NCBI RefSeq assembly: GCF_012395815.1
Contig: NZ_JAAZQQ010000005.1
Coordinates: forward strand, 1-64,000
DNA: 64,000 nt
Reading direction: 5' to 3'
Origin: Roseicyclus persicicus
GTDB taxonomy: Bacteria > Pseudomonadota > Alphaproteobacteria > Rhodobacterales > Rhodobacteraceae
Shown: one piece after another, positions 1 to 64,000 of the stretch
Numbering within the stretch: position 1 is the stretch's first letter
How the letters are laid out: each line of letters opens with the position of its first letter
Translations under genes and position numbers: made by a program
The notes under the pieces: model-generated
The model's database searches: none
What the model was told of the DNA's origin: nothing
What the model saw: only the letters and a program-made list of their open reading frames with translations

Positions 1-44
1 CGGGCCCATTCCGCGTCGCTCATCCAGTAGTGCCCCTTGCCCAT
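1..44 (-). CDS. Probable transposase, N-terminal 14 codons only (cut by window edge)
   Basis: An ATG preceded six bases upstream by a strong GGGAGG ribosome binding site opens a frame that runs off the left edge. The visible residues read MGKGHYWMSDAEWAR. The 'sDAEWa' pattern close to the start resembles the N-terminus of IS5-type transposases, which usually continue into a proline-rich stretch. That identification rests on about a dozen residues, so it is tentative. The 75 bases to its right contain a GGGA-A-TCCC near-palindrome and could hold the end of the element, but no terminal inverted repeat can be matched because the other end lies outside the window. Confidence 0.4.
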   Translation of the reverse strand, partial: MGKGHYWMSDAEWA

Positions 45-118
45 GATCCCCCTCCCGGATGGTCGCGGACACTGAATCACCACAGGAGATACTTGGGAAT
101 CCCTATTGAGTACGGAGC

Positions 119-889
119 CTAGGGCAGATCCAGCCAGTCCGCGAGGCGCGGCAGGAGCGGGCGCAGGTAGGCGATGGCACGCGGCGCTGCCGCGGCCCCT
201 GTCCAGGGCGCGATGCCGTGGAGGGACAGCCGGTGCAGGAGCACCGCCTCGCCCGGGGCCAGCGGCAGTTCCACCCGCGCGCAGGTGTCGAAGCAGCGCC
301 GGCGCGCGGCCTGGTAGGTCGCGGTCACGTCGATCTCGCCCCAGCGCCCGGGCGGGACCCCGGCAAAGGCGGCCCGGAACGCCCCGCGCATGACCTCGTG
401 CGACCCCTCCCACACCACCAGCGGCGCGGCCCCGGCCCCGCCGCCCGTCAGCGCCAGCCCGAGGATGTAGCCATGCGGCTCGCGCAGGTGGCGGCGCTTG
501 TCCGGCCCCTCGGGCAGCAGCCCGTCCAGGTGCGCCGCGTCGCGCCGGAGGCGATAGGCATGGGCGGTGTCGGTCTCGCCCTCGTCCCGGCCCGGGTAGC
601 CCGGCCAGGTGACGGAGACCTGCGCGGGGTGCAGGGCCAGGCGCCCCGCGACCGCCTCGGCCGCGTCGCGCGCGGCACCCGCCAGCGGCGGCCCCTGCCC
701 CACCCGGCCGTCGGCGTCGTTCGGCAGCACGTCGACGCCCGCGAACCACGTCCCGGCGTGACGCAGCCAGCGCGCCCGGAGCGCGGGGTTGTCCACCGCG
801 GCCAGCGCCGGGCCGCGCGCGGCCGCGACCCAATCGAGCACGGCGGGCTCGGCCGGAAAGACCTGCCAGCCGCGCCCGAGCCAGCCCAT
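119..889 (-). CDS. Phytanoyl-CoA dioxygenase-like (Fe/2-oxoglutarate) protein
   Basis: A 256-residue protein with the elements of a non-haem iron, 2-oxoglutarate-dependent dioxygenase. It has an H-x-D pair (AAHLDG) in the first half of the cupin core. A distal histidine lies in a LHRLSLHGIAPW segment, followed by an arginine (RAIAYLRP) that could hold 2-oxoglutarate. There is no signal peptide or membrane segment, so it should be cytosolic. The ATG shares one base with the TGA of the upstream TauE-type gene (TGATG), so the two are translationally coupled. The substrate is not evident. The exporter partner suggests an acidic or sulfonated product, but that is inference. Confidence 0.6.
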   Translation of the reverse strand: MGWLGRGWQVFPAEPAVLDWVAAARGPALAAVDNPALRARWLRHAGTWFAGVDVLPNDADGRVGQGPPLAGAARDAAEAVAGRLALHPAQVSVTWPGYPGRDEGETDTAHAYRLRRDAAHLDGLLPEGPDKRRHLREPHGYILGLALTGGGAGAAPLVVWEGSHEVMRGAFRAAFAGVPPGRWGEIDVTATYQAARRRCFDTCARVELPLAPGEAVLLHRLSLHGIAPWTGAAAAPRAIAYLRPLLPRLADWLDLP

Positions 890-1710
890 CAGAACAGCGC
901 CTTGCGCAGCATGTTCCCCGCCATCACAAGGATGAACACCGCGAAGGCGCGCTTCAGCGGCTTCGCGTCCATCGCGTGGGCCAGCCGCACGCCCCAGGGG
1001 GTCGTGACCAGCGTCATCGCCACCACGGCGACGAAGGCCACCAGGTTCACCTGCCCCACGGTGAAGGGCGGCCGGTTGTCGGCAAGCCCCGGCACCAGCA
1101 GGAAGCCGATCACCGAGGGCACCGCGATCAGCATCCCGAAGCCCGCCGCCGTGGCGACCGCCCGGTGGATCGGCACCGCGTAGAGCGTCATCAGCGGCAC
1201 CCCGAAGCTGCCGCCGCCGATCCCCATCAGCACCGACAGGAAGCCCAGCACCGGGCTGGTGACGGCCCGGCCCCAGCCCGTCGGCATCGCGTCGCCCAGC
1301 CGCCAGCTGTCGCGCCCGAAGCCGAGGTAGAGGCCGACGATCAGCCCCAGCACCCCGAAGATCACCATCAGCACCTCGCCCCGAAGGCCCGTCGCCGCGA
1401 CCACGCCCAGCACCGCGCCGATCCCGATGCCGAGGCCCCAGCCCTTCAGGATGTCCCAGTCCACCGCGCCGCGCTTGTTGTGCGCCAAGAGCGACCGGGC
1501 CGAGGTGACGGCGATGGTGGCAAGCGACGTGGCGAGGCAGATCTGCATCAGCCCCTCGGGGCCGTAGCCCAACCCTTCGAAGGCGAAATAGAAGGCCGGC
1601 ACCAACACGATGCCGCCCCCCACACCCAGCATCCCCGCGATGATCCCGGCAAAGCCGCCGATCAGCAGGACAAGGGCCAGCATGGGCAGGAATTCGGTCA
1701 TCTCGGGCAT
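889..1710 (-). CDS. TauE/SafE-family sulfite/organosulfonate exporter
   Basis: An integral membrane protein of 273 residues with about eight hydrophobic segments. It carries the two glycine-rich repeats typical of the TauE/SafE (DUF81) family: GGFAGIIAGMLGVGGGIVL near the N-terminus and SVLMGIGGGSFGVPLM in the second half. The family moves sulfite, sulfoacetate or related small anions across the inner membrane. The chosen ATG has a GGAG site ten bases upstream; a longer in-frame start at 1785 would add a non-hydrophobic, arginine-rich tail. It is coupled to the dioxygenase-like gene downstream. The substrate cannot be read from the sequence. Confidence 0.85.
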   Translation of the reverse strand: MPEMTEFLPMLALVLLIGGFAGIIAGMLGVGGGIVLVPAFYFAFEGLGYGPEGLMQICLATSLATIAVTSARSLLAHNKRGAVDWDILKGWGLGIGIGAVLGVVAATGLRGEVLMVIFGVLGLIVGLYLGFGRDSWRLGDAMPTGWGRAVTSPVLGFLSVLMGIGGGSFGVPLMTLYAVPIHRAVATAAGFGMLIAVPSVIGFLLVPGLADNRPPFTVGQVNLVAFVAVVAMTLVTTPWGVRLAHAMDAKPLKRAFAVFILVMAGNMLRKALF

Positions 1711-1810
1711 GGGCGTGGGTCTCCGTCTGGTCGCGCGAGGGCCCGGTAGACCAGCGGGCGCCGGGGCGAAAGGGCCGTGCCACACAGCCGGTTGTGCGGT
1801 GACGCAGGGC

Positions 1811-2809
1811 TCAGGCCGCCCGCGCCGTCACCTCGGCCAGCGCGCGCTCCACCACCTCGGGGCCCGCGCCGTCGCGGTGCGCCTCCTCGGACAGCCGCCG
1901 CTTCCAGCCGCGCGCGCCGGGCCGCCCGGCGAACAGCCCCAGCATGTGCCGCGTGACCTGGTTCAGCCGCCCACCGGCGGCCAGGTGCGCCTCGATGTAG
2001 GGCAGCATGTCGAGCGCCACCTGCTCGGCCGTGCGCCCCGTGCCCGCCTGCCCGAAGATCGCCCGGTCGGCATCCAGCAGGATGTCGGCGGGCGTGTGGT
2101 AGGCCGCCCGCCCGATCATCACCCCGTCCATGCCTGCGTCGAGCTGCGCCTGGGCCTCGGCAAGGCTGGAAATGCCGCCGTTGATCGACAGGTGCAGATG
2201 CGGAAAGTCGCGCTTCATCGCGTGGACGAGGGGGTAGTCGAGCGGCGGGATCTCGCGGTTCTCCTTCGGGCTGAGGCCCTGCAGCCACGCCTTGCGCGCG
2301 TGGATGGTGAAACGCGTGACGCCCGCGGCCGACACGGCCTGCAGGAAGGCCGGCAGCACCTCCTGCGGCTCCTGCTCGTCCACCCCGATCCGGCATTTCA
2401 CCGTAACCTCCACCGGGCTGGCCGCGATCATGGCGGCCACGCAGTCGGCCACCAGCCCCGGCCGCTCCATCAGGACGGCGCCGAAGCACCCCGACTGCAC
2501 CCGGTCCGACGGGCAGCCGACGTTGAGGTTGATCTCGTCATAGCCGTAGCCCGCCGCGATGCGGGTCGCCTCGGCCAGCTCGGCGGGGTCGGAGCCGCCC
2601 AGTTGCAGCGCGACGGGGTGCTCGGCCGGGTGATACGCCAGAAGCCGATCGCGGTCGCCATGGACCACGGCCGGCGCCGTCACCATCTCGGTGTAGAGCA
2701 GCGCGCGCGCCGACATCAGCCGGTGGAGATACCGGCAGTGGCGGTCGGTCCAGTCCATCATCGGGGCGACGGACAGCCGTGCGGCCCGGGTGGCGGCGGT
2801 CGGGGTCAT
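1811..2809 (-). CDS. dusA: tRNA-dihydrouridine synthase DusA
   Basis: A 332-residue flavoenzyme that reduces uridine 20/20a in the D-loop of tRNAs using FMN and NADPH. The N-terminus has the APMMDWTDRHCR motif, and the catalytic cysteine is Cys99 in NLNVGCPSD. FMN and RNA-contacting stretches follow (VKCRIGVD, HARKAWLQGLSPKENR, SINGGI, GVMIGRAAY). HARKAWLQGLSPKENR is characteristic of the DusA branch rather than DusB or DusC. Start chosen at the ATG with a GAGGAG site eight bases upstream; the open frame extends further but only as low-complexity sequence. It appears to be a single housekeeping gene. Confidence 0.95.
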   Translation of the reverse strand: MTPTAATRAARLSVAPMMDWTDRHCRYLHRLMSARALLYTEMVTAPAVVHGDRDRLLAYHPAEHPVALQLGGSDPAELAEATRIAAGYGYDEINLNVGCPSDRVQSGCFGAVLMERPGLVADCVAAMIAASPVEVTVKCRIGVDEQEPQEVLPAFLQAVSAAGVTRFTIHARKAWLQGLSPKENREIPPLDYPLVHAMKRDFPHLHLSINGGISSLAEAQAQLDAGMDGVMIGRAAYHTPADILLDADRAIFGQAGTGRTAEQVALDMLPYIEAHLAAGGRLNQVTRHMLGLFAGRPGARGWKRRLSEEAHRDGAGPEVVERALAEVTARAA

Positions 2810-2915
2810 GCGGCGATCTCCTCGGGCCCGCCCGGTCCTTGGGCGGAGGCGCGGGCCATAGCATAGGCGCAGCGGGCCGCCTCTGCCACCCCGACCCGTC
2901 GCGGGTGCCGGGCCG

Positions 2916-3689
2916 TCAGGCCGAAGCGGGCAACCACGGCCGAAGCCACCCCAGCGTTGGCTCGGTCGGGCCGCCCGGCCTGTACTCGGCGCCAATGGGG
3001 GCGTCATAGCCCAGCCGCGCCAGCTCGGCGAAGATCGCGGGGTAGTGCAGTTCGCCGTGATCGGGCGCGCCGCGGTCGGGGACGGCGGCGATCTGCACAT
3101 GGCCGATCCGCGGCAGCAGCGCGCCCAGCCGGTGGATCACGTCGCCCTCGGTCCGGCCGACGTGGTAGCAGTCGAACATCAGCCGCAGGTTGTCGGCGCC
3201 GACCCGGTCCATGATCGCCACCGCCTGGTCCGTCGTGCGCAGGAAATAGCCCGGCGCGTCGTGCCGGTTCAGCGGCTCGATCAGGATGGTCATGCCCTGC
3301 TCCGCCGCCAGCGCGCAGGCGTGGCGCAGCGTGTCGACGAAGGCGGCCTCGGCCTCGGGCCCCTGCGCGCGGCCCGCCATCACGTGCACCGCCCGCGCGC
3401 CGATCGCCGCGCCGTAGCTCACGGCCTCCGCCACCGCCGCGCGCGCCTCGGCCCCCCGTCCGGGCAGCGCCGCCAGCCCGTTCTCGCCGGCGGCCACGTC
3501 GCCGCGCCGGGTGTTCAGCCCCAGCATCGGCAGGCCGGTCTCGGCCAGCGCCTGCGCCACATCGTCCGCCGGCGTGTCATAGGGCCAGTGGCATTCCACG
3601 GCGGCAAAGCCCTGTGCCCGCGCGGCGTGGATCGCCCGGGGCAACGGCAGCTCGGTCCAGAGAAAGCCGAGGTTGGCGGAAAATTTCAT
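2916..3689 (-). CDS. otnI: 2-oxo-tetronate isomerase OtnI (hydroxypyruvate isomerase family)
   Basis: A 257-residue TIM-barrel protein of the hydroxypyruvate isomerase / xylose isomerase-like family. It starts MKFSANLGFLWTELP and carries the metal-binding acids in ILIEPLNRHD and MFDCYH, with a late GAEYRPGG segment. In the described tetronate pathway OtnI interconverts 2-oxo- and 3-oxo-tetronate. Its start overlaps the end of otnC by four bases and it is the last gene of the ltnD-otnK-otnC-otnI run. That context favours OtnI over hydroxypyruvate isomerase (Hyi), which shares the fold. The role is assigned mainly by the operon. Confidence 0.85.
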   Translation of the reverse strand: MKFSANLGFLWTELPLPRAIHAARAQGFAAVECHWPYDTPADDVAQALAETGLPMLGLNTRRGDVAAGENGLAALPGRGAEARAAVAEAVSYGAAIGARAVHVMAGRAQGPEAEAAFVDTLRHACALAAEQGMTILIEPLNRHDAPGYFLRTTDQAVAIMDRVGADNLRLMFDCYHVGRTEGDVIHRLGALLPRIGHVQIAAVPDRGAPDHGELHYPAIFAELARLGYDAPIGAEYRPGGPTEPTLGWLRPWLPASA

Positions 3690-4336
3690 GTGTCCCACTC
3701 CACATCGAACCGGGTGACAAGGCGCTGCACCTCGCCGGGGGTCAGCATCCGGGGCGACAGGCCGCGCGTCAGCATCGCCAGGCGCGCGGTGTCCTCCAGC
3801 TCCTCGATGGCGTTGCAGGCGGCCTCGACATCCGCGCCGGCGACGACCGGCCCGTGATTGGCCAGCATCACCGCCGACCGCTTGCCCGCCAGCCCCCGCA
3901 CGGCGTCGCCCATCGCCGGATCCCCCGGCAGGAAAAAGGGCAGGAGTTTGACCCGGCCCAGCTTCATGATGGCGTAGGGCGTCAGCGGCGGCAGGAAGTC
4001 GTCGGGGTCGACATCGGGCATCATCGACAGGGCGACGGCGTGGCAGGAATGCAGGTGCACCACCGCGCCCGCCGTCGACCGCGTGTCGTAAAAGGCGGCG
4101 TGGAGCGGCATTTCCTTGGTCGGCGGGTCGCCGTCGACCAGCCGCCCCGCGGCGTCGAAGCGCGACAGGCGGCCGGGGTCGAGCCGGCCGAAGCTGGTGC
4201 CCGTGGGGCTGACCAGCAGGCCGCCATCTGGGGTGCGGGCCGAGATATTGCCGGTGCTGCCCCCGGTCAGGCCGCGGTCGAACAGCGACTTGGCCAGCAG
4301 GCAGATCCGGTCGCGCAGGGCGGCTTCGGCGGTCAT
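3686..4336 (-). CDS. otnC: 3-oxo-tetronate 4-phosphate decarboxylase OtnC (class II aldolase family)
   Basis: A 216-residue class II aldolase/adducin protein. Zinc-binding histidines lie in AVVHLHSCHA (His94, His96), Glu75 lies in TKEMPLH, and a third histidine is in ANHGPVV. The N-terminal GGSTGNIS and SPTGTSFG loops, which bind phosphate in this family, are intact. OtnC decarboxylates 3-oxo-tetronate 4-phosphate to dihydroxyacetone phosphate, feeding lower glycolysis. It overlaps otnK upstream and otnI downstream by four bases each (ATGA), so translation is coupled. An L-fuculose- or L-ribulose-phosphate aldolase would have the same fold, but the neighbouring OtnK fixes the assignment. Confidence 0.9.
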   Translation of the reverse strand: MTAEAALRDRICLLAKSLFDRGLTGGSTGNISARTPDGGLLVSPTGTSFGRLDPGRLSRFDAAGRLVDGDPPTKEMPLHAAFYDTRSTAGAVVHLHSCHAVALSMMPDVDPDDFLPPLTPYAIMKLGRVKLLPFFLPGDPAMGDAVRGLAGKRSAVMLANHGPVVAGADVEAACNAIEELEDTARLAMLTRGLSPRMLTPGEVQRLVTRFDVEWDT

Positions 4337-5604
4337 GGTCGGTCCAGCACCCTCTGGGCATCGGTGAAGAAATCGCGCTGGCCGAAGTTACCCGACTTGA
4401 GCGTGAGGGCAATCTGCCGCCCCGCCGAGGTGCAGTAGGTCCAGGGCACGCCCGGCGCGATCTCGGCCCCGATGTCCAGACGGTCCACCCCCAGCGCCTG
4501 CGTCACCGCGCCCGAGGTCTCGCCCCCGGCCACGATCACCCGCCCGGCGCCGGCATCGCGCGCCGCGACGGCACAGGCGGCCAGCGCCTGCTCCACGATC
4601 TCGCCGGCCCGCGCCGCGCCCAGCCGCGCCTGCGCCGCCTTGACGCGGGCGGGCTCGGCGGTGGCGTAGACCAGCGGCGCGCGGCCCAGGTCCTGCGCGG
4701 CCAGCCAGGACAGCGCGGGGGCCACGCCGGTCTCGGCCAGGGCCAGCGGGTCGAGCCGGAACCCGGGCGCGCCGGTGTCGAGGTAGGCGGCGACCTGCGC
4801 GTTCGACATCGCCGAGCAGCTGCCCGACAGGATCACCGTGCCCTGCGCCACCGCGGGCCGCGCCGCCGCCCGCACGTCCGCCGCGACGAGCCCGTCGGCC
4901 CGGTAAAGCCCGGGCAAGGGCATGGCCAGCGCCGAGCCCCCGGTCTGCAGCGGCATGTCCCGGCAGGCGGCGGCGATGCTGTCGAGGTCCTCCGGTGCCA
5001 CGGCATCGACGACCACATGGGCCACCCCCTGCCCGCGCAGATCGGCCAGCGCGGCGCGGATGGCGCCGGGGCCCTGCGCCACGCACAGCCGGTCGACCAG
5101 CCCGACGGGGCGCGTGACCTGCGGCCCGAGCAGGCGCATCAGGTTGCTGTCGCGCATCGGCGTCAGCGGGTGGTCCTTCATCGGGCTTTCGTGCAGCGGC
5201 TGCCGCCCCACGAACAGGTGCCCCATGAAGATGCTGCGCCCGTTTTCCGGGAAGGCGGGGCAATAGATCGTCTGGTCGGTGCCGAGGTCCGCCATCAGGG
5301 CCTCGGCCACCGGGCCGATGTTGCCCTCGGGCGTGCTGTCGAAGGTGGAACAGTATTTCCAGTAGAACCGCCGCGCCCCGGCGGCGCGAAGCCAGGCCAG
5401 CGCCGCCCGCGTCTCGGCCACCGCCTGCGCCACGGGGGCGGTGCGCGACTTGAGCGCGATCACCTCGAACGGGCTGGGGTCCGCGGGCGGCCCGTCCGGC
5501 ACGCCGATGCGGAGCGACACCGGCATCCCGCTGCGCGCCAGGAGGCCGGCGAGGTCGGTGGCGCCGGTGAAGTCGTCGGCGATGCAACCCAGGACCGTCG
5601 TCAT
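4333..5604 (-). CDS. otnK: 3-oxo-tetronate kinase OtnK (DUF1537 family)
   Basis: A 423-residue four-carbon acid sugar kinase of the former DUF1537 family. The N-terminal domain begins IADDFTGATDLAGLLA, the substrate-binding signature. The C-terminal nucleotide-binding domain has the VIVAGGETSGAVTQALG motif. OtnK phosphorylates 3-oxo-tetronate at O4, producing the substrate of OtnC. Its ATG overlaps the stop of ltnD by four bases, and its end overlaps otnC by four. Length and both domains are normal for the family. Together with LtnD it makes L-threonate (or D-erythronate/D-threonate) the most likely nutrient. Confidence 0.93.
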   Translation of the reverse strand: MTTVLGCIADDFTGATDLAGLLARSGMPVSLRIGVPDGPPADPSPFEVIALKSRTAPVAQAVAETRAALAWLRAAGARRFYWKYCSTFDSTPEGNIGPVAEALMADLGTDQTIYCPAFPENGRSIFMGHLFVGRQPLHESPMKDHPLTPMRDSNLMRLLGPQVTRPVGLVDRLCVAQGPGAIRAALADLRGQGVAHVVVDAVAPEDLDSIAAACRDMPLQTGGSALAMPLPGLYRADGLVAADVRAAARPAVAQGTVILSGSCSAMSNAQVAAYLDTGAPGFRLDPLALAETGVAPALSWLAAQDLGRAPLVYATAEPARVKAAQARLGAARAGEIVEQALAACAVAARDAGAGRVIVAGGETSGAVTQALGVDRLDIGAEIAPGVPWTYCTSAGRQIALTLKSGNFGQRDFFTDAQRVLDRP

Positions 5605-6512
5605 GCCGACGACCCGTCATCCGCGCCCGGCAGCGTCAGGTTGGCGTTGCGCGCGTAGACCTTGGCCACCGCGGCGTCGTCCTCGTGGCCCAGCCCCGAG
5701 CCCGCCGCCGCCAGGAACTGCTGCAACGCCGCCGCCGCCAGCGGGGCGCCGAAGCTGGCGCTGCGCGCGATGTCCAGCACGATGCCCAGGTCCTTCGGCC
5801 AGATGTTCACGCTGGAGCGCGGGGTGTAGTCGCCGTCGACGACATGGGGGCCGCGGTTCTCCAGCATCCACGACGTGCCCGCGCATTGCGGGATGACCTC
5901 CATGAAGGCCCGCGGCGACACGCCCTGCGTCATGCCGAAGGTCATCGCCTCGGCCATGGCGGCGATGTGGACGCCGGCGAGCAGCTGGTTCACCGCCTTC
6001 ATCGCCGACCCGGGGCCCGCGGCGTCGCCGAGGCGGTAGACCTTCTCGGCGGTGGCCGACAGCACCGGCTCGGCCGCGGCAAAGGCGTCGGGCGTGCCCG
6101 AGGCCAGCACCGTCAGCGCCCCCGCCGCGGCCTTGGCCGCCCCGCCCGAGATCGGCGCGTCGAGGTAATGCACGCCTTGGTCCCGGCAGCGCGCCTCCAT
6201 GGCGCGGGCAAAGGCCGGCGCGACGGTGGCGCAGGCGATCACCACGCTGCCGGGGCGCATCCGGGGCACCACGCCGTCGGCCCCGAACAGAACCTCCTCG
6301 GTCTGGGCGGCGTTCAGCACGACGACCATCGCGGCCGACAGCTGCGGGGCGACCTCGGCCAGCGCGCCCGGCGCACCGCCCTCGGCCCGGAACCGGGCGA
6401 CGGCGGCGGGGTTCACGTCGAAGCCATGCACCCGGAGGCCGCCCCTCAGGGCCGAGGCGGCGATGCCGTAACCCATGGATCCAAGGCCGATCACTGCAAC
6501 GGTTGGGGTCAA
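5601..6512 (-). CDS. ltnD: L-threonate dehydrogenase LtnD (beta-hydroxyacid dehydrogenase), TTG start
   Basis: A 303-residue NAD-dependent 2-hydroxyacid oxidoreductase of the 3-hydroxyisobutyrate dehydrogenase family. It has the Rossmann GLGSMG (9-14), the substrate loop DAPISGG (about 118-124) and the catalytic lysine in MKAVNQLLAG (Lys172, with Asn175). It would oxidise L-threonate to 2-oxo-tetronate, the first step of the operon. No ATG fits: the frame starts at a TTG with a GAGGAGA site seven to eight bases upstream, and the next in-frame methionine would remove the dinucleotide loop. It is the first gene of the four-gene tetronate operon. No dedicated regulator is adjacent. Confidence 0.88.
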   Translation of the reverse strand: MTPTVAVIGLGSMGYGIAASALRGGLRVHGFDVNPAAVARFRAEGGAPGALAEVAPQLSAAMVVVLNAAQTEEVLFGADGVVPRMRPGSVVIACATVAPAFARAMEARCRDQGVHYLDAPISGGAAKAAAGALTVLASGTPDAFAAAEPVLSATAEKVYRLGDAAGPGSAMKAVNQLLAGVHIAAMAEAMTFGMTQGVSPRAFMEVIPQCAGTSWMLENRGPHVVDGDYTPRSSVNIWPKDLGIVLDIARSASFGAPLAAAALQQFLAAAGSGLGHEDDAAVAKVYARNANLTLPGADDGSSA

Positions 6513-6708
6513 GTCTGGGTCTCCTCGAAATGGGTCGGGACAGCGGATTCCCCGGAAAACGGGCCATGCCCGTCGTCGTGCACCGACAGGCGGGGGTTCG
6601 GCAAGGGCCGGACCTGCGCCCCTTGCCCCGCACCGCCGCGGGGGGCGGCACGCCGCCGGCCCCCGTGGACCGGGCAGGACAGCCGCCCCGGCCTCCGGTG
6701 CGGGCAGG

Positions 6709-7335
6709 TCAGAAGATCTGGGCGATCGCGAAGGCGCCGCCGCCGAGGATCGCGGCGACAAGGACGGTGGCGAGGGCCGAGGCCACCAGCCCCGCCACAA
6801 GCCACACGCCGTCCCGCTCGCTCAGCGCGAGGCCCAGCGCGATGATCGCCAGCGCCGGCGGGCCGTTGGCGAAGGGGATCGGCAGGAACAGCAGCATCGC
6901 CATGGCGAGGCAGGCCAGCCCGATGACGCGGTCGATCCCGGCCGAGGCCGCCGGCCACAGGCGCGGCCGCGCCAGCCGCTCGATGCGCTCGACCCAGGGC
7001 AGCGCGGCGCGCACGATCCGCTGGAAGCTGGCGCGGTCCACCGACCGGTTGCTCAGCGCCCGCGGCAGCCAGACCGCGGGCCGCCCCACCAGCAGCTGCA
7101 GCGCTACGATCATCAGGGGCAGGCCCGTGATGACCGAGGATCCCGGCAGGTAGAGAAACACGTTCGGCACCGCGAACAGCACCATCAGCGGCGCGAAGCT
7201 GCGGTCGTGGAGGCCGGAGATCAGGTCGCCCAGCGCGATGCGGGGCCCCAGCCCGGCCTCGAGGTCGCGCAGCACGTCCGACAGGCGGCGGCGCGCATCG
7301 CCGGGGACCGGGGCAACGTCGGGGTGGATGGTCAT
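6709..7335 (-). CDS. ExoD-family membrane protein
   Basis: A 208-residue protein matching the exopolysaccharide synthesis ExoD family. A hydrophilic N-terminal third (about 1-45, with LSDVLRDLEAGLG) is followed by hydrophobic segments around residues 50-85 and 140-208. Family hallmarks include FAPLMVLFAVPNVFLYLPG and LPIPFANGPPALAIIALGLA. ExoD is needed for polymer production and alkali tolerance in rhizobia, but its molecular activity is unknown. It is a single gene, divergent from the small membrane protein at 7951 across a 615-base gap. The ATG was chosen because the longer open frame above it is alanine/arginine-rich with no family similarity. Confidence 0.8.
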   Translation of the reverse strand: MTIHPDVAPVPGDARRRLSDVLRDLEAGLGPRIALGDLISGLHDRSFAPLMVLFAVPNVFLYLPGSSVITGLPLMIVALQLLVGRPAVWLPRALSNRSVDRASFQRIVRAALPWVERIERLARPRLWPAASAGIDRVIGLACLAMAMLLFLPIPFANGPPALAIIALGLALSERDGVWLVAGLVASALATVLVAAILGGGAFAIAQIF

Positions 7336-7950
7336 GCCGCGCGACCCGGCAGCCCGGGCCAAGGGCGCGGGCCGCCCCGCCAGGGCGGCGGGGCCGAAAG
7401 ATCGACAGACGGGCATTCCATGCGACGCACCCAAGACAGGCCCGCTCGGCGGGACGCCCCGGCGCACATCCCCCCGGCCCGTGACCCGGTCACGCGAGGG
7501 GGGGAGACGATGCAGCGGAACCCGAGCGAGGAACAGGTGGAGATCGGCCGCCGCCGTTCAATCCACCGGGCCGGAATTCTTTTTTTCAGGGGCCCCTTGC
7601 GCGCCCGGCCGCCCGACATGATCTTGAGGCGGCCGACCCAGGGGACAGGGGCCGCCGACCGCGACCCTGCCCCTGCGCTGACCGGCAAGACGCGCCCGGC
7701 GCCTCCGGGCCGGAGACCTCGGTCTTGACGTCGCCCCGCTGGCAGTTCGCGCTGTCCGCCCCGGTTCCCCCGACCGGCCCCGCCTTTTCCATTCGGTCCC
7801 TTCCGCCGCGCCACCGGATGCCGCGCTGCCCGACCGCGCCGCCGGCCCGCGCCGCCGCTTCGGCGGCCCCGCGCCGCGCGCCCTGATCCCCCATCCCGCC
7901 GCCGCTGCCGGAGAGGTCCGCAGCGCGGCCCGCCTCGAAAGGCCCCCACG
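7336..7950. other. 615-base intergenic region between divergent genes
   Basis: No convincing gene is present. The open frames that cross this stretch are arginine/glycine-rich and typical of random GC-rich sequence. It should hold the promoters of both the ExoD-like gene (leftward) and the small membrane protein (rightward). Two things stand out: a perfect 15-base palindrome, CGTGACC-C-GGTCACG, at 7480-7494, and the only low-GC patch of the area, GGAATTCTTTTTTTC near 7572-7586. Either could be a regulatory element. No RNA gene was recognised. Confidence 0.5.
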
Positions 7951-8352
7951 ATGTACCATACCGCCGCCCTCGTCACGAGCCTCGGCAGCCTCGCGCTCGT
8001 CTGCCTCATCTACTACTGCAACCTGCTGTCGCGGCCCGGCAGCTGGCTGCGTTCGGAAACCCTCGGCATGATGGTCCTGTCCACGCTGACGGGGCTTTAC
8101 CCGATCGCACTGGGCACCACCGCGCTGGCGATGTGGTCGTCGCTGTCGGGCGGGGTGTCGCTGCGGGCGTTCCTGTCCGCGGGCGTCGACCTGGTCTCGG
8201 TGGCGGCGGTGATCGCCACGGCGCTGGTGTTCCGGGCGCTGGTCAAGGAGACCTACCGCCGGCTGCGCGGCGAAACCGTCGTGACGCCGTTCACGCCCAA
8301 GCCCCGTGGCACGCCCGACATGCCGTCGCCCAGCACCCGGCGCGCGGCCTGA
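7951..8352 (+). CDS. Small hypothetical membrane protein
   Basis: A 133-residue protein that I do not recognise. It has three likely membrane segments, near residues 6-26 (VTSLGSLALVCLIYYCNLL), 38-60 and 75-95 (LVSVAAVIATALVFRALV). A basic, proline-rich cytoplasmic tail follows (KETYRRLRGE...KPRGTPDMPSPSTRRAA). Codon use matches its neighbours. Its stop lies 16 bases from the stop of the convergent LysR gene. No function can be given. Confidence 0.65.
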   Translation: MYHTAALVTSLGSLALVCLIYYCNLLSRPGSWLRSETLGMMVLSTLTGLYPIALGTTALAMWSSLSGGVSLRAFLSAGVDLVSVAAVIATALVFRALVKETYRRLRGETVVTPFTPKPRGTPDMPSPSTRRAA

Positions 8353-8368
8353 CGCGGGCCGGCCGGCC

Positions 8369-9226
8369 TCAGCCCGCCCGCGCGCCCAGGTGCGCCTTGA
8401 GCGCCCTGAGCACGCGGCGGTGCGCGCCGCGGTGGCGGTTGCGCAGGTGGACGGCGGCGTAGATCGGCTGGTCGATGCGCGGGGCGTCCGCCACCCGCGC
8501 CGCCTGCCCCGTGCGCTCCAGCTCCAGCGCGGTCTGGCGCAGCACGTAGCCGCTGCCGCCGAGCGCCGTCAGCAGCGCCCGGATCACCGCGTTCTGCCCG
8601 CTCGACACCGCGCCGACCGACAGCTCGGGCAACAGCACCGCGTGGGTCGCCGAAAAGGCCGGGGCGTAGTTGGCGAGGATGTAGCTGTCGGGCCGCACCG
8701 CCGCGAGGTCGGCCGCCTCGGTCGAGACCATGACATAGGCCACCTCGCCCAGGCTCTCGAAATGCAGGTCGGGGTGCGGCTTGGGCGTGTAGTGGATGGC
8801 GACGTCCAGCTGCCCGTCGCGCACGTCGGCGCACATCTGCGCGGAATAATCCGCCTCGACGTAGAGCGCGGTGTCGGGCACCGCGCCCTGCAGCGCCGCG
8901 ACCCAGTCGGCCACCCGGTCGCCCAGCAGGTCGTGCTGGATGCCGATCCGCATGGTCATCGCCGCCGCGCCCGCCCCGCGCACCGCCTGCCCCGCCGCCG
9001 CCCATCCGGCCCGGAGCGCGCGGGCATGGGGCTCGAAGCGCAGCCCCTCGGTGGTCAGCTCGGTGCCGGCGCGGCTGCGGTCGAGCAGCCGGCAGCCCAG
9101 CGCCGCCTCCAGCGCCGCGACCCGCCCCGAGACGGTGGATTGCGTCACCCCCAGCCGGTTCGCCGTGCGGTTGAAGCTCCGCGTCTCGCAGAGGTCGAGG
9201 AAGGTCTCCAGCTGGTCAAGCGTCAT
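8369..9226 (-). CDS. LysR-family transcriptional regulator
   Basis: A 285-residue LysR regulator. The N-terminal winged helix-turn-helix covers about residues 1-60 (LDQLETFLDLCETRSFNRTANRLGVTQSTVSGRVAALE). An effector-binding domain with type-2 periplasmic fold follows from about residue 90. It is divergently transcribed from the first DMGDH-like gene, 107 bases away. The gap contains the dyad TGATCGG-N5-CCGATCA, 12 bases upstream of its own start. LysR proteins placed this way usually autoregulate and activate the divergent operon, so it probably controls the 9333-15772 demethylation genes. The effector is unknown. Confidence 0.9.
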   Translation of the reverse strand: MTLDQLETFLDLCETRSFNRTANRLGVTQSTVSGRVAALEAALGCRLLDRSRAGTELTTEGLRFEPHARALRAGWAAAGQAVRGAGAAAMTMRIGIQHDLLGDRVADWVAALQGAVPDTALYVEADYSAQMCADVRDGQLDVAIHYTPKPHPDLHFESLGEVAYVMVSTEAADLAAVRPDSYILANYAPAFSATHAVLLPELSVGAVSSGQNAVIRALLTALGGSGYVLRQTALELERTGQAARVADAPRIDQPIYAAVHLRNRHRGAHRRVLRALKAHLGARAG

Positions 9227-9237
9227 GGCGGCCCCAC

Positions 9238-9256
9238 TGATCGGTTCTTCCGATCA
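9238..9256. promoter_or_regulatory. Inverted repeat, candidate LysR operator
   Basis: TGATCGG-TTCTT-CCGATCA is a perfect 7-base dyad with a five-base spacer. It sits between the divergent LysR gene and the GTG-started DMGDH-like gene, 12 bases from the regulator's start codon. LysR proteins bind interrupted dyads of about this size, so it fits as the autoregulatory site. Confidence 0.5.
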
Positions 9257-9332
9257 ATACACATCCGTCACGCGAATTGAACTGCCTCGCGCGCGGGGGA
9301 ATAGTTTTGGCAGCAACACAAGGGAGGCGCCC

Positions 9333-11780
9333 GTGGCCGAGATACCCACACAGGCCCGCGTGGTCATCATCGGCGGCGGGGTCGTCGGCGTGTCGTCGCT
9401 GTATCACCTGGCCCGCGCCGGCTGGACCGACTGCGTGCTGCTGGAAAAGAACGAGCTGACCGCCGGGTCGACCTGGCACGCGGCGGGCAACGTGCCGACC
9501 TTCTCGACCTCCTGGTCGATCATGAACATGCAGCGCTATTCGACCGAGCTCTACCGGGGTCTCGGCGCGGCCGTCGACTACCCGCTGAACTACCATGTCA
9601 CCGGCTCGATCCGGCTGGGCCACACGCGCGAGCGGATGCAGGAGTTCCAGCGCGCCCGCGGCATGGGTCTCTACCAGGGCATGAACCTCGAGATTCTCGC
9701 GCCCGACGAGATCGCCGCGAAATACCCCTTCATCGAGACCCATGACCTGAAAGGCGCGCTCTACGACCCCGCCGACGGCGACATCGACCCCGCGCAGGTC
9801 ACGCAGGCGCTGGCCAAGGGCGCCCGCGACCTGGGCGCGACCATCCTCCGCTTCTGCCCCGCGACCGGCGTCAGCCGCGAGAACGGGGACTGGATCGTGC
9901 ACACGGCCAAGGGCGACATCCGCTGCGAGATCGTGGTGAACGCGGCCGGCTACTACGCGCAGCGCGTGGGCGAATGGTTCAAGCCCTACGGCGGGCGCAC
10001 CGTGCCGATGATGGTGATGAGCCACCAGTACCTGATCTTCGACGAGGTGCCCGCGGTGCGCGACTGGTCGCGCGCGGTGGGTCACAAGCTGCCGCTGCTG
10101 CGCGACGTCGATACCTCCTACTACCTGCGGCAGGAAAAGACCGGCTTCAACCTCGGCCCCTACGAGCGCAATTGCCGCGCGCATTGGGCCTCGCCCGACG
10201 ACCCGCTGCCCGAGGATTTCAGCTTCCAGCTCTACCCCGACGACCTCGACCGGCTGTCGTTCCAGATCGAGGACGCCATGGCCCGCGTCCCCGTGCTGGC
10301 CGAGGCGGGGCTGGCCAAGGTCATCAACGGCCCGATCCCCTACGCGCCCGACGGCAACCCGCTGATCGGGCCGATGCCGGGCGTGCCCAACGCCTTCGAG
10401 GCCTGCGTCTTCACCTTCGGCATCGCCCAGGGCGGCGGCGCGGGCAAGGTGCTGGCGGAATGGGTGACGGAGGGGTCGACCGAGTGGGACATGTGGTCCT
10501 GCGACCCGCGCCGCTTCACCGACTACACCGATCACGACTACTGCGTGGCCAAGGGCATGGAGGTCTACGGCCACGAATACGCGATGCATTTCCCCTGGCA
10601 CCGCTGGCCAGCCGCGCCCGACCGCAAGGTCTCGCCGGTCCATGACAAGGTCAAGGCGCTGGGCGGCCAGATGGGCGCCTATGCGGGATGGGAGCGCGCC
10701 AACTGGTTCGCCGCGCCCGGCGACGACACCTCCGAGGAGGCGACCCAGACCTGGGACCGCGCCGGCCCGTGGGAGCCGCGCATCCGCGCCGAATGCGAGG
10801 CGGTGCGCGACGACGTGGGTGTGCTCGACCTGCCCGGCTTCTCGCGCTTCAACCTGTCGGGCCCCGGCGCCGCCGACTGGCTCCTGACCCGGATCGCGGG
10901 CGGCCTGCCCAAGGTCGGGCGCCTCAACCTCGCCTATTTCCCCGACGACCGCGGGCGCATCCTGACCGAGATGTCGGTGCTGCGTCACGACGAGGACGCG
11001 TTCACCCTCATCACCGCGGCGACGGCCCAGTGGCACGATTACGAGCTGCTGGCCCGCAACCTGCCCGCGGGGCTGACCCTGACCGACCACAGCCGCGACT
11101 ATTCCACCCTGATCGTCACCGGCCCCCGGTCCCGCGCGCTGTTCGAGGCGATCGGCACCGAGGCCGACCTGACGCTGCCCTGGCTCAGCCACCAGCCCGC
11201 CACCGTCGCGGGCCGCCCCTGCGCGCTGGCGCGGGTCAGCTTCGCGGGCGAACTGGGCTGGGAAATCCACGCCGCCAACGCCGAGATGCCCGCGCTCTAC
11301 GAGGCGGTGCTGGGCGCGGGCGCCACGCCCTTCGGCATGTGGGCGCTGAACTCGCTCCGCATCGAAAAGGGCTACCGCGCATGGAAGGGGGATTTGTCCA
11401 CGGATTACAGCCTGTTGCAGGGCGGCCTTGACCGGTTCATCAAGTTCGACAAGGCGCAGGACTTCCCCGGCAAGGCGGCGCTTCTGGCCGAGAAACAGGC
11501 GGGCCCGGCCAAGCGCTTCGTCACCCTCACGGTCGAGGCCGGCCCCGCGGACGCGCCCTACATGTCGACGCTCTGGCACGACGGCCGCGTGGTGGGCGAG
11601 ACGACCTCGGGCGCCTGGGGCTACCGGGTCGGAAAATCCATCGCGCTCGGCATGGTGCGGAGCGATCTTCACGTTCCCGGCGCGGAACTGGAGGTCGACA
11701 TCTACGGCACCCGCCACCGCGCCGTGGTGCAGCCCGACGCGCCCCTCTGGGATCCGTCCAACGACAGGTTGAGGGCCTGA
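9333..11780 (+). CDS. DMGDH-like FAD oxidoreductase/GcvT fusion, copy 1 (GTG start)
   Basis: An 815-residue two-domain enzyme. The N-terminal FAD oxidoreductase (about 1-430) begins with the dinucleotide motif VVIIGGGVVGVSSLYHL. Its STWHAAGN segment holds the histidine that covalently binds FAD in dimethylglycine and sarcosine dehydrogenases. The C-terminal half is a tetrahydrofolate-binding GcvT aminomethyltransferase domain ending in a GcvT_C barrel (SLRIEKGYRAWKGD). The family oxidatively removes N-methyl groups and passes the one-carbon unit to tetrahydrofolate. Start: GTG with AGGGAGG six bases upstream; the longer open frame overlaps the LysR gene and is not protein-like. It differs from copy 2 after the histidine (NVPTFSTSW instead of the usual LVGQLR), so its substrate may differ. 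Confidence 0.88.
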   Translation: MAEIPTQARVVIIGGGVVGVSSLYHLARAGWTDCVLLEKNELTAGSTWHAAGNVPTFSTSWSIMNMQRYSTELYRGLGAAVDYPLNYHVTGSIRLGHTRERMQEFQRARGMGLYQGMNLEILAPDEIAAKYPFIETHDLKGALYDPADGDIDPAQVTQALAKGARDLGATILRFCPATGVSRENGDWIVHTAKGDIRCEIVVNAAGYYAQRVGEWFKPYGGRTVPMMVMSHQYLIFDEVPAVRDWSRAVGHKLPLLRDVDTSYYLRQEKTGFNLGPYERNCRAHWASPDDPLPEDFSFQLYPDDLDRLSFQIEDAMARVPVLAEAGLAKVINGPIPYAPDGNPLIGPMPGVPNAFEACVFTFGIAQGGGAGKVLAEWVTEGSTEWDMWSCDPRRFTDYTDHDYCVAKGMEVYGHEYAMHFPWHRWPAAPDRKVSPVHDKVKALGGQMGAYAGWERANWFAAPGDDTSEEATQTWDRAGPWEPRIRAECEAVRDDVGVLDLPGFSRFNLSGPGAADWLLTRIAGGLPKVGRLNLAYFPDDRGRILTEMSVLRHDEDAFTLITAATAQWHDYELLARNLPAGLTLTDHSRDYSTLIVTGPRSRALFEAIGTEADLTLPWLSHQPATVAGRPCALARVSFAGELGWEIHAANAEMPALYEAVLGAGATPFGMWALNSLRIEKGYRAWKGDLSTDYSLLQGGLDRFIKFDKAQDFPGKAALLAEKQAGPAKRFVTLTVEAGPADAPYMSTLWHDGRVVGETTSGAWGYRVGKSIALGMVRSDLHVPGAELEVDIYGTRHRAVVQPDAPLWDPSNDRLRA

Positions 11781-11783
11781 GCC

Positions 11784-14228
11784 ATGGCGCAGCTTCCCAC
11801 CCACGCCCGGGCGGTCATCATCGGCGGCGGCGTCTCGGGCTGCTCGGTCGCCTACCACCTGGCGCAGCTGGGCTGGACCGACATCGTGCTGCTGGAGCGC
11901 AAGCAGCTGACCTGCGGCACGACCTGGCACGCGGCGGGCCTGGTGGGGCAGCTGCGCGCCAGCCAGAACATGACGCGGCTCGCCAAGTATTCCGCCGATC
12001 TCTACCTCAAGCTGGAGGCCGAGACCGGCATCGCCACTGGGATGCGGCAGGTCGGCTCGATCTCGCTGGGGCTGACGGCCGACCGGCGACAGGAGCTGCT
12101 CCGCCAGGCCACGCTGGCCCGCGCCTTCGGGGTCGAGGTCCACGAGATCACCACCGCCGAGGTGCGGGCGATGTACCCGCATGTCGAGGTGGGTGACGTC
12201 ACCTGCGCCCTGCACCTGCCGGGCGACGGGCAGTGCGACCCGGCCAACATCGCCATGGCGCTGGCCAAGGGCGCCCGGATGCGCGGCGCGCGGATCGTCG
12301 AGGGCGTCAAGGTCACCCGCGTCACCGACGACGGCGCGCGGGTCACGGGCGTGGACTGGGAGAGCGACGGGGAAACCGGGCACATCGCAACGGACGTCGT
12401 CATCAACTGCGGCGGCATGTGGGGCCGCGATCTGGCCGCGCGGTCGGGCGTCACCCTGCCCCTGCACGCCTGCGAGCACTTCTACCTGGTGACGGAACCT
12501 ATCGAGGGGCTGGGCCACCTGCCCGTCCTGCGGGTGCCCGACGAATGCGCCTACTACAAGTCGGACGCCGGCAAGATGATGCTCGGCGCCTTCGAGCCCA
12601 AGGCGAAACCCTGGGGCATGGGCGGCATCCCCGAGGATTTCTGCTTCGACGCGCTGCCCGAGGATTTCGACCATTTCGCGCCGATCCTCGAACAGGCCAC
12701 GGCCCGGATGCCCCTGTTCCAGACCGCGGGCATCCATACCTTCTTCAACGGCCCCGAAAGCTTCACGCCGGATGACCGCTACTACCTCGGCGAGGCGCCG
12801 GAGCTGGGCGGCTACTGGGTCGCCGCCGGCTACAACTCCATCGGGATCGTGTCCTCGGGCGGGGCGGGCATGGCGCTGGCGCACTGGATCGCGGAGGGCG
12901 CGCCGCCCTTCGACCTGTGGGAGGTCGACATCCGCCGCGCCCAGCCCTTCCAGCGCAACCGCCGCTACCTGAAGGAGCGCGTCACCGAGACCCTCGGCCT
13001 GCTCTACGCCGACCACTGGCCCTACCGGCAGGTCGAGACCGCGCGGGGCGTGCGGCGCTCGCCCGTCCACGAACACCTCAAGGCCGCCGGCGCCGTCTTT
13101 GGCGAGGTCGCCGGCTGGGAACGCGCGAACTGGTTCGCGGCACCGGGGCAGGACCGGGAATACCGCTACGACTGGCACCGGCAGAACTGGTTCGACAACC
13201 AGCGCGCCGAGCACATGGCGGTGCGGCAGGCCGTGGGCCTGTTCGACATGACCTCCTTCGGCAAGATCCGGGTCGAAGGGCGCGACGCCGCCGCTTTCCT
13301 CAACCACCTCTGCGCCAACGAGGTCGACGTGCCCGCGGGCCGCGTCGTCTACACCCAGATGCTCAACCCAAGGGGCGGCATCGAAAGCGACCTGACCGTC
13401 ACCCGCCTGTCCGAAACGGCCTTCCTGCTGGTCGTGCCGGGCGCGACGCTGCAGCGCGACCTTGCGTGGCTGCGGGCCCATCTGGGCGACCGCTTCGTCA
13501 CCGTCACCGACATGACGGCGGCCGAGGCCGTGTTCTGCGTCATGGGCCCGAACGCCCGCGCGCTCCTGCAAGCCGTCAGCCCCGACGACCTGTCGAACGA
13601 CGGCTTCGCCTTCGGCACGGCGCGCGAGATCGAGATCGGCCTCGGCCTCGCCCGCGCCCACCGGATCAGCTACGTGGGCGAGCTGGGGTGGGAGCTGTAT
13701 GTCTCCACCGACATGGCCGCCCATGTCTTCGAGACGCTGGCCGAGGCCGGCACGGCGCACGGCCTGAAACTCTGCGGCCTGCACGCGCTCGACAGCTGCC
13801 GGATCGAGAAGGCCTATCGCCACTTCGGTCACGACATCACCGACGAGGACCACGTGCTGGAAGCGGGCCTCGGCTTTGCCGTCCGCACCCAGAAGCCCGA
13901 TTTCATCGGCCGCGACGCGGTGCTGCGCAAGCGCGAGGCGGGGCTTGCCCGCCGCCTGCTCCAGTTCCGGCTGCAGGACCCCGCGCCGATGCTGTTCCAC
14001 AACGAGGCGCTGGTGCGGGACGGCAGGATCGTCTCGATCCTGACCTCGGGCAACTACGGCCACGCGCTCGGCGGCGCGATCGGCATGGGCTACGTGCCCT
14101 GCGCGCACGAGACCGCCGAGGCCGTGCTGGCCTCCACCTACGAGATCGAAGTGGCCGGGGTCCGGCACCGCGCGGAGGCCAGCCTCGCGCCGATGTACGA
14201 CCCGCAATCGCAAAGGGTGCGCCTATGA
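11784..14228 (+). CDS. DMGDH-like FAD oxidoreductase/GcvT fusion, copy 2
   Basis: An 814-residue homologue of the preceding gene, three bases downstream. It has VIIGGGVSGCSVAYHLAQLG for FAD and TTWHAAGLVGQLRAS with the covalent-flavin histidine in the context usual for dimethylglycine/sarcosine dehydrogenases. It also has the AGYNSIGIVSSGGAG segment and a GcvT folate domain (about 430-814; ERANWFA, SYVGELGWELYV, CRIEKAYRHFGHD). It most likely oxidises a methylated glycine or related tertiary amine to formaldehyde-level methylene-tetrahydrofolate. Tandem copies suggest two successive demethylations. The next gene starts inside its stop codon (ATGA), so all three are one operon. Confidence 0.88.
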   Translation: MAQLPTHARAVIIGGGVSGCSVAYHLAQLGWTDIVLLERKQLTCGTTWHAAGLVGQLRASQNMTRLAKYSADLYLKLEAETGIATGMRQVGSISLGLTADRRQELLRQATLARAFGVEVHEITTAEVRAMYPHVEVGDVTCALHLPGDGQCDPANIAMALAKGARMRGARIVEGVKVTRVTDDGARVTGVDWESDGETGHIATDVVINCGGMWGRDLAARSGVTLPLHACEHFYLVTEPIEGLGHLPVLRVPDECAYYKSDAGKMMLGAFEPKAKPWGMGGIPEDFCFDALPEDFDHFAPILEQATARMPLFQTAGIHTFFNGPESFTPDDRYYLGEAPELGGYWVAAGYNSIGIVSSGGAGMALAHWIAEGAPPFDLWEVDIRRAQPFQRNRRYLKERVTETLGLLYADHWPYRQVETARGVRRSPVHEHLKAAGAVFGEVAGWERANWFAAPGQDREYRYDWHRQNWFDNQRAEHMAVRQAVGLFDMTSFGKIRVEGRDAAAFLNHLCANEVDVPAGRVVYTQMLNPRGGIESDLTVTRLSETAFLLVVPGATLQRDLAWLRAHLGDRFVTVTDMTAAEAVFCVMGPNARALLQAVSPDDLSNDGFAFGTAREIEIGLGLARAHRISYVGELGWELYVSTDMAAHVFETLAEAGTAHGLKLCGLHALDSCRIEKAYRHFGHDITDEDHVLEAGLGFAVRTQKPDFIGRDAVLRKREAGLARRLLQFRLQDPAPMLFHNEALVRDGRIVSILTSGNYGHALGGAIGMGYVPCAHETAEAVLASTYEIEVAGVRHRAEASLAPMYDPQSQRVRL

Positions 14229-15772
14229 GCGTCGAAACCGAAGAGAAACGCATCTCCCGCCGGGGCGGCGGGCGGGCCGCCCGCGTGGCGACCCGCATGG
14301 CGCCGCTCGCCGACGACCTGCGCCCGGTGCGCGCGGGCCTGTCGGGCGGGCAGTACAACCCGCTGACCCAGGCGGGCGTGCTGCGCATCCACGAGGCGGC
14401 GCTCGACGCGCTGGAGCAGGTGGGCCTCAGCCAGGCCCCCGACACCGGCGTCGAGGCGATGGTGGCCGCGGGCGCCATCCTGGGCGACGACGGGCGGCTG
14501 CGCTTCCCCCGTGCGCTGGTCGAGGACATGGTGGCCATCGCCGCCCGCGGCATCGCGCTCTACGGCCGCGACCCGCGCCATCACCTCGACCTGTCGGGCA
14601 CCCGCGTCCACTACGGCACCGCCGGCGCCGCGGTGAACGTGGTCGACCCCTTCACCGGCGACTACCGCCCCTCGACCGCGCGCGACCTGCACGACAGCGC
14701 GCGCCTCGCCCACCACCTCGACAACCTGCATTTCTTCCAGCGCACGATGGTCTGCTGCGACGTGCCCAACCTCGTCGACATGGACATCAACACGCTCTAC
14801 GCCTGCCTGTCGGGCACCACCAAGCATGTCGGCACCTCGTTCTCCGACCCCGCCGCCGTGGACCCGGGGATGGAGCTGATCCACATGGTCGCGGGCAGCG
14901 AGGCGGCCTGGCGCGAGATGCCCTTCGTGTCGCTGTCGAACTGCTTCGTCGTGCCGCCGATGAAGTTCGCCACCGAAAGCTGCCAGACGATGGAGGCCTG
15001 CATCCGCGCGGGAATGCCGATCCTGCTCCTGTCGGCGGGCCAGGCCGGCGCGACCGCCCCCGCCCCCGTCGCCGCGGCGATCGTGCAGGCGGTGGCCGAA
15101 TGCCTGGCCGGCGTCGTCTACGTCAATTCCATCGCGCCGGGGCACCCGGCGGTGTTCGGCACCTGGCCCTTCGTCTCCGACCTGCGCACGGGCGCGATGT
15201 CGGGCGGCTCGGCGGAACAGGGCCTGCTGACCGCGGGCTGCGCGCAGATGCACCGCTTCTACGGGCTGCCGGGCGGGGCTGCGGCGGGGATGACGGACGC
15301 CAAGATCCCCGACATGCAGGCCGGCTGGGAACAGGGCATCACCAACGTGATGGCGGGCCTCGCGGGGCTCAACATGGTCTACGAATCCGTGGGCATGTAC
15401 GCCTCGCTCATGGGCTTCTGCCCCGAGGGGATGGTGCTGGGCAACGACCTGATCGGGCAGGCGCAGCGCTGCGTGCGCGGCATCGACGTGACCGAGGACG
15501 CGGTGTCGCTCGACGTGATGAAGGCGGTCTGCCTCGACGGCGGGCCGGGGCATTACCTCGGGTCCGACCAGACGCTGGCCCTGATGCAGACGGAATACCT
15601 CTACCCCGAGATCGGCAACCGGATGACGCCCAAGGACTGGGACGGGGCCGGCCGCCCGAACCTGATGGCCTCGGCGCGCCGCCGGAAGGAGTCGATCCTG
15701 CAGATGGCGCCGCTACAGGTCTCGGCCGAGGTGGACCGCGCGGTGCGGGCCCGGTTCAACATCCGCTTCTGA
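14225..15772 (+). CDS. Non-pyrrolysine trimethylamine methyltransferase (MttB) family protein
   Basis: A 515-residue TIM-barrel protein of the MttB/DUF superfamily. Typical segments include YGTAGAAVNVVDP, RPSTARDLHDSARLAHHLDN, CLSGTTKHVGTSF, AGATAPAPVAAAIVQ and FGTWPFVSDLRTGAMSGG. Archaeal MttB reads an in-frame amber codon as pyrrolysine. Here the frame is uninterrupted, so it belongs to the non-Pyl branch, whose known members demethylate glycine betaine, proline betaine or carnitine onto a corrinoid protein. No corrinoid-binding or corrinoid-reactivating gene is visible nearby. It is co-transcribed with two DMGDH-like genes, so a quaternary or tertiary amine is the likely substrate; the methyl acceptor is unclear. 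Confidence 0.85.
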   Translation: MSVETEEKRISRRGGGRAARVATRMAPLADDLRPVRAGLSGGQYNPLTQAGVLRIHEAALDALEQVGLSQAPDTGVEAMVAAGAILGDDGRLRFPRALVEDMVAIAARGIALYGRDPRHHLDLSGTRVHYGTAGAAVNVVDPFTGDYRPSTARDLHDSARLAHHLDNLHFFQRTMVCCDVPNLVDMDINTLYACLSGTTKHVGTSFSDPAAVDPGMELIHMVAGSEAAWREMPFVSLSNCFVVPPMKFATESCQTMEACIRAGMPILLLSAGQAGATAPAPVAAAIVQAVAECLAGVVYVNSIAPGHPAVFGTWPFVSDLRTGAMSGGSAEQGLLTAGCAQMHRFYGLPGGAAAGMTDAKIPDMQAGWEQGITNVMAGLAGLNMVYESVGMYASLMGFCPEGMVLGNDLIGQAQRCVRGIDVTEDAVSLDVMKAVCLDGGPGHYLGSDQTLALMQTEYLYPEIGNRMTPKDWDGAGRPNLMASARRRKESILQMAPLQVSAEVDRAVRARFNIRF

Positions 15773-16657
15773 CGCGGCGGACAGCTCGGCCACCAGCCAG
15801 TCGCGGAACAGCCGCGCCTCCGGGCGCGGCCCCGCCGCGGCGGGCAGGAGCACGTAATGCGCCTGGTCGTGGTCGAGCCGCAGCCCCGGCGCCACCGCGA
15901 CCCGCCCCGCCGCCACGAAGGGCCGGGCGAGGTCGCGCGCCAGGAGCGCCACGCCCATGCCGGCGGCCACCATCTCCAGCGCGGCGTGCGAGCTGTCCAC
16001 GCTGACGCCGCGGCCGATGCTGTCCTCGGGCCAGCCCTGCGCGCGGGCGAAGGCATCCCAGAAGCTGTCGCAGCCGATGATGTGGACCGCGCCGCGCTCC
16101 ACCAGCCGGCGCAACGCCGCCGCGGGGTCGGCGCCGAAGGCCGTGCCGGGCGGGCAGACGGGGATCGAGCCCGGCTCGGTCAGGCGGCGGACCTCCTCGA
16201 TCGGCCAGCGCCCGTCGCCGTAGCGGATGTCGACATCCACCTGTTCCTCGGGCGCCGTGTCGGCCCAGGTCGAACTGCACAACCGGATCGCCACGCCCGG
16301 ATGCGCCGCGCGGAACCGCGCCAGCCTCGGCGCAAGGCACAGCACGGCGAAACTGGGCGGCGCGCGCACCACCAGCGGCCGGCCCTGCGCCACCCCGAAC
16401 AGCCCCGCCGTGGCGCTGGCCAGGTCGTCGAAGGCGCGCCGCACCGCAGGCAGGTAGGATTGGCCCAGTTCCGTCAGCGCCACGCCGCGCGGCAGGCGGC
16501 GGAACAGCGGGTAGCCGAGGCGGGCCTCGAGCGACCGGATCTGCTGGCTGACGGCGGCGGGCGTCAGGCCCAGCTCTTCGGCGGCGGCGGTGAAGCCGCC
16601 CAGCCGCGCGGCGGCCTCGAAGCTGCGGAGCCAGGCGGGTGGCGGCAGGTGGCGCAT
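15713..16657 (-). CDS. LysR-family regulator, GcvA-like
   Basis: A 314-residue regulator. The N-terminal HTH (LRSFEAAARLGGFTAAAEELGLTPAAVSQQIRSLE) has the form of the GcvA subgroup, and the C-terminal two-thirds is an effector domain (VDVDIRYGDGRW is typical). Its last 60 bases overlap the 3' end of the convergent MttB-family gene. It is divergent from the GMC oxidoreductase 93 bases away and probably regulates that gene and those after it. A TGACCCC / GGGGTCA inverted pair lies in the gap. The effector is unknown. Confidence 0.88.
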   Translation of the reverse strand: MRHLPPPAWLRSFEAAARLGGFTAAAEELGLTPAAVSQQIRSLEARLGYPLFRRLPRGVALTELGQSYLPAVRRAFDDLASATAGLFGVAQGRPLVVRAPPSFAVLCLAPRLARFRAAHPGVAIRLCSSTWADTAPEEQVDVDIRYGDGRWPIEEVRRLTEPGSIPVCPPGTAFGADPAAALRRLVERGAVHIIGCDSFWDAFARAQGWPEDSIGRGVSVDSSHAALEMVAAGMGVALLARDLARPFVAAGRVAVAPGLRLDHDQAHYVLLPAAAGPRPEARLFRDWLVAELSAASEADVEPGPHRAVHLGRDL

Positions 16658-16660
16658 GGA

Positions 16661-16714
16661 TGACCCCAGTGAACTAATGCCTTTCCCCCGTTTTCCATTG
16701 TTTGTGTGGGGTCA
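16661..16714. promoter_or_regulatory. Divergent promoter region with inverted repeat TGACCCC...GGGGTCA
   Basis: Seven-base arms at 16661-16667 and 16708-16714 face each other across 40 bases between the divergent LysR and GMC oxidoreductase genes. The sequence between them is AT-richer than the surroundings (TTTTCCATTGTTTG), as expected for a promoter. The wide spacing makes this a weak operator candidate. Confidence 0.3.
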
Positions 16715-16750
16715 GCAAGCCTGCAATCCTGCCCGGCGACGGAGGGGACG

Positions 16751-18352
16751 GTGGACATCTGGGATTACATCATCGTGGGCGCGGGCTCGGCGGGCTCCGT
16801 GCTGGCGGAACGGCTCAGCGCGGATGGCAGGGCCCGGGTCCTTGTGCTGGAGGCCGGCGGCACCGACCGCCGCCCCGAGATCCGGGTGCCCATCGGCTAT
16901 GGCCTGACCTTCCACGGAAATGCCGTGAACTGGCGCATGCAGTCCGAGCCCGACCCCGGCCTCGACGGCCGCCAGATGTACTGGCCGCGCGGCAAGGTGG
17001 TGGGCGGATCGTCCTCGATCAACGCGATGGTCTACGCCCGCGGCCTGCCCGGCGACTACGACGACTGGGAAACGGCGGGCAACCCCGGCTGGGGCGCGGC
17101 CGAGGTGGCGCAGGTCTATGCCCGGGTCGAGCACCGCGTCCACGCCGATGGCCGCAGCACCGGCGACGGGCCGCTCTGGGTCAGCGACCGGTCGCGCGAA
17201 TACCACCCGCTCGGGCGCCATTACCTGCAGGCGATCCGCGAGGCGGGGCTGCCGGAGGGCGACACCGTCGCGGGCGAAGGCGCGGGGCCCTACCAGCTTA
17301 CGACGCGCAAGGGCTGGCGCCATTCGGCGGCGGACGCGTTCCTGCGCCCGGCGCTGCACCGCCGGAACCTGAAGCTCGTCACCGGCGCCGAGGTGCTGGG
17401 CCTGACCTTCGACGGCCTGCGCGCCAGCGGCGTCCGCTACCGCCGCGGCGGCCAGACCCTGACCGCCACCTGCCGGGGCGAGGTCATCCTGTCGGCCGGC
17501 GCGGTGAAGTCGCCGCAGCTGCTGCAGCTGTCGGGCATCGGGCCGGGCGACTTGCTTCAGCGCATGGGGATCCCCGTGCTGATCGACGCCCCCGGCGTCG
17601 GCGGCGCGTTGCAGGATCACCTGGCCGTCACCTACACTTTCCGCTGCGAGGAACCGACGCTGAACCAGGTGCTCGGCCGCCGCATCGGGCAGGTGATGGC
17701 CGCGATCCGCTACGCCCTGTTCCGCGACGGGCCCTTCAGCCTGAGCGTCAATCAGATGGGCGGCCTCGTGCGGTCGCGCCCCGGGCTGCCGCAGGCGGAC
17801 ATGCAGCTCTACTTCAACCCGCTGTCCTACTCGACCGTGCACCGCAACCGCCGGCCGCTCCTGAAACCCGACCCCTGGCCGGGCTTCATCCTGTCCTTCA
17901 ACCCCTGCCGCCCCACCAGCCGCGGGCGCATCGACATCATCAGCCCCGACCCCTCGGCCCAGCCCGGCATCACGCCCAACTCGCTCTCCACCCAGGGCGA
18001 CGTGGCCGACATGATCGCGGGCGGCCGGCTGATCGAGCGGCTGCTGGACACGCCCGCGCTGCGCAAGCTGGCCACCGCGGCGCATGGCTTCACCCCGCAG
18101 GGGCAGACCGACGAGGCCATCCTCGCCGACGCCCGCGCGCGGGCCGGCACCGTCTACCACCCCACCTGCACCTGCCGCATGGCCCCGCGGGAGGCCGGCG
18201 GCGTGGTGGGGCCGACGCTCAAGGTCCACAGCGCCGAGGGCCTGCGGGTGGTCGATGCCTCGATCTTCCCCAACATCACCTCGGCCAACACCAACGCCCC
18301 CACCATCATGGCGGCGATGCGGGCGGCCGACCTCATCCTCGCGGGGGCCTGA
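16751..18352 (+). CDS. GMC-family FAD oxidoreductase (choline dehydrogenase-like), GTG start
   Basis: A 533-residue glucose-methanol-choline oxidoreductase. The ADP-binding motif DYIIVGAGSAGSVLAERLS is at the very N-terminus, GMC signature 1 is PRGKVVGGSSSINAMVYARG, and signature 2 is around GEVILSAGAVKSPQLLQLSGIG. The C-terminal active-site region has HPTCTCRMAP and SANTNAPTIM. Such enzymes oxidise primary alcohols to aldehydes, choline being one known substrate. The GTG is preceded by GGAGG at a good distance. It is followed three bases later by an enolase-superfamily gene, so the pair probably acts on one pathway. The true alcohol is unknown, and BetA is possible but not demonstrated. Confidence 0.85.
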   Translation: MDIWDYIIVGAGSAGSVLAERLSADGRARVLVLEAGGTDRRPEIRVPIGYGLTFHGNAVNWRMQSEPDPGLDGRQMYWPRGKVVGGSSSINAMVYARGLPGDYDDWETAGNPGWGAAEVAQVYARVEHRVHADGRSTGDGPLWVSDRSREYHPLGRHYLQAIREAGLPEGDTVAGEGAGPYQLTTRKGWRHSAADAFLRPALHRRNLKLVTGAEVLGLTFDGLRASGVRYRRGGQTLTATCRGEVILSAGAVKSPQLLQLSGIGPGDLLQRMGIPVLIDAPGVGGALQDHLAVTYTFRCEEPTLNQVLGRRIGQVMAAIRYALFRDGPFSLSVNQMGGLVRSRPGLPQADMQLYFNPLSYSTVHRNRRPLLKPDPWPGFILSFNPCRPTSRGRIDIISPDPSAQPGITPNSLSTQGDVADMIAGGRLIERLLDTPALRKLATAAHGFTPQGQTDEAILADARARAGTVYHPTCTCRMAPREAGGVVGPTLKVHSAEGLRVVDASIFPNITSANTNAPTIMAAMRAADLILAGA

Positions 18353-18355
18353 GCC

Positions 18356-19486
18356 ATGGACCGGATCGACCGGATCGAAACCTTCTGCACCCGCGACGTG
18401 GGCTTTGTCCGCGTCACCATGGAGGACGGGGCGCAGGGCTGGGGGCAGGTCTCGACCTACCAGTCCGACATCACCTGCACCGTCCTGCACCGGCAGGTCG
18501 CGCCCTGGATGCTGGGCCGTGATGCGACCGACCTCGACGACCTGCTGGATTACGTGACCGAGCGCGAGCACAAGTTCCCCGGCTCCTACCTGCGGCGGGC
18601 GCTGGGGGGCGTCGACACCGCGATCTGGGACATGCGGGGCAAGCGCGCGGGCCTGCCGGTGGTGTCGCTCCTGGGCGGCACGCCCGGCAAGATCCGCGCC
18701 TATGCCTCCTCGATGCGGCGCGACATCACGCCCGGGGACGAGGCCGAGCGGCTGACGCGGCTGGCGGGCGAGGACGGCTACACCGCCTTCAAGGTGCGCG
18801 CCGGGTCCGAGGTGGGCCGCGACCGCGACGAATGGCCGGGGCGGACCGAGGCGGTCATCCCCGCCATGCGCCGGGCGCTGCCCGACGCCGACCTGCTTAT
18901 CGACGCCAATTCCTGCTACTCCGTCCCCCGCGCGATCGAGGTGGGCCGGATGCTGGAGGACAACGGCTTCTGCCACTACGAGGAGCCCTGCCCCTACTGG
19001 GACCTCGACGCCACCAAGGCCGTGACCGACGCCCTGACCATCGACGTCACGGGCGGCGAGCAGGACTGCCAGCTGTCGACGTGGAAACGCATGATCGACA
19101 TGCGCGCCGTCGACGTGGTGCAGCCCGACGTGATGTATCTGGGCGGCATGGCCCGCACGCTCCGCGTCTGCCGCATGGCCGAGGCGGCGGGCCTGCCGGT
19201 GACGCCGCACTGCGCCAACCTGTCGATGGTGACGCTGTTCACGATGCACCTGCTGCGCGCGATCCCGAATGCCGGCAAGTACCTCGAGTTCTCCATCGAG
19301 GGCCCCGAGTACTACCCCTGGCAATACGACCTGTTCACCGCCAGCCCCTACCGGATCGAGGACGGCCACGCGGTGCTGACGGACGCGCCCGGATGGGGCG
19401 TCGAGATCGCGCCCGAATGGCTGGCGCGGTCGGCCTACCAGTGCAGCCGTGCGCCCGACCATGCCGCGCCGTGGCCCGCCGGATGA
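18356..19486 (+). CDS. Mandelate racemase/enolase-superfamily dehydratase or racemase
   Basis: A 376-residue enolase-superfamily enzyme. The capping domain (about 1-120) precedes a barrel with the expected catalytic set: a KxR motif in AFKVRAG, metal ligands in LLIDANSCY, HYEEPCPYWD and TGGEQD, and a late histidine in VTPHCANLS. The family abstracts an alpha proton from a carboxylate and then racemises or dehydrates, using magnesium. It follows the GMC oxidoreductase by three bases and precedes an ABC transporter by 188 bases. The substrate is not recognisable. Sugar acids and amino-acid betaines (as for hydroxyproline-betaine epimerase) are both known in this superfamily. Confidence 0.82.
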   Translation: MDRIDRIETFCTRDVGFVRVTMEDGAQGWGQVSTYQSDITCTVLHRQVAPWMLGRDATDLDDLLDYVTEREHKFPGSYLRRALGGVDTAIWDMRGKRAGLPVVSLLGGTPGKIRAYASSMRRDITPGDEAERLTRLAGEDGYTAFKVRAGSEVGRDRDEWPGRTEAVIPAMRRALPDADLLIDANSCYSVPRAIEVGRMLEDNGFCHYEEPCPYWDLDATKAVTDALTIDVTGGEQDCQLSTWKRMIDMRAVDVVQPDVMYLGGMARTLRVCRMAEAAGLPVTPHCANLSMVTLFTMHLLRAIPNAGKYLEFSIEGPEYYPWQYDLFTASPYRIEDGHAVLTDAPGWGVEIAPEWLARSAYQCSRAPDHAAPWPAG

Positions 19487-19674
19487 GCGCGGGAGGTGGA
19501 AATCACCTCAAGGATGCAAATCAATGCTTTGTCACGGGGCCTGCGTATGTATGATCGGCCCGAACGACCTGCCCGCCGACCGACCGGACCCGGCGCCGGG
19601 ACAGGCCCAAACGGGGAAACCCCGAAACCACGCCCGGCCGCAACCGGCGCGGGCGGACAACTGGGAGGAAGACC

Positions 19675-21246
19675 ATGAAGACACCCCTCGTACCGGCGCT
19701 GGCCAACCGCGTCGTCTCGCGCCGCGGCGTGCTGCAGGGCGCGGCCGCCGTCACCGCGGCCGGCCTGATCCTGCCCTACGGCGCCACGCCCGCCCGGGCC
19801 CAGGCCCGCGGCGGCACCTTCCGCGTCGGCATCGGCCACGGCTCGACCACCGACAGCCTTGATCCCGGCCTGTGGGAACATCTCTACGTCCAGACCTTCG
19901 GCGCCTGCCGCCACAACTACCTGATCGAGGTCGGCTCGGACGGCCAGCTGGTGCCCGAGATCGCCGAGAGCTGGGACACCGCCGACGGCCAGACCTGGGT
20001 CTTCACGATCCGCCAGGGCGTGACCTTCCACTCCGGCAAGGACGTGACCGCCGAGGACGTGGTCGCCTCGATCAACCACCACCGCGGTGACGCGTCGACC
20101 TCGGTGGTCAAGCCGCTGCTGGCCGCGATCACCGACGTGCGCGCCGACGGCAACACCGTCGTCGTCACGCTCGAGGCGCCGAACGCCGACCTGCCCTACC
20201 TGATGACCGACTACCACGTGCCCGTGATGCCGGCCGTCGACGGCAGCGTCGACCCCGAGTCGACCGACGGCTGCGGCGGCTACATCGTCGAGAGCTTCGA
20301 GCACGGCGTGCAGGCCACCCTCACCCGCAACCCGAACTACTGGAAGGAAGACCGCGCCTGGTTCGACCGGATCGAGCTTCTGGCCATCCTCGACCCGGCG
20401 GCGCGCCTGAACGCGCTGATCACCGGCGAGGTGCACCTGATCGACCAGGTCGACCCCGCCACGATCGGGATGCTGGAAGGCCGCGGCGTCGCCCGCATCC
20501 TGTCGATCCCGGGCAACGCGCATTACGGCTTCCCGATGGACGCCCGCGAGGCGCCCTACAGCGACAACAACATCCGGCTGGCGCTGAAATACGCGCTCGA
20601 CCGCGAGGCGATGGTCGACGTGATCCTCGGCGGCCACGGCGCGGTCGCCAACGACAACCCGATCGGCCCGGCGAACCGCTACTTCCACGCCGAGATGGAG
20701 GCCAAGACCTACGACCCCGACCGCGCCCGCTACTACCTGCAGCAGGCCGGCCTCAGCTCGCTCGACGTCACCCTGTCGGTGGCCGACGCGGCCTTCTCGG
20801 GCGCCGTGGACGCAGGCGCCATGTTCTCCGAGACCGCACGGGCGGCCGGCATCAACATCACCGTCAACCGGGTGCCGAACGACGGCTACTGGTCGAACGT
20901 CTGGATGCAGGACGACTTCTGCGCCACCTACTGGGGCGGCCGGGCGGTCGAGGACCACATGTTCACCACGGCCTATGCCGCCGGGGCGGACTGGAACGAG
21001 AGCTTCTGGACCAACGACCGCTTCAACGAGCTCCTGCTGGCCGCGCGGTCCGAGGTCGACGAGAACCTCCGCCGCGAGATGTACCACGAGATGCAGCAGC
21101 TCGTGTCCTTCGAGGGCTCGACCATCATCCCGATGTACAACAACTACGTGATGGCCGTGTCCAACGACATCGCCACGCCCGAGCGCATCTCGGCCAACTG
21201 GAACTTCGACGGCTTCCGCTGCGTCGAGCGCTGGTGGATGGCCTGA
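19675..21246 (+). CDS. ABC transporter solute-binding protein, family 5 (dipeptide/opine type)
   Basis: A 523-residue periplasmic binding protein with a twin-arginine-type leader: SRRGVL at residues 15-20, then a hydrophobic stretch and an ARAQA cleavage region near 40-43. The mature part follows the peptide/nickel/opine pattern (TDSLDPGLWEHLY, EIAESWDT, FTIRQGVTFHSGKDVTAEDVVASINHH, GCGGYIVESFEHG). It delivers ligand to the two permeases and the fused ATPase encoded downstream. The ligand is unknown; surrounding genes favour a modified amine or amino acid. A strong stem-loop follows the stop codon, and an AGGTG-GAAAT-CACCT motif lies far upstream at 19494. Confidence 0.92.
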   Translation: MKTPLVPALANRVVSRRGVLQGAAAVTAAGLILPYGATPARAQARGGTFRVGIGHGSTTDSLDPGLWEHLYVQTFGACRHNYLIEVGSDGQLVPEIAESWDTADGQTWVFTIRQGVTFHSGKDVTAEDVVASINHHRGDASTSVVKPLLAAITDVRADGNTVVVTLEAPNADLPYLMTDYHVPVMPAVDGSVDPESTDGCGGYIVESFEHGVQATLTRNPNYWKEDRAWFDRIELLAILDPAARLNALITGEVHLIDQVDPATIGMLEGRGVARILSIPGNAHYGFPMDAREAPYSDNNIRLALKYALDREAMVDVILGGHGAVANDNPIGPANRYFHAEMEAKTYDPDRARYYLQQAGLSSLDVTLSVADAAFSGAVDAGAMFSETARAAGINITVNRVPNDGYWSNVWMQDDFCATYWGGRAVEDHMFTTAYAAGADWNESFWTNDRFNELLLAARSEVDENLRREMYHEMQQLVSFEGSTIIPMYNNYVMAVSNDIATPERISANWNFDGFRCVERWWMA

Positions 21247-21257
21247 TCACGGACCGG

Positions 21258-21284
21258 CCCCCGGCGCGCGACCCGCGCCGGGGG
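21258..21284 (+). terminator. Stem-loop after the binding-protein gene
   Basis: CCCCCGGCGC-GCGACCC-GCGCCGGGGG is a perfect 10-base stem with a 7-base loop, 11 bases after the stop of the binding-protein gene and followed by TCATTCCTTTTC. It may partly terminate transcription or protect the upstream message, giving more binding protein than permease. Confidence 0.65.
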
Positions 21285-21337
21285 TCATTCCTTTTCGACG
21301 GCAACGGGGGGACGGGGCTCTGTCGAACGTTCTGCGC

Positions 21338-22273
21338 ATGATCCTGATGCGTGTCGCACTCGGGATCGGACTTCTCTTCATCGTCTCGCTGGTGATCTTC
21401 TGGGCGACCGAGCTTCTGCCCGGCGACCTCGCCACCGAGCTTCTGGGCCAGAGCGCCACGCCCGAGACACTCGCGGCGCTGCGCGAACAGCTGGGTCTCA
21501 ACGACCCCGCGCCGGTGCGCTACTGGAACTGGCTGACCGGCGCGCTGACCGGCGATTTCGGGGTCTCGCTGTCGAACGGCCGGCCGATCTCGGAACTGAT
21601 CGGGGCGCGGCTCGGCAACACCGTGTTCCTCGCGCTCTACGCCGCCGCGCTGTCGGTGCCGATCTCGCTGATCCTGGGCATCCTGGCCGCGCTGTGGCGG
21701 AACTCGATCTTCGACCGCGCCGCCAACGCGGGCGCGCTGACGGCGATCTCCTTCCCGGAATTCTTCGTCGCCTACATCCTCGTGCTGTGGCTGGCGCAGA
21801 CCGGCCTGTTCCCCTCGATCGTGCGGATCAACCCGACGACGACGCTGGGCGACCGGCTCTACATGAGCTTCCTGCCCGCGCTCACCCTCACCCTCGTCGT
21901 GACCGCCCACATGATGCGGATGACGCGGGCGGCGATCATCAACCTGATGGCCTCGCCCTACATCGAGATGGCCCGCCTCAAGGGCCTGTCGCCCCTGCGC
22001 ATCGTGCTGCGCCACGCGCTGCCGAACGCGCTGGCGCCCATCATCAACGTGATCGCCCTGAACCTCGCCTACCTCATCACCGGGGTGGTCGTGGTCGAGG
22101 TGGTGTTCGTCTACCCGGGCCTCGGGCAGCTGATGGTCGACGCCGTGTCGAACCGCGACATCGCCGTCGTGCAGGCGGTCGCGCTGATCTTCGCGGGGGC
22201 CTATGTCACCCTCAACCTCATCGCGGACGTGCTCTCGACGATCACGAACCCGCGCCTGATGCACCGGAGGTAA
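21338..22273 (+). CDS. ABC transporter permease, DppB-like
   Basis: A 311-residue inner-membrane permease with six hydrophobic segments, the first at about residues 5-25 (MRVALGIGLLFIVSLVIFW). The large periplasmic loop after it contains LGQSATPETLAALREQLGL, typical of DppB proteins. The cytoplasmic coupling motif is EMARLKGLSPLRIVLRHALPNAL. It pairs with the next gene to form the membrane channel. An ATG at 21347 is an alternative start, since no clear ribosome binding site marks the first one. Confidence 0.92.
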   Translation: MILMRVALGIGLLFIVSLVIFWATELLPGDLATELLGQSATPETLAALREQLGLNDPAPVRYWNWLTGALTGDFGVSLSNGRPISELIGARLGNTVFLALYAAALSVPISLILGILAALWRNSIFDRAANAGALTAISFPEFFVAYILVLWLAQTGLFPSIVRINPTTTLGDRLYMSFLPALTLTLVVTAHMMRMTRAAIINLMASPYIEMARLKGLSPLRIVLRHALPNALAPIINVIALNLAYLITGVVVVEVVFVYPGLGQLMVDAVSNRDIAVVQAVALIFAGAYVTLNLIADVLSTITNPRLMHRR

Positions 22274-22277
22274 CGCG

Positions 22278-23195
22278 ATGGGTTTCGCCGCCTCCATCAT
22301 CCTCGGGCTGGCCGGCCTGTTCGCCCTGGCCTGGGTCCTGCGCCTCGCGGTCCGCCGCGCGCTGACAGGCCACGCCCGCAGCATCGCCAACGACATGCCG
22401 CTGACGGCCGCCTTCGGCATCCTCGTCATCCTTATCTACGCCATCGTCGCCATCGCCGCCCCGGCGCTGGCCCCCTTCCCCGAGCGCGAGATCGTCGGCG
22501 GGCAGTTCCAACCCTGGTCGGCCGAGCACCTGCTCGGCACCGACCGGATCGGCCGCGACATGCTCTCGCGGCTGATCTACGGCGCCCGCAACACCGTGGG
22601 CATCGCCTTCGTCACCACGGCGCTCGCCTTCGTGGTGGGCTCGGTCCTGGGCATCTGGGCCGCGCTGACCGGGGGCTGGATCGACCAGGCCCTGTCGCGC
22701 TTCGTCGACGCGCTGATGGCGATCCCGGCGCTGATCTTCTCGCTGCTGCTGCTGACGATCTTCGGCACCTCGGTCGTGACGCTGGTGCTGGTCATCGCCG
22801 CGGTGGACGCGACGCGGGTGTTCCGCCTCGCCCGCGCGGTGGCGCAGGGCATCGTGGTGATGGACTACATCGAGGCCGCCAAGCTGCGCGGCGAGGGGTC
22901 GTGGTTCCTGATCCGGCGCGAGATCCTGCCCAACGCCATGGCGCCGCTGGTGGCCGAGTTCGGCCTGCGCTTCTGCTTCGTGTTCCTCGCCATCTCGTCG
23001 CTCAGCTTCCTCGGCCTCGGCATCCAGCCGCCGACCGCGGACTGGGGCAGCATGGTCAAGGACAACGCGACGCTGATCACCTTCGGCGACATCACGCCGC
23101 TGCTGCCCGCGGGCTGCATCGCGCTGCTGACCGTCGCCGTGAACTTCGTGGTGGACTGGCAGCTCTACCGCGCCTCGGGCCTGAAGGAGCAGTGA
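22278..23195 (+). CDS. ABC transporter permease, DppC-like
   Basis: A 305-residue permease of the DppC type. It has an unusually early extra hydrophobic segment (residues 3-22) before the standard first helix (TAAFGILVILIYAIVAIAAPALAPF). The family's GTDRIGRDMLSRLIYGARNT and the coupling motif EAAKLRGEGSWFLIRREILPN follow. It starts four bases after the DppB-like gene and ends two bases before the fused ATPase, so all are one transcript. Confidence 0.92.
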   Translation: MGFAASIILGLAGLFALAWVLRLAVRRALTGHARSIANDMPLTAAFGILVILIYAIVAIAAPALAPFPEREIVGGQFQPWSAEHLLGTDRIGRDMLSRLIYGARNTVGIAFVTTALAFVVGSVLGIWAALTGGWIDQALSRFVDALMAIPALIFSLLLLTIFGTSVVTLVLVIAAVDATRVFRLARAVAQGIVVMDYIEAAKLRGEGSWFLIRREILPNAMAPLVAEFGLRFCFVFLAISSLSFLGLGIQPPTADWGSMVKDNATLITFGDITPLLPAGCIALLTVAVNFVVDWQLYRASGLKEQ

Positions 23196-23197
23196 CC

Positions 23198-24814
23198 ATG
23201 GGACGCGACGTGCTTCTGAAGATCGAGGGGCTGAGGATCGAGGGCCGCTCGGGCGACACCTGGACCGAGATCGTCAAGGGCATCGACCTGACGCTCCACA
23301 AGGGCGAGGTGCTGGGCCTGATCGGGGAATCGGGCGCGGGGAAATCCACCGTGGGCCTCGCCGCCATGGGCTTTGCCCGCGACGGCTGCCGGATCACCGG
23401 GGGGTCGATCCTGTTCGACGGCATCGACCTGCGCAAGGCGTCCGAGGCGAAGAAGCGCGACCTGCGCGGCGCCCGCATCGCCTATGTCGCGCAGTCCGCG
23501 GCGGCCAGCTTCAACCCCGCCCACAAGCTGATCGACCAGTATTGCGAGGCCCCGGTCGTCCACGGCGTGATGTCCCGCGACAAGGCCGAGCACGACGCCA
23601 TCGACCTCTACCGCCGGATGCAGCTGCCCGACCCCGACGGCATCGGCTTCCGCTACCCGCACCAGGTGTCCGGCGGGCAGCTCCAGCGCGCGATGACCGC
23701 GATGGCCATGTCCTGCCGGCCCGACCTGATCATCTTCGACGAGCCGACCACCGCGCTCGACGTGACCACCCAGATCGAGGTGCTGGCCGCGATCCGCGAC
23801 ATCGTCCGGCAGTTCGACACCGCGGCCATCTACATCACCCACGACCTCGCCGTGGTGGCGCAGGCCGCCGACCGGATCAAGGTGCTCCTGCGCGGCGAGG
23901 AGGTCGAGGAGGCCCCCACCCGGCAGATGCTGGATGCCCCGCGCGAGGCCTACACCAAGAGCCTCTGGGCCGTGCGCAGCTTCGCCCGCCCCGAACAGCC
24001 CCCCGCCGCCGGCACGCCGGTCGTGTCGGTCAAGGGCGTGACGGCGGCCTACGGCACCGTGAACGTGCTCGAGGACGTCAGCTTCGACATCCACGCCGGG
24101 CGCACCGTCGCCGTGGTGGGCGAAAGCGGCTCGGGCAAGTCGACCACCGCCCGGGTCATCACCGGCCTCCTGCCGCCGAAATCGGGCGCGGTGCTGTTCG
24201 AGGGCAAGCCGCTGCCCCCGGCGCTCAAGGGGCGCACGCGGGAACAGCTGCGGCAGGTCCAGATGATCTACCAGATGGCCGACACCGCGCTGAACCCCAA
24301 GCTCAAGCTGCGGGAACTGATCGGACGGCCCGCGCAGATGTACCTGGGGCTGCAGGGCAAGGCGCTGGACGACCGGGTCCGCGACCTGCTGAACCTCATC
24401 GAGCTGGAGCCGGCGAAATACATCGACCGGCTGCCCGGCGAGCTGTCGGGCGGGCAGAAACAGCGCATCGGCATCGCCCGGGCGCTGGCCGCCGAGCCGC
24501 AGCTCATCATCTGCGACGAGGTCACATCGGCGCTCGACCAGATCGTGCAGGAGGGGATCCTCAAGCTCCTGAACCGGCTGCAGGGCGAATTCGGGCTGGC
24601 CTACATGTTCATCACCCACGACCTCGCCACCGTGCGGGCCATCGCCGACGAGGTGGTGGTGATGCAGCGCGGCCGCGTGATCGAACAGGGCCCCAAGGCC
24701 GAGATGTTCGCGCCCCCGCATGAGCCCTACACCGACCTTTTGCTGTCCTCGGTGCCCGAGATGGACCCCGACTGGCTGACGCGGCTGCTGGAGAGCCGCG
24801 CCGCCGCGTCCTAG
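23198..24814 (+). CDS. ABC transporter ATP-binding protein with two fused ATPase domains
   Basis: A 538-residue protein joining the two ATPases that are usually separate DppD and DppF. The first domain has a Walker A in [11 protein letters not shown], the ABC signature in [10 protein letters not shown] and Walker B in [12 protein letters not shown]. The second has [27 protein letters not shown] and [12 protein letters not shown]. Both carry an H-loop (YITHDLAVV and FITHDLATV). The E of the second Walker B is present, so both sites could hydrolyse ATP. It ends four bases inside the convergent carnitine dehydrogenase gene. Confidence 0.92.
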
Positions 24815-26226
24815 CGTCCGATCACCAGCCGGTCGGGCCGCGGCGCGCCGGCATGGGCCGCGGCCATCGCCGCGGCCTTCTCCGCCACGTCCGCCCGCGG
24901 CGCCACCACCCGCCGCGTCGACAGGTCGACGTGCAGGAGCAGCGTCTCGACCGTGGCCGCCGGCGTCTCGCCCCCGGTCCAGAACTTGTTCAGCAGGTGC
25001 AGCTTGCGCCCGTCCCCGCCCAGAACCTGCGTCGTCACCGTGATCCGGTCGCCGATGTCGATCTCGCTGAAATAGCGGATGTGGTTCTCGGCGGTGAAGT
25101 AGCTGAGGCCGCCCGCGATATAGGCGGCATCCGCCCCGATCATCTCCATGAACCGGTCCGAGGCGCGGGCCGACACCTCCATGTAGGGCGCCTCGTTCAT
25201 GTGGCCGTTGTAGTCGACATAGGTGGTCGGCACCTGCATCTCGACCGTCACCGGCAAGCCGTCCGGCCCGGTCTCGGCCAGCGGCAGCCGCGCCTCGTGG
25301 TCGCGGATCACGCCGCCCGCGCCGCTGCCGGTGCGCTTGAGCGCCCGCATGATGCCCACCAGGTTGTCGTCGCGCAGCCGCTCCAGCTCGCGGATGCTGC
25401 GATGCCCCGACTGCGCGTCGGACTGCCCCGCGATCAGGTCCACCAGCTCGTCGTTGAACTCGGGCACGTCCATCAGCTTGGTCCAGGGCCAGGTCAGGCA
25501 GGGGCCGAACTGCGCCATGAAATGCCGCATCCCGGCCTCGCCGCCGGCGATGCGGTAGGTCTCGAACATGCCCATCTGCGCCCACCGCAGGCCGAACCCC
25601 ATGCGGATCGCCTCGTCGATCTCCTCGGTCGTGGCGACGCCGTCCTTGACCAGCCACAGCGCCTCGCGCCAGACGGCCTCGAGGAAGCGGTCGGCGATAT
25701 GGGCGTCGATCTCCTTGCGCACGGTCAGGGGGAACATGCCGATCCCGCGCAGGGTCTCGGCCGCCCTGGCCGTCCTGTCAGCCTCGCCCACCAGCTCCAC
25801 CAGCGGCAGGAGGTAGACCGGGTTGAACGGGTGCGCGACGATGGCCGTCGCCCCTTTCTCGTTCAGTTCCGAGGGCTTGAAGCCCGACGTTGAACTGCCG
25901 ATCACCACGCCCTCGGGCGCCGCCGCCATCACCTGCGCCAGCACGCGGTGCTTCAGGTCCAGCCGCTCGGGCACGCTTTCCTGCACCCAGTCCGCGCCCG
26001 CGACCGTCTCCTCGACCGTCGCGCAGAAGGTCAGGCTGCCCTCGGCCGGCAGCCCCCGCTCGTAGAGCCCCGGCAGCGACCGCCGGGCGTTGGCCAGCAC
26101 CTCGCCGATCTTGCGCCCGGCCTCGGGGTCGGGGTCGAAGATCGCCACGTCCCAGCCATTCAGCAGGAACCGCGCGGCCCAGCCGCCGCCGATCACGCCC
26201 CCGCCCACGATTGCCGCACGTCCCAT
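24811..26226 (-). CDS. lcdH: L-carnitine 3-dehydrogenase fused to a betainyl-CoA thioesterase
   Basis: A 471-residue fusion. Residues 1 to about 320 are a 3-hydroxyacyl-CoA dehydrogenase-type enzyme: dinucleotide loop GGGVIG at 8-13, SSTSGF, and the catalytic histidine in VAHPFNPVYLLPLVELV. From about 330 a hotdog thioesterase follows, with the signature YVDYNGHMNEAPY (Asp338, His342). Carnitine dehydrogenases carrying this extra domain are known in alphaproteobacteria. The first half oxidises L-carnitine to 3-dehydrocarnitine, and the second is thought to hydrolyse betainyl-CoA to glycine betaine. The adjacent BKACE supplies the step between. It is the last gene of the operon, with a one-base overlap with the SDR gene. 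Confidence 0.9.
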   Translation of the reverse strand: MGRAAIVGGGVIGGGWAARFLLNGWDVAIFDPDPEAGRKIGEVLANARRSLPGLYERGLPAEGSLTFCATVEETVAGADWVQESVPERLDLKHRVLAQVMAAAPEGVVIGSSTSGFKPSELNEKGATAIVAHPFNPVYLLPLVELVGEADRTARAAETLRGIGMFPLTVRKEIDAHIADRFLEAVWREALWLVKDGVATTEEIDEAIRMGFGLRWAQMGMFETYRIAGGEAGMRHFMAQFGPCLTWPWTKLMDVPEFNDELVDLIAGQSDAQSGHRSIRELERLRDDNLVGIMRALKRTGSGAGGVIRDHEARLPLAETGPDGLPVTVEMQVPTTYVDYNGHMNEAPYMEVSARASDRFMEMIGADAAYIAGGLSYFTAENHIRYFSEIDIGDRITVTTQVLGGDGRKLHLLNKFWTGGETPAATVETLLLHVDLSTRRVVAPRADVAEKAAAMAAAHAGAPRPDRLVIGR

Positions 26227-26978
26227 CAGGTCGTCCTTTCCGTATGCCCATCCACCGCGAGCGCCTGCCCGCTGATCCCCGCCGCTCCGGGCGAGGCGAG
26301 GAACAGCGCCATGGCCGCGACCTCGCCCGCCGTCACGAAGCGCCGGAGCGCCACGCCTTCGGTAAAGCCCGCGCGCACCTCGGCCTCGCTCCGGCCCTGC
26401 GCCGCCGCCTCCATCGCCACCACCCGGTCCATCCGCGGCCCCTCGACCGCGCCCGGGCAGATCGCGTTGACCCGCACGCCGTGCGGGCCCAGCTCCGAGG
26501 CCAGCGCCTTGGTCAGCCCCACGATGCCCCATTTCGCCGCCACGTAGGGCGTGCGCCACGGAAAGCCGAACAGGCCCGAGACCGAGCTGGTCAGCAGGAT
26601 CAGCCCCGCCCCCTGCCCCTTCATGACCCGCGCCGCCCAGCGGCAGGTCAGAAAGGCGCCATCGAGGTTGACCGACAGGCAGCGCCGCCAGTCGTCGAAG
26701 GCCAGCTCCTCCACCGCGCCCGCCGGCCCGCCGATCCCGGCGTTGGAGATCACCACCTCCGCCCCGCCCCAGTCGGCCTCGACGCGGGCGAGAAAGCCGC
26801 CCATCGCGGCCTCGTCCGTCACGTCCGCCACCTCGGCCCGGATCGCGGGATCGACCGCCGCGACCGCCGCGGGGTCCGCGTCGCAGACCGCGACCCGGTC
26901 GCCCGCGTCCCGGAACGTCTCGGCCATGGCCAGGCCCAGCCCCGACGCGCCCCCGGTGATGACGACCCGCCGGCTCAT
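26226..26978 (-). CDS. SDR-family oxidoreductase in the carnitine operon
   Basis: A 250-residue classical short-chain dehydrogenase. It has the cofactor loop TGGASGLGLA (8-17) with an Asp after beta-2 (VCDADP) favouring NAD, the SNAGIGG motif, and catalytic Ser in LLTSSVSG with YVAAKWG (Tyr-x-x-x-Lys). It overlaps the BKACE gene by four bases and the carnitine dehydrogenase by one, so it belongs to the pathway. Candidate roles are oxidation of a carnitine stereoisomer, or interconversion of acetoacetate (the BKACE co-product) and 3-hydroxybutyrate. The sequence does not decide between these. Confidence 0.8.
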   Translation of the reverse strand: MSRRVVITGGASGLGLAMAETFRDAGDRVAVCDADPAAVAAVDPAIRAEVADVTDEAAMGGFLARVEADWGGAEVVISNAGIGGPAGAVEELAFDDWRRCLSVNLDGAFLTCRWAARVMKGQGAGLILLTSSVSGLFGFPWRTPYVAAKWGIVGLTKALASELGPHGVRVNAICPGAVEGPRMDRVVAMEAAAQGRSEAEVRAGFTEGVALRRFVTAGEVAAMALFLASPGAAGISGQALAVDGHTERTT

Positions 26979-27886
26979 CGCGGCGCCCGCTTCACCAGCC
27001 CCAGCTTGTCGCGCACCTGCTGCGGCGTCATCACCCGCGCGCCCATGCGCTCCACGATGCCGACCGCCCGGTCGACCAGCTGCGCGTTCGTGGCCAGCAC
27101 CCCCTTGTCGAGCCACAGGTTGTCCTCGAGCCCGACCCGCACATGCCCCCCCGCCAGCACCGCCGCCGCGGCATAGGCCATCTGGTTGCGGCCGAGGGCA
27201 AAGGCGGAAAAGGTCCAGTCCTCCGGCACGTTGTTCACCATCGCCATGAAGGTGTTCAGGTCGTCGGGCGCCCCCCACGGCACGCCCATGCACAGCTGCA
27301 CCAGCGCCGGGCCGTCCAGCACGCCCTCCTTCACCAGCTCCTTGGCGAACCACAGGTGGCCGGTGTCGAAGGCCTCGATCTCGGGCTTCACCCCCAGCGC
27401 CGTCATCATCCGCCCCATCGCCCGCAACATGCCCGGCGTGTTGGTCATGACGTAGTCGGCCTCGGCGAAGTTCATCGTGCCGCAGTCCAGCGTGCAGATC
27501 TCGGGCAGGCATTCGGCGACATGCTCCACCCGTTCCGCCGCGCCGGCCATGTCGGTGCCCTTCTCGCTCAGGGGCAGGGGCCGCTCGGTCGGGCCGAAGG
27601 TGACGTCTCCGCCCATCCCGGCGGTCAGGTTCAGCACCACGTCGACCTCGGCCTCGCGGATGCGCTCGGTCACCTCGCGGTAAAGGTCGACCCGCCGCGA
27701 CGGCACGCCCGTCTCGGGGTCGCGGACGTGGCAATGCACGATCGCCGCGCCCGCGCGGGCCGCCTCGATCGCGCTGTCGGCGATCTGCTTGGGGCTGCGG
27801 GGCACATGCGGGCTGCGGTCCTGCGTGGAGCCCGAGCCGGTCACGGCGCAGGTGATGAAGACCTCGCGGGTCATGGTCAACGGCAT
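26975..27886 (-). CDS. Beta-keto acid cleavage enzyme (BKACE, DUF849), 3-dehydrocarnitine-cleaving
   Basis: A 303-residue TIM-barrel zinc enzyme of the BKACE family. Zinc ligands are His51 and His53 in IVHCHVRD and Glu254 in VRVGLEDN, next to the catalytic Asp255 and preceded by Arg250. BKACEs condense a beta-keto acid with acetyl-CoA and split it into a new CoA ester plus acetoacetate. With a carnitine dehydrogenase and thioesterase in the same operon, the substrate is almost certainly 3-dehydrocarnitine, giving betainyl-CoA and acetoacetate. The ATG at 27886 has AGGGAGG seven bases upstream, better than the methionine four codons later. Confidence 0.92.
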   Translation of the reverse strand: MPLTMTREVFITCAVTGSGSTQDRSPHVPRSPKQIADSAIEAARAGAAIVHCHVRDPETGVPSRRVDLYREVTERIREAEVDVVLNLTAGMGGDVTFGPTERPLPLSEKGTDMAGAAERVEHVAECLPEICTLDCGTMNFAEADYVMTNTPGMLRAMGRMMTALGVKPEIEAFDTGHLWFAKELVKEGVLDGPALVQLCMGVPWGAPDDLNTFMAMVNNVPEDWTFSAFALGRNQMAYAAAAVLAGGHVRVGLEDNLWLDKGVLATNAQLVDRAVGIVERMGARVMTPQQVRDKLGLVKRAPR

Positions 27887-27933
27887 GTCCTGTCCTCCCT
27901 TGTCCCGATCCTTCGCACGAAAGATCGCAGTTT

Positions 27934-27957
27934 GCGGATTTTCCTGCGAAAATCCGC
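27934..27957 (-). promoter_or_regulatory. Perfect intercistronic stem-loop between caiD-like and BKACE genes
   Basis: On the minus strand GCGGATTTTC-GCAG-GAAAATCCGC forms a 10-base perfect stem with a four-base loop, beginning in the stop codon of the hydratase gene. It is the only sizeable gap (70 bases) inside an otherwise overlapping operon. No T-run follows, so RNA processing or partial attenuation fits better than full termination. Confidence 0.6.
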
Positions 27958-28742
27958 TATTTTCCTTTCCACACCGGGTCGCGCTTCTCGGCGAAGGCGC
28001 GCGCCCCTTCCTTCTGGTCCTCCGAGCGGTAGAGGCGTTCCACCGTCTCGAACTGGCTGCGCGTGATCCGGTTCAGCGCGTCGTGGAACCGCATCGCCTC
28101 GGCCTCGCGCACGATCTCCTTGATCGCGGCAAAGACCAGCGGCGGGCCGGCGGCCAGATCGTCGGCCATCGCGCGCGCCGCGTCCATCAATTCGCCTGCC
28201 GGCATCACCCGGTTCACCAGCCCCCAATGCGCGGCCTCGGCGGCATCGAACCAGCGCCCGGTGAACAGGAGTTCCATGGCGATGTGGTAGGGGATGCGCT
28301 TGGGCAGCTTGAGCGAGGCGGCGTCGGCCACCGTCCCCGACCGGATCTCGGGCAGCGCGAAGGTCGCGTGGTCCGCCGCCAGGATCATGTCGGCGCACAG
28401 CGCGATCTCCAGCCCCCCGCCGCAGCAGATGCCGTTCACCGCGGCGATCACCGGCTTGTTCAGCCCCCGCAGCTCCTGCAACCCGCCGAAGCCCCCGACG
28501 CCGTAGTCGGTGTCGGGTGCCTCGCCGGCTGCGGCGGCCTTGAGGTCCCAGCCGGGGCAGAAGAATTTCTCCCCCGCGCCGGTCAGGATGGCGACGCGCA
28601 GGTCGGGGTCGTCGCGGAATTCCGTGAACACCTCGCCCATGATCCGGCTGGTGGCCGCGTCGATGGCGTTGGCCTTGGGCCGGTCCAGCGTCACCTCCAG
28701 CACCGCGCCGCGGCGGGCCGTGCGGATCGGAGTGTCGGTCAT
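27957..28742 (-). CDS. caiD: Crotonobetainyl-CoA hydratase (carnitinyl-CoA dehydratase), CaiD-like
   Basis: A 261-residue crotonase-fold enzyme, the same length as enterobacterial CaiD and closely matching it as I recall that sequence, for example RPKANAIDA, GEKFF.PGWDLKAAA.GEAPD and the terminal FAEKRDPVWKGK. The two acids used for hydration are present: Glu112 in GGGLEIALCAD and Glu132 in FALPEIRSG. It would hydrate crotonobetainyl-CoA to L-carnitinyl-CoA. The start overlaps the ADP-forming ligase gene by four bases. In this setting it probably runs in the catabolic direction from gamma-butyrobetaine or crotonobetaine toward carnitine. Confidence 0.92.
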   Translation of the reverse strand: MTDTPIRTARRGAVLEVTLDRPKANAIDAATSRIMGEVFTEFRDDPDLRVAILTGAGEKFFCPGWDLKAAAAGEAPDTDYGVGGFGGLQELRGLNKPVIAAVNGICCGGGLEIALCADMILAADHATFALPEIRSGTVADAASLKLPKRIPYHIAMELLFTGRWFDAAEAAHWGLVNRVMPAGELMDAARAMADDLAAGPPLVFAAIKEIVREAEAMRFHDALNRITRSQFETVERLYRSEDQKEGARAFAEKRDPVWKGK

Positions 28743-30766
28743 GGCGTGTCTCCCAGTCGGATCAGGGCGTCGACCGCGACGGCGCGGTCCGGCGTCGCGA
28801 TCAGGGGGTTGATCTCCAGCTCCATCAAGGCACCGGCATGGGCCACGGCGCAATCCTGCACCGACAGGATCGCGGCGACCAGTGCCGGCATGTCCGCGGA
28901 CGGCCGGCCCCGGTAGCCCGACAGGAGCGGGCCGCAGCGCAGCCCGGCCAGCGCGGCCTCGATCTCGCTGGCCGTGGCCGGCACGCTCAAGGACAGGGTG
29001 TCGCCCAGGATCTCGGCCATCACGCCGCCCGCCCCCAGCGTCAGGACGAAGCCGTGCGCCGGGTCGCGCAGGATGCCCACCAGCACCTCGGCCACGGCCC
29101 CCGTCACCATTTCTTCTACAAGAAACGCCGCGCCACCCATCCGCGTGGCCGCAGCCTCCACCGCGTCGGCATCGGCCAGCCCCAGCGCCACCGCCCCGGC
29201 CTCGGTCTTGTGCGCGACGCCAAGCGCCTTGAGCACCACCGGAAAGCCGATCTCCGCCGCGCGGGCGGCGGCCTCCCCGGCGCTCGCCGCCTCGGCCCGC
29301 CGCGGCACCGGCACGCCGTGGGCGGCCAGCACCGCCTTGCCCTCGGCCTCGGTCAGAAGCCGCACCGCCCGCGGCTCCGGCCCCGGCACCAGCAGCGCCC
29401 CCGCCCGCCCCGGCCGCGCCCGGCCCGCGGCGGCGATGGCGGCCAGCCCCTCGGCCATGCCGCAGAGCGGCACGATCCCGCGCGCCACCATCGCCTGCGC
29501 GGCGGGTTCCGGCATCGTCTCGGGCAGGCTCGACAGGATCGCCATGGGCTTGCCCGCCGCCGCGGCGGTGTCGGCGACGGCATCGACCACGATCTCCCAG
29601 GCCGCGCCGTCGCAACGGTCGGGGCGCGGGAAATCCAGCACCACCGCCCCGATGTCGACCGGCCCGGCCATCATCGCGGTGAAGGTCGCCGTGATCGCGG
29701 CCCGGTCGCCCCAGATGTAGGTGTGGTAATCCAGCGGGTTGGCCAGCGCCACCTTGGGCCCCAGCGCCGCCCGCAGCGCCGCCGCCTGCGTGGGCACCAG
29801 CGGCGGGCAGACCAGCCCGGTCCGCGCCGCGGCATCGGCCATCAGCCCCGCCTCGCCCCCCGAGCAGGACATCGAGGCGAGCCGCGTCCCGGCCAGCGGC
29901 CCGGCCACGTGCAGCAGTTTCAGCGTCTCCAGCAGCTCGGCCAGCGTTTCCACCTGCGCGACGCCCAGCCGGTCGAACAGCGCCCGCGCCCCCGCCGCGC
30001 TGCCGGCCAGCGACCCGGTGTGCGACACCGCCGCCACCCGCGACTGCTCGGAGGCGCCCGCCTTGATCGCCACGATCGGCTTGCCGGCCGCCCGCGCCAT
30101 CGCGGCAAAGGCGCCGAGGTCGCCGATCCCCTCCACGTGCAGCCCCAGCGCCGTGACCCGGTCGTCGGCCAGCACCGCGGCCGCGATCTCGGCCAGCCCC
30201 GTCTGCGCCTGGTTGCCGGCCGTCACCACGTAGGCCACCGGCAGGCCGCGGGTCTGCATGGTCAGGTTGATCGCGATGTTCGACGATTGCGTGACCAGCG
30301 CCACGCCCCGCCCGGTCCGCAGGCCGCCATGCTGATCGGGCCAGAGCGCCGCGCCGTCGAGCAGGTTGAGAAACCCGTAGCAGTTCGGGCCCAGGATGCG
30401 CATGGACCCCGCGGCGGCGACCAGCGCCGCCTCCAGCGTGTCGCCATCGCCGGTCTCGGACTTCGACTCGCGGAAGCCCGAGGCGAAGCAGACGGCACCC
30501 CCCGCGCCCCGCTCGGCCAGCGCGCGCACGACCTCCACCGTGGCCCCGCGGTTGACGCCGACAAAGGCCGCGTCGGGGGCCCCGGGCAGGTCGGCGACCG
30601 AGGCGAAGGCCGGCAGCCCCGCGATCTCGCGCTTGGTGGCATGGACGGGCCAGACCGGCCCGGCAAAGCCGATCTTGCGGCACTCGGCGATGACATTGGC
30701 GCACCACGCGCCCCCGCCCACCACGGCGATGGAACGCGGGCGCAGCAGGCGCGACAGGGGCTGCAT
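28739..30766 (-). CDS. ADP-forming acyl-CoA synthetase (fused alpha-beta), likely betaine-CoA ligase
   Basis: A 675-residue NDP-forming acyl-CoA synthetase. It has an N-terminal CoA-binding Rossmann domain (SIAVVGGGAWCANVI) and a succinyl-CoA-ligase-like middle domain. The phosphorylatable histidine region lies in VAAVSHTGSLAGS, and an ATP-grasp domain follows from about residue 450 (FPVVLKALGVAHKTEAGAV, LEINPLIATPDRAV). It activates a carboxylate to its CoA thioester with release of ADP. The classical carnitine route uses the AMP-forming ligase CaiC and the transferase CaiB; neither is present, so this enzyme probably fills their place. It overlaps the hydratase gene and starts one base from the acyl-CoA dehydrogenase stop. 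Confidence 0.88.
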   Translation of the reverse strand: MQPLSRLLRPRSIAVVGGGAWCANVIAECRKIGFAGPVWPVHATKREIAGLPAFASVADLPGAPDAAFVGVNRGATVEVVRALAERGAGGAVCFASGFRESKSETGDGDTLEAALVAAAGSMRILGPNCYGFLNLLDGAALWPDQHGGLRTGRGVALVTQSSNIAINLTMQTRGLPVAYVVTAGNQAQTGLAEIAAAVLADDRVTALGLHVEGIGDLGAFAAMARAAGKPIVAIKAGASEQSRVAAVSHTGSLAGSAAGARALFDRLGVAQVETLAELLETLKLLHVAGPLAGTRLASMSCSGGEAGLMADAAARTGLVCPPLVPTQAAALRAALGPKVALANPLDYHTYIWGDRAAITATFTAMMAGPVDIGAVVLDFPRPDRCDGAAWEIVVDAVADTAAAAGKPMAILSSLPETMPEPAAQAMVARGIVPLCGMAEGLAAIAAAGRARPGRAGALLVPGPEPRAVRLLTEAEGKAVLAAHGVPVPRRAEAASAGEAAARAAEIGFPVVLKALGVAHKTEAGAVALGLADADAVEAAATRMGGAAFLVEEMVTGAVAEVLVGILRDPAHGFVLTLGAGGVMAEILGDTLSLSVPATASEIEAALAGLRCGPLLSGYRGRPSADMPALVAAILSVQDCAVAHAGALMELEINPLIATPDRAVAVDALIRLGDTP

Positions 30767-30767
30767 G

Positions 30768-31928
30768 TCAGGCGCCCAGCGGGCGGAAGATCTCGCGCCC
30801 GATGATGTGGCGCTGGATCTCGGAGGTGCCGTCCCAGATCCGTTCGACCCGCGCGTCGCGCCAGAACCGCTCGATCGGCAGGTCGTCCATCAGCCCCATG
30901 CCGCCATGGATCTGCAGCGTCGTGTCCGTCACCCGCGCCAGCATCTCGGTGGCGTAGAGCTTGGCGCTGGCGATCTCGCGGTTGGCCGGCAGCCCCCGGT
31001 CGAGCCGCCAGGCCGCCGCCAGCGTCAGCCAGTCGGCGGCGTCGATCTCGGTGATCATGTCGGCCACCTGGAAACTGACGCCCTGGAACTTGGCGATGGC
31101 CTGCCCGAACTGGCGCCGCTCGGCGGCCCATTGGACGGCGTGGTCAAAGCAGCGCCGCGCGCGGCCCACGGAAAAGGCCGCCACCGTCAGGCGGGTGGCA
31201 TAGAGCCAGGTGTTCATCACGTCGAATCCGCCGTCGACCGCGCCCAGGACCTGGCCCGCCGGCAGCCGGCAGTCGTCGAATTCGAGGATGCAGTTCTTGT
31301 AGCCCCGGTGGCTGACCGACCTGTAGCCGTCGCGCACGGTAAAGCCCGGGTGGCCGCGGTCGACCAGGAAGCAGGTGATCCGCTTCTTCGGCCCGTGCGG
31401 CGTGTCGTCGACCCCGGTCGCGGCAAAGACGATGAAGAAATCGGCGTGGTCCGCGCCCGAGATGAAATGCTTGGTGCCGTTCAGCACCCAGTCGCCGCCG
31501 TCCCGCACCGCGGTGCATTTCATGCCCCGCACGTCCGACCCCGCGTCGGGCTCGGTCATGGCCAGCGCGTCCATCCGCTCGCCCCGGACGGCGGGCAGCA
31601 GGTAGCGGTCGCGCTGCTCGCCCTCGCAGGCCATCAGGATGTTCTGCGGCCGCCCGAAGAAATGCGTCAGCGCCATCGACCCGCGGCCCAGCTCGCGCTC
31701 GACCAGCGTGAATTCGAGGTGGTTCAGGCCCCCGCCGCCCACCTCCTCGGGGAAGTTGCAGGCCCAGAACCCCATCTCGATGACCTTGCGGCGCAGTTCG
31801 GCGGCCAGATCGGGCGGCACCTCGCCGGTGCGCTCCACCTCGGCCTCGTGGGGGTAGATCTCGGTCTCGACAAAGCTGCGGACCGTGTCGACGATCATCT
31901 CCTGCTCGGATGTCAGACCGAACTCCAT
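30768..31928 (-). CDS. Acyl-CoA dehydrogenase, CaiA/gamma-butyrobetainyl-CoA dehydrogenase-like
   Basis: A 386-residue acyl-CoA dehydrogenase with the standard helical, beta and helical domains. Signatures are ALAMTEPDAGSDVRGMKC and TKHFISGADHADFF for FAD and substrate, and QIHGGMGLM near the end. The catalytic base position, usually Glu in an 'EGT' motif, reads IWDGTSEIQ, so it is Asp here unless the base lies elsewhere. It is the first gene of the operon, with AGGGAGG before the ATG. In context it would oxidise gamma-butyrobetainyl-CoA to crotonobetainyl-CoA and pass electrons to ETF. No fixAB-like genes are adjacent. Confidence 0.88.
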   Translation of the reverse strand: MEFGLTSEQEMIVDTVRSFVETEIYPHEAEVERTGEVPPDLAAELRRKVIEMGFWACNFPEEVGGGGLNHLEFTLVERELGRGSMALTHFFGRPQNILMACEGEQRDRYLLPAVRGERMDALAMTEPDAGSDVRGMKCTAVRDGGDWVLNGTKHFISGADHADFFIVFAATGVDDTPHGPKKRITCFLVDRGHPGFTVRDGYRSVSHRGYKNCILEFDDCRLPAGQVLGAVDGGFDVMNTWLYATRLTVAAFSVGRARRCFDHAVQWAAERRQFGQAIAKFQGVSFQVADMITEIDAADWLTLAAAWRLDRGLPANREIASAKLYATEMLARVTDTTLQIHGGMGLMDDLPIERFWRDARVERIWDGTSEIQRHIIGREIFRPLGA

Positions 31929-31975
31929 GACGCCCTCCCTGCATCTGCCCCTTGCTAGGAAGCGGCCGCTGCGGG

Positions 31976-32009
31976 CATCCTGCAGACTTGGCGCCTCATC
32001 CTGCAGGAT
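31976..32009. promoter_or_regulatory. Candidate AraC-type operator: 10-base direct repeat at 21-base spacing
   Basis: CATCCTGCAG occurs at 31976-31985 and again at 31997-32006, exactly 21 bases apart. The second copy extends to the 12-base palindrome ATCCTGCAGGAT. Two helical turns between direct half-sites is the classic AraC-family arrangement. The site lies 48 bases before the acyl-CoA dehydrogenase start and 15 bases before the regulator's GTG, so it could serve both directions. Confidence 0.65.
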
Positions 32010-32024
32010 TCGAAAATTCCGCCC

Positions 32025-32957
32025 GTGCCCACCCCAGGACCGACCCACGTCGCCATCCTCCTGTTCCCGTCCTTCTCCAACCTCTGCCTCGCCAACGCGG
32101 TGGAACCCTTGCGCGCGGCCAACACCCTGTCGAAGAAGCCGCTCTACCGCTGGACGCATGTCGGCCTCGACGCGGGCCCGGTGCGGTCCTCCTCGGGGCT
32201 GCCGGTGACGCCCGACACGGCGCTGTCGGGGCTGGCCGGGGCCGATTACCTGCTGGTGATGCCCAGCTACGGCCACCGCGATTTCGCCAAGCCCGCCACG
32301 CTCCGGGCGCTGCGGGCGGCGGCGCGGCGCTGCGGGGCGGTGGGCGGGCTCGACACCGGCAGCCTGCTCCTCGCCGCCGCGGGGCTGATGGACGGGTATC
32401 GCGCGACCTCGCACTGGGACGTGCTGGACGAATTCGCGGAGGGCTGGCCCGAGGTCGAGGTCGTCCCCGACCGCGTGGTGATCGACCGCGACCGGGTCAG
32501 CTGCGGCGGCGCGACCACGACGCTGGAGCTGATGCTGGAGCTGATCGCCCAGCACCACGGCCCGATGCTCAGCCTCGACGTGGCGGCGCTGTTCATGCAT
32601 GGCGAACGGCCCGCGGCCCCCGCAGCGCCCCCCGGCCTCGCCCGCGACCGGGTGCTGCGCGCCGCCGCCGCGCTGATGCGGCGGCACCTGGAGCCGCCCC
32701 TGCCGATCCCCGAGATCGCCCGGCGGCTGGGGATCAGCCAGCGCGGGCTGGAAATGCGCTGCCGGGCGGCGGCGGGGCGCACGCCCCAAGGTCTCTACGC
32801 CGCGATCCGCATGGCCGAGGCGCAGCGGCTGGTGCAGGACACGACCCTCAGCGTGACCGAGATCGCGGGGCGTGTGGGCTATGCCGACGCCTCCGCGATG
32901 ACCCGGATGTTCCGGCGCCAGTTCGGCGTCACGCCGCAGGCGCTGCGGACGCGCTGA
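32025..32957 (+). CDS. GlxA-family AraC-type regulator, CdhR/GbdR-like (GTG start)
   Basis: A 310-residue regulator combining an N-terminal DJ-1/PfpI amidotransferase-like sensor domain (about 1-190; VAILLFPSFSNLCLANAVEPLRA) with a C-terminal AraC double HTH. The first HTH is IPEIARRLGISQRGLEMR; the second is VTEIAGRVGYADASAMTRMFRRQFGVTP. The closest known functional relatives are CdhR and GbdR, which respond to carnitine and glycine betaine in pseudomonads. It is divergent from the carnitine operon with a 21-base-phased direct repeat between. The GTG lacks an obvious ribosome binding site, and no ATG fits. Tail-to-tail it abuts the DUF1028 gene with no gap. Confidence 0.88.
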   Translation: MPTPGPTHVAILLFPSFSNLCLANAVEPLRAANTLSKKPLYRWTHVGLDAGPVRSSSGLPVTPDTALSGLAGADYLLVMPSYGHRDFAKPATLRALRAAARRCGAVGGLDTGSLLLAAAGLMDGYRATSHWDVLDEFAEGWPEVEVVPDRVVIDRDRVSCGGATTTLELMLELIAQHHGPMLSLDVAALFMHGERPAAPAAPPGLARDRVLRAAAALMRRHLEPPLPIPEIARRLGISQRGLEMRCRAAAGRTPQGLYAAIRMAEAQRLVQDTTLSVTEIAGRVGYADASAMTRMFRRQFGVTPQALRTR

Positions 32958-33713
32958 TCAGGCGTCGAGCCGCGTGGCGAAGGACCGGCTGACCCGGCCC
33001 TCGGCCTTGCGCCGCGCCTCCTCGGCGGCGATGGCCGCGTCGATGCCGCTGCGGTCGGTCACGCCCGAGAAATTCGCCCGCGTGGGCATGGCGTCGGCCA
33101 CGTGCAGGAACCGTTCGTGGGCCACGTCGTAGAGACGGCGCAGCTCCCCCAGCGGGTCGGCGTGGTCGTCGGCGCGCAGCGAGATCCACGGGTAATCCTC
33201 GGTCCGGTGGATGACCAGCGCCGCGGATTGCGTGCCGCGCTTGTCCCCGCCGGCCAGCTGCCCGGCCTCCATCGCCTTCATCAGGCGTTCGGCGAAGGGC
33301 AGGTGCCGGTTCTTCGTGTAGGCGCAGAGCGTGCCCACGATCACCGCCTCGCCCGCCAGCATGTTGCCCGCGACCGACACGCCCTCGTCGGACACGTGGC
33401 CGCACCAGTCGACGCAGTTGCGCCCGGTGTGGGCGGCGACGCGCCCCTCGGCGTCGATCATGTGGGCCTGCCGGATCGCCTGGCCGCCGTCGCGGCGGAC
33501 CAGATCGGCCAGGACCTCGCCGGCCGCCTCGCCGGCGGCCATGCGGTCGGCGGCCTCGAGGCCCCAGATCGGGCTGACGAAGGCCTGGGTGGCGACGGCG
33601 CATTTCCCGCCGCGGATATGGGGGACCAGCGCCCCCACCGCGAAGAAACGGCTCGCGACCGCGACACCGTACTGGCCGGTGTCGGGGTCGCGCGCGACAA
33701 TCGAATAGGTCAT
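32958..33713 (-). CDS. DUF1028 family protein
   Basis: A 251-residue protein of the DUF1028 family, predicted to have an Ntn-hydrolase-like fold. The N-terminus MTYSIVARDPDTGQYGVAVAS is the family signature, with GGKCAVATQAFVSP and SVAGNMLAG further on. The residue that would act as N-terminal nucleophile after processing is not obvious. It is the last gene of the GntR-ABC-GGT operon, 43 bases after the gamma-glutamyltransferase-like gene. That position suggests a hydrolase in peptide or amide degradation, but its activity is unknown. Confidence 0.82.
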   Translation of the reverse strand: MTYSIVARDPDTGQYGVAVASRFFAVGALVPHIRGGKCAVATQAFVSPIWGLEAADRMAAGEAAGEVLADLVRRDGGQAIRQAHMIDAEGRVAAHTGRNCVDWCGHVSDEGVSVAGNMLAGEAVIVGTLCAYTKNRHLPFAERLMKAMEAGQLAGGDKRGTQSAALVIHRTEDYPWISLRADDHADPLGELRRLYDVAHERFLHVADAMPTRANFSGVTDRSGIDAAIAAEEARRKAEGRVSRSFATRLDA

Positions 33714-33756
33714 GGTCGTTTTTCTTTCCTGCTCTGTGCCCCGGTCTGGGGGGCGG

Positions 33757-35544
33757 TTAGCGTCCGATCGCGTAGGCCTGCATCAGCCGCGGGGTGGCGG
33801 CCGCCTTCAACAGCCCGTCGGCATCGCGCGACGCGGCGGTCAGGCGGCCGACGGTCCAGGGCTCGGCCACCTCGACGTCGTGGCCCTTGTCGCGGAGCGC
33901 CTGCAGCACCGCCTCGCCAAAGGCGGGCTCGGCCATCAGGTGGCCGGGGCGCGTGCCGCGCGGGTAGAAGGAGGACTGGAAGTGCCCGGTGTGGAACAGC
34001 GGCGCGTCGATGCCTTCCTGCAGGTTCATCTGCCCGTGCACCAGGCGCAGGAACAGGATCAGCTGCCACTGGTCCTGCTGGTCGCCGCCCGGCGTGCCGA
34101 AGGCGAGTTGCAGACCGTCCGTTTCCGCCATCGAGGGCGACAGCGTCGTGCGCGGCCGCCGACCGGGCGCGAGCGAGGTCGGCAGCCCCTCGTCCAGCCA
34201 GAACATCTGCGCGCGACTGTTGAGCGGCATCCCCAGGCCCGGCACGATGGGCGAGGATTGCAGCCAGCCGCCCGAGGGCGTGGCCGAGACCGAGTTGCCC
34301 CAGCGGTCGATGACGTCGATGTGCACGGTGTCGCCGCGCTTTTCGGTCAGGTGGGCCATGGTCGGCTCCCCTGCCCCCACGCCCGGCCCCGCGGCCATGT
34401 CGCGGCCCGCCCGCGCGATGGCGGCCTTGGCCCAGGCCTCGTAGCCCGCGATGTGGCCCGGGCGCTGCTCCAGCGACGCGGTGTCCCCGATCAGCGCGCG
34501 GCGCGTGGCGGCATACTCGGCCGACAGCAGCGTCTCGACGGGCAGGTCGACGTGCAGCGGGTCGCCGTAGTAGGCCTCGCGGTCGGCGGCGGACAGCTTG
34601 ATCGTCTCGGTGACGGTGTGGACGAACTCGGCCCCGCGCAGGTCCATCGACGCGACGTCCACGCCCGACAGCGTCATCAGCGACTGCAGCAGCGTCGGCC
34701 CCTGGGTCCAGAGCCCGCCCTTCCACACCCGCCAGCCGTGGTAGTCGACCGACAGCGGCGCCTCGTAGGTCGCCTGCCACGTCGCCATGTCCTGCCCCGT
34801 CAGCACGCCCTTGCGACGCGCGCCCGCGGCGTCCATCACGCAGGCGTCCCGCAGGTAGCTGTCGATGGCTTCCGCGATGAAGCCCTCGTAGAAGGCCCGC
34901 CGCGCGGCCTCCATCTGGCCCTCGCGGGTCGGCGCGGTCTCGGCCTCGGTCAGCAGCCGATCCCAGGTGTCGGCGAGGTCGGGGTTGGCGAACAGCGCGC
35001 CGGCCTTGGGCGCCACGCCGCCCGGCATCCAGACGGCATGGGAGGTCGGCCATTCGTCGCGGAAGAAATCCCCCAGCCCCGCGATGGTGTTGGCCACGCG
35101 CGGCAGCACCGGGTGGCCGTGGCGCGCGTAGTAGATCGCGGGCGCGAGGATGTCGCGGAGGGCCAAGCTGCCGTGGTCGCGCAGCATCAGCATCCACGCC
35201 CCGAAAGCGCCCGGCACGACGGTGGCCAGCAGGCCCGAGCCCGGGACCAGCGTCAGCCCCTCGGCCTTGTAATGCGCGATGGTCGCGCCCGCGGGCGCGG
35301 TGCCCTGCCCGCAGACCATCACCGGCGCATCGGCCCCCGCCGTCCGCATCAGGAGCGGCATGTCCCCCAGCGGCCCGTTCAGGTGCGGCTCGACCACCTG
35401 CAGGGTAAAGCCCATGGCGGCGGCCGCGTCGAAGGCATTGCCGCCCTGCTCGAGGATCTTCATCCCCACCGCCGAGGCGATCCAGTGGGTGGAGGTGGCG
35501 ACACCGAAGGTGCCGGTGATCTCGGGGCGCGTCGTGAAACTCAT
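33757..35544 (-). CDS. Gamma-glutamyltransferase-like protein without a signal peptide
   Basis: A 595-residue member of the gamma-glutamyltranspeptidase family. The predicted autoprocessing and catalytic threonine is Thr406 in GDTVHIDVIDRWGNSVSAT, equivalent to the TTH site of classical GGT but with Val after the Thr. The early glycine-rich loop is also divergent (VEPHLNGPLGDMPLLM). There is no signal peptide or hydrophobic leader, so the enzyme should stay in the cytoplasm, unlike typical periplasmic GGT. It sits directly after the permeases of a peptide-type ABC transporter. It probably hydrolyses an imported gamma-glutamyl or related amide. Confidence 0.85.
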   Translation of the reverse strand: MSFTTRPEITGTFGVATSTHWIASAVGMKILEQGGNAFDAAAAMGFTLQVVEPHLNGPLGDMPLLMRTAGADAPVMVCGQGTAPAGATIAHYKAEGLTLVPGSGLLATVVPGAFGAWMLMLRDHGSLALRDILAPAIYYARHGHPVLPRVANTIAGLGDFFRDEWPTSHAVWMPGGVAPKAGALFANPDLADTWDRLLTEAETAPTREGQMEAARRAFYEGFIAEAIDSYLRDACVMDAAGARRKGVLTGQDMATWQATYEAPLSVDYHGWRVWKGGLWTQGPTLLQSLMTLSGVDVASMDLRGAEFVHTVTETIKLSAADREAYYGDPLHVDLPVETLLSAEYAATRRALIGDTASLEQRPGHIAGYEAWAKAAIARAGRDMAAGPGVGAGEPTMAHLTEKRGDTVHIDVIDRWGNSVSATPSGGWLQSSPIVPGLGMPLNSRAQMFWLDEGLPTSLAPGRRPRTTLSPSMAETDGLQLAFGTPGGDQQDQWQLILFLRLVHGQMNLQEGIDAPLFHTGHFQSSFYPRGTRPGHLMAEPAFGEAVLQALRDKGHDVEVAEPWTVGRLTAASRDADGLLKAAATPRLMQAYAIGR

Positions 35545-35570
35545 GGACCTGTTCCTGTTGCCGTCTTTTT

Positions 35571-36458
35571 TCAGTGGTCGCGGGGATCGAGCGCGTCGCG
35601 CAGCCCGTCGCCGAGAAGGTTGAAGCCGAGCACCACGAGGAAGATCGCGGCGCCGGGGTAGAGCGCCATCCAGGGCGCCTGTTCGAGGAAGTTCTTGGCC
35701 ACGTTCAGCATCGAGCCCCAGCTGGGCGCGGGCGGCTGCTGGCCGAGCCCGAGGAAGGACAGCGACGCCTCGGCGATGATCGCGGTGGCGATGGTCAGCG
35801 TCGACTGCACCAGGATCGGCGGGAAAATGTTGGGCAGGATGTAGCGGGTCACCAGCGCCCAGTGGGTCAGGCCCACGGCGCGGGCGCTTTCGACGTAATC
35901 CTCGGTCATCACCTGCATTGTCTGGCCTCGGGCGAGGCGGATGAAAATCGGCATGGCGCTGAGGCCGATGGCGATCATCGCGTTGGTCAGCGACGGCCCG
36001 AGGAAGGCCGCCAGCGCGATGGCGAGGATCAGGAAGGGCGCGGCCAGCATCGCCTCGGTCACGCGGCTGATGGCGGCATCGGTCCAGCCGCCGAGATAGC
36101 CCGCCATCACCCCCAGCGGCACGCCGAGGCACACCGCGATGGCGACCGACACGACACCGGCCAGGAGCGACGCCTGCGCCCCCCAGACCATGCGCGACAG
36201 CACGCTGCGCCCGATCTCGTCGGTGCCGAAGGGATGCACGGCGGACGGCGCCTGCCGCACCGCCAGCCAGTCGGTCGCCGTCGGGTCGACGATCGGCAGG
36301 AGCGGGGCCAGCAGCGCGACGATGACGAAGAAGGCCACGATGGCGCCCCCGAGGAGCGCGGCCTTGTTGGCGCGGAACTTGCGCCAGACGCGGCTTTGCT
36401 TGCGGGGCAGCGCCTCGGCGGCGGCGGCGGCGGCGGGGGTGGTGGCGACGGTGCTCAT
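35571..36458 (-). CDS. ABC transporter permease, DppC-like
   Basis: A 295-residue permease. An alanine-rich cytoplasmic N-terminus is followed by a first helix near 35-60 (AALLGGAIVAFFVIVALLAPL). The DppC hallmark HPFGTDEIGRSVLSRMVWGAQ and coupling motif ESARAVGLTHWALVTRYILPN follow. It ends with the usual GFNLLGDGLRDALDP. The start was placed at the ATG that overlaps the DppB-like gene's stop by four bases; a longer frame above it lacks family similarity. It forms the channel with the preceding gene. Confidence 0.93.
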   Translation of the reverse strand: MSTVATTPAAAAAAEALPRKQSRVWRKFRANKAALLGGAIVAFFVIVALLAPLLPIVDPTATDWLAVRQAPSAVHPFGTDEIGRSVLSRMVWGAQASLLAGVVSVAIAVCLGVPLGVMAGYLGGWTDAAISRVTEAMLAAPFLILAIALAAFLGPSLTNAMIAIGLSAMPIFIRLARGQTMQVMTEDYVESARAVGLTHWALVTRYILPNIFPPILVQSTLTIATAIIAEASLSFLGLGQQPPAPSWGSMLNVAKNFLEQAPWMALYPGAAIFLVVLGFNLLGDGLRDALDPRDH

Positions 36459-37399
36459 CTGTCCCTCATGCGCGGGTTGAGGACGCGGTAGGCCACGTCG
36501 GCCAGAAGGTTCATGAAGATGAAGGCGACCCCGGTGCACAGCACGATCCCCTGCACCACCGCGTAGTCGCGGTTGAACACGGCATCGACGACCAGCTTGC
36601 CGAAGCCCGGGATGGTGAAGATCTGCTCGGTCAGCACGGCGCCGGCCAGAAGTTCGCCGAACAGCAGCGTGGTCACCGTGACGATCGGCACCAGCGCGTT
36701 CCTGAGCGCGTGTTTCACCAGCACCACCCGCTCGGCCAGGCCCTTGGCCCGCGCGGTGCGGATGTAGTCGGATTTCAGGACGGACAGCATCGCCGACCGC
36801 GTGTGGCGCATCAGCGTGGCGGCGATGCCCGTGCCCAGCACGAAGGCCGGCATCAGCATGGTCTTGATGGATTGCAGCGGGTCTTCGGAAAACGGCTGGT
36901 AGCCCGAGGCCGGCAGCCAGCCCAGCTGCACGGAAATCAGCAGGATCATCATGATCCCGAGCCAGAAGTTCGGCACCGACAGGCCGGACAGGGCCACCAC
37001 GTTGGCGACCCAGTCGATCCAGGTGCCCTTCTTGTAGGCCGACAAGACGCCCGCCGGCACGCCGATCACGATGGCGATCACCAGCGCCATGGTGGCCAGC
37101 TGGATCGTGACCGGCAGCTTCTGCGCGATCAGCTCCAGCACCGGCTGCTGGGTGCGCAGCGAGATGCCGAGGTCGCCCTGCAGCGCGTTGCCGATCCAGG
37201 TGAAGTACTGGACGATGATGGGGTCGTTCAGGCGGTACTGCTCGCGCAGGTATTCCAGCACGGCCGGGTCGCGCTCCTCGCCGGCCAGCACCAGCACCGG
37301 GTCGCCCGGCAGCAGTTTCTGCAGCGTGAAGACGAAGATCGAGATCAGGATGATCGTCGGGATCGCGATCAGCAGGCGGCGTCCGATGAAGGCGAGCAT
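36455..37399 (-). CDS. ABC transporter permease, DppB-like
   Basis: A 314-residue permease with six transmembrane segments, starting MLAFIGRRLLIAIPTIILIS. A large first periplasmic loop has AGEERDPAVLEYLREQYRLNDP. The coupling motif is RTARAKGLAERVVLVKHALRNAL. It is separated from the binding-protein gene by a 96-base gap containing an 11-base-pair stem-loop and overlaps the DppC-like gene by four bases. Confidence 0.93.
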   Translation of the reverse strand: MLAFIGRRLLIAIPTIILISIFVFTLQKLLPGDPVLVLAGEERDPAVLEYLREQYRLNDPIIVQYFTWIGNALQGDLGISLRTQQPVLELIAQKLPVTIQLATMALVIAIVIGVPAGVLSAYKKGTWIDWVANVVALSGLSVPNFWLGIMMILLISVQLGWLPASGYQPFSEDPLQSIKTMLMPAFVLGTGIAATLMRHTRSAMLSVLKSDYIRTARAKGLAERVVLVKHALRNALVPIVTVTTLLFGELLAGAVLTEQIFTIPGFGKLVVDAVFNRDYAVVQGIVLCTGVAFIFMNLLADVAYRVLNPRMRDR

Positions 37400-37443
37400 G
37401 GGCGGCGCTCCGGGGCTGCGGGGGACAGGGGGGAAACGGGAAA

Positions 37444-37481
37444 CCGGGCCGCGCGGGGAGAGAGAGGGTCGCGCGGCCCGG
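37444..37481 (-). promoter_or_regulatory. Stem-loop between binding-protein and permease genes
   Basis: CCGGGCCGCGC at 37444-37454 pairs perfectly with GCGCGGCCCGG at 37471-37481 around a 16-base purine-rich loop. It starts 15 bases beyond the binding-protein stop and ends 45 bases before the permease start. It probably sets the expression ratio within the operon. Confidence 0.6.
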
Positions 37482-37495
37482 GTCGGGTCAGGCCG

Positions 37496-39007
37496 TCATT
37501 CGGCCATGGTCACGCCGGCCAGACGGATCATGCCGTCGGGGTAGGCGACGAAGCCCTCGATGTCGGCGTCCATCGCCCAGATCCAGACCGGGTGATAGAG
37601 GTAGACGATCGGCAGGTCCGACATCAGGATCTCGCTCGCGGCGTTGTAGGCGGCGCGGCGGGCGTCGATGTCGTTGGACACGCGGGCCTCGTTCAGCAGG
37701 CGGTCGACCTCGGCGTTGGAGTAGCCCGAGTCGTTGATGCCGCCGCCGGTGGTCAGGAACTGGTGGATGTTCCCGTCGGGATCGACGCGGCCGGACCAGC
37801 CGACCTGGCTCGCCTGGTAGGCGCCCGCCGTCTGGTCGGACAGCAGCGTGGCGAATTCCTTGGCCTCCAGCGAGATGCGGATGCCCGCCTCGCCCGCCAT
37901 CGCCTGGATCACCTGCATCACCTGCAGCTGCACCGGGTTGTTGGCGACCTGCACGCGGATGTCCACGCCGTCGGGATAGCCCGCCTCGGCCAGCAGCGCA
38001 CGGGCGGCTTCCACGTCACGCTCGGGGATCGGGAAGGCGTCGTTGTACCAGGGCGAGGTCGGCGGCCAGGGCTGGTTGCCGGGGGCGAAGGCGCCCTCGA
38101 ACACGACCTGGTTCACCACGTTGCGGTCGATCGACAGCGACAGGGCCTGGCGCACGCGGGCGTCCATGCCCAGCGGGCCGTTCGCCTCGTCGCCGTTGCC
38201 GACGTTGATGGTCATCGCCTGGTAGCCCAGCGAGGTCGCCTCGGCCATCGCCAGCGCGTCGTCGCCGCGCACCGAGGCCACGTCGGTCGCCGACAGCCGC
38301 TCGAGCATGTCGAGGTCGCCCGCCCGCAGGTTCGCCAGACGCACGGTGGTGTCGGGGATCGGCAGGAAGGTCACGGTCTCGAAGGCATAGGCGTCGGCGT
38401 TCCAGTAGTCGGCAAAGCGCGACAGGACGATGCGGTCCTGCTGGATGCGCTCGACGAACTGGTAGGGGCCCGAGCAGACCGGGTTGAGGCCGAAGTCGAG
38501 GCCCGCGGCCTCGGCGGCGGTCGGCGAGATCATCATGCCGGCGCGGTCCGACAGCTGCGCGAGCAGCGTGGCGTCCGGGGCGCCGAGGGTGAAGCGGATG
38601 GTGAACTCGTCCACCACCTCGACCCCGGTGATCGAGCTCAGCTCCGAGGCGCGGCGGCTCTCGGGCAGGTTCTGGCTGCGGTCGATGTTGGCGGCCACGG
38701 CCTCGGCGTTGAACGGCGTGCCGTCATGGAACACCACGCCCTCGCGCAGCGTCATGGTCAGGATCAGCCCGTCCTCGGACCACTCCCAGCCGGTGGCCAG
38801 CTGCGGCACGATCTCGAGGTCGGGGGTGATGTCCACCAGCTTGTCGCACAGCGAGTCGAACACGATCCGCCCCACGAAGGTGCGGCCCTGGTCGGGGTCG
38901 AGCACGTCGGCATCGTCCTGCAGGCCGATGCGCAGGTCCTGCGCGCCGGCGGCCGAGGCCGCGAGCCCGAAGGCCAGCGCCAGAACCACGGTTTTCGTTT
39001 TTGCCAT
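37496..39007 (-). CDS. ABC transporter solute-binding protein, family 5
   Basis: A 503-residue periplasmic protein with a Sec signal peptide (MAKTKTVVLALAFGLAASAAGA, cleaved about residue 22). The mature sequence fits family 5: LDPDQGRTFVGRIVFDSLCDKLVDI, TGWEWSEDGLILTMTLREG, PVCSGPYQFVERI. Glutathione- and dipeptide-binding proteins are in this group. The cytosolic GGT-like enzyme in the operon makes a gamma-glutamyl peptide a plausible ligand. It lies four bases from the upstream ATPase gene. Confidence 0.92.
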   Translation of the reverse strand: MAKTKTVVLALAFGLAASAAGAQDLRIGLQDDADVLDPDQGRTFVGRIVFDSLCDKLVDITPDLEIVPQLATGWEWSEDGLILTMTLREGVVFHDGTPFNAEAVAANIDRSQNLPESRRASELSSITGVEVVDEFTIRFTLGAPDATLLAQLSDRAGMMISPTAAEAAGLDFGLNPVCSGPYQFVERIQQDRIVLSRFADYWNADAYAFETVTFLPIPDTTVRLANLRAGDLDMLERLSATDVASVRGDDALAMAEATSLGYQAMTINVGNGDEANGPLGMDARVRQALSLSIDRNVVNQVVFEGAFAPGNQPWPPTSPWYNDAFPIPERDVEAARALLAEAGYPDGVDIRVQVANNPVQLQVMQVIQAMAGEAGIRISLEAKEFATLLSDQTAGAYQASQVGWSGRVDPDGNIHQFLTTGGGINDSGYSNAEVDRLLNEARVSNDIDARRAAYNAASEILMSDLPIVYLYHPVWIWAMDADIEGFVAYPDGMIRLAGVTMAE

Positions 39008-39011
39008 CAGG

Positions 39012-40123
<1,112 letters not shown>

Positions 40124-40127
<4 letters not shown>

Positions 40128-41125
40128 GTCCCGGTGCTCCTCAGCTGCGGCAGGTCCCCGGCGACGAGGGGGGCGAAGTGGCAGGCCACGCCATGCCCCG
40201 CCCCCAGGTCGCGCAGGGCGGGCGCGGCATCGCAGGCCGCGGTGGCGAACGGGCAGCGGGTGGCGAAGCGGCAGCCGGGCGGCATCGCGCCGGGCGGCGG
40301 CACCGTGCCCGGCACCGTCACCAGCCGCGCGCGGCGGTCGCCCAGCGACGGCATCGAGGACATCAGCCCGATCGTGTAGGGGTGCTGCGGGTCGGTGAAC
40401 AGCTGCTCGGCCGTCCCCGCCTCGACGATGCGGCCGCCGTACATGACGGCCACCTTGTCGGCCATCTCGGCCACCACGCCCAGGTCGTGGGTGATCAGCA
40501 CCATCGCCGCGCCGGTGTCCTGCTGCAGGCTCTTCATCAGCTTCAGGATCTGCGCCTGGATGGTCACATCCAGCGCCGTGGTCGGCTCGTCCGCGATCAG
40601 CAGTTCGGGGTCGTTGGCCAGCGCCATGGCGATCATCGCCCGCTGCCTCATGCCCCCCGACAGCTGGTGCGGGAACTCGTCCAGCCGCTTTTCCGGCGCG
40701 GGGATGCGCACGCGGCGAAGCATCTCCAGCGCGCGGGCCCGCGCCTCGGCCTGGCCCACGCCCTTGTGCCGGCGCACCGATTCCGCGATCTGCTCGCCGA
40801 TCCGAAGCCCCGGGTTCAGCGAGGTCATCGGCTCCTGGAAGATCATCGCCATGCGGCCGCCGCGGATCTCGCGCAGGCGGGCGGTGTCCATCGCCAGCAG
40901 GTCCTCGCCCGCGAAGCGCGCGGTGCCGGCGATCACCTTCAGCGGCGGCGACTGCAACAGCCCCATCAGCGCCAGCGAGGTCAGGCTCTTGCCGCAGCCC
41001 GATTCCCCCACCAGGCACAGCGTCTCGCCCGGGGCGAGCGCAAAGCCCACGTCGTCCACGATCGGCTGCCCGACGCCCTTGAGCGCCACCGTCAGCCCGC
41101 GCACCTCCAGCAGCGGCCCGGTCAT
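40124..41125 (-). CDS. ABC transporter ATP-binding protein, DppD-like
   Basis: A 333-residue ATPase partner of the preceding entry. It has Walker [18 protein letters not shown]-loop [13 protein letters not shown], signature [15 protein letters not shown], Walker [15 protein letters not shown] and H-loop LITHDLGVV. The C-terminal cysteine motif is [14 protein letters not shown]...CHF. Its start lies inside the end of the gntR gene (ATGA), so regulator and transporter are one transcript. Confidence 0.93.
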
Positions 41126-41838
41126 CGCGCCATCTCCCGGTGCCGGATACGCTCGAGGTTCTGCTTCAGCGCGTCGAGGTGCGCGCGCATCGCCTCGCGC
41201 GCGGCGGCCTCGTCGCGGTCGTCGATGGCGTCGATGATGCGCCCGTGCTGGCGGCCGTATTCCGCGACCAGCTCGGGCGACCGCGCCTGCTGCCGCTCGG
41301 TCTGCCAGCGCTGCTGGTGGCGGACCTCGTTCACCAGCGTGAAGGCCGCGCGCAGGATCGGGTTGCCGGCCAGCCGCGCGATCATCCGGTGCAGCGAGCC
41401 GTCCCACAGCTCGGCCGCGTCGGCGTCGGTGGCCTGCGCCGTGCGTTCGGCCAGCGCGCGCAGCCGCGCCACGTCCTCGGCGGTGGCCCGCCGCGCGGCC
41501 AGCGCCGCCAGTTCCGGCTCCAGCGCCAGGCGGGCCTCCATCACGCTCAGGGGGTCGGTGTCGGGGGCGATCATCGCGGCGAGGTGCCCGCCGGGATCGG
41601 GCGGCTCGCCCACGAAGGTGCCCTTGCCCTGCCGGCGCCACACCAGCCCCTCGGCCTCCAGCGCGTCGAGCGCCCGGCGCACCGCCCGGCGGCTGACACC
41701 GAAGCGCGCGCAGAGCTCGCGCTCGGTCGGCAGCTTGCCGTCGGCTTCGATCGCGCCGGCCCGGATCAGGTCCCGGATCCGGTCGCGCGCGGCCGAGGCG
41801 TTGTCGGTCTCGGATGCGGGAACGTGCCGCGTGTCCAC
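41122..41838 (-). CDS. GntR-family regulator, FadR/FCD subfamily
   Basis: A 238-residue regulator. The N-terminal winged HTH has the GntR pattern ([41 protein letters not shown], about residues 33-72). The C-terminal all-helical FCD ligand domain runs from about residue 95 ([19 protein letters not shown]) with metal/ligand histidines such as LHRMI and [10 protein letters not shown]. It is the first gene of the ABC-GGT-DUF1028 operon. Alternating TTGGT/ACCAA half-sites lie 23-62 bases upstream, so it most likely represses its own operon until an imported ligand or product binds. Confidence 0.9.
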
Positions 41839-41860
41839 CCTGTCGCTCCACCTTGAGTTG

Positions 41861-41900
41861 CACCAACCGGTGATTGGTGCGTTACCAATTACGGATTGGT
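41861..41900. promoter_or_regulatory. Candidate GntR operator with four alternating half-sites
   Basis: Half-sites CACCAA (41861), ATTGGT (41873), ACCAAT (41884) and ATTGGT (41895) alternate in direction at 11-12-base steps. The central pair ATTGGT-GCGTT-ACCAAT is a perfect dyad of the TTGGT-N-ACCAA kind bound by FadR-type GntR proteins. The array overlaps the AT-rich likely promoter of gntR. Confidence 0.7.
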
Positions 41901-42111
41901 TCGTTGCTGGCCGCCCCCGTCAAGCCTTTTCGGCCCACCCCCCGAAATTCCGCCCCCGGCCCCCGCGCATCGCCCAGAAATTGTGCAATCGACCACGCCG
42001 GTGGCAGCGCGCGCCCGACCCCGGGCCGATTCGGCGCGCCTTGACCCAGATCATCGCGCCCCGGCGCCGGACGCGGAGAAAGGGGGCGACATCCCCCACC
42101 CGCGGAGACCC

Positions 42112-42945
42112 ATGCCCTATCTCGCCGCCGCCGCCCTGCTGATCGTCGCCCTCCTCGCGCTGCTCACGGCCCTGCGCATGGCCGACGCGCGGGCCGATGC
42201 CGCCGAATGGCGCCGCCTCGCCGCGCTGCAGCCGGCCGCCCCGGCCCGTTTCGACCCCGCGATGGTGGCCGCGCTGCCCGACCCCGCGCGCCGCTTCTTC
42301 ACCTTCGCCATCGCGCCCGGCACGCCGCTGCTGCCGGTGGCCGAACTGGAGATGCGCGGCGACTTCAGCCTCGGGACCAGGGATGCCCCCGGCTACCGCC
42401 CGATGCGCGCGCGCCAGATCCTCGCCGCGCCGCAGGGCTTCGTCTGGTCGATGCGGCTGGTCGGCGGGATGCCGGTCTCGGGCTCGGATTCGGGGGGCTG
42501 GACGCGGTTCCGCATCCTCGGCCTCATCCCCGTCGCGCGGCTGGGCGGCGACCCCGACCACACCCGGTCCGCCTTTGGCCGCTACGTGGCCGAGGCGGTG
42601 TTCTGGACGCCCGCGGCGCTTTTGCCCGGCCCCGGCGTGGATTGGGCGCCGGTCGATGCCGACACCGCCCGCGTCACCGTCACCCATGCCGGGCTCAGCC
42701 AGGCCGTCGACGTGACCGTGGATGCCGAGGGCCGCCCGCTCCGCGTCACCTTCCAGCGCTGGAGCGACGCCAACCCCGACAGGGTCCACCGCCTGCAGCC
42801 CTTCGGCGGGATCCTGTCCGACTTCCGCGAGGTCGAGGGCTACCGCCTGCCGTTCCGGGTCGAGGCCGGCAACATGTTCGGCACCGACGCCTATTTCCCC
42901 TTCTTCCGGGCCGAGATCACGGCGATCCGGTTCCCCCGGCCATGA
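42112..42945 (+). CDS. DUF6544-like membrane-anchored protein
   Basis: A 277-residue protein with one N-terminal hydrophobic segment (about residues 3-25) that is an uncleaved anchor or signal peptide. A soluble domain follows, rich in beta-strand-like stretches (ELEMRGDFSLGT, MRARQILAAPQGFVWSMRL, FGRYVAEAVFWTPAALLPG, LPFRVEAGNMFGTDAYFPFF). The pattern matches the uncharacterised DUF6544 family. The ATG has GGAG a few bases upstream. The next gene starts in its stop codon, so it is coupled to the M23 peptidase. Function unknown; an envelope role is inferred from the neighbours. Confidence 0.65.
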   Translation: MPYLAAAALLIVALLALLTALRMADARADAAEWRRLAALQPAAPARFDPAMVAALPDPARRFFTFAIAPGTPLLPVAELEMRGDFSLGTRDAPGYRPMRARQILAAPQGFVWSMRLVGGMPVSGSDSGGWTRFRILGLIPVARLGGDPDHTRSAFGRYVAEAVFWTPAALLPGPGVDWAPVDADTARVTVTHAGLSQAVDVTVDAEGRPLRVTFQRWSDANPDRVHRLQPFGGILSDFREVEGYRLPFRVEAGNMFGTDAYFPFFRAEITAIRFPRP

Positions 42946-43892
42946 CCGCCCTCGTCCTGACGATCCAGGTGGCGCTGCCGCTCGCGCTGCTCCTGTGGCT
43001 CTGGCTCCTGCCGGCGGGCAGCGGGATCGGCCTCGTGCTGCAGGTGGCGGGCACCGGCGCCTTCCTGTTCGCGCTCGCCCGTGTCGCGCAATGGGCGCTG
43101 CCGGTCTGGTGGCTGCCGCACCTCTACGGCCTGCTGTGGCTGGCGGCCGCGGCGGCGGCGCTCCGGCGCGGCGGGCCGCTCCTGCCCGCCTCGGCCGCCG
43201 GCTGGTCGGCGGTGGCGCTGGGGCTGCTCCTGCTGGGCATCGGCGGCATCTACGGCGCGCGGGCGGTGTCGGGGCGCGCGGCGCCCCCGGTCGAGGTCGT
43301 GGACATCGCCAACCCCTTCGGCCCCGGGCGCTACCTGGTCGGGCACGGCGGCTCGGACCCGCTGGTCAACGGCCACATGCGCACGCTCGACGCCGCCGTC
43401 GACCGCTTCCGCCCCTGGCGCGGGCAATCCTACGCGGTGGATTTCTTCGGCCTCGGCCGCTTCGGCCTGCGCGCCACCGGCTGGCGCCCCGCCGATCCCG
43501 CCGCCTACGCCATCTTCGGCGCTGACCTGCGCGCGCCCTGCGCCGGCACCGTGGTCGCCGCCGAGGGCGATCGGCCCGATTTCACGGTCCCGCAGGAGGA
43601 CCCGGTGAACCGGCTCGGCAACCACGTCATCCTGCGCTGCGGCGCGGCCGAGATCGTTCTGGCGCACATGCGGCAGGGCAGCCTGCGGGTCGCACCGGGC
43701 GACGTCGTGGCGGTGGGCGACCCGCTGGGGCAGGTCGGCAATTCCGGCGCCTCGACCGAGCCGCACCTGCACATCCACGCGCAACGCCCCGCCGCGCCGG
43801 GCGCGCCGCCGATTTCGGGCGAGCCGCTGGGCCTGCGCATCGACGGCCGGTTCCTGGTGCGCGGCGACCGGCTGGCGGGCGCGGAACCGTGA
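42942..43892 (+). CDS. Membrane-anchored M23 family metallopeptidase
   Basis: A 316-residue protein. The first third contains three or four hydrophobic segments (about 1-110), unusual for LytM-type enzymes. The C-terminal half is an M23 peptidase domain: a His/Asp pair in VNGHMR and SYAVDFFG, GTVVAAEGD, GNHVILRC, and the HxH motif in TEPHLHIHAQ. The family cuts peptidoglycan cross-bridges or acts as a zinc-free regulator; here the HxH is intact. It overlaps the genes on both sides (ATGA and GTGA), forming a three-gene unit. Confidence 0.82.
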   Translation: MTALVLTIQVALPLALLLWLWLLPAGSGIGLVLQVAGTGAFLFALARVAQWALPVWWLPHLYGLLWLAAAAAALRRGGPLLPASAAGWSAVALGLLLLGIGGIYGARAVSGRAAPPVEVVDIANPFGPGRYLVGHGGSDPLVNGHMRTLDAAVDRFRPWRGQSYAVDFFGLGRFGLRATGWRPADPAAYAIFGADLRAPCAGTVVAAEGDRPDFTVPQEDPVNRLGNHVILRCGAAEIVLAHMRQGSLRVAPGDVVAVGDPLGQVGNSGASTEPHLHIHAQRPAAPGAPPISGEPLGLRIDGRFLVRGDRLAGAEP

Positions 43893-44740
43893 GGCAGGCC
43901 GCCGCCTTCGTCGCGCTGAGCTTCGCGCTGTCCTGGGGTGCCTGGGGGGCCGCGATCCTGGCGGGGTCCGGGGCGGCGGGCTGGCGCATCGCGGGCGGCT
44001 TCGGCCCGACCCTCGCGGCGCTGGCGCTGGCCGCCTGGGCGGGGCCGGGCGCGCTCCGGGCGCTCCTGTCCGGCTTCGCGCGGTGGCGGGCGCCGGTCTG
44101 GGTCTGGGCGGTGGCGGTCCTGTCCACCCTCGCCGTGGGCCTCGCCGCGCTGGCCGTCGACCGGGCGCTCGGCGGCCGGCCCGACTGGCCCGGCCCGGCC
44201 GAGTGGGCGCTGGCGCCGGTGATCTTCCTCTGGGTGCTGGCCTTCAGCGTCGCGGGCGAGGAGACGGGGTGGCGCGGCTACCTCCTGCCACGGCTGCTCG
44301 ACCGGCTCGGCCCGCTGGCGGCCAGCCTCGTCCTCGGGCTGGCCTGGTCGCTCTGGCACCTGCCGCTCTGGGCGCTGCCGGGCGACTTTCACGCCGGCCT
44401 GCCGGTCTCGCTGTTCCTGATCCAGAGCCTCGCCCTGTCGGTCGTCTACACCCGGCTCTGGCTCGCCAGTTCCGGCAGCCTGATCGTCGCGCACCTGTTC
44501 CACGCGGCCTCGAACACCACGCTGGGCCTGCTGCCGCTGATCCCCGGCGCGGGCGGCGAGGGGCTGCGCGCGCTGTGGATCGCGGTGGCGCTGCTCTGCG
44601 CGCTGGCCGCCGTCCTCGCCGCGCGTCAGTCGCGCCGCGACGGCGCAAGGGCCGCCGCCGCGCACCCGAGGGCCGCCACGCCCGAGGCCCCGGCCAGCCA
44701 CGGCCACAGCCCCGGCAGGATCGAGAACAGGAACAGGTAG
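43889..44740 (+). CDS. CPBP-family intramembrane metalloprotease (GTG start)
   Basis: A 283-residue integral membrane protein of the CPBP (CAAX protease/bacteriocin-processing) family. Catalytic motifs are EETGWRGYLLPRL (EExxxR), HLPLW and a later HLFHAASN. Six to eight hydrophobic segments are visible. The GTG start lies inside the TGA of the M23 gene. Its last 115 bases overlap the 3' end of the opposite-strand serine hydrolase. The tail beyond the last helix (about 45 residues, basic and alanine-rich) may simply be read-through created by the overlap. Confidence 0.8.
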   Translation: MRQAAAFVALSFALSWGAWGAAILAGSGAAGWRIAGGFGPTLAALALAAWAGPGALRALLSGFARWRAPVWVWAVAVLSTLAVGLAALAVDRALGGRPDWPGPAEWALAPVIFLWVLAFSVAGEETGWRGYLLPRLLDRLGPLAASLVLGLAWSLWHLPLWALPGDFHAGLPVSLFLIQSLALSVVYTRLWLASSGSLIVAHLFHAASNTTLGLLPLIPGAGGEGLRALWIAVALLCALAAVLAARQSRRDGARAAAAHPRAATPEAPASHGHSPGRIENRNR

Positions 44741-46185
44741 TCCTGCGCCGCCGCCCAGAGGCCCCAGCCCGCCAGCGGCACCGCGGCCGCCCCCGCAAGG
44801 ACGCGCACGCCCGCCCCCCGCCGCCGCCGCAGACCCGCCCACGCCGCGAGGAGCGCCAAAGCGACGAGCGCCCCGATCGCCACCCGCGCCGCCGCCTCGG
44901 CCCAGAGCACCCGCGCCATGCCCACCGGCGCCACCCCGAGGCTGTCCGACCACGCCCGCAGCACGGCGGCGAACAGCGGCCAGGCGCGCTGGCCGTTCGA
45001 CAGGATCACGATGCCGTCGCCGGTCTCGGGCACCAGGTGCATGTGGCTCATCCAGCCGTAGCCCTGCCCGCCGTGCCAGACCGCCCGGCGCCCGTCCGAC
45101 AGCGTCTCGGTGAAATGCCCCAGCCCGTAGCCCTCGGCCACCGCGGCGAACAGGCCCGTGACCGGTCCCTCCGCCCGGTGCAGCGCGGCGACGCCCGCGG
45201 GCGACAGCACCCCCTGCCCCGCCCCCGCCATCCCCGCCGCGGCAAAGCGCGCGATGTCGGCCGCCCCCGCGATCAGCCCGCCCGAGGCGTAACCCGGGTA
45301 GACATAGGGCGCGACCGGACGGCCCCGCAGGTCGTGGCCCACCGCCATCCCGCCCCCCGGCGCCCCGAACCGCGCGGTCGCCATGCCCAGCGGGCCCAGC
45401 ACCTCCGTCCCCATCAGCGCGGGGAACGGCGCACCGGCGCAGCCCTCCATCGCCAGTTCCAGCAGGTGATAGCCGGTGTCGGAATAGGCGAAGCCCGCGC
45501 CGGGCGCGGCGATCCACCGGATGTCGCCCGCAAGGTGCGTGGCGAGGTCCGGCCGCGGCGCGCCGGGCGCATGGCGCGCGGCGTAGTCGCCCACGGCCAG
45601 CCCCGCCCGGTGCGACATGAGCTGCCGCGCCGTCACCGGCGGCAGCCCGGGCCCGGCCCAGCCCGGCAGGCAGGCGGCGACGGGCGCGTCGAGGTCCAGC
45701 CGCCCGGTCTCGGCCAGCCGCAGCGCGCCCCAGGCCGCGACCGGCTTGGACAGCGACTCGACCCGGAACAGCGTGTCCGCGGTCATCGCCCGGCCGCGGG
45801 CGGGGTCCGCAAGGCCGAAGGCGCCGGTCCAGACCGGCCGCCCCCCGGCGATCACCACCACCACCGCCCCCGGCACCCCGTCGGCCGCCAGCCGCGCCGG
45901 CACGGTCCCGGCCAGCCGCTCGGCCAGCGCCGCGGTGTCCGCCCCCGCCGCGCCCGGCGCCAGCGCGAGGACCGCCGCGGCCAGCCAGCGCCCGACCCGG
46001 CCCCTGTGCCGACCGCCGTTGGCAGCGGGGCCTTCGTCGCAGGGCCATGGGCCCCGCAGCCCGCCACGGCTGGCGACGAGGAGGGCCCGGGCAACCCGGC
46101 GCAGGGGCCGCCCAAACCCCGCAGCGGACCGGACCGGCGCGCACACAGAGGCGCACAGGGCAAGGACGGAACGGGCATCGGGCAT
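44626..46185 (-). CDS. Serine hydrolase, class C beta-lactamase-like, with membrane tail
   Basis: A 519-residue penicillin-binding-protein/AmpC-type serine hydrolase. The SxxK motif is SLSK in FRVESLSKPVAAW, the Tyr motif is YSDTGYH and the third motif is HGGQGYGW. Three or four membrane segments after about residue 430 form a C-terminal anchor (ARVAIGALVALALLAAWAGL and others). The start at 46185 is supported by AGGAG seven bases upstream. It leaves a roughly 60-residue arginine-rich leader before a hydrophobic stretch ending in GAAGADTAA, so the true translation start could be lower. Substrates may be D-amino peptides or esters. Confidence 0.78.
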   Translation of the reverse strand: MPDARSVLALCASVCAPVRSAAGFGRPLRRVARALLVASRGGLRGPWPCDEGPAANGGRHRGRVGRWLAAAVLALAPGAAGADTAALAERLAGTVPARLAADGVPGAVVVVIAGGRPVWTGAFGLADPARGRAMTADTLFRVESLSKPVAAWGALRLAETGRLDLDAPVAACLPGWAGPGLPPVTARQLMSHRAGLAVGDYAARHAPGAPRPDLATHLAGDIRWIAAPGAGFAYSDTGYHLLELAMEGCAGAPFPALMGTEVLGPLGMATARFGAPGGGMAVGHDLRGRPVAPYVYPGYASGGLIAGAADIARFAAAGMAGAGQGVLSPAGVAALHRAEGPVTGLFAAVAEGYGLGHFTETLSDGRRAVWHGGQGYGWMSHMHLVPETGDGIVILSNGQRAWPLFAAVLRAWSDSLGVAPVGMARVLWAEAAARVAIGALVALALLAAWAGLRRRRGAGVRVLAGAAAVPLAGWGLWAAAQDYLFLFSILPGLWPWLAGASGVAALGCAAAALAPSRRD

Positions 46186-46317
46186 CGGCAGGCTCCTGCG
46201 GGTCGGGGGCGCGGCGGACGATAAGGGCGGCCCGCCCGCGCCGGCATGACCTCGATCAAGCCGCTCTGGGCCCTGCGGCGCGGGCGGCGGAGGATCGGCA
46301 GGCGGGCCACGCAAGCA

Positions 46318-46464
46318 CCCCGGCCCGGCGCGGGCAGCGCCCGGCACCCGCCAGAGAACCGGGACCAATCCTCGGTCGGCCACCTCTGTCGCACCGAACA
46401 GGCCAAGACCACATGCCTTGGCCAGACCGACCCCGACCAAGCCGCCTCCCGGCCCGGCGCGGGC
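46318..46464. repeat. 17-base direct repeat in the 282-base gap
   Basis: CCCGGCCCGGCGCGGGC occurs at 46318-46334 and 46448-46464. Each copy can fold on its own (GCCCG-GCG-CGGGC). They bracket the gap between the end of the sugar kinase gene and the serine hydrolase promoter. Significance is uncertain given the GC-rich background. Confidence 0.4.
46401..46423 (-). terminator. Inverted repeat downstream of the kinase gene
   Basis: GGCCAAG-ACCACATGC-CTTGGCC is a seven-base dyad 45 bases beyond the stop of the last gene of the acs-kinase operon. No T-run follows on the minus strand. It may be a weak terminator or an operator of the serine hydrolase gene. Confidence 0.4.
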
Positions 46465-46467
46465 GGG

Positions 46468-47406
46468 TCACGCCGGGGGCGCGGCCCCGGTCCAGCCGGG
46501 CCCGAGCGGCACGATGGCGCCGGGCAGGCCGATGACGTGGCAGGCCAGCGCGTGCCCCCGTCGCGCCGCGGCGTCCGGGTCGCCGCCGGCCAGCCGGGTG
46601 GCGAGGTAGCCCGCGTTGAAGGCATCCCCCGCCGCCGTCGTGTCGCGCACCTCGGGCACCGGCGGGTAGGCCGCGCCCGGCGCCCCGGCCCGCGGATGCA
46701 GGAGCGGCCCGTCCGCGCCGCGCTTGAGCGCGATCTCCCCCACCCCGGCCCCCGCGAGGCGCGCCAGCACCTCCCCCGCGTCCCCGCCCCAGAGCGCGGC
46801 CTCGTCGTCGAGCGAGGGCAGCGCGATGTCGGTCGCGGCCCACATCGCCGCCATCGCCGCCCGGGCGGTCGCGGCGTCGGGCCAGAGCCGCGGGCGGTAG
46901 TTGGAATCGAAGGCCACCCGCAGCCCGCCGGCCCGCAGCGCCCCGAGCCGGTCGATCAGCGCGGCGCGGTCGGCGGGCGGCAGGATCGCCAGCGTGATCC
47001 CCGACAGGTAGACCAGCTCGCGCCCCGCCAGCGCCCCGAGGTCGATCCCCCCCGGGCCCAGCATCGCCCGCGCCGCCGCCTCGCTCCGCCAGTAGTGAAA
47101 GCTGCGCTCGCCGTCCGGCGCGAGGTCGATGGCGTACAGCCCCGGCCGCCGCCCCGGCAGCCGCGCGATGCCGGCGGTGTCGATCCCCTCGTCCCGCATG
47201 AAGGCGATCATCCCGTCCGACAGCCGGTCGTCGCCCAGCGCGGTCAGGTAGGCCACCTGCCCCCCGCCGCCCATCAGCCGCGACAGGTAGACCGCCGTGT
47301 TCAGCGTGTCGCCGGCCACGCCCATGCGCACCCGCCCGTCGGGCGCGCCCAGGTCGGACAGCTCGATCATGCATTCGCCGATGCAGGCGACCCTCGGCCC
47401 GGCCAT
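46468..47406 (-). CDS. PfkB-family sugar kinase, 2-dehydro-3-deoxygluconokinase-like
   Basis: A 312-residue ribokinase-fold enzyme. The N-terminus is CIGECMIEL with GDTLNTAVYLSRL, and YAIDLAPDGERSFHYWRSEAAAR resembles KDG kinases. The PfkB signature 2 with the catalytic aspartate is DTTAAGDAFNAGYLA. It would phosphorylate 2-keto-3-deoxygluconate with ATP, a step of uronate or Entner-Doudoroff metabolism; uxaC at the right edge would fit such a route. It lies 65 bases after the acyl carrier protein gene and may be only loosely part of that operon. Confidence 0.85.
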   Translation of the reverse strand: MAGPRVACIGECMIELSDLGAPDGRVRMGVAGDTLNTAVYLSRLMGGGGQVAYLTALGDDRLSDGMIAFMRDEGIDTAGIARLPGRRPGLYAIDLAPDGERSFHYWRSEAAARAMLGPGGIDLGALAGRELVYLSGITLAILPPADRAALIDRLGALRAGGLRVAFDSNYRPRLWPDAATARAAMAAMWAATDIALPSLDDEAALWGGDAGEVLARLAGAGVGEIALKRGADGPLLHPRAGAPGAAYPPVPEVRDTTAAGDAFNAGYLATRLAGGDPDAAARRGHALACHVIGLPGAIVPLGPGWTGAAPPA

Positions 47407-47471
47407 CGCGGTCCCCCCCCCCTTGTTCCGGGGTCGAGACTGCCCCGCCGGACCGCCCCGCGCCAGCCCCC

Positions 47472-47711
47472 TCAGCCCGCGCGGGCGGCGAGGTAGGCGG
47501 CGGCGCGGGCGGGGGTGGCGATCTCGGGGTAGTCGCGTTCGGGGATGTCGACGCCCAGCCGCGCGTGCAGCGCCGCCACCAGGTTCAGCACGTCCATCGA
47601 GTCGAGCGCGAGGTCGTCCTGGATGTGGTCGCCGTCGCCCACCGTCGACGGGTCGATGTCCGGGGCGACACGGGTCAGTTCCTCGACAAAGACGGCGCGG
47701 TAATCGGTCAT
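47472..47711 (-). CDS. Acyl carrier protein
   Basis: A 79-residue acyl carrier protein. The phosphopantetheine attachment site is Ser38 in ALDSMDVLNLV. The four-helix pattern and acidic character are normal. Its ATG overlaps the E2 gene's stop by four bases, so it is translated with the 2-oxoacid dehydrogenase components, an unusual setting. It differs from housekeeping AcpP in sequence (for example GDGDHIQDDLALDSMD), so it is a specialised carrier. Its partner enzyme is not evident. Confidence 0.88.
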   Translation of the reverse strand: MTDYRAVFVEELTRVAPDIDPSTVGDGDHIQDDLALDSMDVLNLVAALHARLGVDIPERDYPEIATPARAAAYLAARAG

Positions 47712-48976
47712 GGTTCCTCCGGGGTCTGGACCTGCTCGGCGAAGGCGGCGACGAAGCGCGCCGCCGTCCGCCCGTCGGACACGCGGTGATCGGCCGACAG
47801 CGTCAGCGTCACCACCCGCCGCGGCACCACGGCGCCGTCGACCACCCAGGGCCGCAGCTGCGGCGCGCCGAGGCCCACCAGCCCCACCTGCGGCGGGAAG
47901 ATCACGCCGGCCATCGCCTCGGCCCCGGTTTCGCCCAGCGCCGAGACGGTGATCGTGCCCTCGGTCATCTCCGACGCCTTCAGCCGCCCGGCCCGGGCGC
48001 GGGTCACGAGGTCGCGCATCCCGGCCATGATCCCGGCCAGCGTCATCGCGCCGGCGTCCATCAGCGCGGGCGCGACAAGGCCCCCGCCCCGCAGCGCGAT
48101 GGCGACCCCGACGTTCACCGCCTCTGCCGGCACGAAGCCGCGGTCGTCGAGGTAATGGCCGTTCATCTCGGGCACCGCGCGGGCCGCCCGCACCGCGGCG
48201 CGGACAAGCAGGGCGCCCAGCAGGATGCGGCCCTCGGGCGGGGCCTCGGCGTTGCGAGCCTCGAGCGCGGTCATCACGAGCTCCACGTCGATGGTCTGCG
48301 TCATGTAGAAATGCGGGATCGTCCGCTTGGAGCGCGCCATCGCCGCGGCGATCGCCTTGCGCATCTCGGCCATGGGGGCGGGTTTCCGCGCGGGCGTCCC
48401 CGCCGCCGCGTGCTCCACGTCGGCGTAAAGGATCGCGCCGCCGGGGCCGCTGCCCTTGAGCGCGCTCAGGTCCACGCCCCGCGCCTCGGCCAGCGCGCGC
48501 GCCGCGGGCGAGGCGCGGAGGCCGCCCGCGGGTTGGGCCGGCGTCGGCGCAGGCGCGGCGTCGGGCGGGGCCGGCGCGGGCGCGGCGGGCAGCGTCGGCG
48601 CAGGCGCGGCGTCAGACGGCGTCGGCGCAGGCGCGGCGGGCGGGGCCGGCGGGGGCACCGGCGTCACGACGGGTTCAGGCGCAGGTCGCGGCGCGGCGGA
48701 GGCTTCGGGCGCGGGTTCCGGCGGCGCGGCGGCCGCCTCCCCCTCCGCCACGACCACGGCCAGCGGCGCCCCCACCGGCAGCTCGTCGCCCAGCGCGGCG
48801 GTCAGTTCCCGCACCGTGCCGGCCTCGAAGATCTCGATCTCGATGGCGCCCTTCTGGGTCTCGACCACGGCCACCACGTCGCCGCGGCTGACAGTATCGC
48901 CCGGCTTCACCAGCCATTCGACCAGCCGCCCGGCCTCCATGTCGGCCCCGAGCGACGGCATCCGGAACACGCCCAT
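47708..48976 (-). CDS. 2-oxoacid dehydrogenase E2 (dihydrolipoyl acyltransferase)
   Basis: A 422-residue E2. It has an N-terminal lipoyl domain with the lipoylated lysine Lys42 in VVETQKGAIE. A long alanine/proline linker with repeated APAP units runs from about 78 to 150, followed by a peripheral subunit-binding domain (ASPAARALAEARGVDLSAL). The catalytic acyltransferase domain ends in the active-site motif HRVSDG (His397, Asp401). It carries the acyl group from E1 to CoA. It sits between the fused E1 and an acyl carrier protein. No E3 gene is present, so it must share a lipoamide dehydrogenase from elsewhere. Confidence 0.92.
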   Translation of the reverse strand: MGVFRMPSLGADMEAGRLVEWLVKPGDTVSRGDVVAVVETQKGAIEIEIFEAGTVRELTAALGDELPVGAPLAVVVAEGEAAAAPPEPAPEASAAPRPAPEPVVTPVPPPAPPAAPAPTPSDAAPAPTLPAAPAPAPPDAAPAPTPAQPAGGLRASPAARALAEARGVDLSALKGSGPGGAILYADVEHAAAGTPARKPAPMAEMRKAIAAAMARSKRTIPHFYMTQTIDVELVMTALEARNAEAPPEGRILLGALLVRAAVRAARAVPEMNGHYLDDRGFVPAEAVNVGVAIALRGGGLVAPALMDAGAMTLAGIMAGMRDLVTRARAGRLKASEMTEGTITVSALGETGAEAMAGVIFPPQVGLVGLGAPQLRPWVVDGAVVPRRVVTLTLSADHRVSDGRTAARFVAAFAEQVQTPEEP

Positions 48977-48977
48977 C

Positions 48978-50972
48978 TCAGCGCCCCATCAACCCGCGCA
49001 CGCCGGCCACCACCTTGTCCGCCTGCGGGATCGCCGCCTGCTCCAGATGCGCGGCGTAGGGGATCGGCACCTCCTCGGAACAGACCCGCGCGGGCGGCGC
49101 ATCCAGCGACCAGAACCCCTGTTCCGTCACCCGCGCCATCACCTCGGCGGCCAGCGCCCCGGTGCGCCAGCCCTCGTCCACCACCACCACGCGCCGGGTC
49201 TTTCCGACCGAGGCGAGGATCGTCGCGTCGTCGAGCGGGCGCAGGACGCGCAGGTCGATCACCTCGGCCTCGATGCCGTCCGCCGCCAGCGCCTCGGCGG
49301 CCTCCAGCACCTTCCACAGCGACCCGCCGTAGGTGACGAGCGTCACGTCGCGCCCCTCCCGCCGCACGGCGGCCCGCGTGATGTCCACCGGCCCGGCCCC
49401 TTCGTCCAGCATCCCCGTCCGGTTGTAGAGCATCACGTTCTCGAAGATCAGCACCGGGTCGGGGTCCTGCAACGCGGTCCAGAGCATCCCCCGCGCGTCC
49501 TCTACCGTCGCGGGCGCCAGCACCTTGAGCCCGGGGATATGGGCGTACCACCCCTCCAGCGAATGGGAATGCTGCGCGGCCAGCTGCCGGCCCGCGCCCG
49601 TCGCCATGCGGATCACCAGCGGCACCCCGAACTGCCCGCCCGACATGTGCCGGAGCGTGGCCGCCGTGTTCAGGATCTGGTCGAGCGCGAGCAGCGAGAA
49701 GTTCACCGTCATCAGCTCGACGATGGGCCGCAGCCCCGCCGCCGCCGCGCCGATGCCGGCGCCGGTGAAGCCCGACTCCGACAGCGGCGTGTCGCGGATG
49801 CGGTCCTCGCCGAATTCCACCATCAGCCCCTTGGTCACGGCGTAGCAGCCGCCGTAGGCGCCCACGTCCTCGCCCATCAGGAACACCCGGTCGTCGCGGA
49901 TCATCGCGTCGCGGATCGCCTGCTTGACCGCCTCGCGGTAGGTGATCTCGACCGTCCTGCCGCTCGGCGCCGCGGGCTCGGGCGGCGCAGGCTGCGGCCC
50001 CAGCACGTGGTCGGCCAGCCGCTCCACCGGCTCCCAGGTGCCGGCCTCGGCAAAGCCCACGGCGGCGTCGATCTCGGCGGCGATCTCGGCCTCGATCCGG
50101 GCCACGTCGTTCTCGTGCACCAGCCCCGCCGCCATGGCCCAGCCCTGGAACCGCACGATGGGGCCCTTCTTGCGCCATTCCTCGACCTCGGCCTTGTCGC
50201 GGTAAAGCTGGGCGTCGAACATGGAATGGGCCCGGAACCGGTAGGTCATGCATTCCAGCAGCATCGGCGCGCCGGTCTCGCGGATGCGGGCGACCGCGCG
50301 GCGGGCGGCGGCCTCGACCGCGACCACATCCATGCCGTCGACGCGCTCGGCCTCGACCAGATAGCCCTGCGCCTTGTCGATCACGTCGACCTCGGCCTCG
50401 GTCCGCGCCAGCGCCGAGCCCATGGCATAGCCGTTGTTCTCGCAGACGAAGAGCACCGGCAGCCGCCACAGCGCGGCGAGGTTCATGGTCTCGTGAAACT
50501 CGCCCTCGGCCACCGCGCCCTCGCCGAAGAAGCAGGCGGTCACGTTCGCCTCGCCCCGCAGCCGGTCGGCCAGCGCCAGCCCCCCCGCCAGCGGCAGGCC
50601 GCCCCCCACGATGGCGTTGCCGCCGTAGAAATTGGTGCCCGCGTCGAACAGGTGCATCGACCCGCCGCGCCCGCCGGAACAGCCCTCGGCCTTGCCGTAC
50701 ATCTCGGCCATCACCGGCCCCATCGCCACGCCGCGGGCCAGCGCGTGGCCGTGTTCGCGGTAGGTGGCGACGACGCGGTCCCCGGGCCCCAGCACCGGGA
50801 TCACGCCCATCGCGATGGCCTCCTCCCCGTCGTAGAGGTGGAGAAAGCCGCGGATCTTCTCCTGCGTGTAGAGCTCGGCGCAGCGGTCCTCGAAACGGCG
50901 GATGCGGATCATGCCGCGCAGGAGGTCCAGCACATGCGCGCGGTCGAGGCGGGGCTTGAGGCTCGCAGTCAT
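48978..50972 (-). CDS. 2-oxoacid dehydrogenase E1, alpha and beta subunits fused
   Basis: A 664-residue thiamine-diphosphate enzyme joining E1-alpha (about 1-330) and E1-beta (about 345-664) with a proline-rich linker ([11 protein letters not shown]). Alpha has [11 protein letters not shown] and the cofactor motif running from GEGAVAEGE (150-158) to CENN (177-180); the usual Asp of GDG is Glu151. Beta has [12 protein letters not shown] and the typical [13 protein letters not shown]. It decarboxylates a 2-oxoacid, probably pyruvate or a short-chain analogue, and acylates E2. It overlaps the acs gene by four bases and ends one base before E2. Confidence 0.9.
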
Positions 50973-52648
50973 GTCTCGTCGGTCTCCAGCGTGGAAATGT
51001 CCCCTTCGGGCAGGCCCAGCTCGCGCGCCTTCAGGAGCCGCCGCATGATCTTGCCCGACCGCGTCTTGGGCAGGGTCTTGCGGAACACCACCTCGCGGGG
51101 GGCGACCGCCGGCCCCAGCTTCTTGCGCGCGTGGCCGCGGATGTCGCGCTCCAGCGCCTCGGAGGGCGCGAAGCCGGGGTTCAGGGTGACGTAGGCCTTG
51201 ACCACCTCGCCCGCGGTCTCGTCGGGGATGCCGATGACACCCGCCTCGGCCACCGCGTCATGCTCGATCAGGGCGCTTTCCACCTCGAAGGGGCCGATCA
51301 GGTGGCCCGAGGTCTTGATCAGGTCGTCGGCCCGGCCCACGAACCAGACGTAGCCCGCCACGTCCCGCGTCGCGAGGTCGCCCGACAGGTACCAGCCGTC
51401 CACGAAGCATTTCGCGTAGCGCGCGGGCTCGTTCAGGTAGGCGCGCATCATCGACGGCCAGCCGGGCCGCAGCGCCAGCTCGCCCACCGCGCCGGGGCCC
51501 AGCACCTTGAGCGTGCCGCCCTCGCGCTCGACGATGCCCACCTCGACGCCCGGCAGGGGCTTGCCCATGGACCCGGGCCGCACCTCCTGCCCGGGGCGGT
51601 TGGCGATCATGATGCCGCCGGTTTCCGTCTGCCACCAGTTGTCGTGGAAGGGCTGGCCAAAGACCACCTCGCTCCAGATCACCGCCTCGGGGTTCAGGGG
51701 CTCGCCCACGCTGGCGAGGAATGTCAGCGACGAGAAGTCATAGGGCTTCGCCGCCTCGGCGCCCGCGCGCATCATCATGCGGATCGCGGTGGGGGCGGAA
51801 TACCAGACCTGCACCTTCTCGTCCTGCACGATGGAATACCAGCGTTCGAGGTCGAACTCGGCCTCGTCCACCAGCATCGTGGCCCGGTTCACGAGCGGCG
51901 AGATGATCCCGTAGGAGGTGCCCGTCACCCAGCCCGGATCGGCGGTGCACCAGTATGTCACGCCGGGTTCCAGCCCCAGCGCCGCGCGGCCGGAAAAGGC
52001 GTGGTAGACCACCGCCTCGTGGACATGCACCGCGCCCTTGGGTTTGCCCGTGGTGCCCGAGGTGAAGTGGATCAGCGCGGGGTCCTCCGGCGCGGTCGCC
52101 ACCGTCTCGAACCCGGGCGCGGCCGCGCGCATCGCGGGCGCCAGCGCCACGCAGCCCTCGGGCGCCTCCTCGCCGAGGATCAGCACCAGCTTCAGGCTGT
52201 CGATCTCGTGCCGCCAGTCGGCGATCTTGCGGCGGTAGATGGCCTCGGTCGTCACCAGCACCGCGGCGCGGCCGATCTCCATCCGCGTGCGCACCGGCTC
52301 CGGCCCGAAGGCCGAGAACAGCGGCGTGAACACCATCCCCGCCTTCAGCGTGCCGAGCGCGGCGGCGTAGAGCTCGGGCACCCGCCCCGCCATGGCAAAG
52401 ACGCTGTCGCCCTTGCCCAGCCCGTGCGCCGCCAAGACATTGGCAAAGCGCGCCGCCTCGGCCGTCAGGTCGGCATAGGTGAAATCCCGCCGCGCGCCGT
52501 CGCGGCCAAGCCAGCGCAGCGCGAGGTCGCCCCCGTGCCCCGCCGCGACATGGGCGTCCAGCGCCTCATGCGCGATGTTCAGCCCGCCCTTCCAGCCCGA
52601 CAGGTTGGCGCGCGCCTCGGCCCAGGGGTCGGTTGTCCGGTCCGTCAT
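50969..52648 (-). CDS. AMP-forming acyl-CoA synthetase, acetyl-CoA synthetase-like
   Basis: A 559-residue adenylate-forming ligase. Core motifs are [14 protein letters not shown] (P-loop), [19 protein letters not shown] and [14 protein letters not shown] with the acetylatable lysine. It is shorter than the 650-residue AcsA of enterobacteria and closer to the AcsA/AcuA-type acetate ligases. It converts acetate or a related short acid to the CoA ester. The start at 52648 has GGGAGG nine bases upstream; the ATG at 52657 abuts that site and is unlikely. It is the first gene of the acs-E1-E2-ACP unit, with an FNR-type box 51 bases upstream. Confidence 0.9.
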
Positions 52649-52698
52649 CCGCCGCATCCTCCCGGCCCTCAGGCTGCGGGAGGCTGCGGCGGCGCGAA

Positions 52699-52712
52699 TT
52701 GACGGCGATCAA
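52699..52712. promoter_or_regulatory. FNR/FnrL-type box upstream of the acs operon
   Basis: TTGAC-GGCG-ATCAA fits the TTGAY-N4-RTCAA consensus of FNR/FnrL proteins with both half-sites nearly complete. It lies 51 bases upstream of the acs start and within the 73-base gap after dabA, where an activator or repressor site for acs would be expected. Confidence 0.55.
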
Positions 52713-52721
52713 CGGGGGCCG

Positions 52722-55082
52722 TCAGGCCGCCCGCGCCACCTCGTCCCAGGCAAGGCCGGGGCGGTAGCGGCTGGCGATGCGCCCGTCCTTGAGCGTGAAC
52801 AGGTGCAGCCAGCCCTTGTCGAACAGGTCGCGGACGCCCGGGTGCCTGTCCAGCACCGCCGCGATGGCCTCCTCCGGCGCCTCGATCAGCACCGACAGGC
52901 GCAGCGGCTCGTGCTGCAGCCCCTCGCCGTCATGCACCGCCTGCCAGGGCAGGCCGGGGCGCAGCCGCCCGCCGTTGCCCTCGACCACGCCGAGCCCGCC
53001 GACGACGTTGTGGATCAGCTTGTTGCCGCCGCCGAAGACCGACGGCGCGACCGAGGAGCCGTAGTATTGCAGGCTGATCCAGCTCGCCACGACCACCGGC
53101 GCGGTCAGGATCAGCTCCAGCGTGCCGAAGCCGTCGTCCGCCTGCCAGTCGTAGCTGTGCAGGAAGGCGCGGCCTGACAGGTCCGCCCCCGCCGTCACCG
53201 CCCGCGGCGCCGCGACGAAGGCGGCGCAGCCCGCAAGGCCCCACTCGGGCCGCACCTCGGCCCAGTTGGTCGCCCGCGCGGCCACCGTGTCGGCGCTCGC
53301 CCCCGCGATCCGCAGTACGCGTTCGCCCCGCGCCAGCTTGCCCGCCTGCTTCAGCCAGCCCATCACGGGCGTCAGCGCCTCGCGCTGGCCGGGCAGGTCC
53401 GCGTAGACCGTGATCTCGTCGGTGGTGGTGTCGTGCAGGCCGGCCACGAACATCGTGTCCGCCGGCACCTCCACCCCCTGCCCCGGCAGCCCGGCCCGCG
53501 CCTCGGGGTCGTTCAGAAGCGCGGCGAGGATGCGGGCCGAGACCTCGCCGGTGTAGCCGCCGCAGGCGCCGCAGTGATAGGCGCTTTCGTGCGGGTTGTT
53601 CGTCACCTGCGCGCCATGGCCCAGGAGCAGCACCACCTTGCCGTGGCCGCGGGTCAGGCTCATCGCCTTCAGCACGGCGGCGGCGGTGGCGACCTTGGCC
53701 TCGGCCGGCAGATCGACCGTCAGCCGCGGCATCGGCGCGGGCTTCGCGGGCGTCGCAAGCCCCAGCGCGTCCTTGACCAGCTTGCCGCCATAGACCGGCC
53801 CCGCCGCCTCGACGAAGGCGAAGGAGGACACCGCCGCCTGCCGGAACCGGCCCCAGGCGCGCGCGGCCCGTGCCCCGATCCGGATGGCGGCCTCGGTCTC
53901 GGCATCGGCGGCGCTGGTCGAGTCCATCGCGGGGTTCAGGAGGACCGGCAGATGCGCCTCGACCACGTCCGACCCTTGCCCCCGGTGCGCCAGCGGCAGG
54001 CCGAAGAAGCCGGCGAAGCCGATCGTGTCGATCTCGGGCGACTGCGCCTCGAGCGCGCGGCGGAACACCTCGGACCGCACGTCGATGCAGAAGGCCGCGG
54101 TCAGCGCCGGCCGCGGCTTCGCGGGCGCGGGCCCGGTCAGGGCCGCGGACAGGCGGCGCTGGTGCGCGCGCTCGGCGGCGTCTTGCAGGATCGCGTCGAT
54201 CACGTGGTCGGCCGAGGGCGCGACCGGCGCGGCATGGGCGGCGACCGTATCGGCCCAGCTGCCGGCGACGGCGGGCGCATGGGCGATCAGCGCCTCCTCC
54301 CAGACCAGCCGGATGGCGAGCAGGTCGGCCAGCGTGTGGTCCGTGCCGCCCGCCAGTTCCGCCTGCCACAGCAGCCAGCGCGCGTGCTGCGCCCAGCCGG
54401 CGAGGTCCATGAACAGCCGGTGAAAGGCGGTCTCGCCCGCGGCCTCGGTGATCCCCAGCCGCTCGGCGGCGCGCAGGATGGCGCGCTCGGGCGTGTCGGG
54501 GGCGGCGGCGACATGGGCGCAGAACCCGGTCAGCCCCGCGATCTCGGGCGTCAGGTCGCGGCTGGCCCAGGCCTGCCAGGCGGCCCAGGCCCCCTGCCCC
54601 GGCGCGGGCTGCCAGAGCGCCTGGCCCCGGTCGAAATACCCCGCGGCCCAGAGACCCACGGTTTTCTCGATCACGCCCGGCCAGTCGGTGCCGGTGGCGG
54701 CGGCGGCAAGGTCGGCGACGGTCGGCAGGGCGACCGGCGCGGGCGCCGAGGCCCCGAGCGCGGCCTTGAGCGCGGCGAGGTCGGCGGGCCGGCCCGCATG
54801 GCCGCAGGCGGCGAGCGCCCCGGCAAGGTCGTCGTCGGTGATCCGGCCCGCGGCGATCTCGGCGGCGTAGTCGGCGCGCGGCCGGGTGACCGCGATGCCG
54901 GCCACGCGGGCCAGCCGCGCGGCGGTGGTGGCCAGATCCTCGCCGGTCTGGCCGAGGAAGGGGTTGACCGCGACGGTCGCCTCCAGCGGAAAGGCGGGCG
55001 GGATGGCGCGGGCGGCGCGCTCGGCGGCCTCCAGCAGGGCGGAGATGCGGGCGGGCGCGATCTGGGCGTGTTTCATGAACAT
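52722..55082 (-). CDS. dabA: DabA inorganic-carbon transporter subunit (DUF2309)
   Basis: A 786-residue protein of the DUF2309/UPF0753 family, the soluble carbonic-anhydrase-like subunit of the DAB energy-coupled CO2/bicarbonate uptake system. The putative zinc site is complete: Cys332 and Asp334 in FCIDVRSE, His489 in LLGHGAQ and Cys504 in YHCGACGG, with the spacing seen in characterised DabA. It works at the cytoplasmic face of the membrane with DabB, encoded 12 bases upstream. The start is the ATG with GAGGAG about eight bases upstream. Confidence 0.93.
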
Positions 55083-55094
55083 GGGGGCAGCTCC

Positions 55095-56636
55095 TCAGCT
55101 GTGCTTCGTCGCCCGGAACCCGCCGATCAGGCGGTCGAGCAGCGCGTTGAGATACAGGCCGTTGGCGAGGTGAACGCGCAGCCCGGCGGTGGCGGGGTGG
55201 TGCGCCCAGAGCGGGAACAGCGCCTGCGCCAGCGCCACCAGACCGAAGGAGGCGACAGCGAGCACGATCAGCGCCCATTCCAGCGGCCCCGCGACCGGCA
55301 CCTCGGGCAGATGCGGCCCCCAGACGGCGCGCGCGACCTGCTGGAAGGCGAAGTAGGCCAGCGCCGCAGCCAGCGAGGCGGTCGCCGTCTTGCGCGTCAG
55401 CGCGGCGGGCGCGCTGTCGGCCAGGCCCTGCGCCACCAGATAGGCGACGCCGAAGATCAGCATCGCGCCGAGGGCGAGGGCCTGCGGCGATTTCTGCCCC
55501 CCGATCAGGGTGAAGACGGCGGCGACCACGGCGTAGAGCGCAAGCGCGAGGGCAAAGGATTTCAGCACCGCGCCAAGGCTCGGCACCGCGATGGGCCCGG
55601 GCCGGCGCAGGCCGGCGACCGCCGCGACCGCGCCGCCCGAGGACAGGAAGGCATGGGCCTTGTAGAGCGAATGTGCCACGATGTGCAGGAGCGCCAGCGC
55701 CCACAGCCCCAGCCCGCACTGCAGCAGCATGAAGCCCATCTGCGCGACCGTGGACCAGGCCAGCGCGGTCTTGATCGCGCTTTGCGTCAGCATCACCACC
55801 GCGCCGAACAGCGCCGTCAGCCCGCCCAGCATGACGAGGGCCGCCATGGCGCCGGGGCTTTGCTGGACGATCTCGGCGGTGCGGATCAGGAGGAACCCGC
55901 CGCCGTTGATGATGCCCGCGTGCAGGAGCGCGGAGACCGGCGTGGGGGCCTCCATCACCTCGGTCAGCCAGCCGTGCAGCGGGAAGGCGGCGGTCTTGAG
56001 GGCGGCCGCGACGACGAGAAGGCCCACGGCGATCTGCGCGGTGACGGGGAAGGTCTCGACCGCGGCCAGCGCGGCGAGGTCGCCGGTGCCGTAGGCCGCG
56101 ATCAGCAGCAGCGCGGCGAAGGCCAGCGCCACGTCGCCGCCATGCCAGACCAGCGAGAACTTGGCCGCCGCGCGCCGCGCCTCGGGCCGGTCGGGGTAGA
56201 ACAGCAGCAGCTGCCGCAGCCCCAGGCCCACGGCCGCGAAGGCCCCGACCAGCACCGCAAGGCTGCCGGCCTGAACCAGCACCAGCACGCCCGCCAGCGT
56301 GGCCAGCATCAGCGCGTGGAACGCCCCCTCGCGCGCCTCGCCGTCGAGGTAGGTGCGGGCGTAGCGCATCACCACCCAGCCGATGAAGCCGACCAGCAGC
56401 GTCATCGTGGCCCCCACCGCGTCGAGCCGCAGCGACAGGCCCGCACCCCCCAGCGTCACGGGGCCCGCGACGAGGAGCTGCCCGAGGCCGAGGGCGGCCA
56501 GCGCCAGCGCGGCCAGCGCCGCCCCCTCGGCCAGACGCGGCACGAGGGCGGGCCGGCGGCCGGGCCGCGACGCGGCGAAGCCGGCGGCGGCGAGAAGCAG
56601 GAGGGGGGCGAGGACGCTCAGGGGCAGGATCGGCAT
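55095..56636 (-). CDS. dabB: DabB membrane subunit (NuoL/Mrp-like proton channel)
   Basis: A 513-residue polytopic membrane protein of the proton-conducting NADH-quinone oxidoreductase L family, with 12-14 hydrophobic segments. Conserved charged residues expected in the proton path appear in HGWLTEVMEAPTPVSALLHAG and KTALAWSTVAQMGFMLLQCG. With DabA it drives inorganic-carbon accumulation using the proton gradient. Immediate linkage to dabA distinguishes it from respiratory NuoL or MrpA. The gene starts 224 bases from the divergent TRAP transporter operon. Confidence 0.92.
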   Translation of the reverse strand: MPILPLSVLAPLLLLAAAGFAASRPGRRPALVPRLAEGAALAALALAALGLGQLLVAGPVTLGGAGLSLRLDAVGATMTLLVGFIGWVVMRYARTYLDGEAREGAFHALMLATLAGVLVLVQAGSLAVLVGAFAAVGLGLRQLLLFYPDRPEARRAAAKFSLVWHGGDVALAFAALLLIAAYGTGDLAALAAVETFPVTAQIAVGLLVVAAALKTAAFPLHGWLTEVMEAPTPVSALLHAGIINGGGFLLIRTAEIVQQSPGAMAALVMLGGLTALFGAVVMLTQSAIKTALAWSTVAQMGFMLLQCGLGLWALALLHIVAHSLYKAHAFLSSGGAVAAVAGLRRPGPIAVPSLGAVLKSFALALALYAVVAAVFTLIGGQKSPQALALGAMLIFGVAYLVAQGLADSAPAALTRKTATASLAAALAYFAFQQVARAVWGPHLPEVPVAGPLEWALIVLAVASFGLVALAQALFPLWAHHPATAGLRVHLANGLYLNALLDRLIGGFRATKHS

Positions 56637-56721
56637 GGCGCGGGCTCCGGGCTGGCTGACGGGACTGCCGGCGGAGGTATCGCGGGTGCCCTGCGCAGAA
56701 AAATACATTGTTTCGCAAGTT

Positions 56722-56740
56722 CGTTCTGGAAAACAGAACG
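56722..56740. promoter_or_regulatory. Inverted repeat in the dabB-dctP divergent region
   Basis: CGTTCTG-GAAAA-CAGAACG is a perfect seven-base dyad in an AT-richer patch, 86 bases from the dabB start and 120 bases from the dctP start. It is a good operator candidate for either operon; no regulator gene is adjacent. Confidence 0.5.
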
Positions 56741-56859
56741 TCGGCGCCGATCCGCCCCGGCCGCGCAAGGCTTGGTGGCCAGCGTCAAGTGAGATAGCGT
56801 TTTCGCAGAATCGGGCGGCGGTGGAAGGATCGCCCGGTCCACAGGGAGGACTTCAACCG

Positions 56860-57906
56860 ATGATTTCGCGACATGCATTCCTGAAACTCGGCGCGGCCGC
56901 CGTGGCGCTCGGGCTTGCCGCCGGCGGCGCCGCCGCGCAGGAGGTCACGCTGCGCCTGCACCAGTTCCTGCCGGCACAGGCCAACGTGCCGACCCATGTG
57001 CTCGACGTCTGGGCCGACCAGATCGAGGAAGCCTCGGGCGGCCGGATCGAGATCCAGCGCTTTCCGGCGATGCAGCTGGGCGGCGCCCCGCCGCAGCTGA
57101 TCGACCAGGTGATCGACGGCACCGTCGACATCATCTGGACCGTGGCGGGCTACACCCCCGGCCGCTTCCCCCGCACCGAGGTGTTCGAGCTGCCCTTCAT
57201 GATGGAAGGCTCCAACGCCGAGGCGACCAGCCGCGCCTATTGGCAGCTGGCCGAGGAAACCATGATGGACACCGATTTCGCCGATTTCCACGTGCTCGGC
57301 CTCTGGGTGCACGGCCCCGGCGTGATCCATTCCTCGACCCCGATCGAGACCGTCGCCGACCTGAACGGCGTCAAGCTGCGCGCGCCGACGCGGACCACGA
57401 ACATGATGTTCTCGGCCCTCGGCGCCACGCCCATCGGGATGCCGGTGCCCGCGATCCCCGAGGCGCTGAGCCAGGGCGTGATCGACGCCACCGTGATCCC
57501 GTGGGAGGTGACAGGCGCGATCCGCAGCTCGGAGCTGGTGGAGAACCACACCGAGTTCGGGGACGCCTCGCTTTACACCACCTCGTTCATCTTCGCGATG
57601 AACCAGGCGGCCTACGACGGGCTGCCGGCCGACCTGCAGGCGATCATCGACGCGCATTCGGGGCTGGAGTTCTCGGCCTTCGCGGGCCGGACGATGCAGG
57701 AATACGACGCCCCCTCGCGCCTGATCGCCGAGGACCGCGGCAACAACATCATCACCCTGACCGAGGAGCAGGTCGCCGAATGGCGGGCCGCCGCCGCGCC
57801 GACGGTGGATGTGTGGATCGCCGAGATGGACGCCGCCGGCCTGGACGGCACCGGCCTGGTGGAGCGCGCCCGGGCGCTGATCGCCGAGAACCTCGGCAAC
57901 ATGTGA
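56860..57906 (+). CDS. dctP: TRAP transporter solute-binding protein, DctP family
   Basis: A 348-residue periplasmic protein with a Sec-type signal peptide (cleavage near AAAQ, residue 27). Family features are LRLHQFLPAQANV at the mature N-terminus, GGAPPQLIDQVIDGTVDIIW, and the carboxylate-binding arginine in VKLRAPTRTTNMM. DctP proteins bind small organic acids. The ATG follows AGGGAGGA by nine bases. It is the first of a four-gene unit with the membrane subunits and an SDR. The substrate is unknown, but the SDR suggests a hydroxy or keto acid. Confidence 0.92.
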   Translation: MISRHAFLKLGAAAVALGLAAGGAAAQEVTLRLHQFLPAQANVPTHVLDVWADQIEEASGGRIEIQRFPAMQLGGAPPQLIDQVIDGTVDIIWTVAGYTPGRFPRTEVFELPFMMEGSNAEATSRAYWQLAEETMMDTDFADFHVLGLWVHGPGVIHSSTPIETVADLNGVKLRAPTRTTNMMFSALGATPIGMPVPAIPEALSQGVIDATVIPWEVTGAIRSSELVENHTEFGDASLYTTSFIFAMNQAAYDGLPADLQAIIDAHSGLEFSAFAGRTMQEYDAPSRLIAEDRGNNIITLTEEQVAEWRAAAAPTVDVWIAEMDAAGLDGTGLVERARALIAENLGNM

Positions 57907-57926
57907 GCACGGGGCCTCGGGCCTCG

Positions 57927-57952
57927 GGGCCGGCCTCCGCGGGGGCCGGCCC
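57927..57952 (+). promoter_or_regulatory. Stem-loop after dctP
   Basis: GGGCCGGCC-TCCGCGGG-GGCCGGCCC forms a perfect nine-base stem with an eight-base loop, 20 bases after the dctP stop and 40 bases before dctQ. It is placed like the hairpins after the two ABC binding-protein genes and probably favours high dctP expression. Confidence 0.6.
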
Positions 57953-57992
57953 ATGTCTTGACCCGCCCGCCCCAGCGAAGGACACGCGCCCC

Positions 57993-58577
57993 ATGCTGAA
58001 CATCGTGACCCGCCTTGCGCGGCTGATGGCGATCCTCGGCGGCCTCGTGCTGACGGCGCTGGTCGTGCTGACCTGCGTCAGCGTGCTGGGGCGCGGGCTG
58101 AACACGCTGGGCCACAGCGACCTGATGGAAGGGCTGGCGCCGGGGCTGGCGGCCTGGCTGATCGGCACCGGCGTCGGGCCGGTGACGGGGGATTACGAGC
58201 TGGTCGAGGCCGGCATCGCCTTTGCCGTCTTTGCCTTTCTGCCGATCTGCCAGCTGGCGGCGGCCCATGCCACGGTGGACGTGTTCACCAACCTCCTGCC
58301 GGGTCGCACGAACCGCTGGCTGACGGCGTTCTGGGAGGTGGTGCTGGCGCTGGTGATCGTGGTGATCGGCTGGCGGCTCTACCTCGGCTTCGTCGAGAAG
58401 ATCGACAACGGCCAGACCACCTTCCTGCTGCAGTTCCCGATCTGGTGGGCCTACGGCGCAAGCTTCGCGGCCTCGGTCGTGGCGGGGCTGGTGGGGGTCT
58501 ACTGCGGCGTGGCGCGCGTGCTGGAGGTGGCCACGGGCCGCGCCTGGCTGCCCGGCAGCGGGGGGGCGGAGCATTGA
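57993..58577 (+). CDS. dctQ: TRAP transporter small permease, DctQ family
   Basis: A 194-residue membrane protein with four hydrophobic segments (about 8-30, 65-90, 108-130 and 145-170), the expected DctQ topology. The HATVDVFTNLLP segment after the second helix is typical. It bridges the binding protein and the large permease. The next gene begins within its stop codon. Confidence 0.9.
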   Translation: MLNIVTRLARLMAILGGLVLTALVVLTCVSVLGRGLNTLGHSDLMEGLAPGLAAWLIGTGVGPVTGDYELVEAGIAFAVFAFLPICQLAAAHATVDVFTNLLPGRTNRWLTAFWEVVLALVIVVIGWRLYLGFVEKIDNGQTTFLLQFPIWWAYGASFAASVVAGLVGVYCGVARVLEVATGRAWLPGSGGAEH

Positions 58578-60067
58578 GCGCGCTCGCCCTCGGCTTCTGG
58601 TCCTTCCCGGTCCTGCTGGCGCTGATCTTCCTGCGCGCGCCGATCGGGGCGGCGATGTTCGTGGTCGGCGTCGGCGGGCTGTGGCTGGCCACGGGCAGCC
58701 CGAACATGGCGATGAACCTGCTCAAGGCCGAAAGCTATTCGACCTTTTCCAGCTACTCGCTGTCGATCATCCCGATGTTCCTGCTGATGGGCCAGTTCGC
58801 CACCCTGTCGGGGATGTCGACCTCGCTGTTCAAGGCGGCCGAGGGCTGGCTCGGCCACCGCAAGGGCGGGGTCGCGATGGCGTCGGTGGGCGCCTGCGCG
58901 GGCTTCGGCGCGATCTGCGGCTCGTCGCTGGCCACCGCCGCCACCATGTCGCGTGTCGCCCTGCCCGAGCTGAAGCGCTACGGCTACTCGGGCGGCTTCT
59001 CCACCGCGACGCTGGCGGCGGGGGGCACGCTCGGCATCCTGATCCCGCCCTCGGTGATCCTGGTGATCTACGCGATCCTGACCGAGCAGAACATCGCGTC
59101 GCTGTTCCTGGCGGCCTTCGTGCCGGGGATCCTGGCGGCGATCGGCTACATGCTGGTGATCGCGGTCTATGTCCGCGTGAACCCGGCCAGCGCCGGCGTG
59201 AAGGAGCGCGTGCCCTACGGCGAGCGGTTCCGGGCGCTGGCCGAGATCTGGCCGGTGATCGTGGTCTTCGGCCTGGTGGTCGGCGGCATCTACGCGGGCT
59301 GGTTCACGCCCACCGAGGGCGCCGCCGTCGGCGCGGCGGGCACGGGGCTTCTGGCGCTGGTGCGGGGCAACATGACCTGGGCGCTGTTCAAGGAGGCCAT
59401 CGTCACCACCGCTGTGTCGTCGGCGATGATCTTCTTCATCGTGCTGGGGGCCAAGCTCTACAACTCGTTCCTCGCGCTGACGCAGATGCCGCAGGAGCTG
59501 TCTCTGTGGGTGGTCAGCCAGGGCTACGCGCCGCTGACGGTGCTGGTGCTGATCCTGGTGTTCTACCTGATCCTCGGCTGCCTGATGGACAGCCTGTCGA
59601 TGATCCTGCTGACGATCCCGATCTTCTGGCCGGTGATGGCGCAGATGGATTTCGGGCTGATCTCGCTGATCGACATGCAGGCCGCGCGGCTGGCCGAGGG
59701 GATCGCGGACGGCATCGCCATGGCGCCCGACCTTCTGGCCGCGGCGCAGGCGAAGCTGGCCGAGGGCATCCCGCTGGTGCGCGAGGAGTTCCGCGCGCTG
59801 GGGCTGCGCCCCGTGACCGAGGCGATGCACGCCGATTTCAACCAGACCCTGACGGCGATCTGGTTCGGCATCCTGGTGCTGATCGTGGTCGAGGTGGGCC
59901 TGATCACGCCGCCGGTGGGGATGAACCTGTTCATCATCAACGCGATGGACCGCGAGACGCCGATGGGGGCCACCTACCGGGCGGTGATGTGGTTCGTGAC
60001 CTCGGACGTGATCCGGGTGGCGATCCTGGTCGCCTTCCCGTCGATCACGCTGTTCCTGTTGCGCTAG
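58574..60067 (+). CDS. dctM: TRAP transporter large permease, DctM family (TTG start)
   Basis: A 497-residue permease with about 12-13 hydrophobic segments. Characteristic stretches include FLLMGQFATLSGMS, GFGAICGSSLATAATMSRVALPEL, AAGGTLGILIPPSVILVIYAILTEQ and LGCLMDSLSMILLTIPIFWPV. No ATG fits: the TTG overlaps the dctQ stop (TTGA), and a later methionine would remove the first helix. A roughly 60-residue hydrophilic insert near 370-430 (LAEGIADGIAMAPDLLAAAQ) is longer than in many DctM proteins. It uses the sodium or proton gradient for uptake. Confidence 0.9.
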   Translation: MSALALGFWSFPVLLALIFLRAPIGAAMFVVGVGGLWLATGSPNMAMNLLKAESYSTFSSYSLSIIPMFLLMGQFATLSGMSTSLFKAAEGWLGHRKGGVAMASVGACAGFGAICGSSLATAATMSRVALPELKRYGYSGGFSTATLAAGGTLGILIPPSVILVIYAILTEQNIASLFLAAFVPGILAAIGYMLVIAVYVRVNPASAGVKERVPYGERFRALAEIWPVIVVFGLVVGGIYAGWFTPTEGAAVGAAGTGLLALVRGNMTWALFKEAIVTTAVSSAMIFFIVLGAKLYNSFLALTQMPQELSLWVVSQGYAPLTVLVLILVFYLILGCLMDSLSMILLTIPIFWPVMAQMDFGLISLIDMQAARLAEGIADGIAMAPDLLAAAQAKLAEGIPLVREEFRALGLRPVTEAMHADFNQTLTAIWFGILVLIVVEVGLITPPVGMNLFIINAMDRETPMGATYRAVMWFVTSDVIRVAILVAFPSITLFLLR

Positions 60068-60079
60068 GGAGGGGATGCC

Positions 60080-60844
60080 ATGGAGATCAAGGGCTTGGGG
60101 GCCATCGTCACGGGCGGGGGCAGCGGGCTCGGCGCCGCGACGGCGCGGCTTCTCGCGGGCCGCGGGGCGAAGGTGGCGATCCTCGATTTCGACGGGCACA
60201 AGGCGGCGGCGGTGGCGGCCGAGGTCGGCGGCCTTGCGGTGCGGGTCGACGTGAGCGAGGCGGCCGAGGTCGAGGCGGCGGTGGCCGCGGCGGCCGACTG
60301 GATCGGCGCGGCGCCGCGGGTGGCGGTGAACTGCGCGGGCATCGCCAATGGCGGGCGCGTGGTGGGGCGCGAGGGGAAGCTGTCCATCGACACCTTCGAG
60401 CGGGTGCTGCGGGTGAACCTGTTCGGCACCTACAACGTGATGTCCCACGCCGCCCGCCTGATGGTCGAGGCCGAGGCGCTGGAGGGCGGCGAGCGGGGCG
60501 TGATCGTGAACACGGCCTCCATCGCGTACGAGGACGGGCAGGTCGGGCAATCGGCCTATGCGGCGTCGAAAGGCGCGGTCGCGGCCATGTGCCTGCCCGC
60601 GGCGCGCGACCTGGCGCGGCATGGCGTGCGGGTCATGGCCATCGCGCCGGGCCTGTTCCGCACCCCGATGATGGAGGGGCTGGCGCCCGAGGTGACGGAG
60701 AAGATCGTCGCCGACATCCAGTTCCCCGCCCGGCTGGGGGATCCTGCGGAATACGCCCTGATGGTCGCGCAGATCGTGGAGAACCCGTATCTGAACGGCA
60801 CGACCATCCGGCTGGACGCGGCGACGCGGTTGCCGCCGAAATAG
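60080..60844 (+). CDS. SDR-family oxidoreductase, 3-hydroxyacyl-CoA dehydrogenase type 2-like
   Basis: A 254-residue short-chain dehydrogenase. It has the cofactor loop TGGGSGLGAATA, an Asp-containing ILDFDG that favours NAD, NCAGIA, the catalytic Ser in NTASIAYEDGQ, and YAASKGAVAAM. The long VGREGKLSIDTFERVLRVNL stretch resembles the HSD17B10/3-hydroxy-2-methylbutyryl-CoA dehydrogenase group. It starts 12 bases after dctM and is probably co-transcribed, so it may act on the transporter's cargo. The convergent Rieske gene ends directly against its stop. Confidence 0.85.
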   Translation: MEIKGLGAIVTGGGSGLGAATARLLAGRGAKVAILDFDGHKAAAVAAEVGGLAVRVDVSEAAEVEAAVAAAADWIGAAPRVAVNCAGIANGGRVVGREGKLSIDTFERVLRVNLFGTYNVMSHAARLMVEAEALEGGERGVIVNTASIAYEDGQVGQSAYAASKGAVAAMCLPAARDLARHGVRVMAIAPGLFRTPMMEGLAPEVTEKIVADIQFPARLGDPAEYALMVAQIVENPYLNGTTIRLDAATRLPPK

Positions 60845-61204
60845 TCAGCCGATCACCAGCGCGTCGCCCCGGATCGTCACCGGGACGGGGTCGAGGGCGC
60901 AGCCCTGGCCGAGCCCGTCGATCCCCTGCCCCGTCGCCGCGTCGAAGCCCGCGTCGTGGTTGGAGCAGCGGAGGATTTCCGCGTTTTCCGACAGGATGTT
61001 GGGCGACCGCCAGTCGAGCGGCAGGTACTGGTGCGGGCAGGCGTTGACGTAGGCGCGCAGCCCCTCGGCGGAGGCGACGAGGAGGACGGGGAAGCCGTCG
61101 AGGTCGAGGCTTTTCACGCCCTTTTCCGGGATGGCGGCGGCGGGGCACAGCACCGTTCCGGGCGGCGGCGCGCCGGGAAAGTCTCGCCAGGCGTCGCGGT
61201 TCAT
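60845..61204 (-). CDS. Stand-alone Rieske [2Fe-2S] protein linked to tyrosine catabolism
   Basis: A 119-residue Rieske-type ferredoxin. The cluster ligands are Cys and His in NACPHQYLPLDW and Cys and His in LRCSNHDAGF. It lacks any catalytic oxygenase domain. The start overlaps fahA by four bases, so it is co-expressed with fumarylacetoacetase and HPPD. Its role in that pathway is not established; electron delivery to a dioxygenase or a detoxifying step is a guess. Confidence 0.85.
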   Translation of the reverse strand: MNRDAWRDFPGAPPPGTVLCPAAAIPEKGVKSLDLDGFPVLLVASAEGLRAYVNACPHQYLPLDWRSPNILSENAEILRCSNHDAGFDAATGQGIDGLGQGCALDPVPVTIRGDALVIG

Positions 61205-62463
61205 GGCGCCGGGGGCGCGGGCAGGATGGTGCCCTCGCAGGCGCCGAAGCCGACGCGATAGGGGCCGTCGCAATGGCCGCGCAGGGTGACGCTGTCGCCG
61301 TCCTGCAGGAAGACGCGGGGGGTGCCACGCAGGTCGAGCGGGTCGCGGCCGTTCCACGTCAGTTCGAGGAGCGAGCCGCGGCTGTCGGGGGTTGGGCCCG
61401 AGATGGTGCCCGAGCCGATCAGGTCGCCCGTCTCCATCGCGCAGCCGGAGAGGGCATGGTGCGCGACCTGCTGGGCGGCGGAATAGTAGAGGTGGCGGGC
61501 GTTGGTGCGGGCGATGGTGTGCGGGCCCTGCCCCTGCGCTGCGAGGTCGATTTCGAGGGCGAGGTCGAGGTTGTGGGGGGCGTCCTCGGCCAGATACGTC
61601 AGGAGCGGTGTCTCGCGCGCAGGCGGGGCCACGCGGAAGGGGGCCAGCGCCTCGCGGGTGACGACCCAGGGGGAAATGCTGGTGCCGAACGCCTTGGACT
61701 GGAAGGGGCCGAGCGGCTGGTATTCCCAGAGCTGGATGTCGCGCGCCGACCAGTCGTTCAGCAGGACGAAGCCGAAGATCATCTCCCACGCCTCGGCCGT
61801 CGTCACGGGCTGCCCCATCGGGTTGCCTGTGCCGAGGATGGCGCCCAGCTCCAGCTCGATGTCGAGCCTTTGGGAGGGACCGAGGCGGGGGGCGGTGTCG
61901 TCGGGGCCTTTCAACTGGCCCAAGGGACGGCGGATGGGCGTGCCCGAGACGACGACCGTGGAGGCGCGGCCGTTGTAGCCGATGGGGATGTGCAGCCAGT
62001 TCGGCGGCAGGGCGTTCTCCGCCCCCCGGAACATGGTGCCGACATTGGTGGCGTGCTCGCGCGAGGCGTAGAAATCGGTGTAGCTGCGGACGAAGACCGG
62101 CAGGTGCATCCGCGCGGCGGACTGCGGGACCAGCGGCAGGGCGCGCTCGCCGGTCTTTTCGTCGAGAAGGTCGGCCAGCGCGGCGCGGGTCTGGCCCCAG
62201 ACGGCGGGTCCGAGCGCCATGAAGGGGTTGAGGACGCCCGCGGCGAAGACCGTTTCGCCAGGGGCGGGTTCCAGCACGCCGTCGGCCTCGAGCGCGGTCA
62301 CGTCGAGGATCAGGTCGCCGATGGCGACGCCCACGCGGCGCACCCCGTCGCCCTCCGAGAACACGCCCCAGGGCAGGTTCTGGATCGGGAAATCGGCGCC
62401 AGGGGCATTGGCGGAGGCGACCCAGCTGCGGCGGGCCGGGTCGTGGGTGGCGTTCCGGGTCAC
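61201..62463 (-). CDS. fahA: Fumarylacetoacetase
   Basis: A 420-residue fumarylacetoacetate hydrolase, the last step of tyrosine/homogentisate degradation, giving fumarate and acetoacetate. Active-site residues are present: DFYASREHATNVG (metal Asp and catalytic His), LDIELELGAILGTGN (two metal glutamates) and LLNDWSARDIQLWEYQPLG (metal Asp). The length matches the full-size FAH type rather than the short FAHD type. It overlaps hpd upstream and the Rieske gene downstream by four bases each. Confidence 0.95.
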   Translation of the reverse strand: MTRNATHDPARRSWVASANAPGADFPIQNLPWGVFSEGDGVRRVGVAIGDLILDVTALEADGVLEPAPGETVFAAGVLNPFMALGPAVWGQTRAALADLLDEKTGERALPLVPQSAARMHLPVFVRSYTDFYASREHATNVGTMFRGAENALPPNWLHIPIGYNGRASTVVVSGTPIRRPLGQLKGPDDTAPRLGPSQRLDIELELGAILGTGNPMGQPVTTAEAWEMIFGFVLLNDWSARDIQLWEYQPLGPFQSKAFGTSISPWVVTREALAPFRVAPPARETPLLTYLAEDAPHNLDLALEIDLAAQGQGPHTIARTNARHLYYSAAQQVAHHALSGCAMETGDLIGSGTISGPTPDSRGSLLELTWNGRDPLDLRGTPRVFLQDGDSVTLRGHCDGPYRVGFGACEGTILPAPPAP

Positions 62464-63569
62464 TCGCCCGCCGCCTTCAGCACGCCCCGCTCGATCTGGT
62501 CGCGCTCGATCGACTCGAAGAGCGCCTTGAAATTGCCCTCGCCGAAGCCGTCATCGCCCTTGCGCTGGATGAACTCGAAGAAGATCGGGCCGATCACGGT
62601 CTTGGAGAAGATCTGGAGCAGGATCCGCGTCATGCCGCCATCGACCACGCCCTCGCCGTCGATCAGGATGCCGTGCTGCATCATGCGGTCGAGCGGCTCG
62701 GTATGGCCCGCCACGCGCTTGTGGCTCATCGCGTAGTAGGATTTCGGGGGCGCGGGCATGAACTCGATCCCGTTGGCGGCGATCTGGTCGACGCTGGCGT
62801 AGATGTCGTTCGTCGCCACCGCGATGTGCTGGATGCCCTCGCCCTTGTATTCGCGCAGGTATTCCTCGATCTGGCTGGTGTCGTCGGCGCTTTCGTTGAT
62901 CGGGATGCGGATCTTGCCGTCGGGGCTGGTCAGCGCGCGGGAATAGAGGCCGGTCTGCTTGCCCTTGATGTCGAAGTAGCGGATTTCACGGAAATTGAAC
63001 GCCTTGGCGTAGAAATCGTACCAGGTCGACATGTTGCCGCGCTGGACGTTGTGGGTGAGGTGGTCGAGGTAGTAGAACCCCGCGCCGCGCGGCCGGGGGT
63101 CGGGGGCGCCGGTCCAGTCGAATTCGGCCGCGTAGGGGCTGCCATCCTCGCCATAGGTGTCGACGAAGTAAAGGAGCGAGCCGCCGATCCCGATGACGGC
63201 GGGCACGTCCAGCGTCTTGTCGGCACCTGTGTGTTCCTCGGCGCCGTATTCGAGCGCGCATTGCAGCGCGTGCCGGGCGTCGACCACGCGCCAGGCCATC
63301 GCGGGTGCGCAGGGGCCGTGTTCGGCGACGAAGCGGGCGGCGTGGGTGCCGGGCTCGCGGTTGACGATGTAGTTGATGTCGCCCTGCCGGTAGAGCGAAA
63401 TGTCGCGCGTCTTGTGGCGGGCGACCTGCGCGTAGCCCATGGCGGTGAAGAGGCGTTCGAGGGCCACCGGGTCGGGGTGGGCGAATTCCACGAACTCGAA
63501 GCCGTCGGTGCCGGCCTTGTTCAGGGCGTCGATGGTGGCCTTGGGGGCGTCATGCGGAAAAGGTCCCAT
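62460..63569 (-). CDS. hpd: 4-hydroxyphenylpyruvate dioxygenase
   Basis: A 369-residue non-haem iron dioxygenase that converts 4-hydroxyphenylpyruvate to homogentisate. Iron ligands are the histidines in YYLDHLTHNV and GIQHIAVAT and the glutamate in PIFFEFIQRKGDDGFGEGNF, in the C-terminal half of the two-fold vicinal-oxygen-chelate structure. It is the first gene of the hpd-fahA-Rieske operon. The genes for homogentisate dioxygenase and maleylacetoacetate isomerase, which connect these two enzymes, are not in the window. Confidence 0.96.
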   Translation of the reverse strand: MGPFPHDAPKATIDALNKAGTDGFEFVEFAHPDPVALERLFTAMGYAQVARHKTRDISLYRQGDINYIVNREPGTHAARFVAEHGPCAPAMAWRVVDARHALQCALEYGAEEHTGADKTLDVPAVIGIGGSLLYFVDTYGEDGSPYAAEFDWTGAPDPRPRGAGFYYLDHLTHNVQRGNMSTWYDFYAKAFNFREIRYFDIKGKQTGLYSRALTSPDGKIRIPINESADDTSQIEEYLREYKGEGIQHIAVATNDIYASVDQIAANGIEFMPAPPKSYYAMSHKRVAGHTEPLDRMMQHGILIDGEGVVDGGMTRILLQIFSKTVIGPIFFEFIQRKGDDGFGEGNFKALFESIERDQIERGVLKAAGE

Positions 63570-63784
63570 GGGGTCCTCCCTTGCTTCACGCCGCGCCTAC
63601 GTGCCCTTGGCGCAGCGAAACAGGATCCCGGCCCGCGGGGAGCGGGCTATGCCGCTCGCGGGCCTTCTCTCACGCGGGGCGCGGGGCTGTCAAACGGTTC
63701 GTTGCATTTGCGATGAGTTGCGCGGGCTTTGACTTGCGCGGGGCCGGCCCCTAGCAAGTGAGCAGAGACACATGGGTGCCCCGG

Positions 63785-64000
63785 ATGCCGCTGACCGACC
63801 CCGACCGCCTGTTCCCGGCCGAACCCGCGCTCCGCGACCTTGCGCGGGGGCTGTACCAGGGCATCCGCGACCTGCCGATCCTGAGCCCGCACGGCCATTG
63901 CGACCCGCGCTGGTTCGCCGGGAACGCGCGGTTCCCCGACCCCGCGGCGCTGTTCGTGACGCCCGACCACTACGTCGTTCGGATGCTGGTCAGCCGCGGC
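63785..64000 (+). CDS. uxaC: Glucuronate/galacturonate isomerase UxaC, N-terminal 72 codons (cut by window edge)
   Basis: The frame runs to the right edge without a stop. The first 72 residues begin MPLTDPDRLFPAEP and contain SPHGHCDPRWFAGN, the UxaC metal-binding HxH motif, and FVTPDHYVVRMLVSRG. UxaC isomerises D-glucuronate to fructuronate or galacturonate to tagaturonate. A GTG three codons upstream (63776) is an alternative start. It is divergent from hpd across a 215-base gap that must hold both promoters. The kinase at 46468 would act later in the same pathway. Confidence 0.85.
   Translation, partial: MPLTDPDRLFPAEPALRDLARGLYQGIRDLPILSPHGHCDPRWFAGNARFPDPAALFVTPDHYVVRMLVSRG

Follow-up and report, generated by a model that had tools for sequence, protein, structure and literature searches.

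Operators of the kind considered here are already known, and the half-site letters at the present locus are its own. The araI1-I2 site of E. coli AraC resembles it in having 17-bp tandem half-sites at ~21 bp, with the promoter-proximal half lying over the -35 element; AraC differs in its sugar-binding N-terminal domain and in looping with a distant site. In P. aeruginosa, the footprinted site of CdhR at caiX-cdhR has two directly repeated GGTCGC half-sites around a 15-bp spacer, for a register of 21 bp (6+15). CdhR lowered its own basal expression and raised it with carnitine, and GbdR bound an overlapping site at caiX-cdhR (PMC5806209). For ArgR of P. aeruginosa, tandem 16-bp boxes with a 5-bp separation were described, placing them in the same 21-bp register (16+5) as the repeat in our window, which is the whole 64-kb stretch of DNA analyzed here; the ArgR consensus TGTCGCN6GNAA, the arginine regulon with its many predicted sites, and the box separation that varies in P. 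alloputida set this system apart (PMC10963909). SphR of P. aeruginosa, also a member of the AraC family, was similar in its two direct 15-bp half-sites located 6-8 bp apart, and differed in its letters, its ligand sphingosine, and its three promoters (PMC3900636).

The repeat in the window was located in a gap of 96 bp (31929-32024) that separates two divergent genes, an acyl-CoA dehydrogenase gene starting at 31928 (minus strand) and a regulator gene with its GTG at 32025 (plus strand). The 10-mer CATCCTGCAG occurred exactly at 31976-31985 and at 31997-32006 in a register of 21 bp, as the original prediction had claimed. The pair was found once in the 64-kb window, with a mean of 0.00 over 100 dinucleotide shuffles and with none of the 100 window shuffles containing it, and it was the sole exact copy across the 3.7-Mb genome. 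Three further places in the genome matched the 10-mer pair at 3 mismatches (0 for the backwards control), and the 9-mer ATCCTGCAG occurred one other time in the window, at 15695. The idea of a wider regulon within this genome was rejected, since a wider degenerate pair pattern allowing up to 3 mismatches returned nothing in the 3.7-Mb genome beyond the window site (control 0). An Rfam scan of 30000-34000 gave no element at the gathering threshold.

The location of the site between a carnitine operon and an AraC-type regulator, which was also part of the original prediction, was supported by the content of both flanks. The regulator (32025-32957, plus strand) contained the DJ-1_PfpI and HTH_18 domains of a GATase-1/AraC-type, CdhR/GbdR-like protein; with 186.4 bits in the Pseudomonas GbdR model (cut-off 480), it was a relative of GbdR and not that equivalog. 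On the other flank, all six operon genes were on the minus strand. The first gene (30768-31928; Pfam Acyl-CoA_dh) scored 186.7 bits in the crotonobetainyl-CoA dehydrogenase model against a cut-off of 540 and was not that equivalog. It was followed by an ATP-grasp acyl-CoA ligase (28739-30766; Pfam ATP-grasp_5, Succ_CoA_lig, and CoA_binding_2), which by its domains is of the NDP-forming type instead of the AMP-forming type found in the carnitine pathway of E. coli. The enoyl-CoA hydratase (27957-28745) had the crotonobetainyl-CoA hydratase model as its best NCBIfam match, with 338.9 bits, below the cut-off of 500. Next came a BKACE beta-keto acid cleavage enzyme (26975-27886; Pfam BKACE, 1.3e-102), which would probably cleave dehydrocarnitine, and a short-chain dehydrogenase (26226-26990; Pfam adh_short_C2). 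The last gene (24811-26223) encoded a carnitine 3-dehydrogenase-thioesterase fusion (3HCDH_N and 4HBT_2), and its 715.8 bits in NF005716 (cut-off 592) made it the only operon gene to pass a specific NCBIfam carnitine-gene model. We take the operon to fit the conversion of gamma-butyrobetaine or crotonobetaine to carnitine and onward to glycine betaine, with a presumed substrate for the first genes. Beyond the regulator, the minus-strand genes at 32958-39010 converged on it and encoded a DUF1028 protein, an SBP_bac_5 binding protein whose best NCBIfam model, GsiB, was below its cut-off, and, as we presume from inspection by eye, a gamma-glutamyltranspeptidase-like protein and two permease-like proteins.

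Compared with the CdhR site, the present locus shares the divergent carnitine operon and GATase-1/AraC regulator, the two direct-repeat half-sites, and the 21-bp register; the letters differ, with GGTCGC in the CdhR site versus TCATGCAGAATTGG in the family of the present regulator and TCCTGCAG in the window (PMC5806209). By direct reading, GGTCGC was absent from both strands of 31929-32024. The position differs too: relative to the start of caiX, the P. aeruginosa site is found at bp -112 or farther away and is described as class I (PMC5806209), whereas the entire gap in the window is 96 bp and its half-site 1 would overlap a putative -35 element. A putative -10 element of the operon, TAGCAA, was present at 31952-31957 on the minus strand, where GCTAG (31954-31958) did not vary among the 11 closest regions, nor did its distance from half-site 1. 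A spacer of 17 bp would place the -35 element of this putative promoter at 31975-31980, overlapping half-site 1 in a class II arrangement. By its letters, the window site belongs to a different sequence class from the CdhR site, and it may work in a similar way.

Orthologous regions, each consisting of the gap and about 45 bases of the regulator, were collected from the genus, family, and order. Out of 151 genomes with a match, 30 loci and 80 further regions were taken, together with some from an earlier set (e.g. L038); within the genus, 4 of 13 genomes lacked a match. The 137 regions included 133 distinct ones, in which the operon was led by the dehydrogenase (108), by BKACE (24), or by neither (1). 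The paralogues L002-L008, a weak Pantoea hit (L013), the pattern hits L047-L050, and the 4 identical regions were left out of the counts. The 11 closest regions, with regulators 75-100% identical, included the window and L014, which is from another genus.

The two-box model was built from the 122 more distant regions alone, and the 11 closest were then scored with it. With this held-out model, the window site scored 25.5 bits at 31978, the next-best place in the 64 kb scored 8.2, and none of 500 shuffles of the window region reached the site score. Half-site 1, the operon-proximal TCCTGCAGACTTGGCGC at 31978-31994 (plus strand), contributed 7.6 of the 25.5 bits and was weak, with C in place of the usual A or G; half-site 2, the regulator-proximal TCCTGCAGGATTCGAAA at 31999-32015 (plus strand), contributed 17.8 bits and was located 21 bp downstream of half-site 1. 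At least 18 bits were reached by 127 of the 133 regions, 122 of those 133 having been training regions. Half-sites 1 and 2 had the model consensus tCaTGCAGAATTaGaC and TCATGCAGAATTGGAaA, respectively. Among the more distant regions, the 88 with a 21-bp spacing conserved a TGC core at 98-100%, in half-site 1 as well, and the gap columns preceding half-site 1 were mostly conserved at 30-60%. The width of the consensus (TCATGCAGAATTGGAAA), together with this difference between the core and the flanking columns, indicated a half-site of about 15-17 bp. The original prediction was therefore right about the exact 10-mer pair and wrong about 10 bp as the repeat unit. The palindrome that it had noted on the second copy was likewise real in one respect only: ATCCTGCAGGAT at 31998-32009 is a perfect 12-bp reverse complement of itself, but a perfect palindrome was found in just 2 of the 133 regions, the window (L001) and L039. 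It was considered incidental and was ruled out as the recognition unit.

The spacing was conserved across the family. In a motif-free spectrum of the 133 regions requiring an internal match of at least 8/10, a spacing of 21 bp was found in 54 regions and 20 bp in 23, and every other spacing from 8 to 45 occurred in at most 7. With spacings assigned by the model, most of the 122 more distant regions had 21 bp (88), and the others had 20 bp (33) or 22 bp (1). By eye, L098, L101, L103, L104, L113, and L120 had the 20-bp spacing. The recurrence of the repeat beside orthologous operons, which had been proposed as a check of the original prediction, with its absence from relatives sharing the divergent pair named as a refuting outcome, was borne out: each of the 11/11 closest regions beat all of its 500 shuffles under the held-out model, at a spacing of 21 bp, and in cross-tests with a limit of 1 in 200 shuffles, the model from dehydrogenase-led regions recognized 23/24 BKACE-led regions (1 failed) and the model from BKACE-led regions recognized 102/108 dehydrogenase-led regions (6 failed). 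All these counts carry limited independence, as the family regions are also related by common descent. The persistence of the site under a different first operon gene implied an association with the regulator rather than with any one leading gene. L019, the single locus in which no carnitine gene could be found next to the regulator, lacked a half-site pair (1.5 bits). The own-genome paralogues L002-L006 gave no evidence of the repeat, their best 21-bp matches being 6 to 9 of 12 with shuffle fractions of 0.089 to 0.811. The BKACE-led L148 failed the family model, and by eye it contained TTTGCAT twice at 21 bp, as if both half-sites had changed together.

In many family members, half-site 2 contained a possible start codon of the regulator gene and could thus also encode the first residues of the protein. 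Among 118 more distant regions, counted with the 11 closest and those scoring below 15 left out, 114 carried an ATG, GTG, or TTG within half-site 2 that was in the reading frame of the regulator; 2 of these ran into a stop, leaving 112. In 33/112, the half-site 2 codon was the only possible start, upstream or downstream, and the rest may use another. A Shine-Dalgarno-like match of at least 4 preceded 14/112 of the half-site 2 codons versus 105/112 of the divergent genes. A TTG was present at -36 relative to the possible start codon of half-site 2 in 34/77 of the dehydrogenase-led regions with 21-bp spacing and at -35 in 4/19 and 7/12 of the 20-bp groups; in the BKACE-led 21-bp group (n=10), it was not at that place. 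The TTG at -36 would suit a leaderless regulator mRNA, which is suggestive only, the fit being poorer in the other groups. Among the 11 closest regions, the half-site 2 triplet was an in-frame CTG in 6, the window included, and an out-of-frame ATG in 5. In the window (32001-32027), L009, L039, and L041, the regulator gene had its earliest ATG or GTG ~15-24 bases downstream of the half-site 2 triplet.

The 21-bp register was also observed outside the family. The non-family set comprised 30 loci with a divergent carnitine gene and 11 without one, the family members L151, L153, and L154 being left out. A direct repeat of at least 9/12 at exactly 21 bp was found in 14/30 of the loci with a divergent carnitine gene, positives that are not independent because several came from one genus (L157, L174, L175, and L177 share a genus). 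Any other spacing from 12 to 31 occurred in at most 2 of those 30. No clear 21-bp repeat was seen in the remaining 16/30, and the 11 loci without a divergent carnitine gene had none (0/11). The letters were TCATGC in L150 and L152, and elsewhere TCGACAAAT, ATACxGTTTTxG, TTTCCGACTT, TTTCAGACATAA, and others. These repeats with other letters, as well as the 21-bp register of CdhR (PMC5806209), agreed with the claim of the original prediction that the spacing is of the AraC-family type. The second helix region of the regulator began with GY in 48/52 readable family proteins, the remaining 4 having the pattern at a different place, and likewise in L150 and L152; it began with GF in the other non-family loci with the repeat, L167 among them. 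GF was also the type in loci without the repeat and without a carnitine gene, so that the helix comparison set apart the TCATGC class only.

From the sequence comparisons, we consider the repeat to be a predicted operator of the adjacent GATase-1/AraC-type, CdhR/GbdR-like regulator, with a probability of about 0.88. The two tandem half-sites, which have the same direction and are two helical turns apart, would allow the two DNA-binding domains of a dimer to bind on one face of the DNA, by analogy with the CdhR (PMC5806209) and ArgR (PMC10963909) sites. The adjacent regulator would bind the pair and, with a carnitine-type ligand, would activate the minus-strand operon, with half-site 1 in contact with the putative -35 region. 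Half-site 2 would cover the putative promoter and start region of the regulator gene itself, and the same site might also control the synthesis of the regulator. Together with the autoregulation of CdhR (PMC5806209), the position of half-site 2 suggests by analogy a similar self-control here.

Other explanations of the repeat were weighed. That a different protein (a global regulator or a GbdR-like paralogue, for instance) reads the repeat in place of the adjacent regulator is unlikely. GbdR does bind an overlapping site at caiX-cdhR of P. aeruginosa (PMC5806209), and the own genome has 9 further matches to the regulator; against this, a single genome site at up to 3 mismatches is ill-suited to a global regulator, the site keeps its place by the regulator even when a different gene leads the operon, and the single case L019, with no carnitine gene beside the regulator, lacks the pair. 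A fortuitous repeat in GC-rich DNA is close to negligible: the 10-mer is short and its 9-mer recurs in the window at 15695, but neither the 100 window shuffles nor the 500 region shuffles under the held-out model reproduced the pair, and the repeat is conserved among relatives.

The overlap with the regulator start raises the question of whether half-site 2 is conserved only as the coding start of the regulator, its likeness to half-site 1 being coincidental. The in-frame start codon in 114/118 of the scored more distant regions would agree with this, yet we judge it very unlikely, as half-site 1 shares the core at 98-100%, and in 48/112 regions an in-frame stop occurred at or after the start of half-site 1, so that half-site 1 would not be translated in full in that frame there. 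Half-site 2 was retained even when out of frame (5/11 of the closest regions and 4/118 of the others), which argued that its conservation was not only coding, and the register recurs with other letters outside the family.

A wider proposal extends the operator reading. In many family members, the start codon of the regulator would lie within its own operator half-site and the mRNA would be leaderless; one bound dimer would activate the catabolic operon and cover the -10, +1, and initiation codon of the regulator gene. Across Alphaproteobacteria, the 21-bp register would persist as the half-site letters change, and the second recognition helix with them; in the window clade the start codon would have moved out of the half-site. 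Taken jointly, this proposal is tentative, at somewhat less than even odds, and its probability was lowered because the helix comparison set apart the TCATGC class only. Among the matches listed in the open-licence literature, no description of this site sequence or of its overlap with the regulator start was present.

The results provide a defined candidate operator for carnitine-type catabolism in a large family, presumably the Rhodobacteraceae. They suggest that the register of an operator can outlast its letters, and that the start codon of a regulator can sit within its own predicted binding site. If the wider proposal is true, these loci would offer a natural series in which to follow how a regulator and its site co-evolve.
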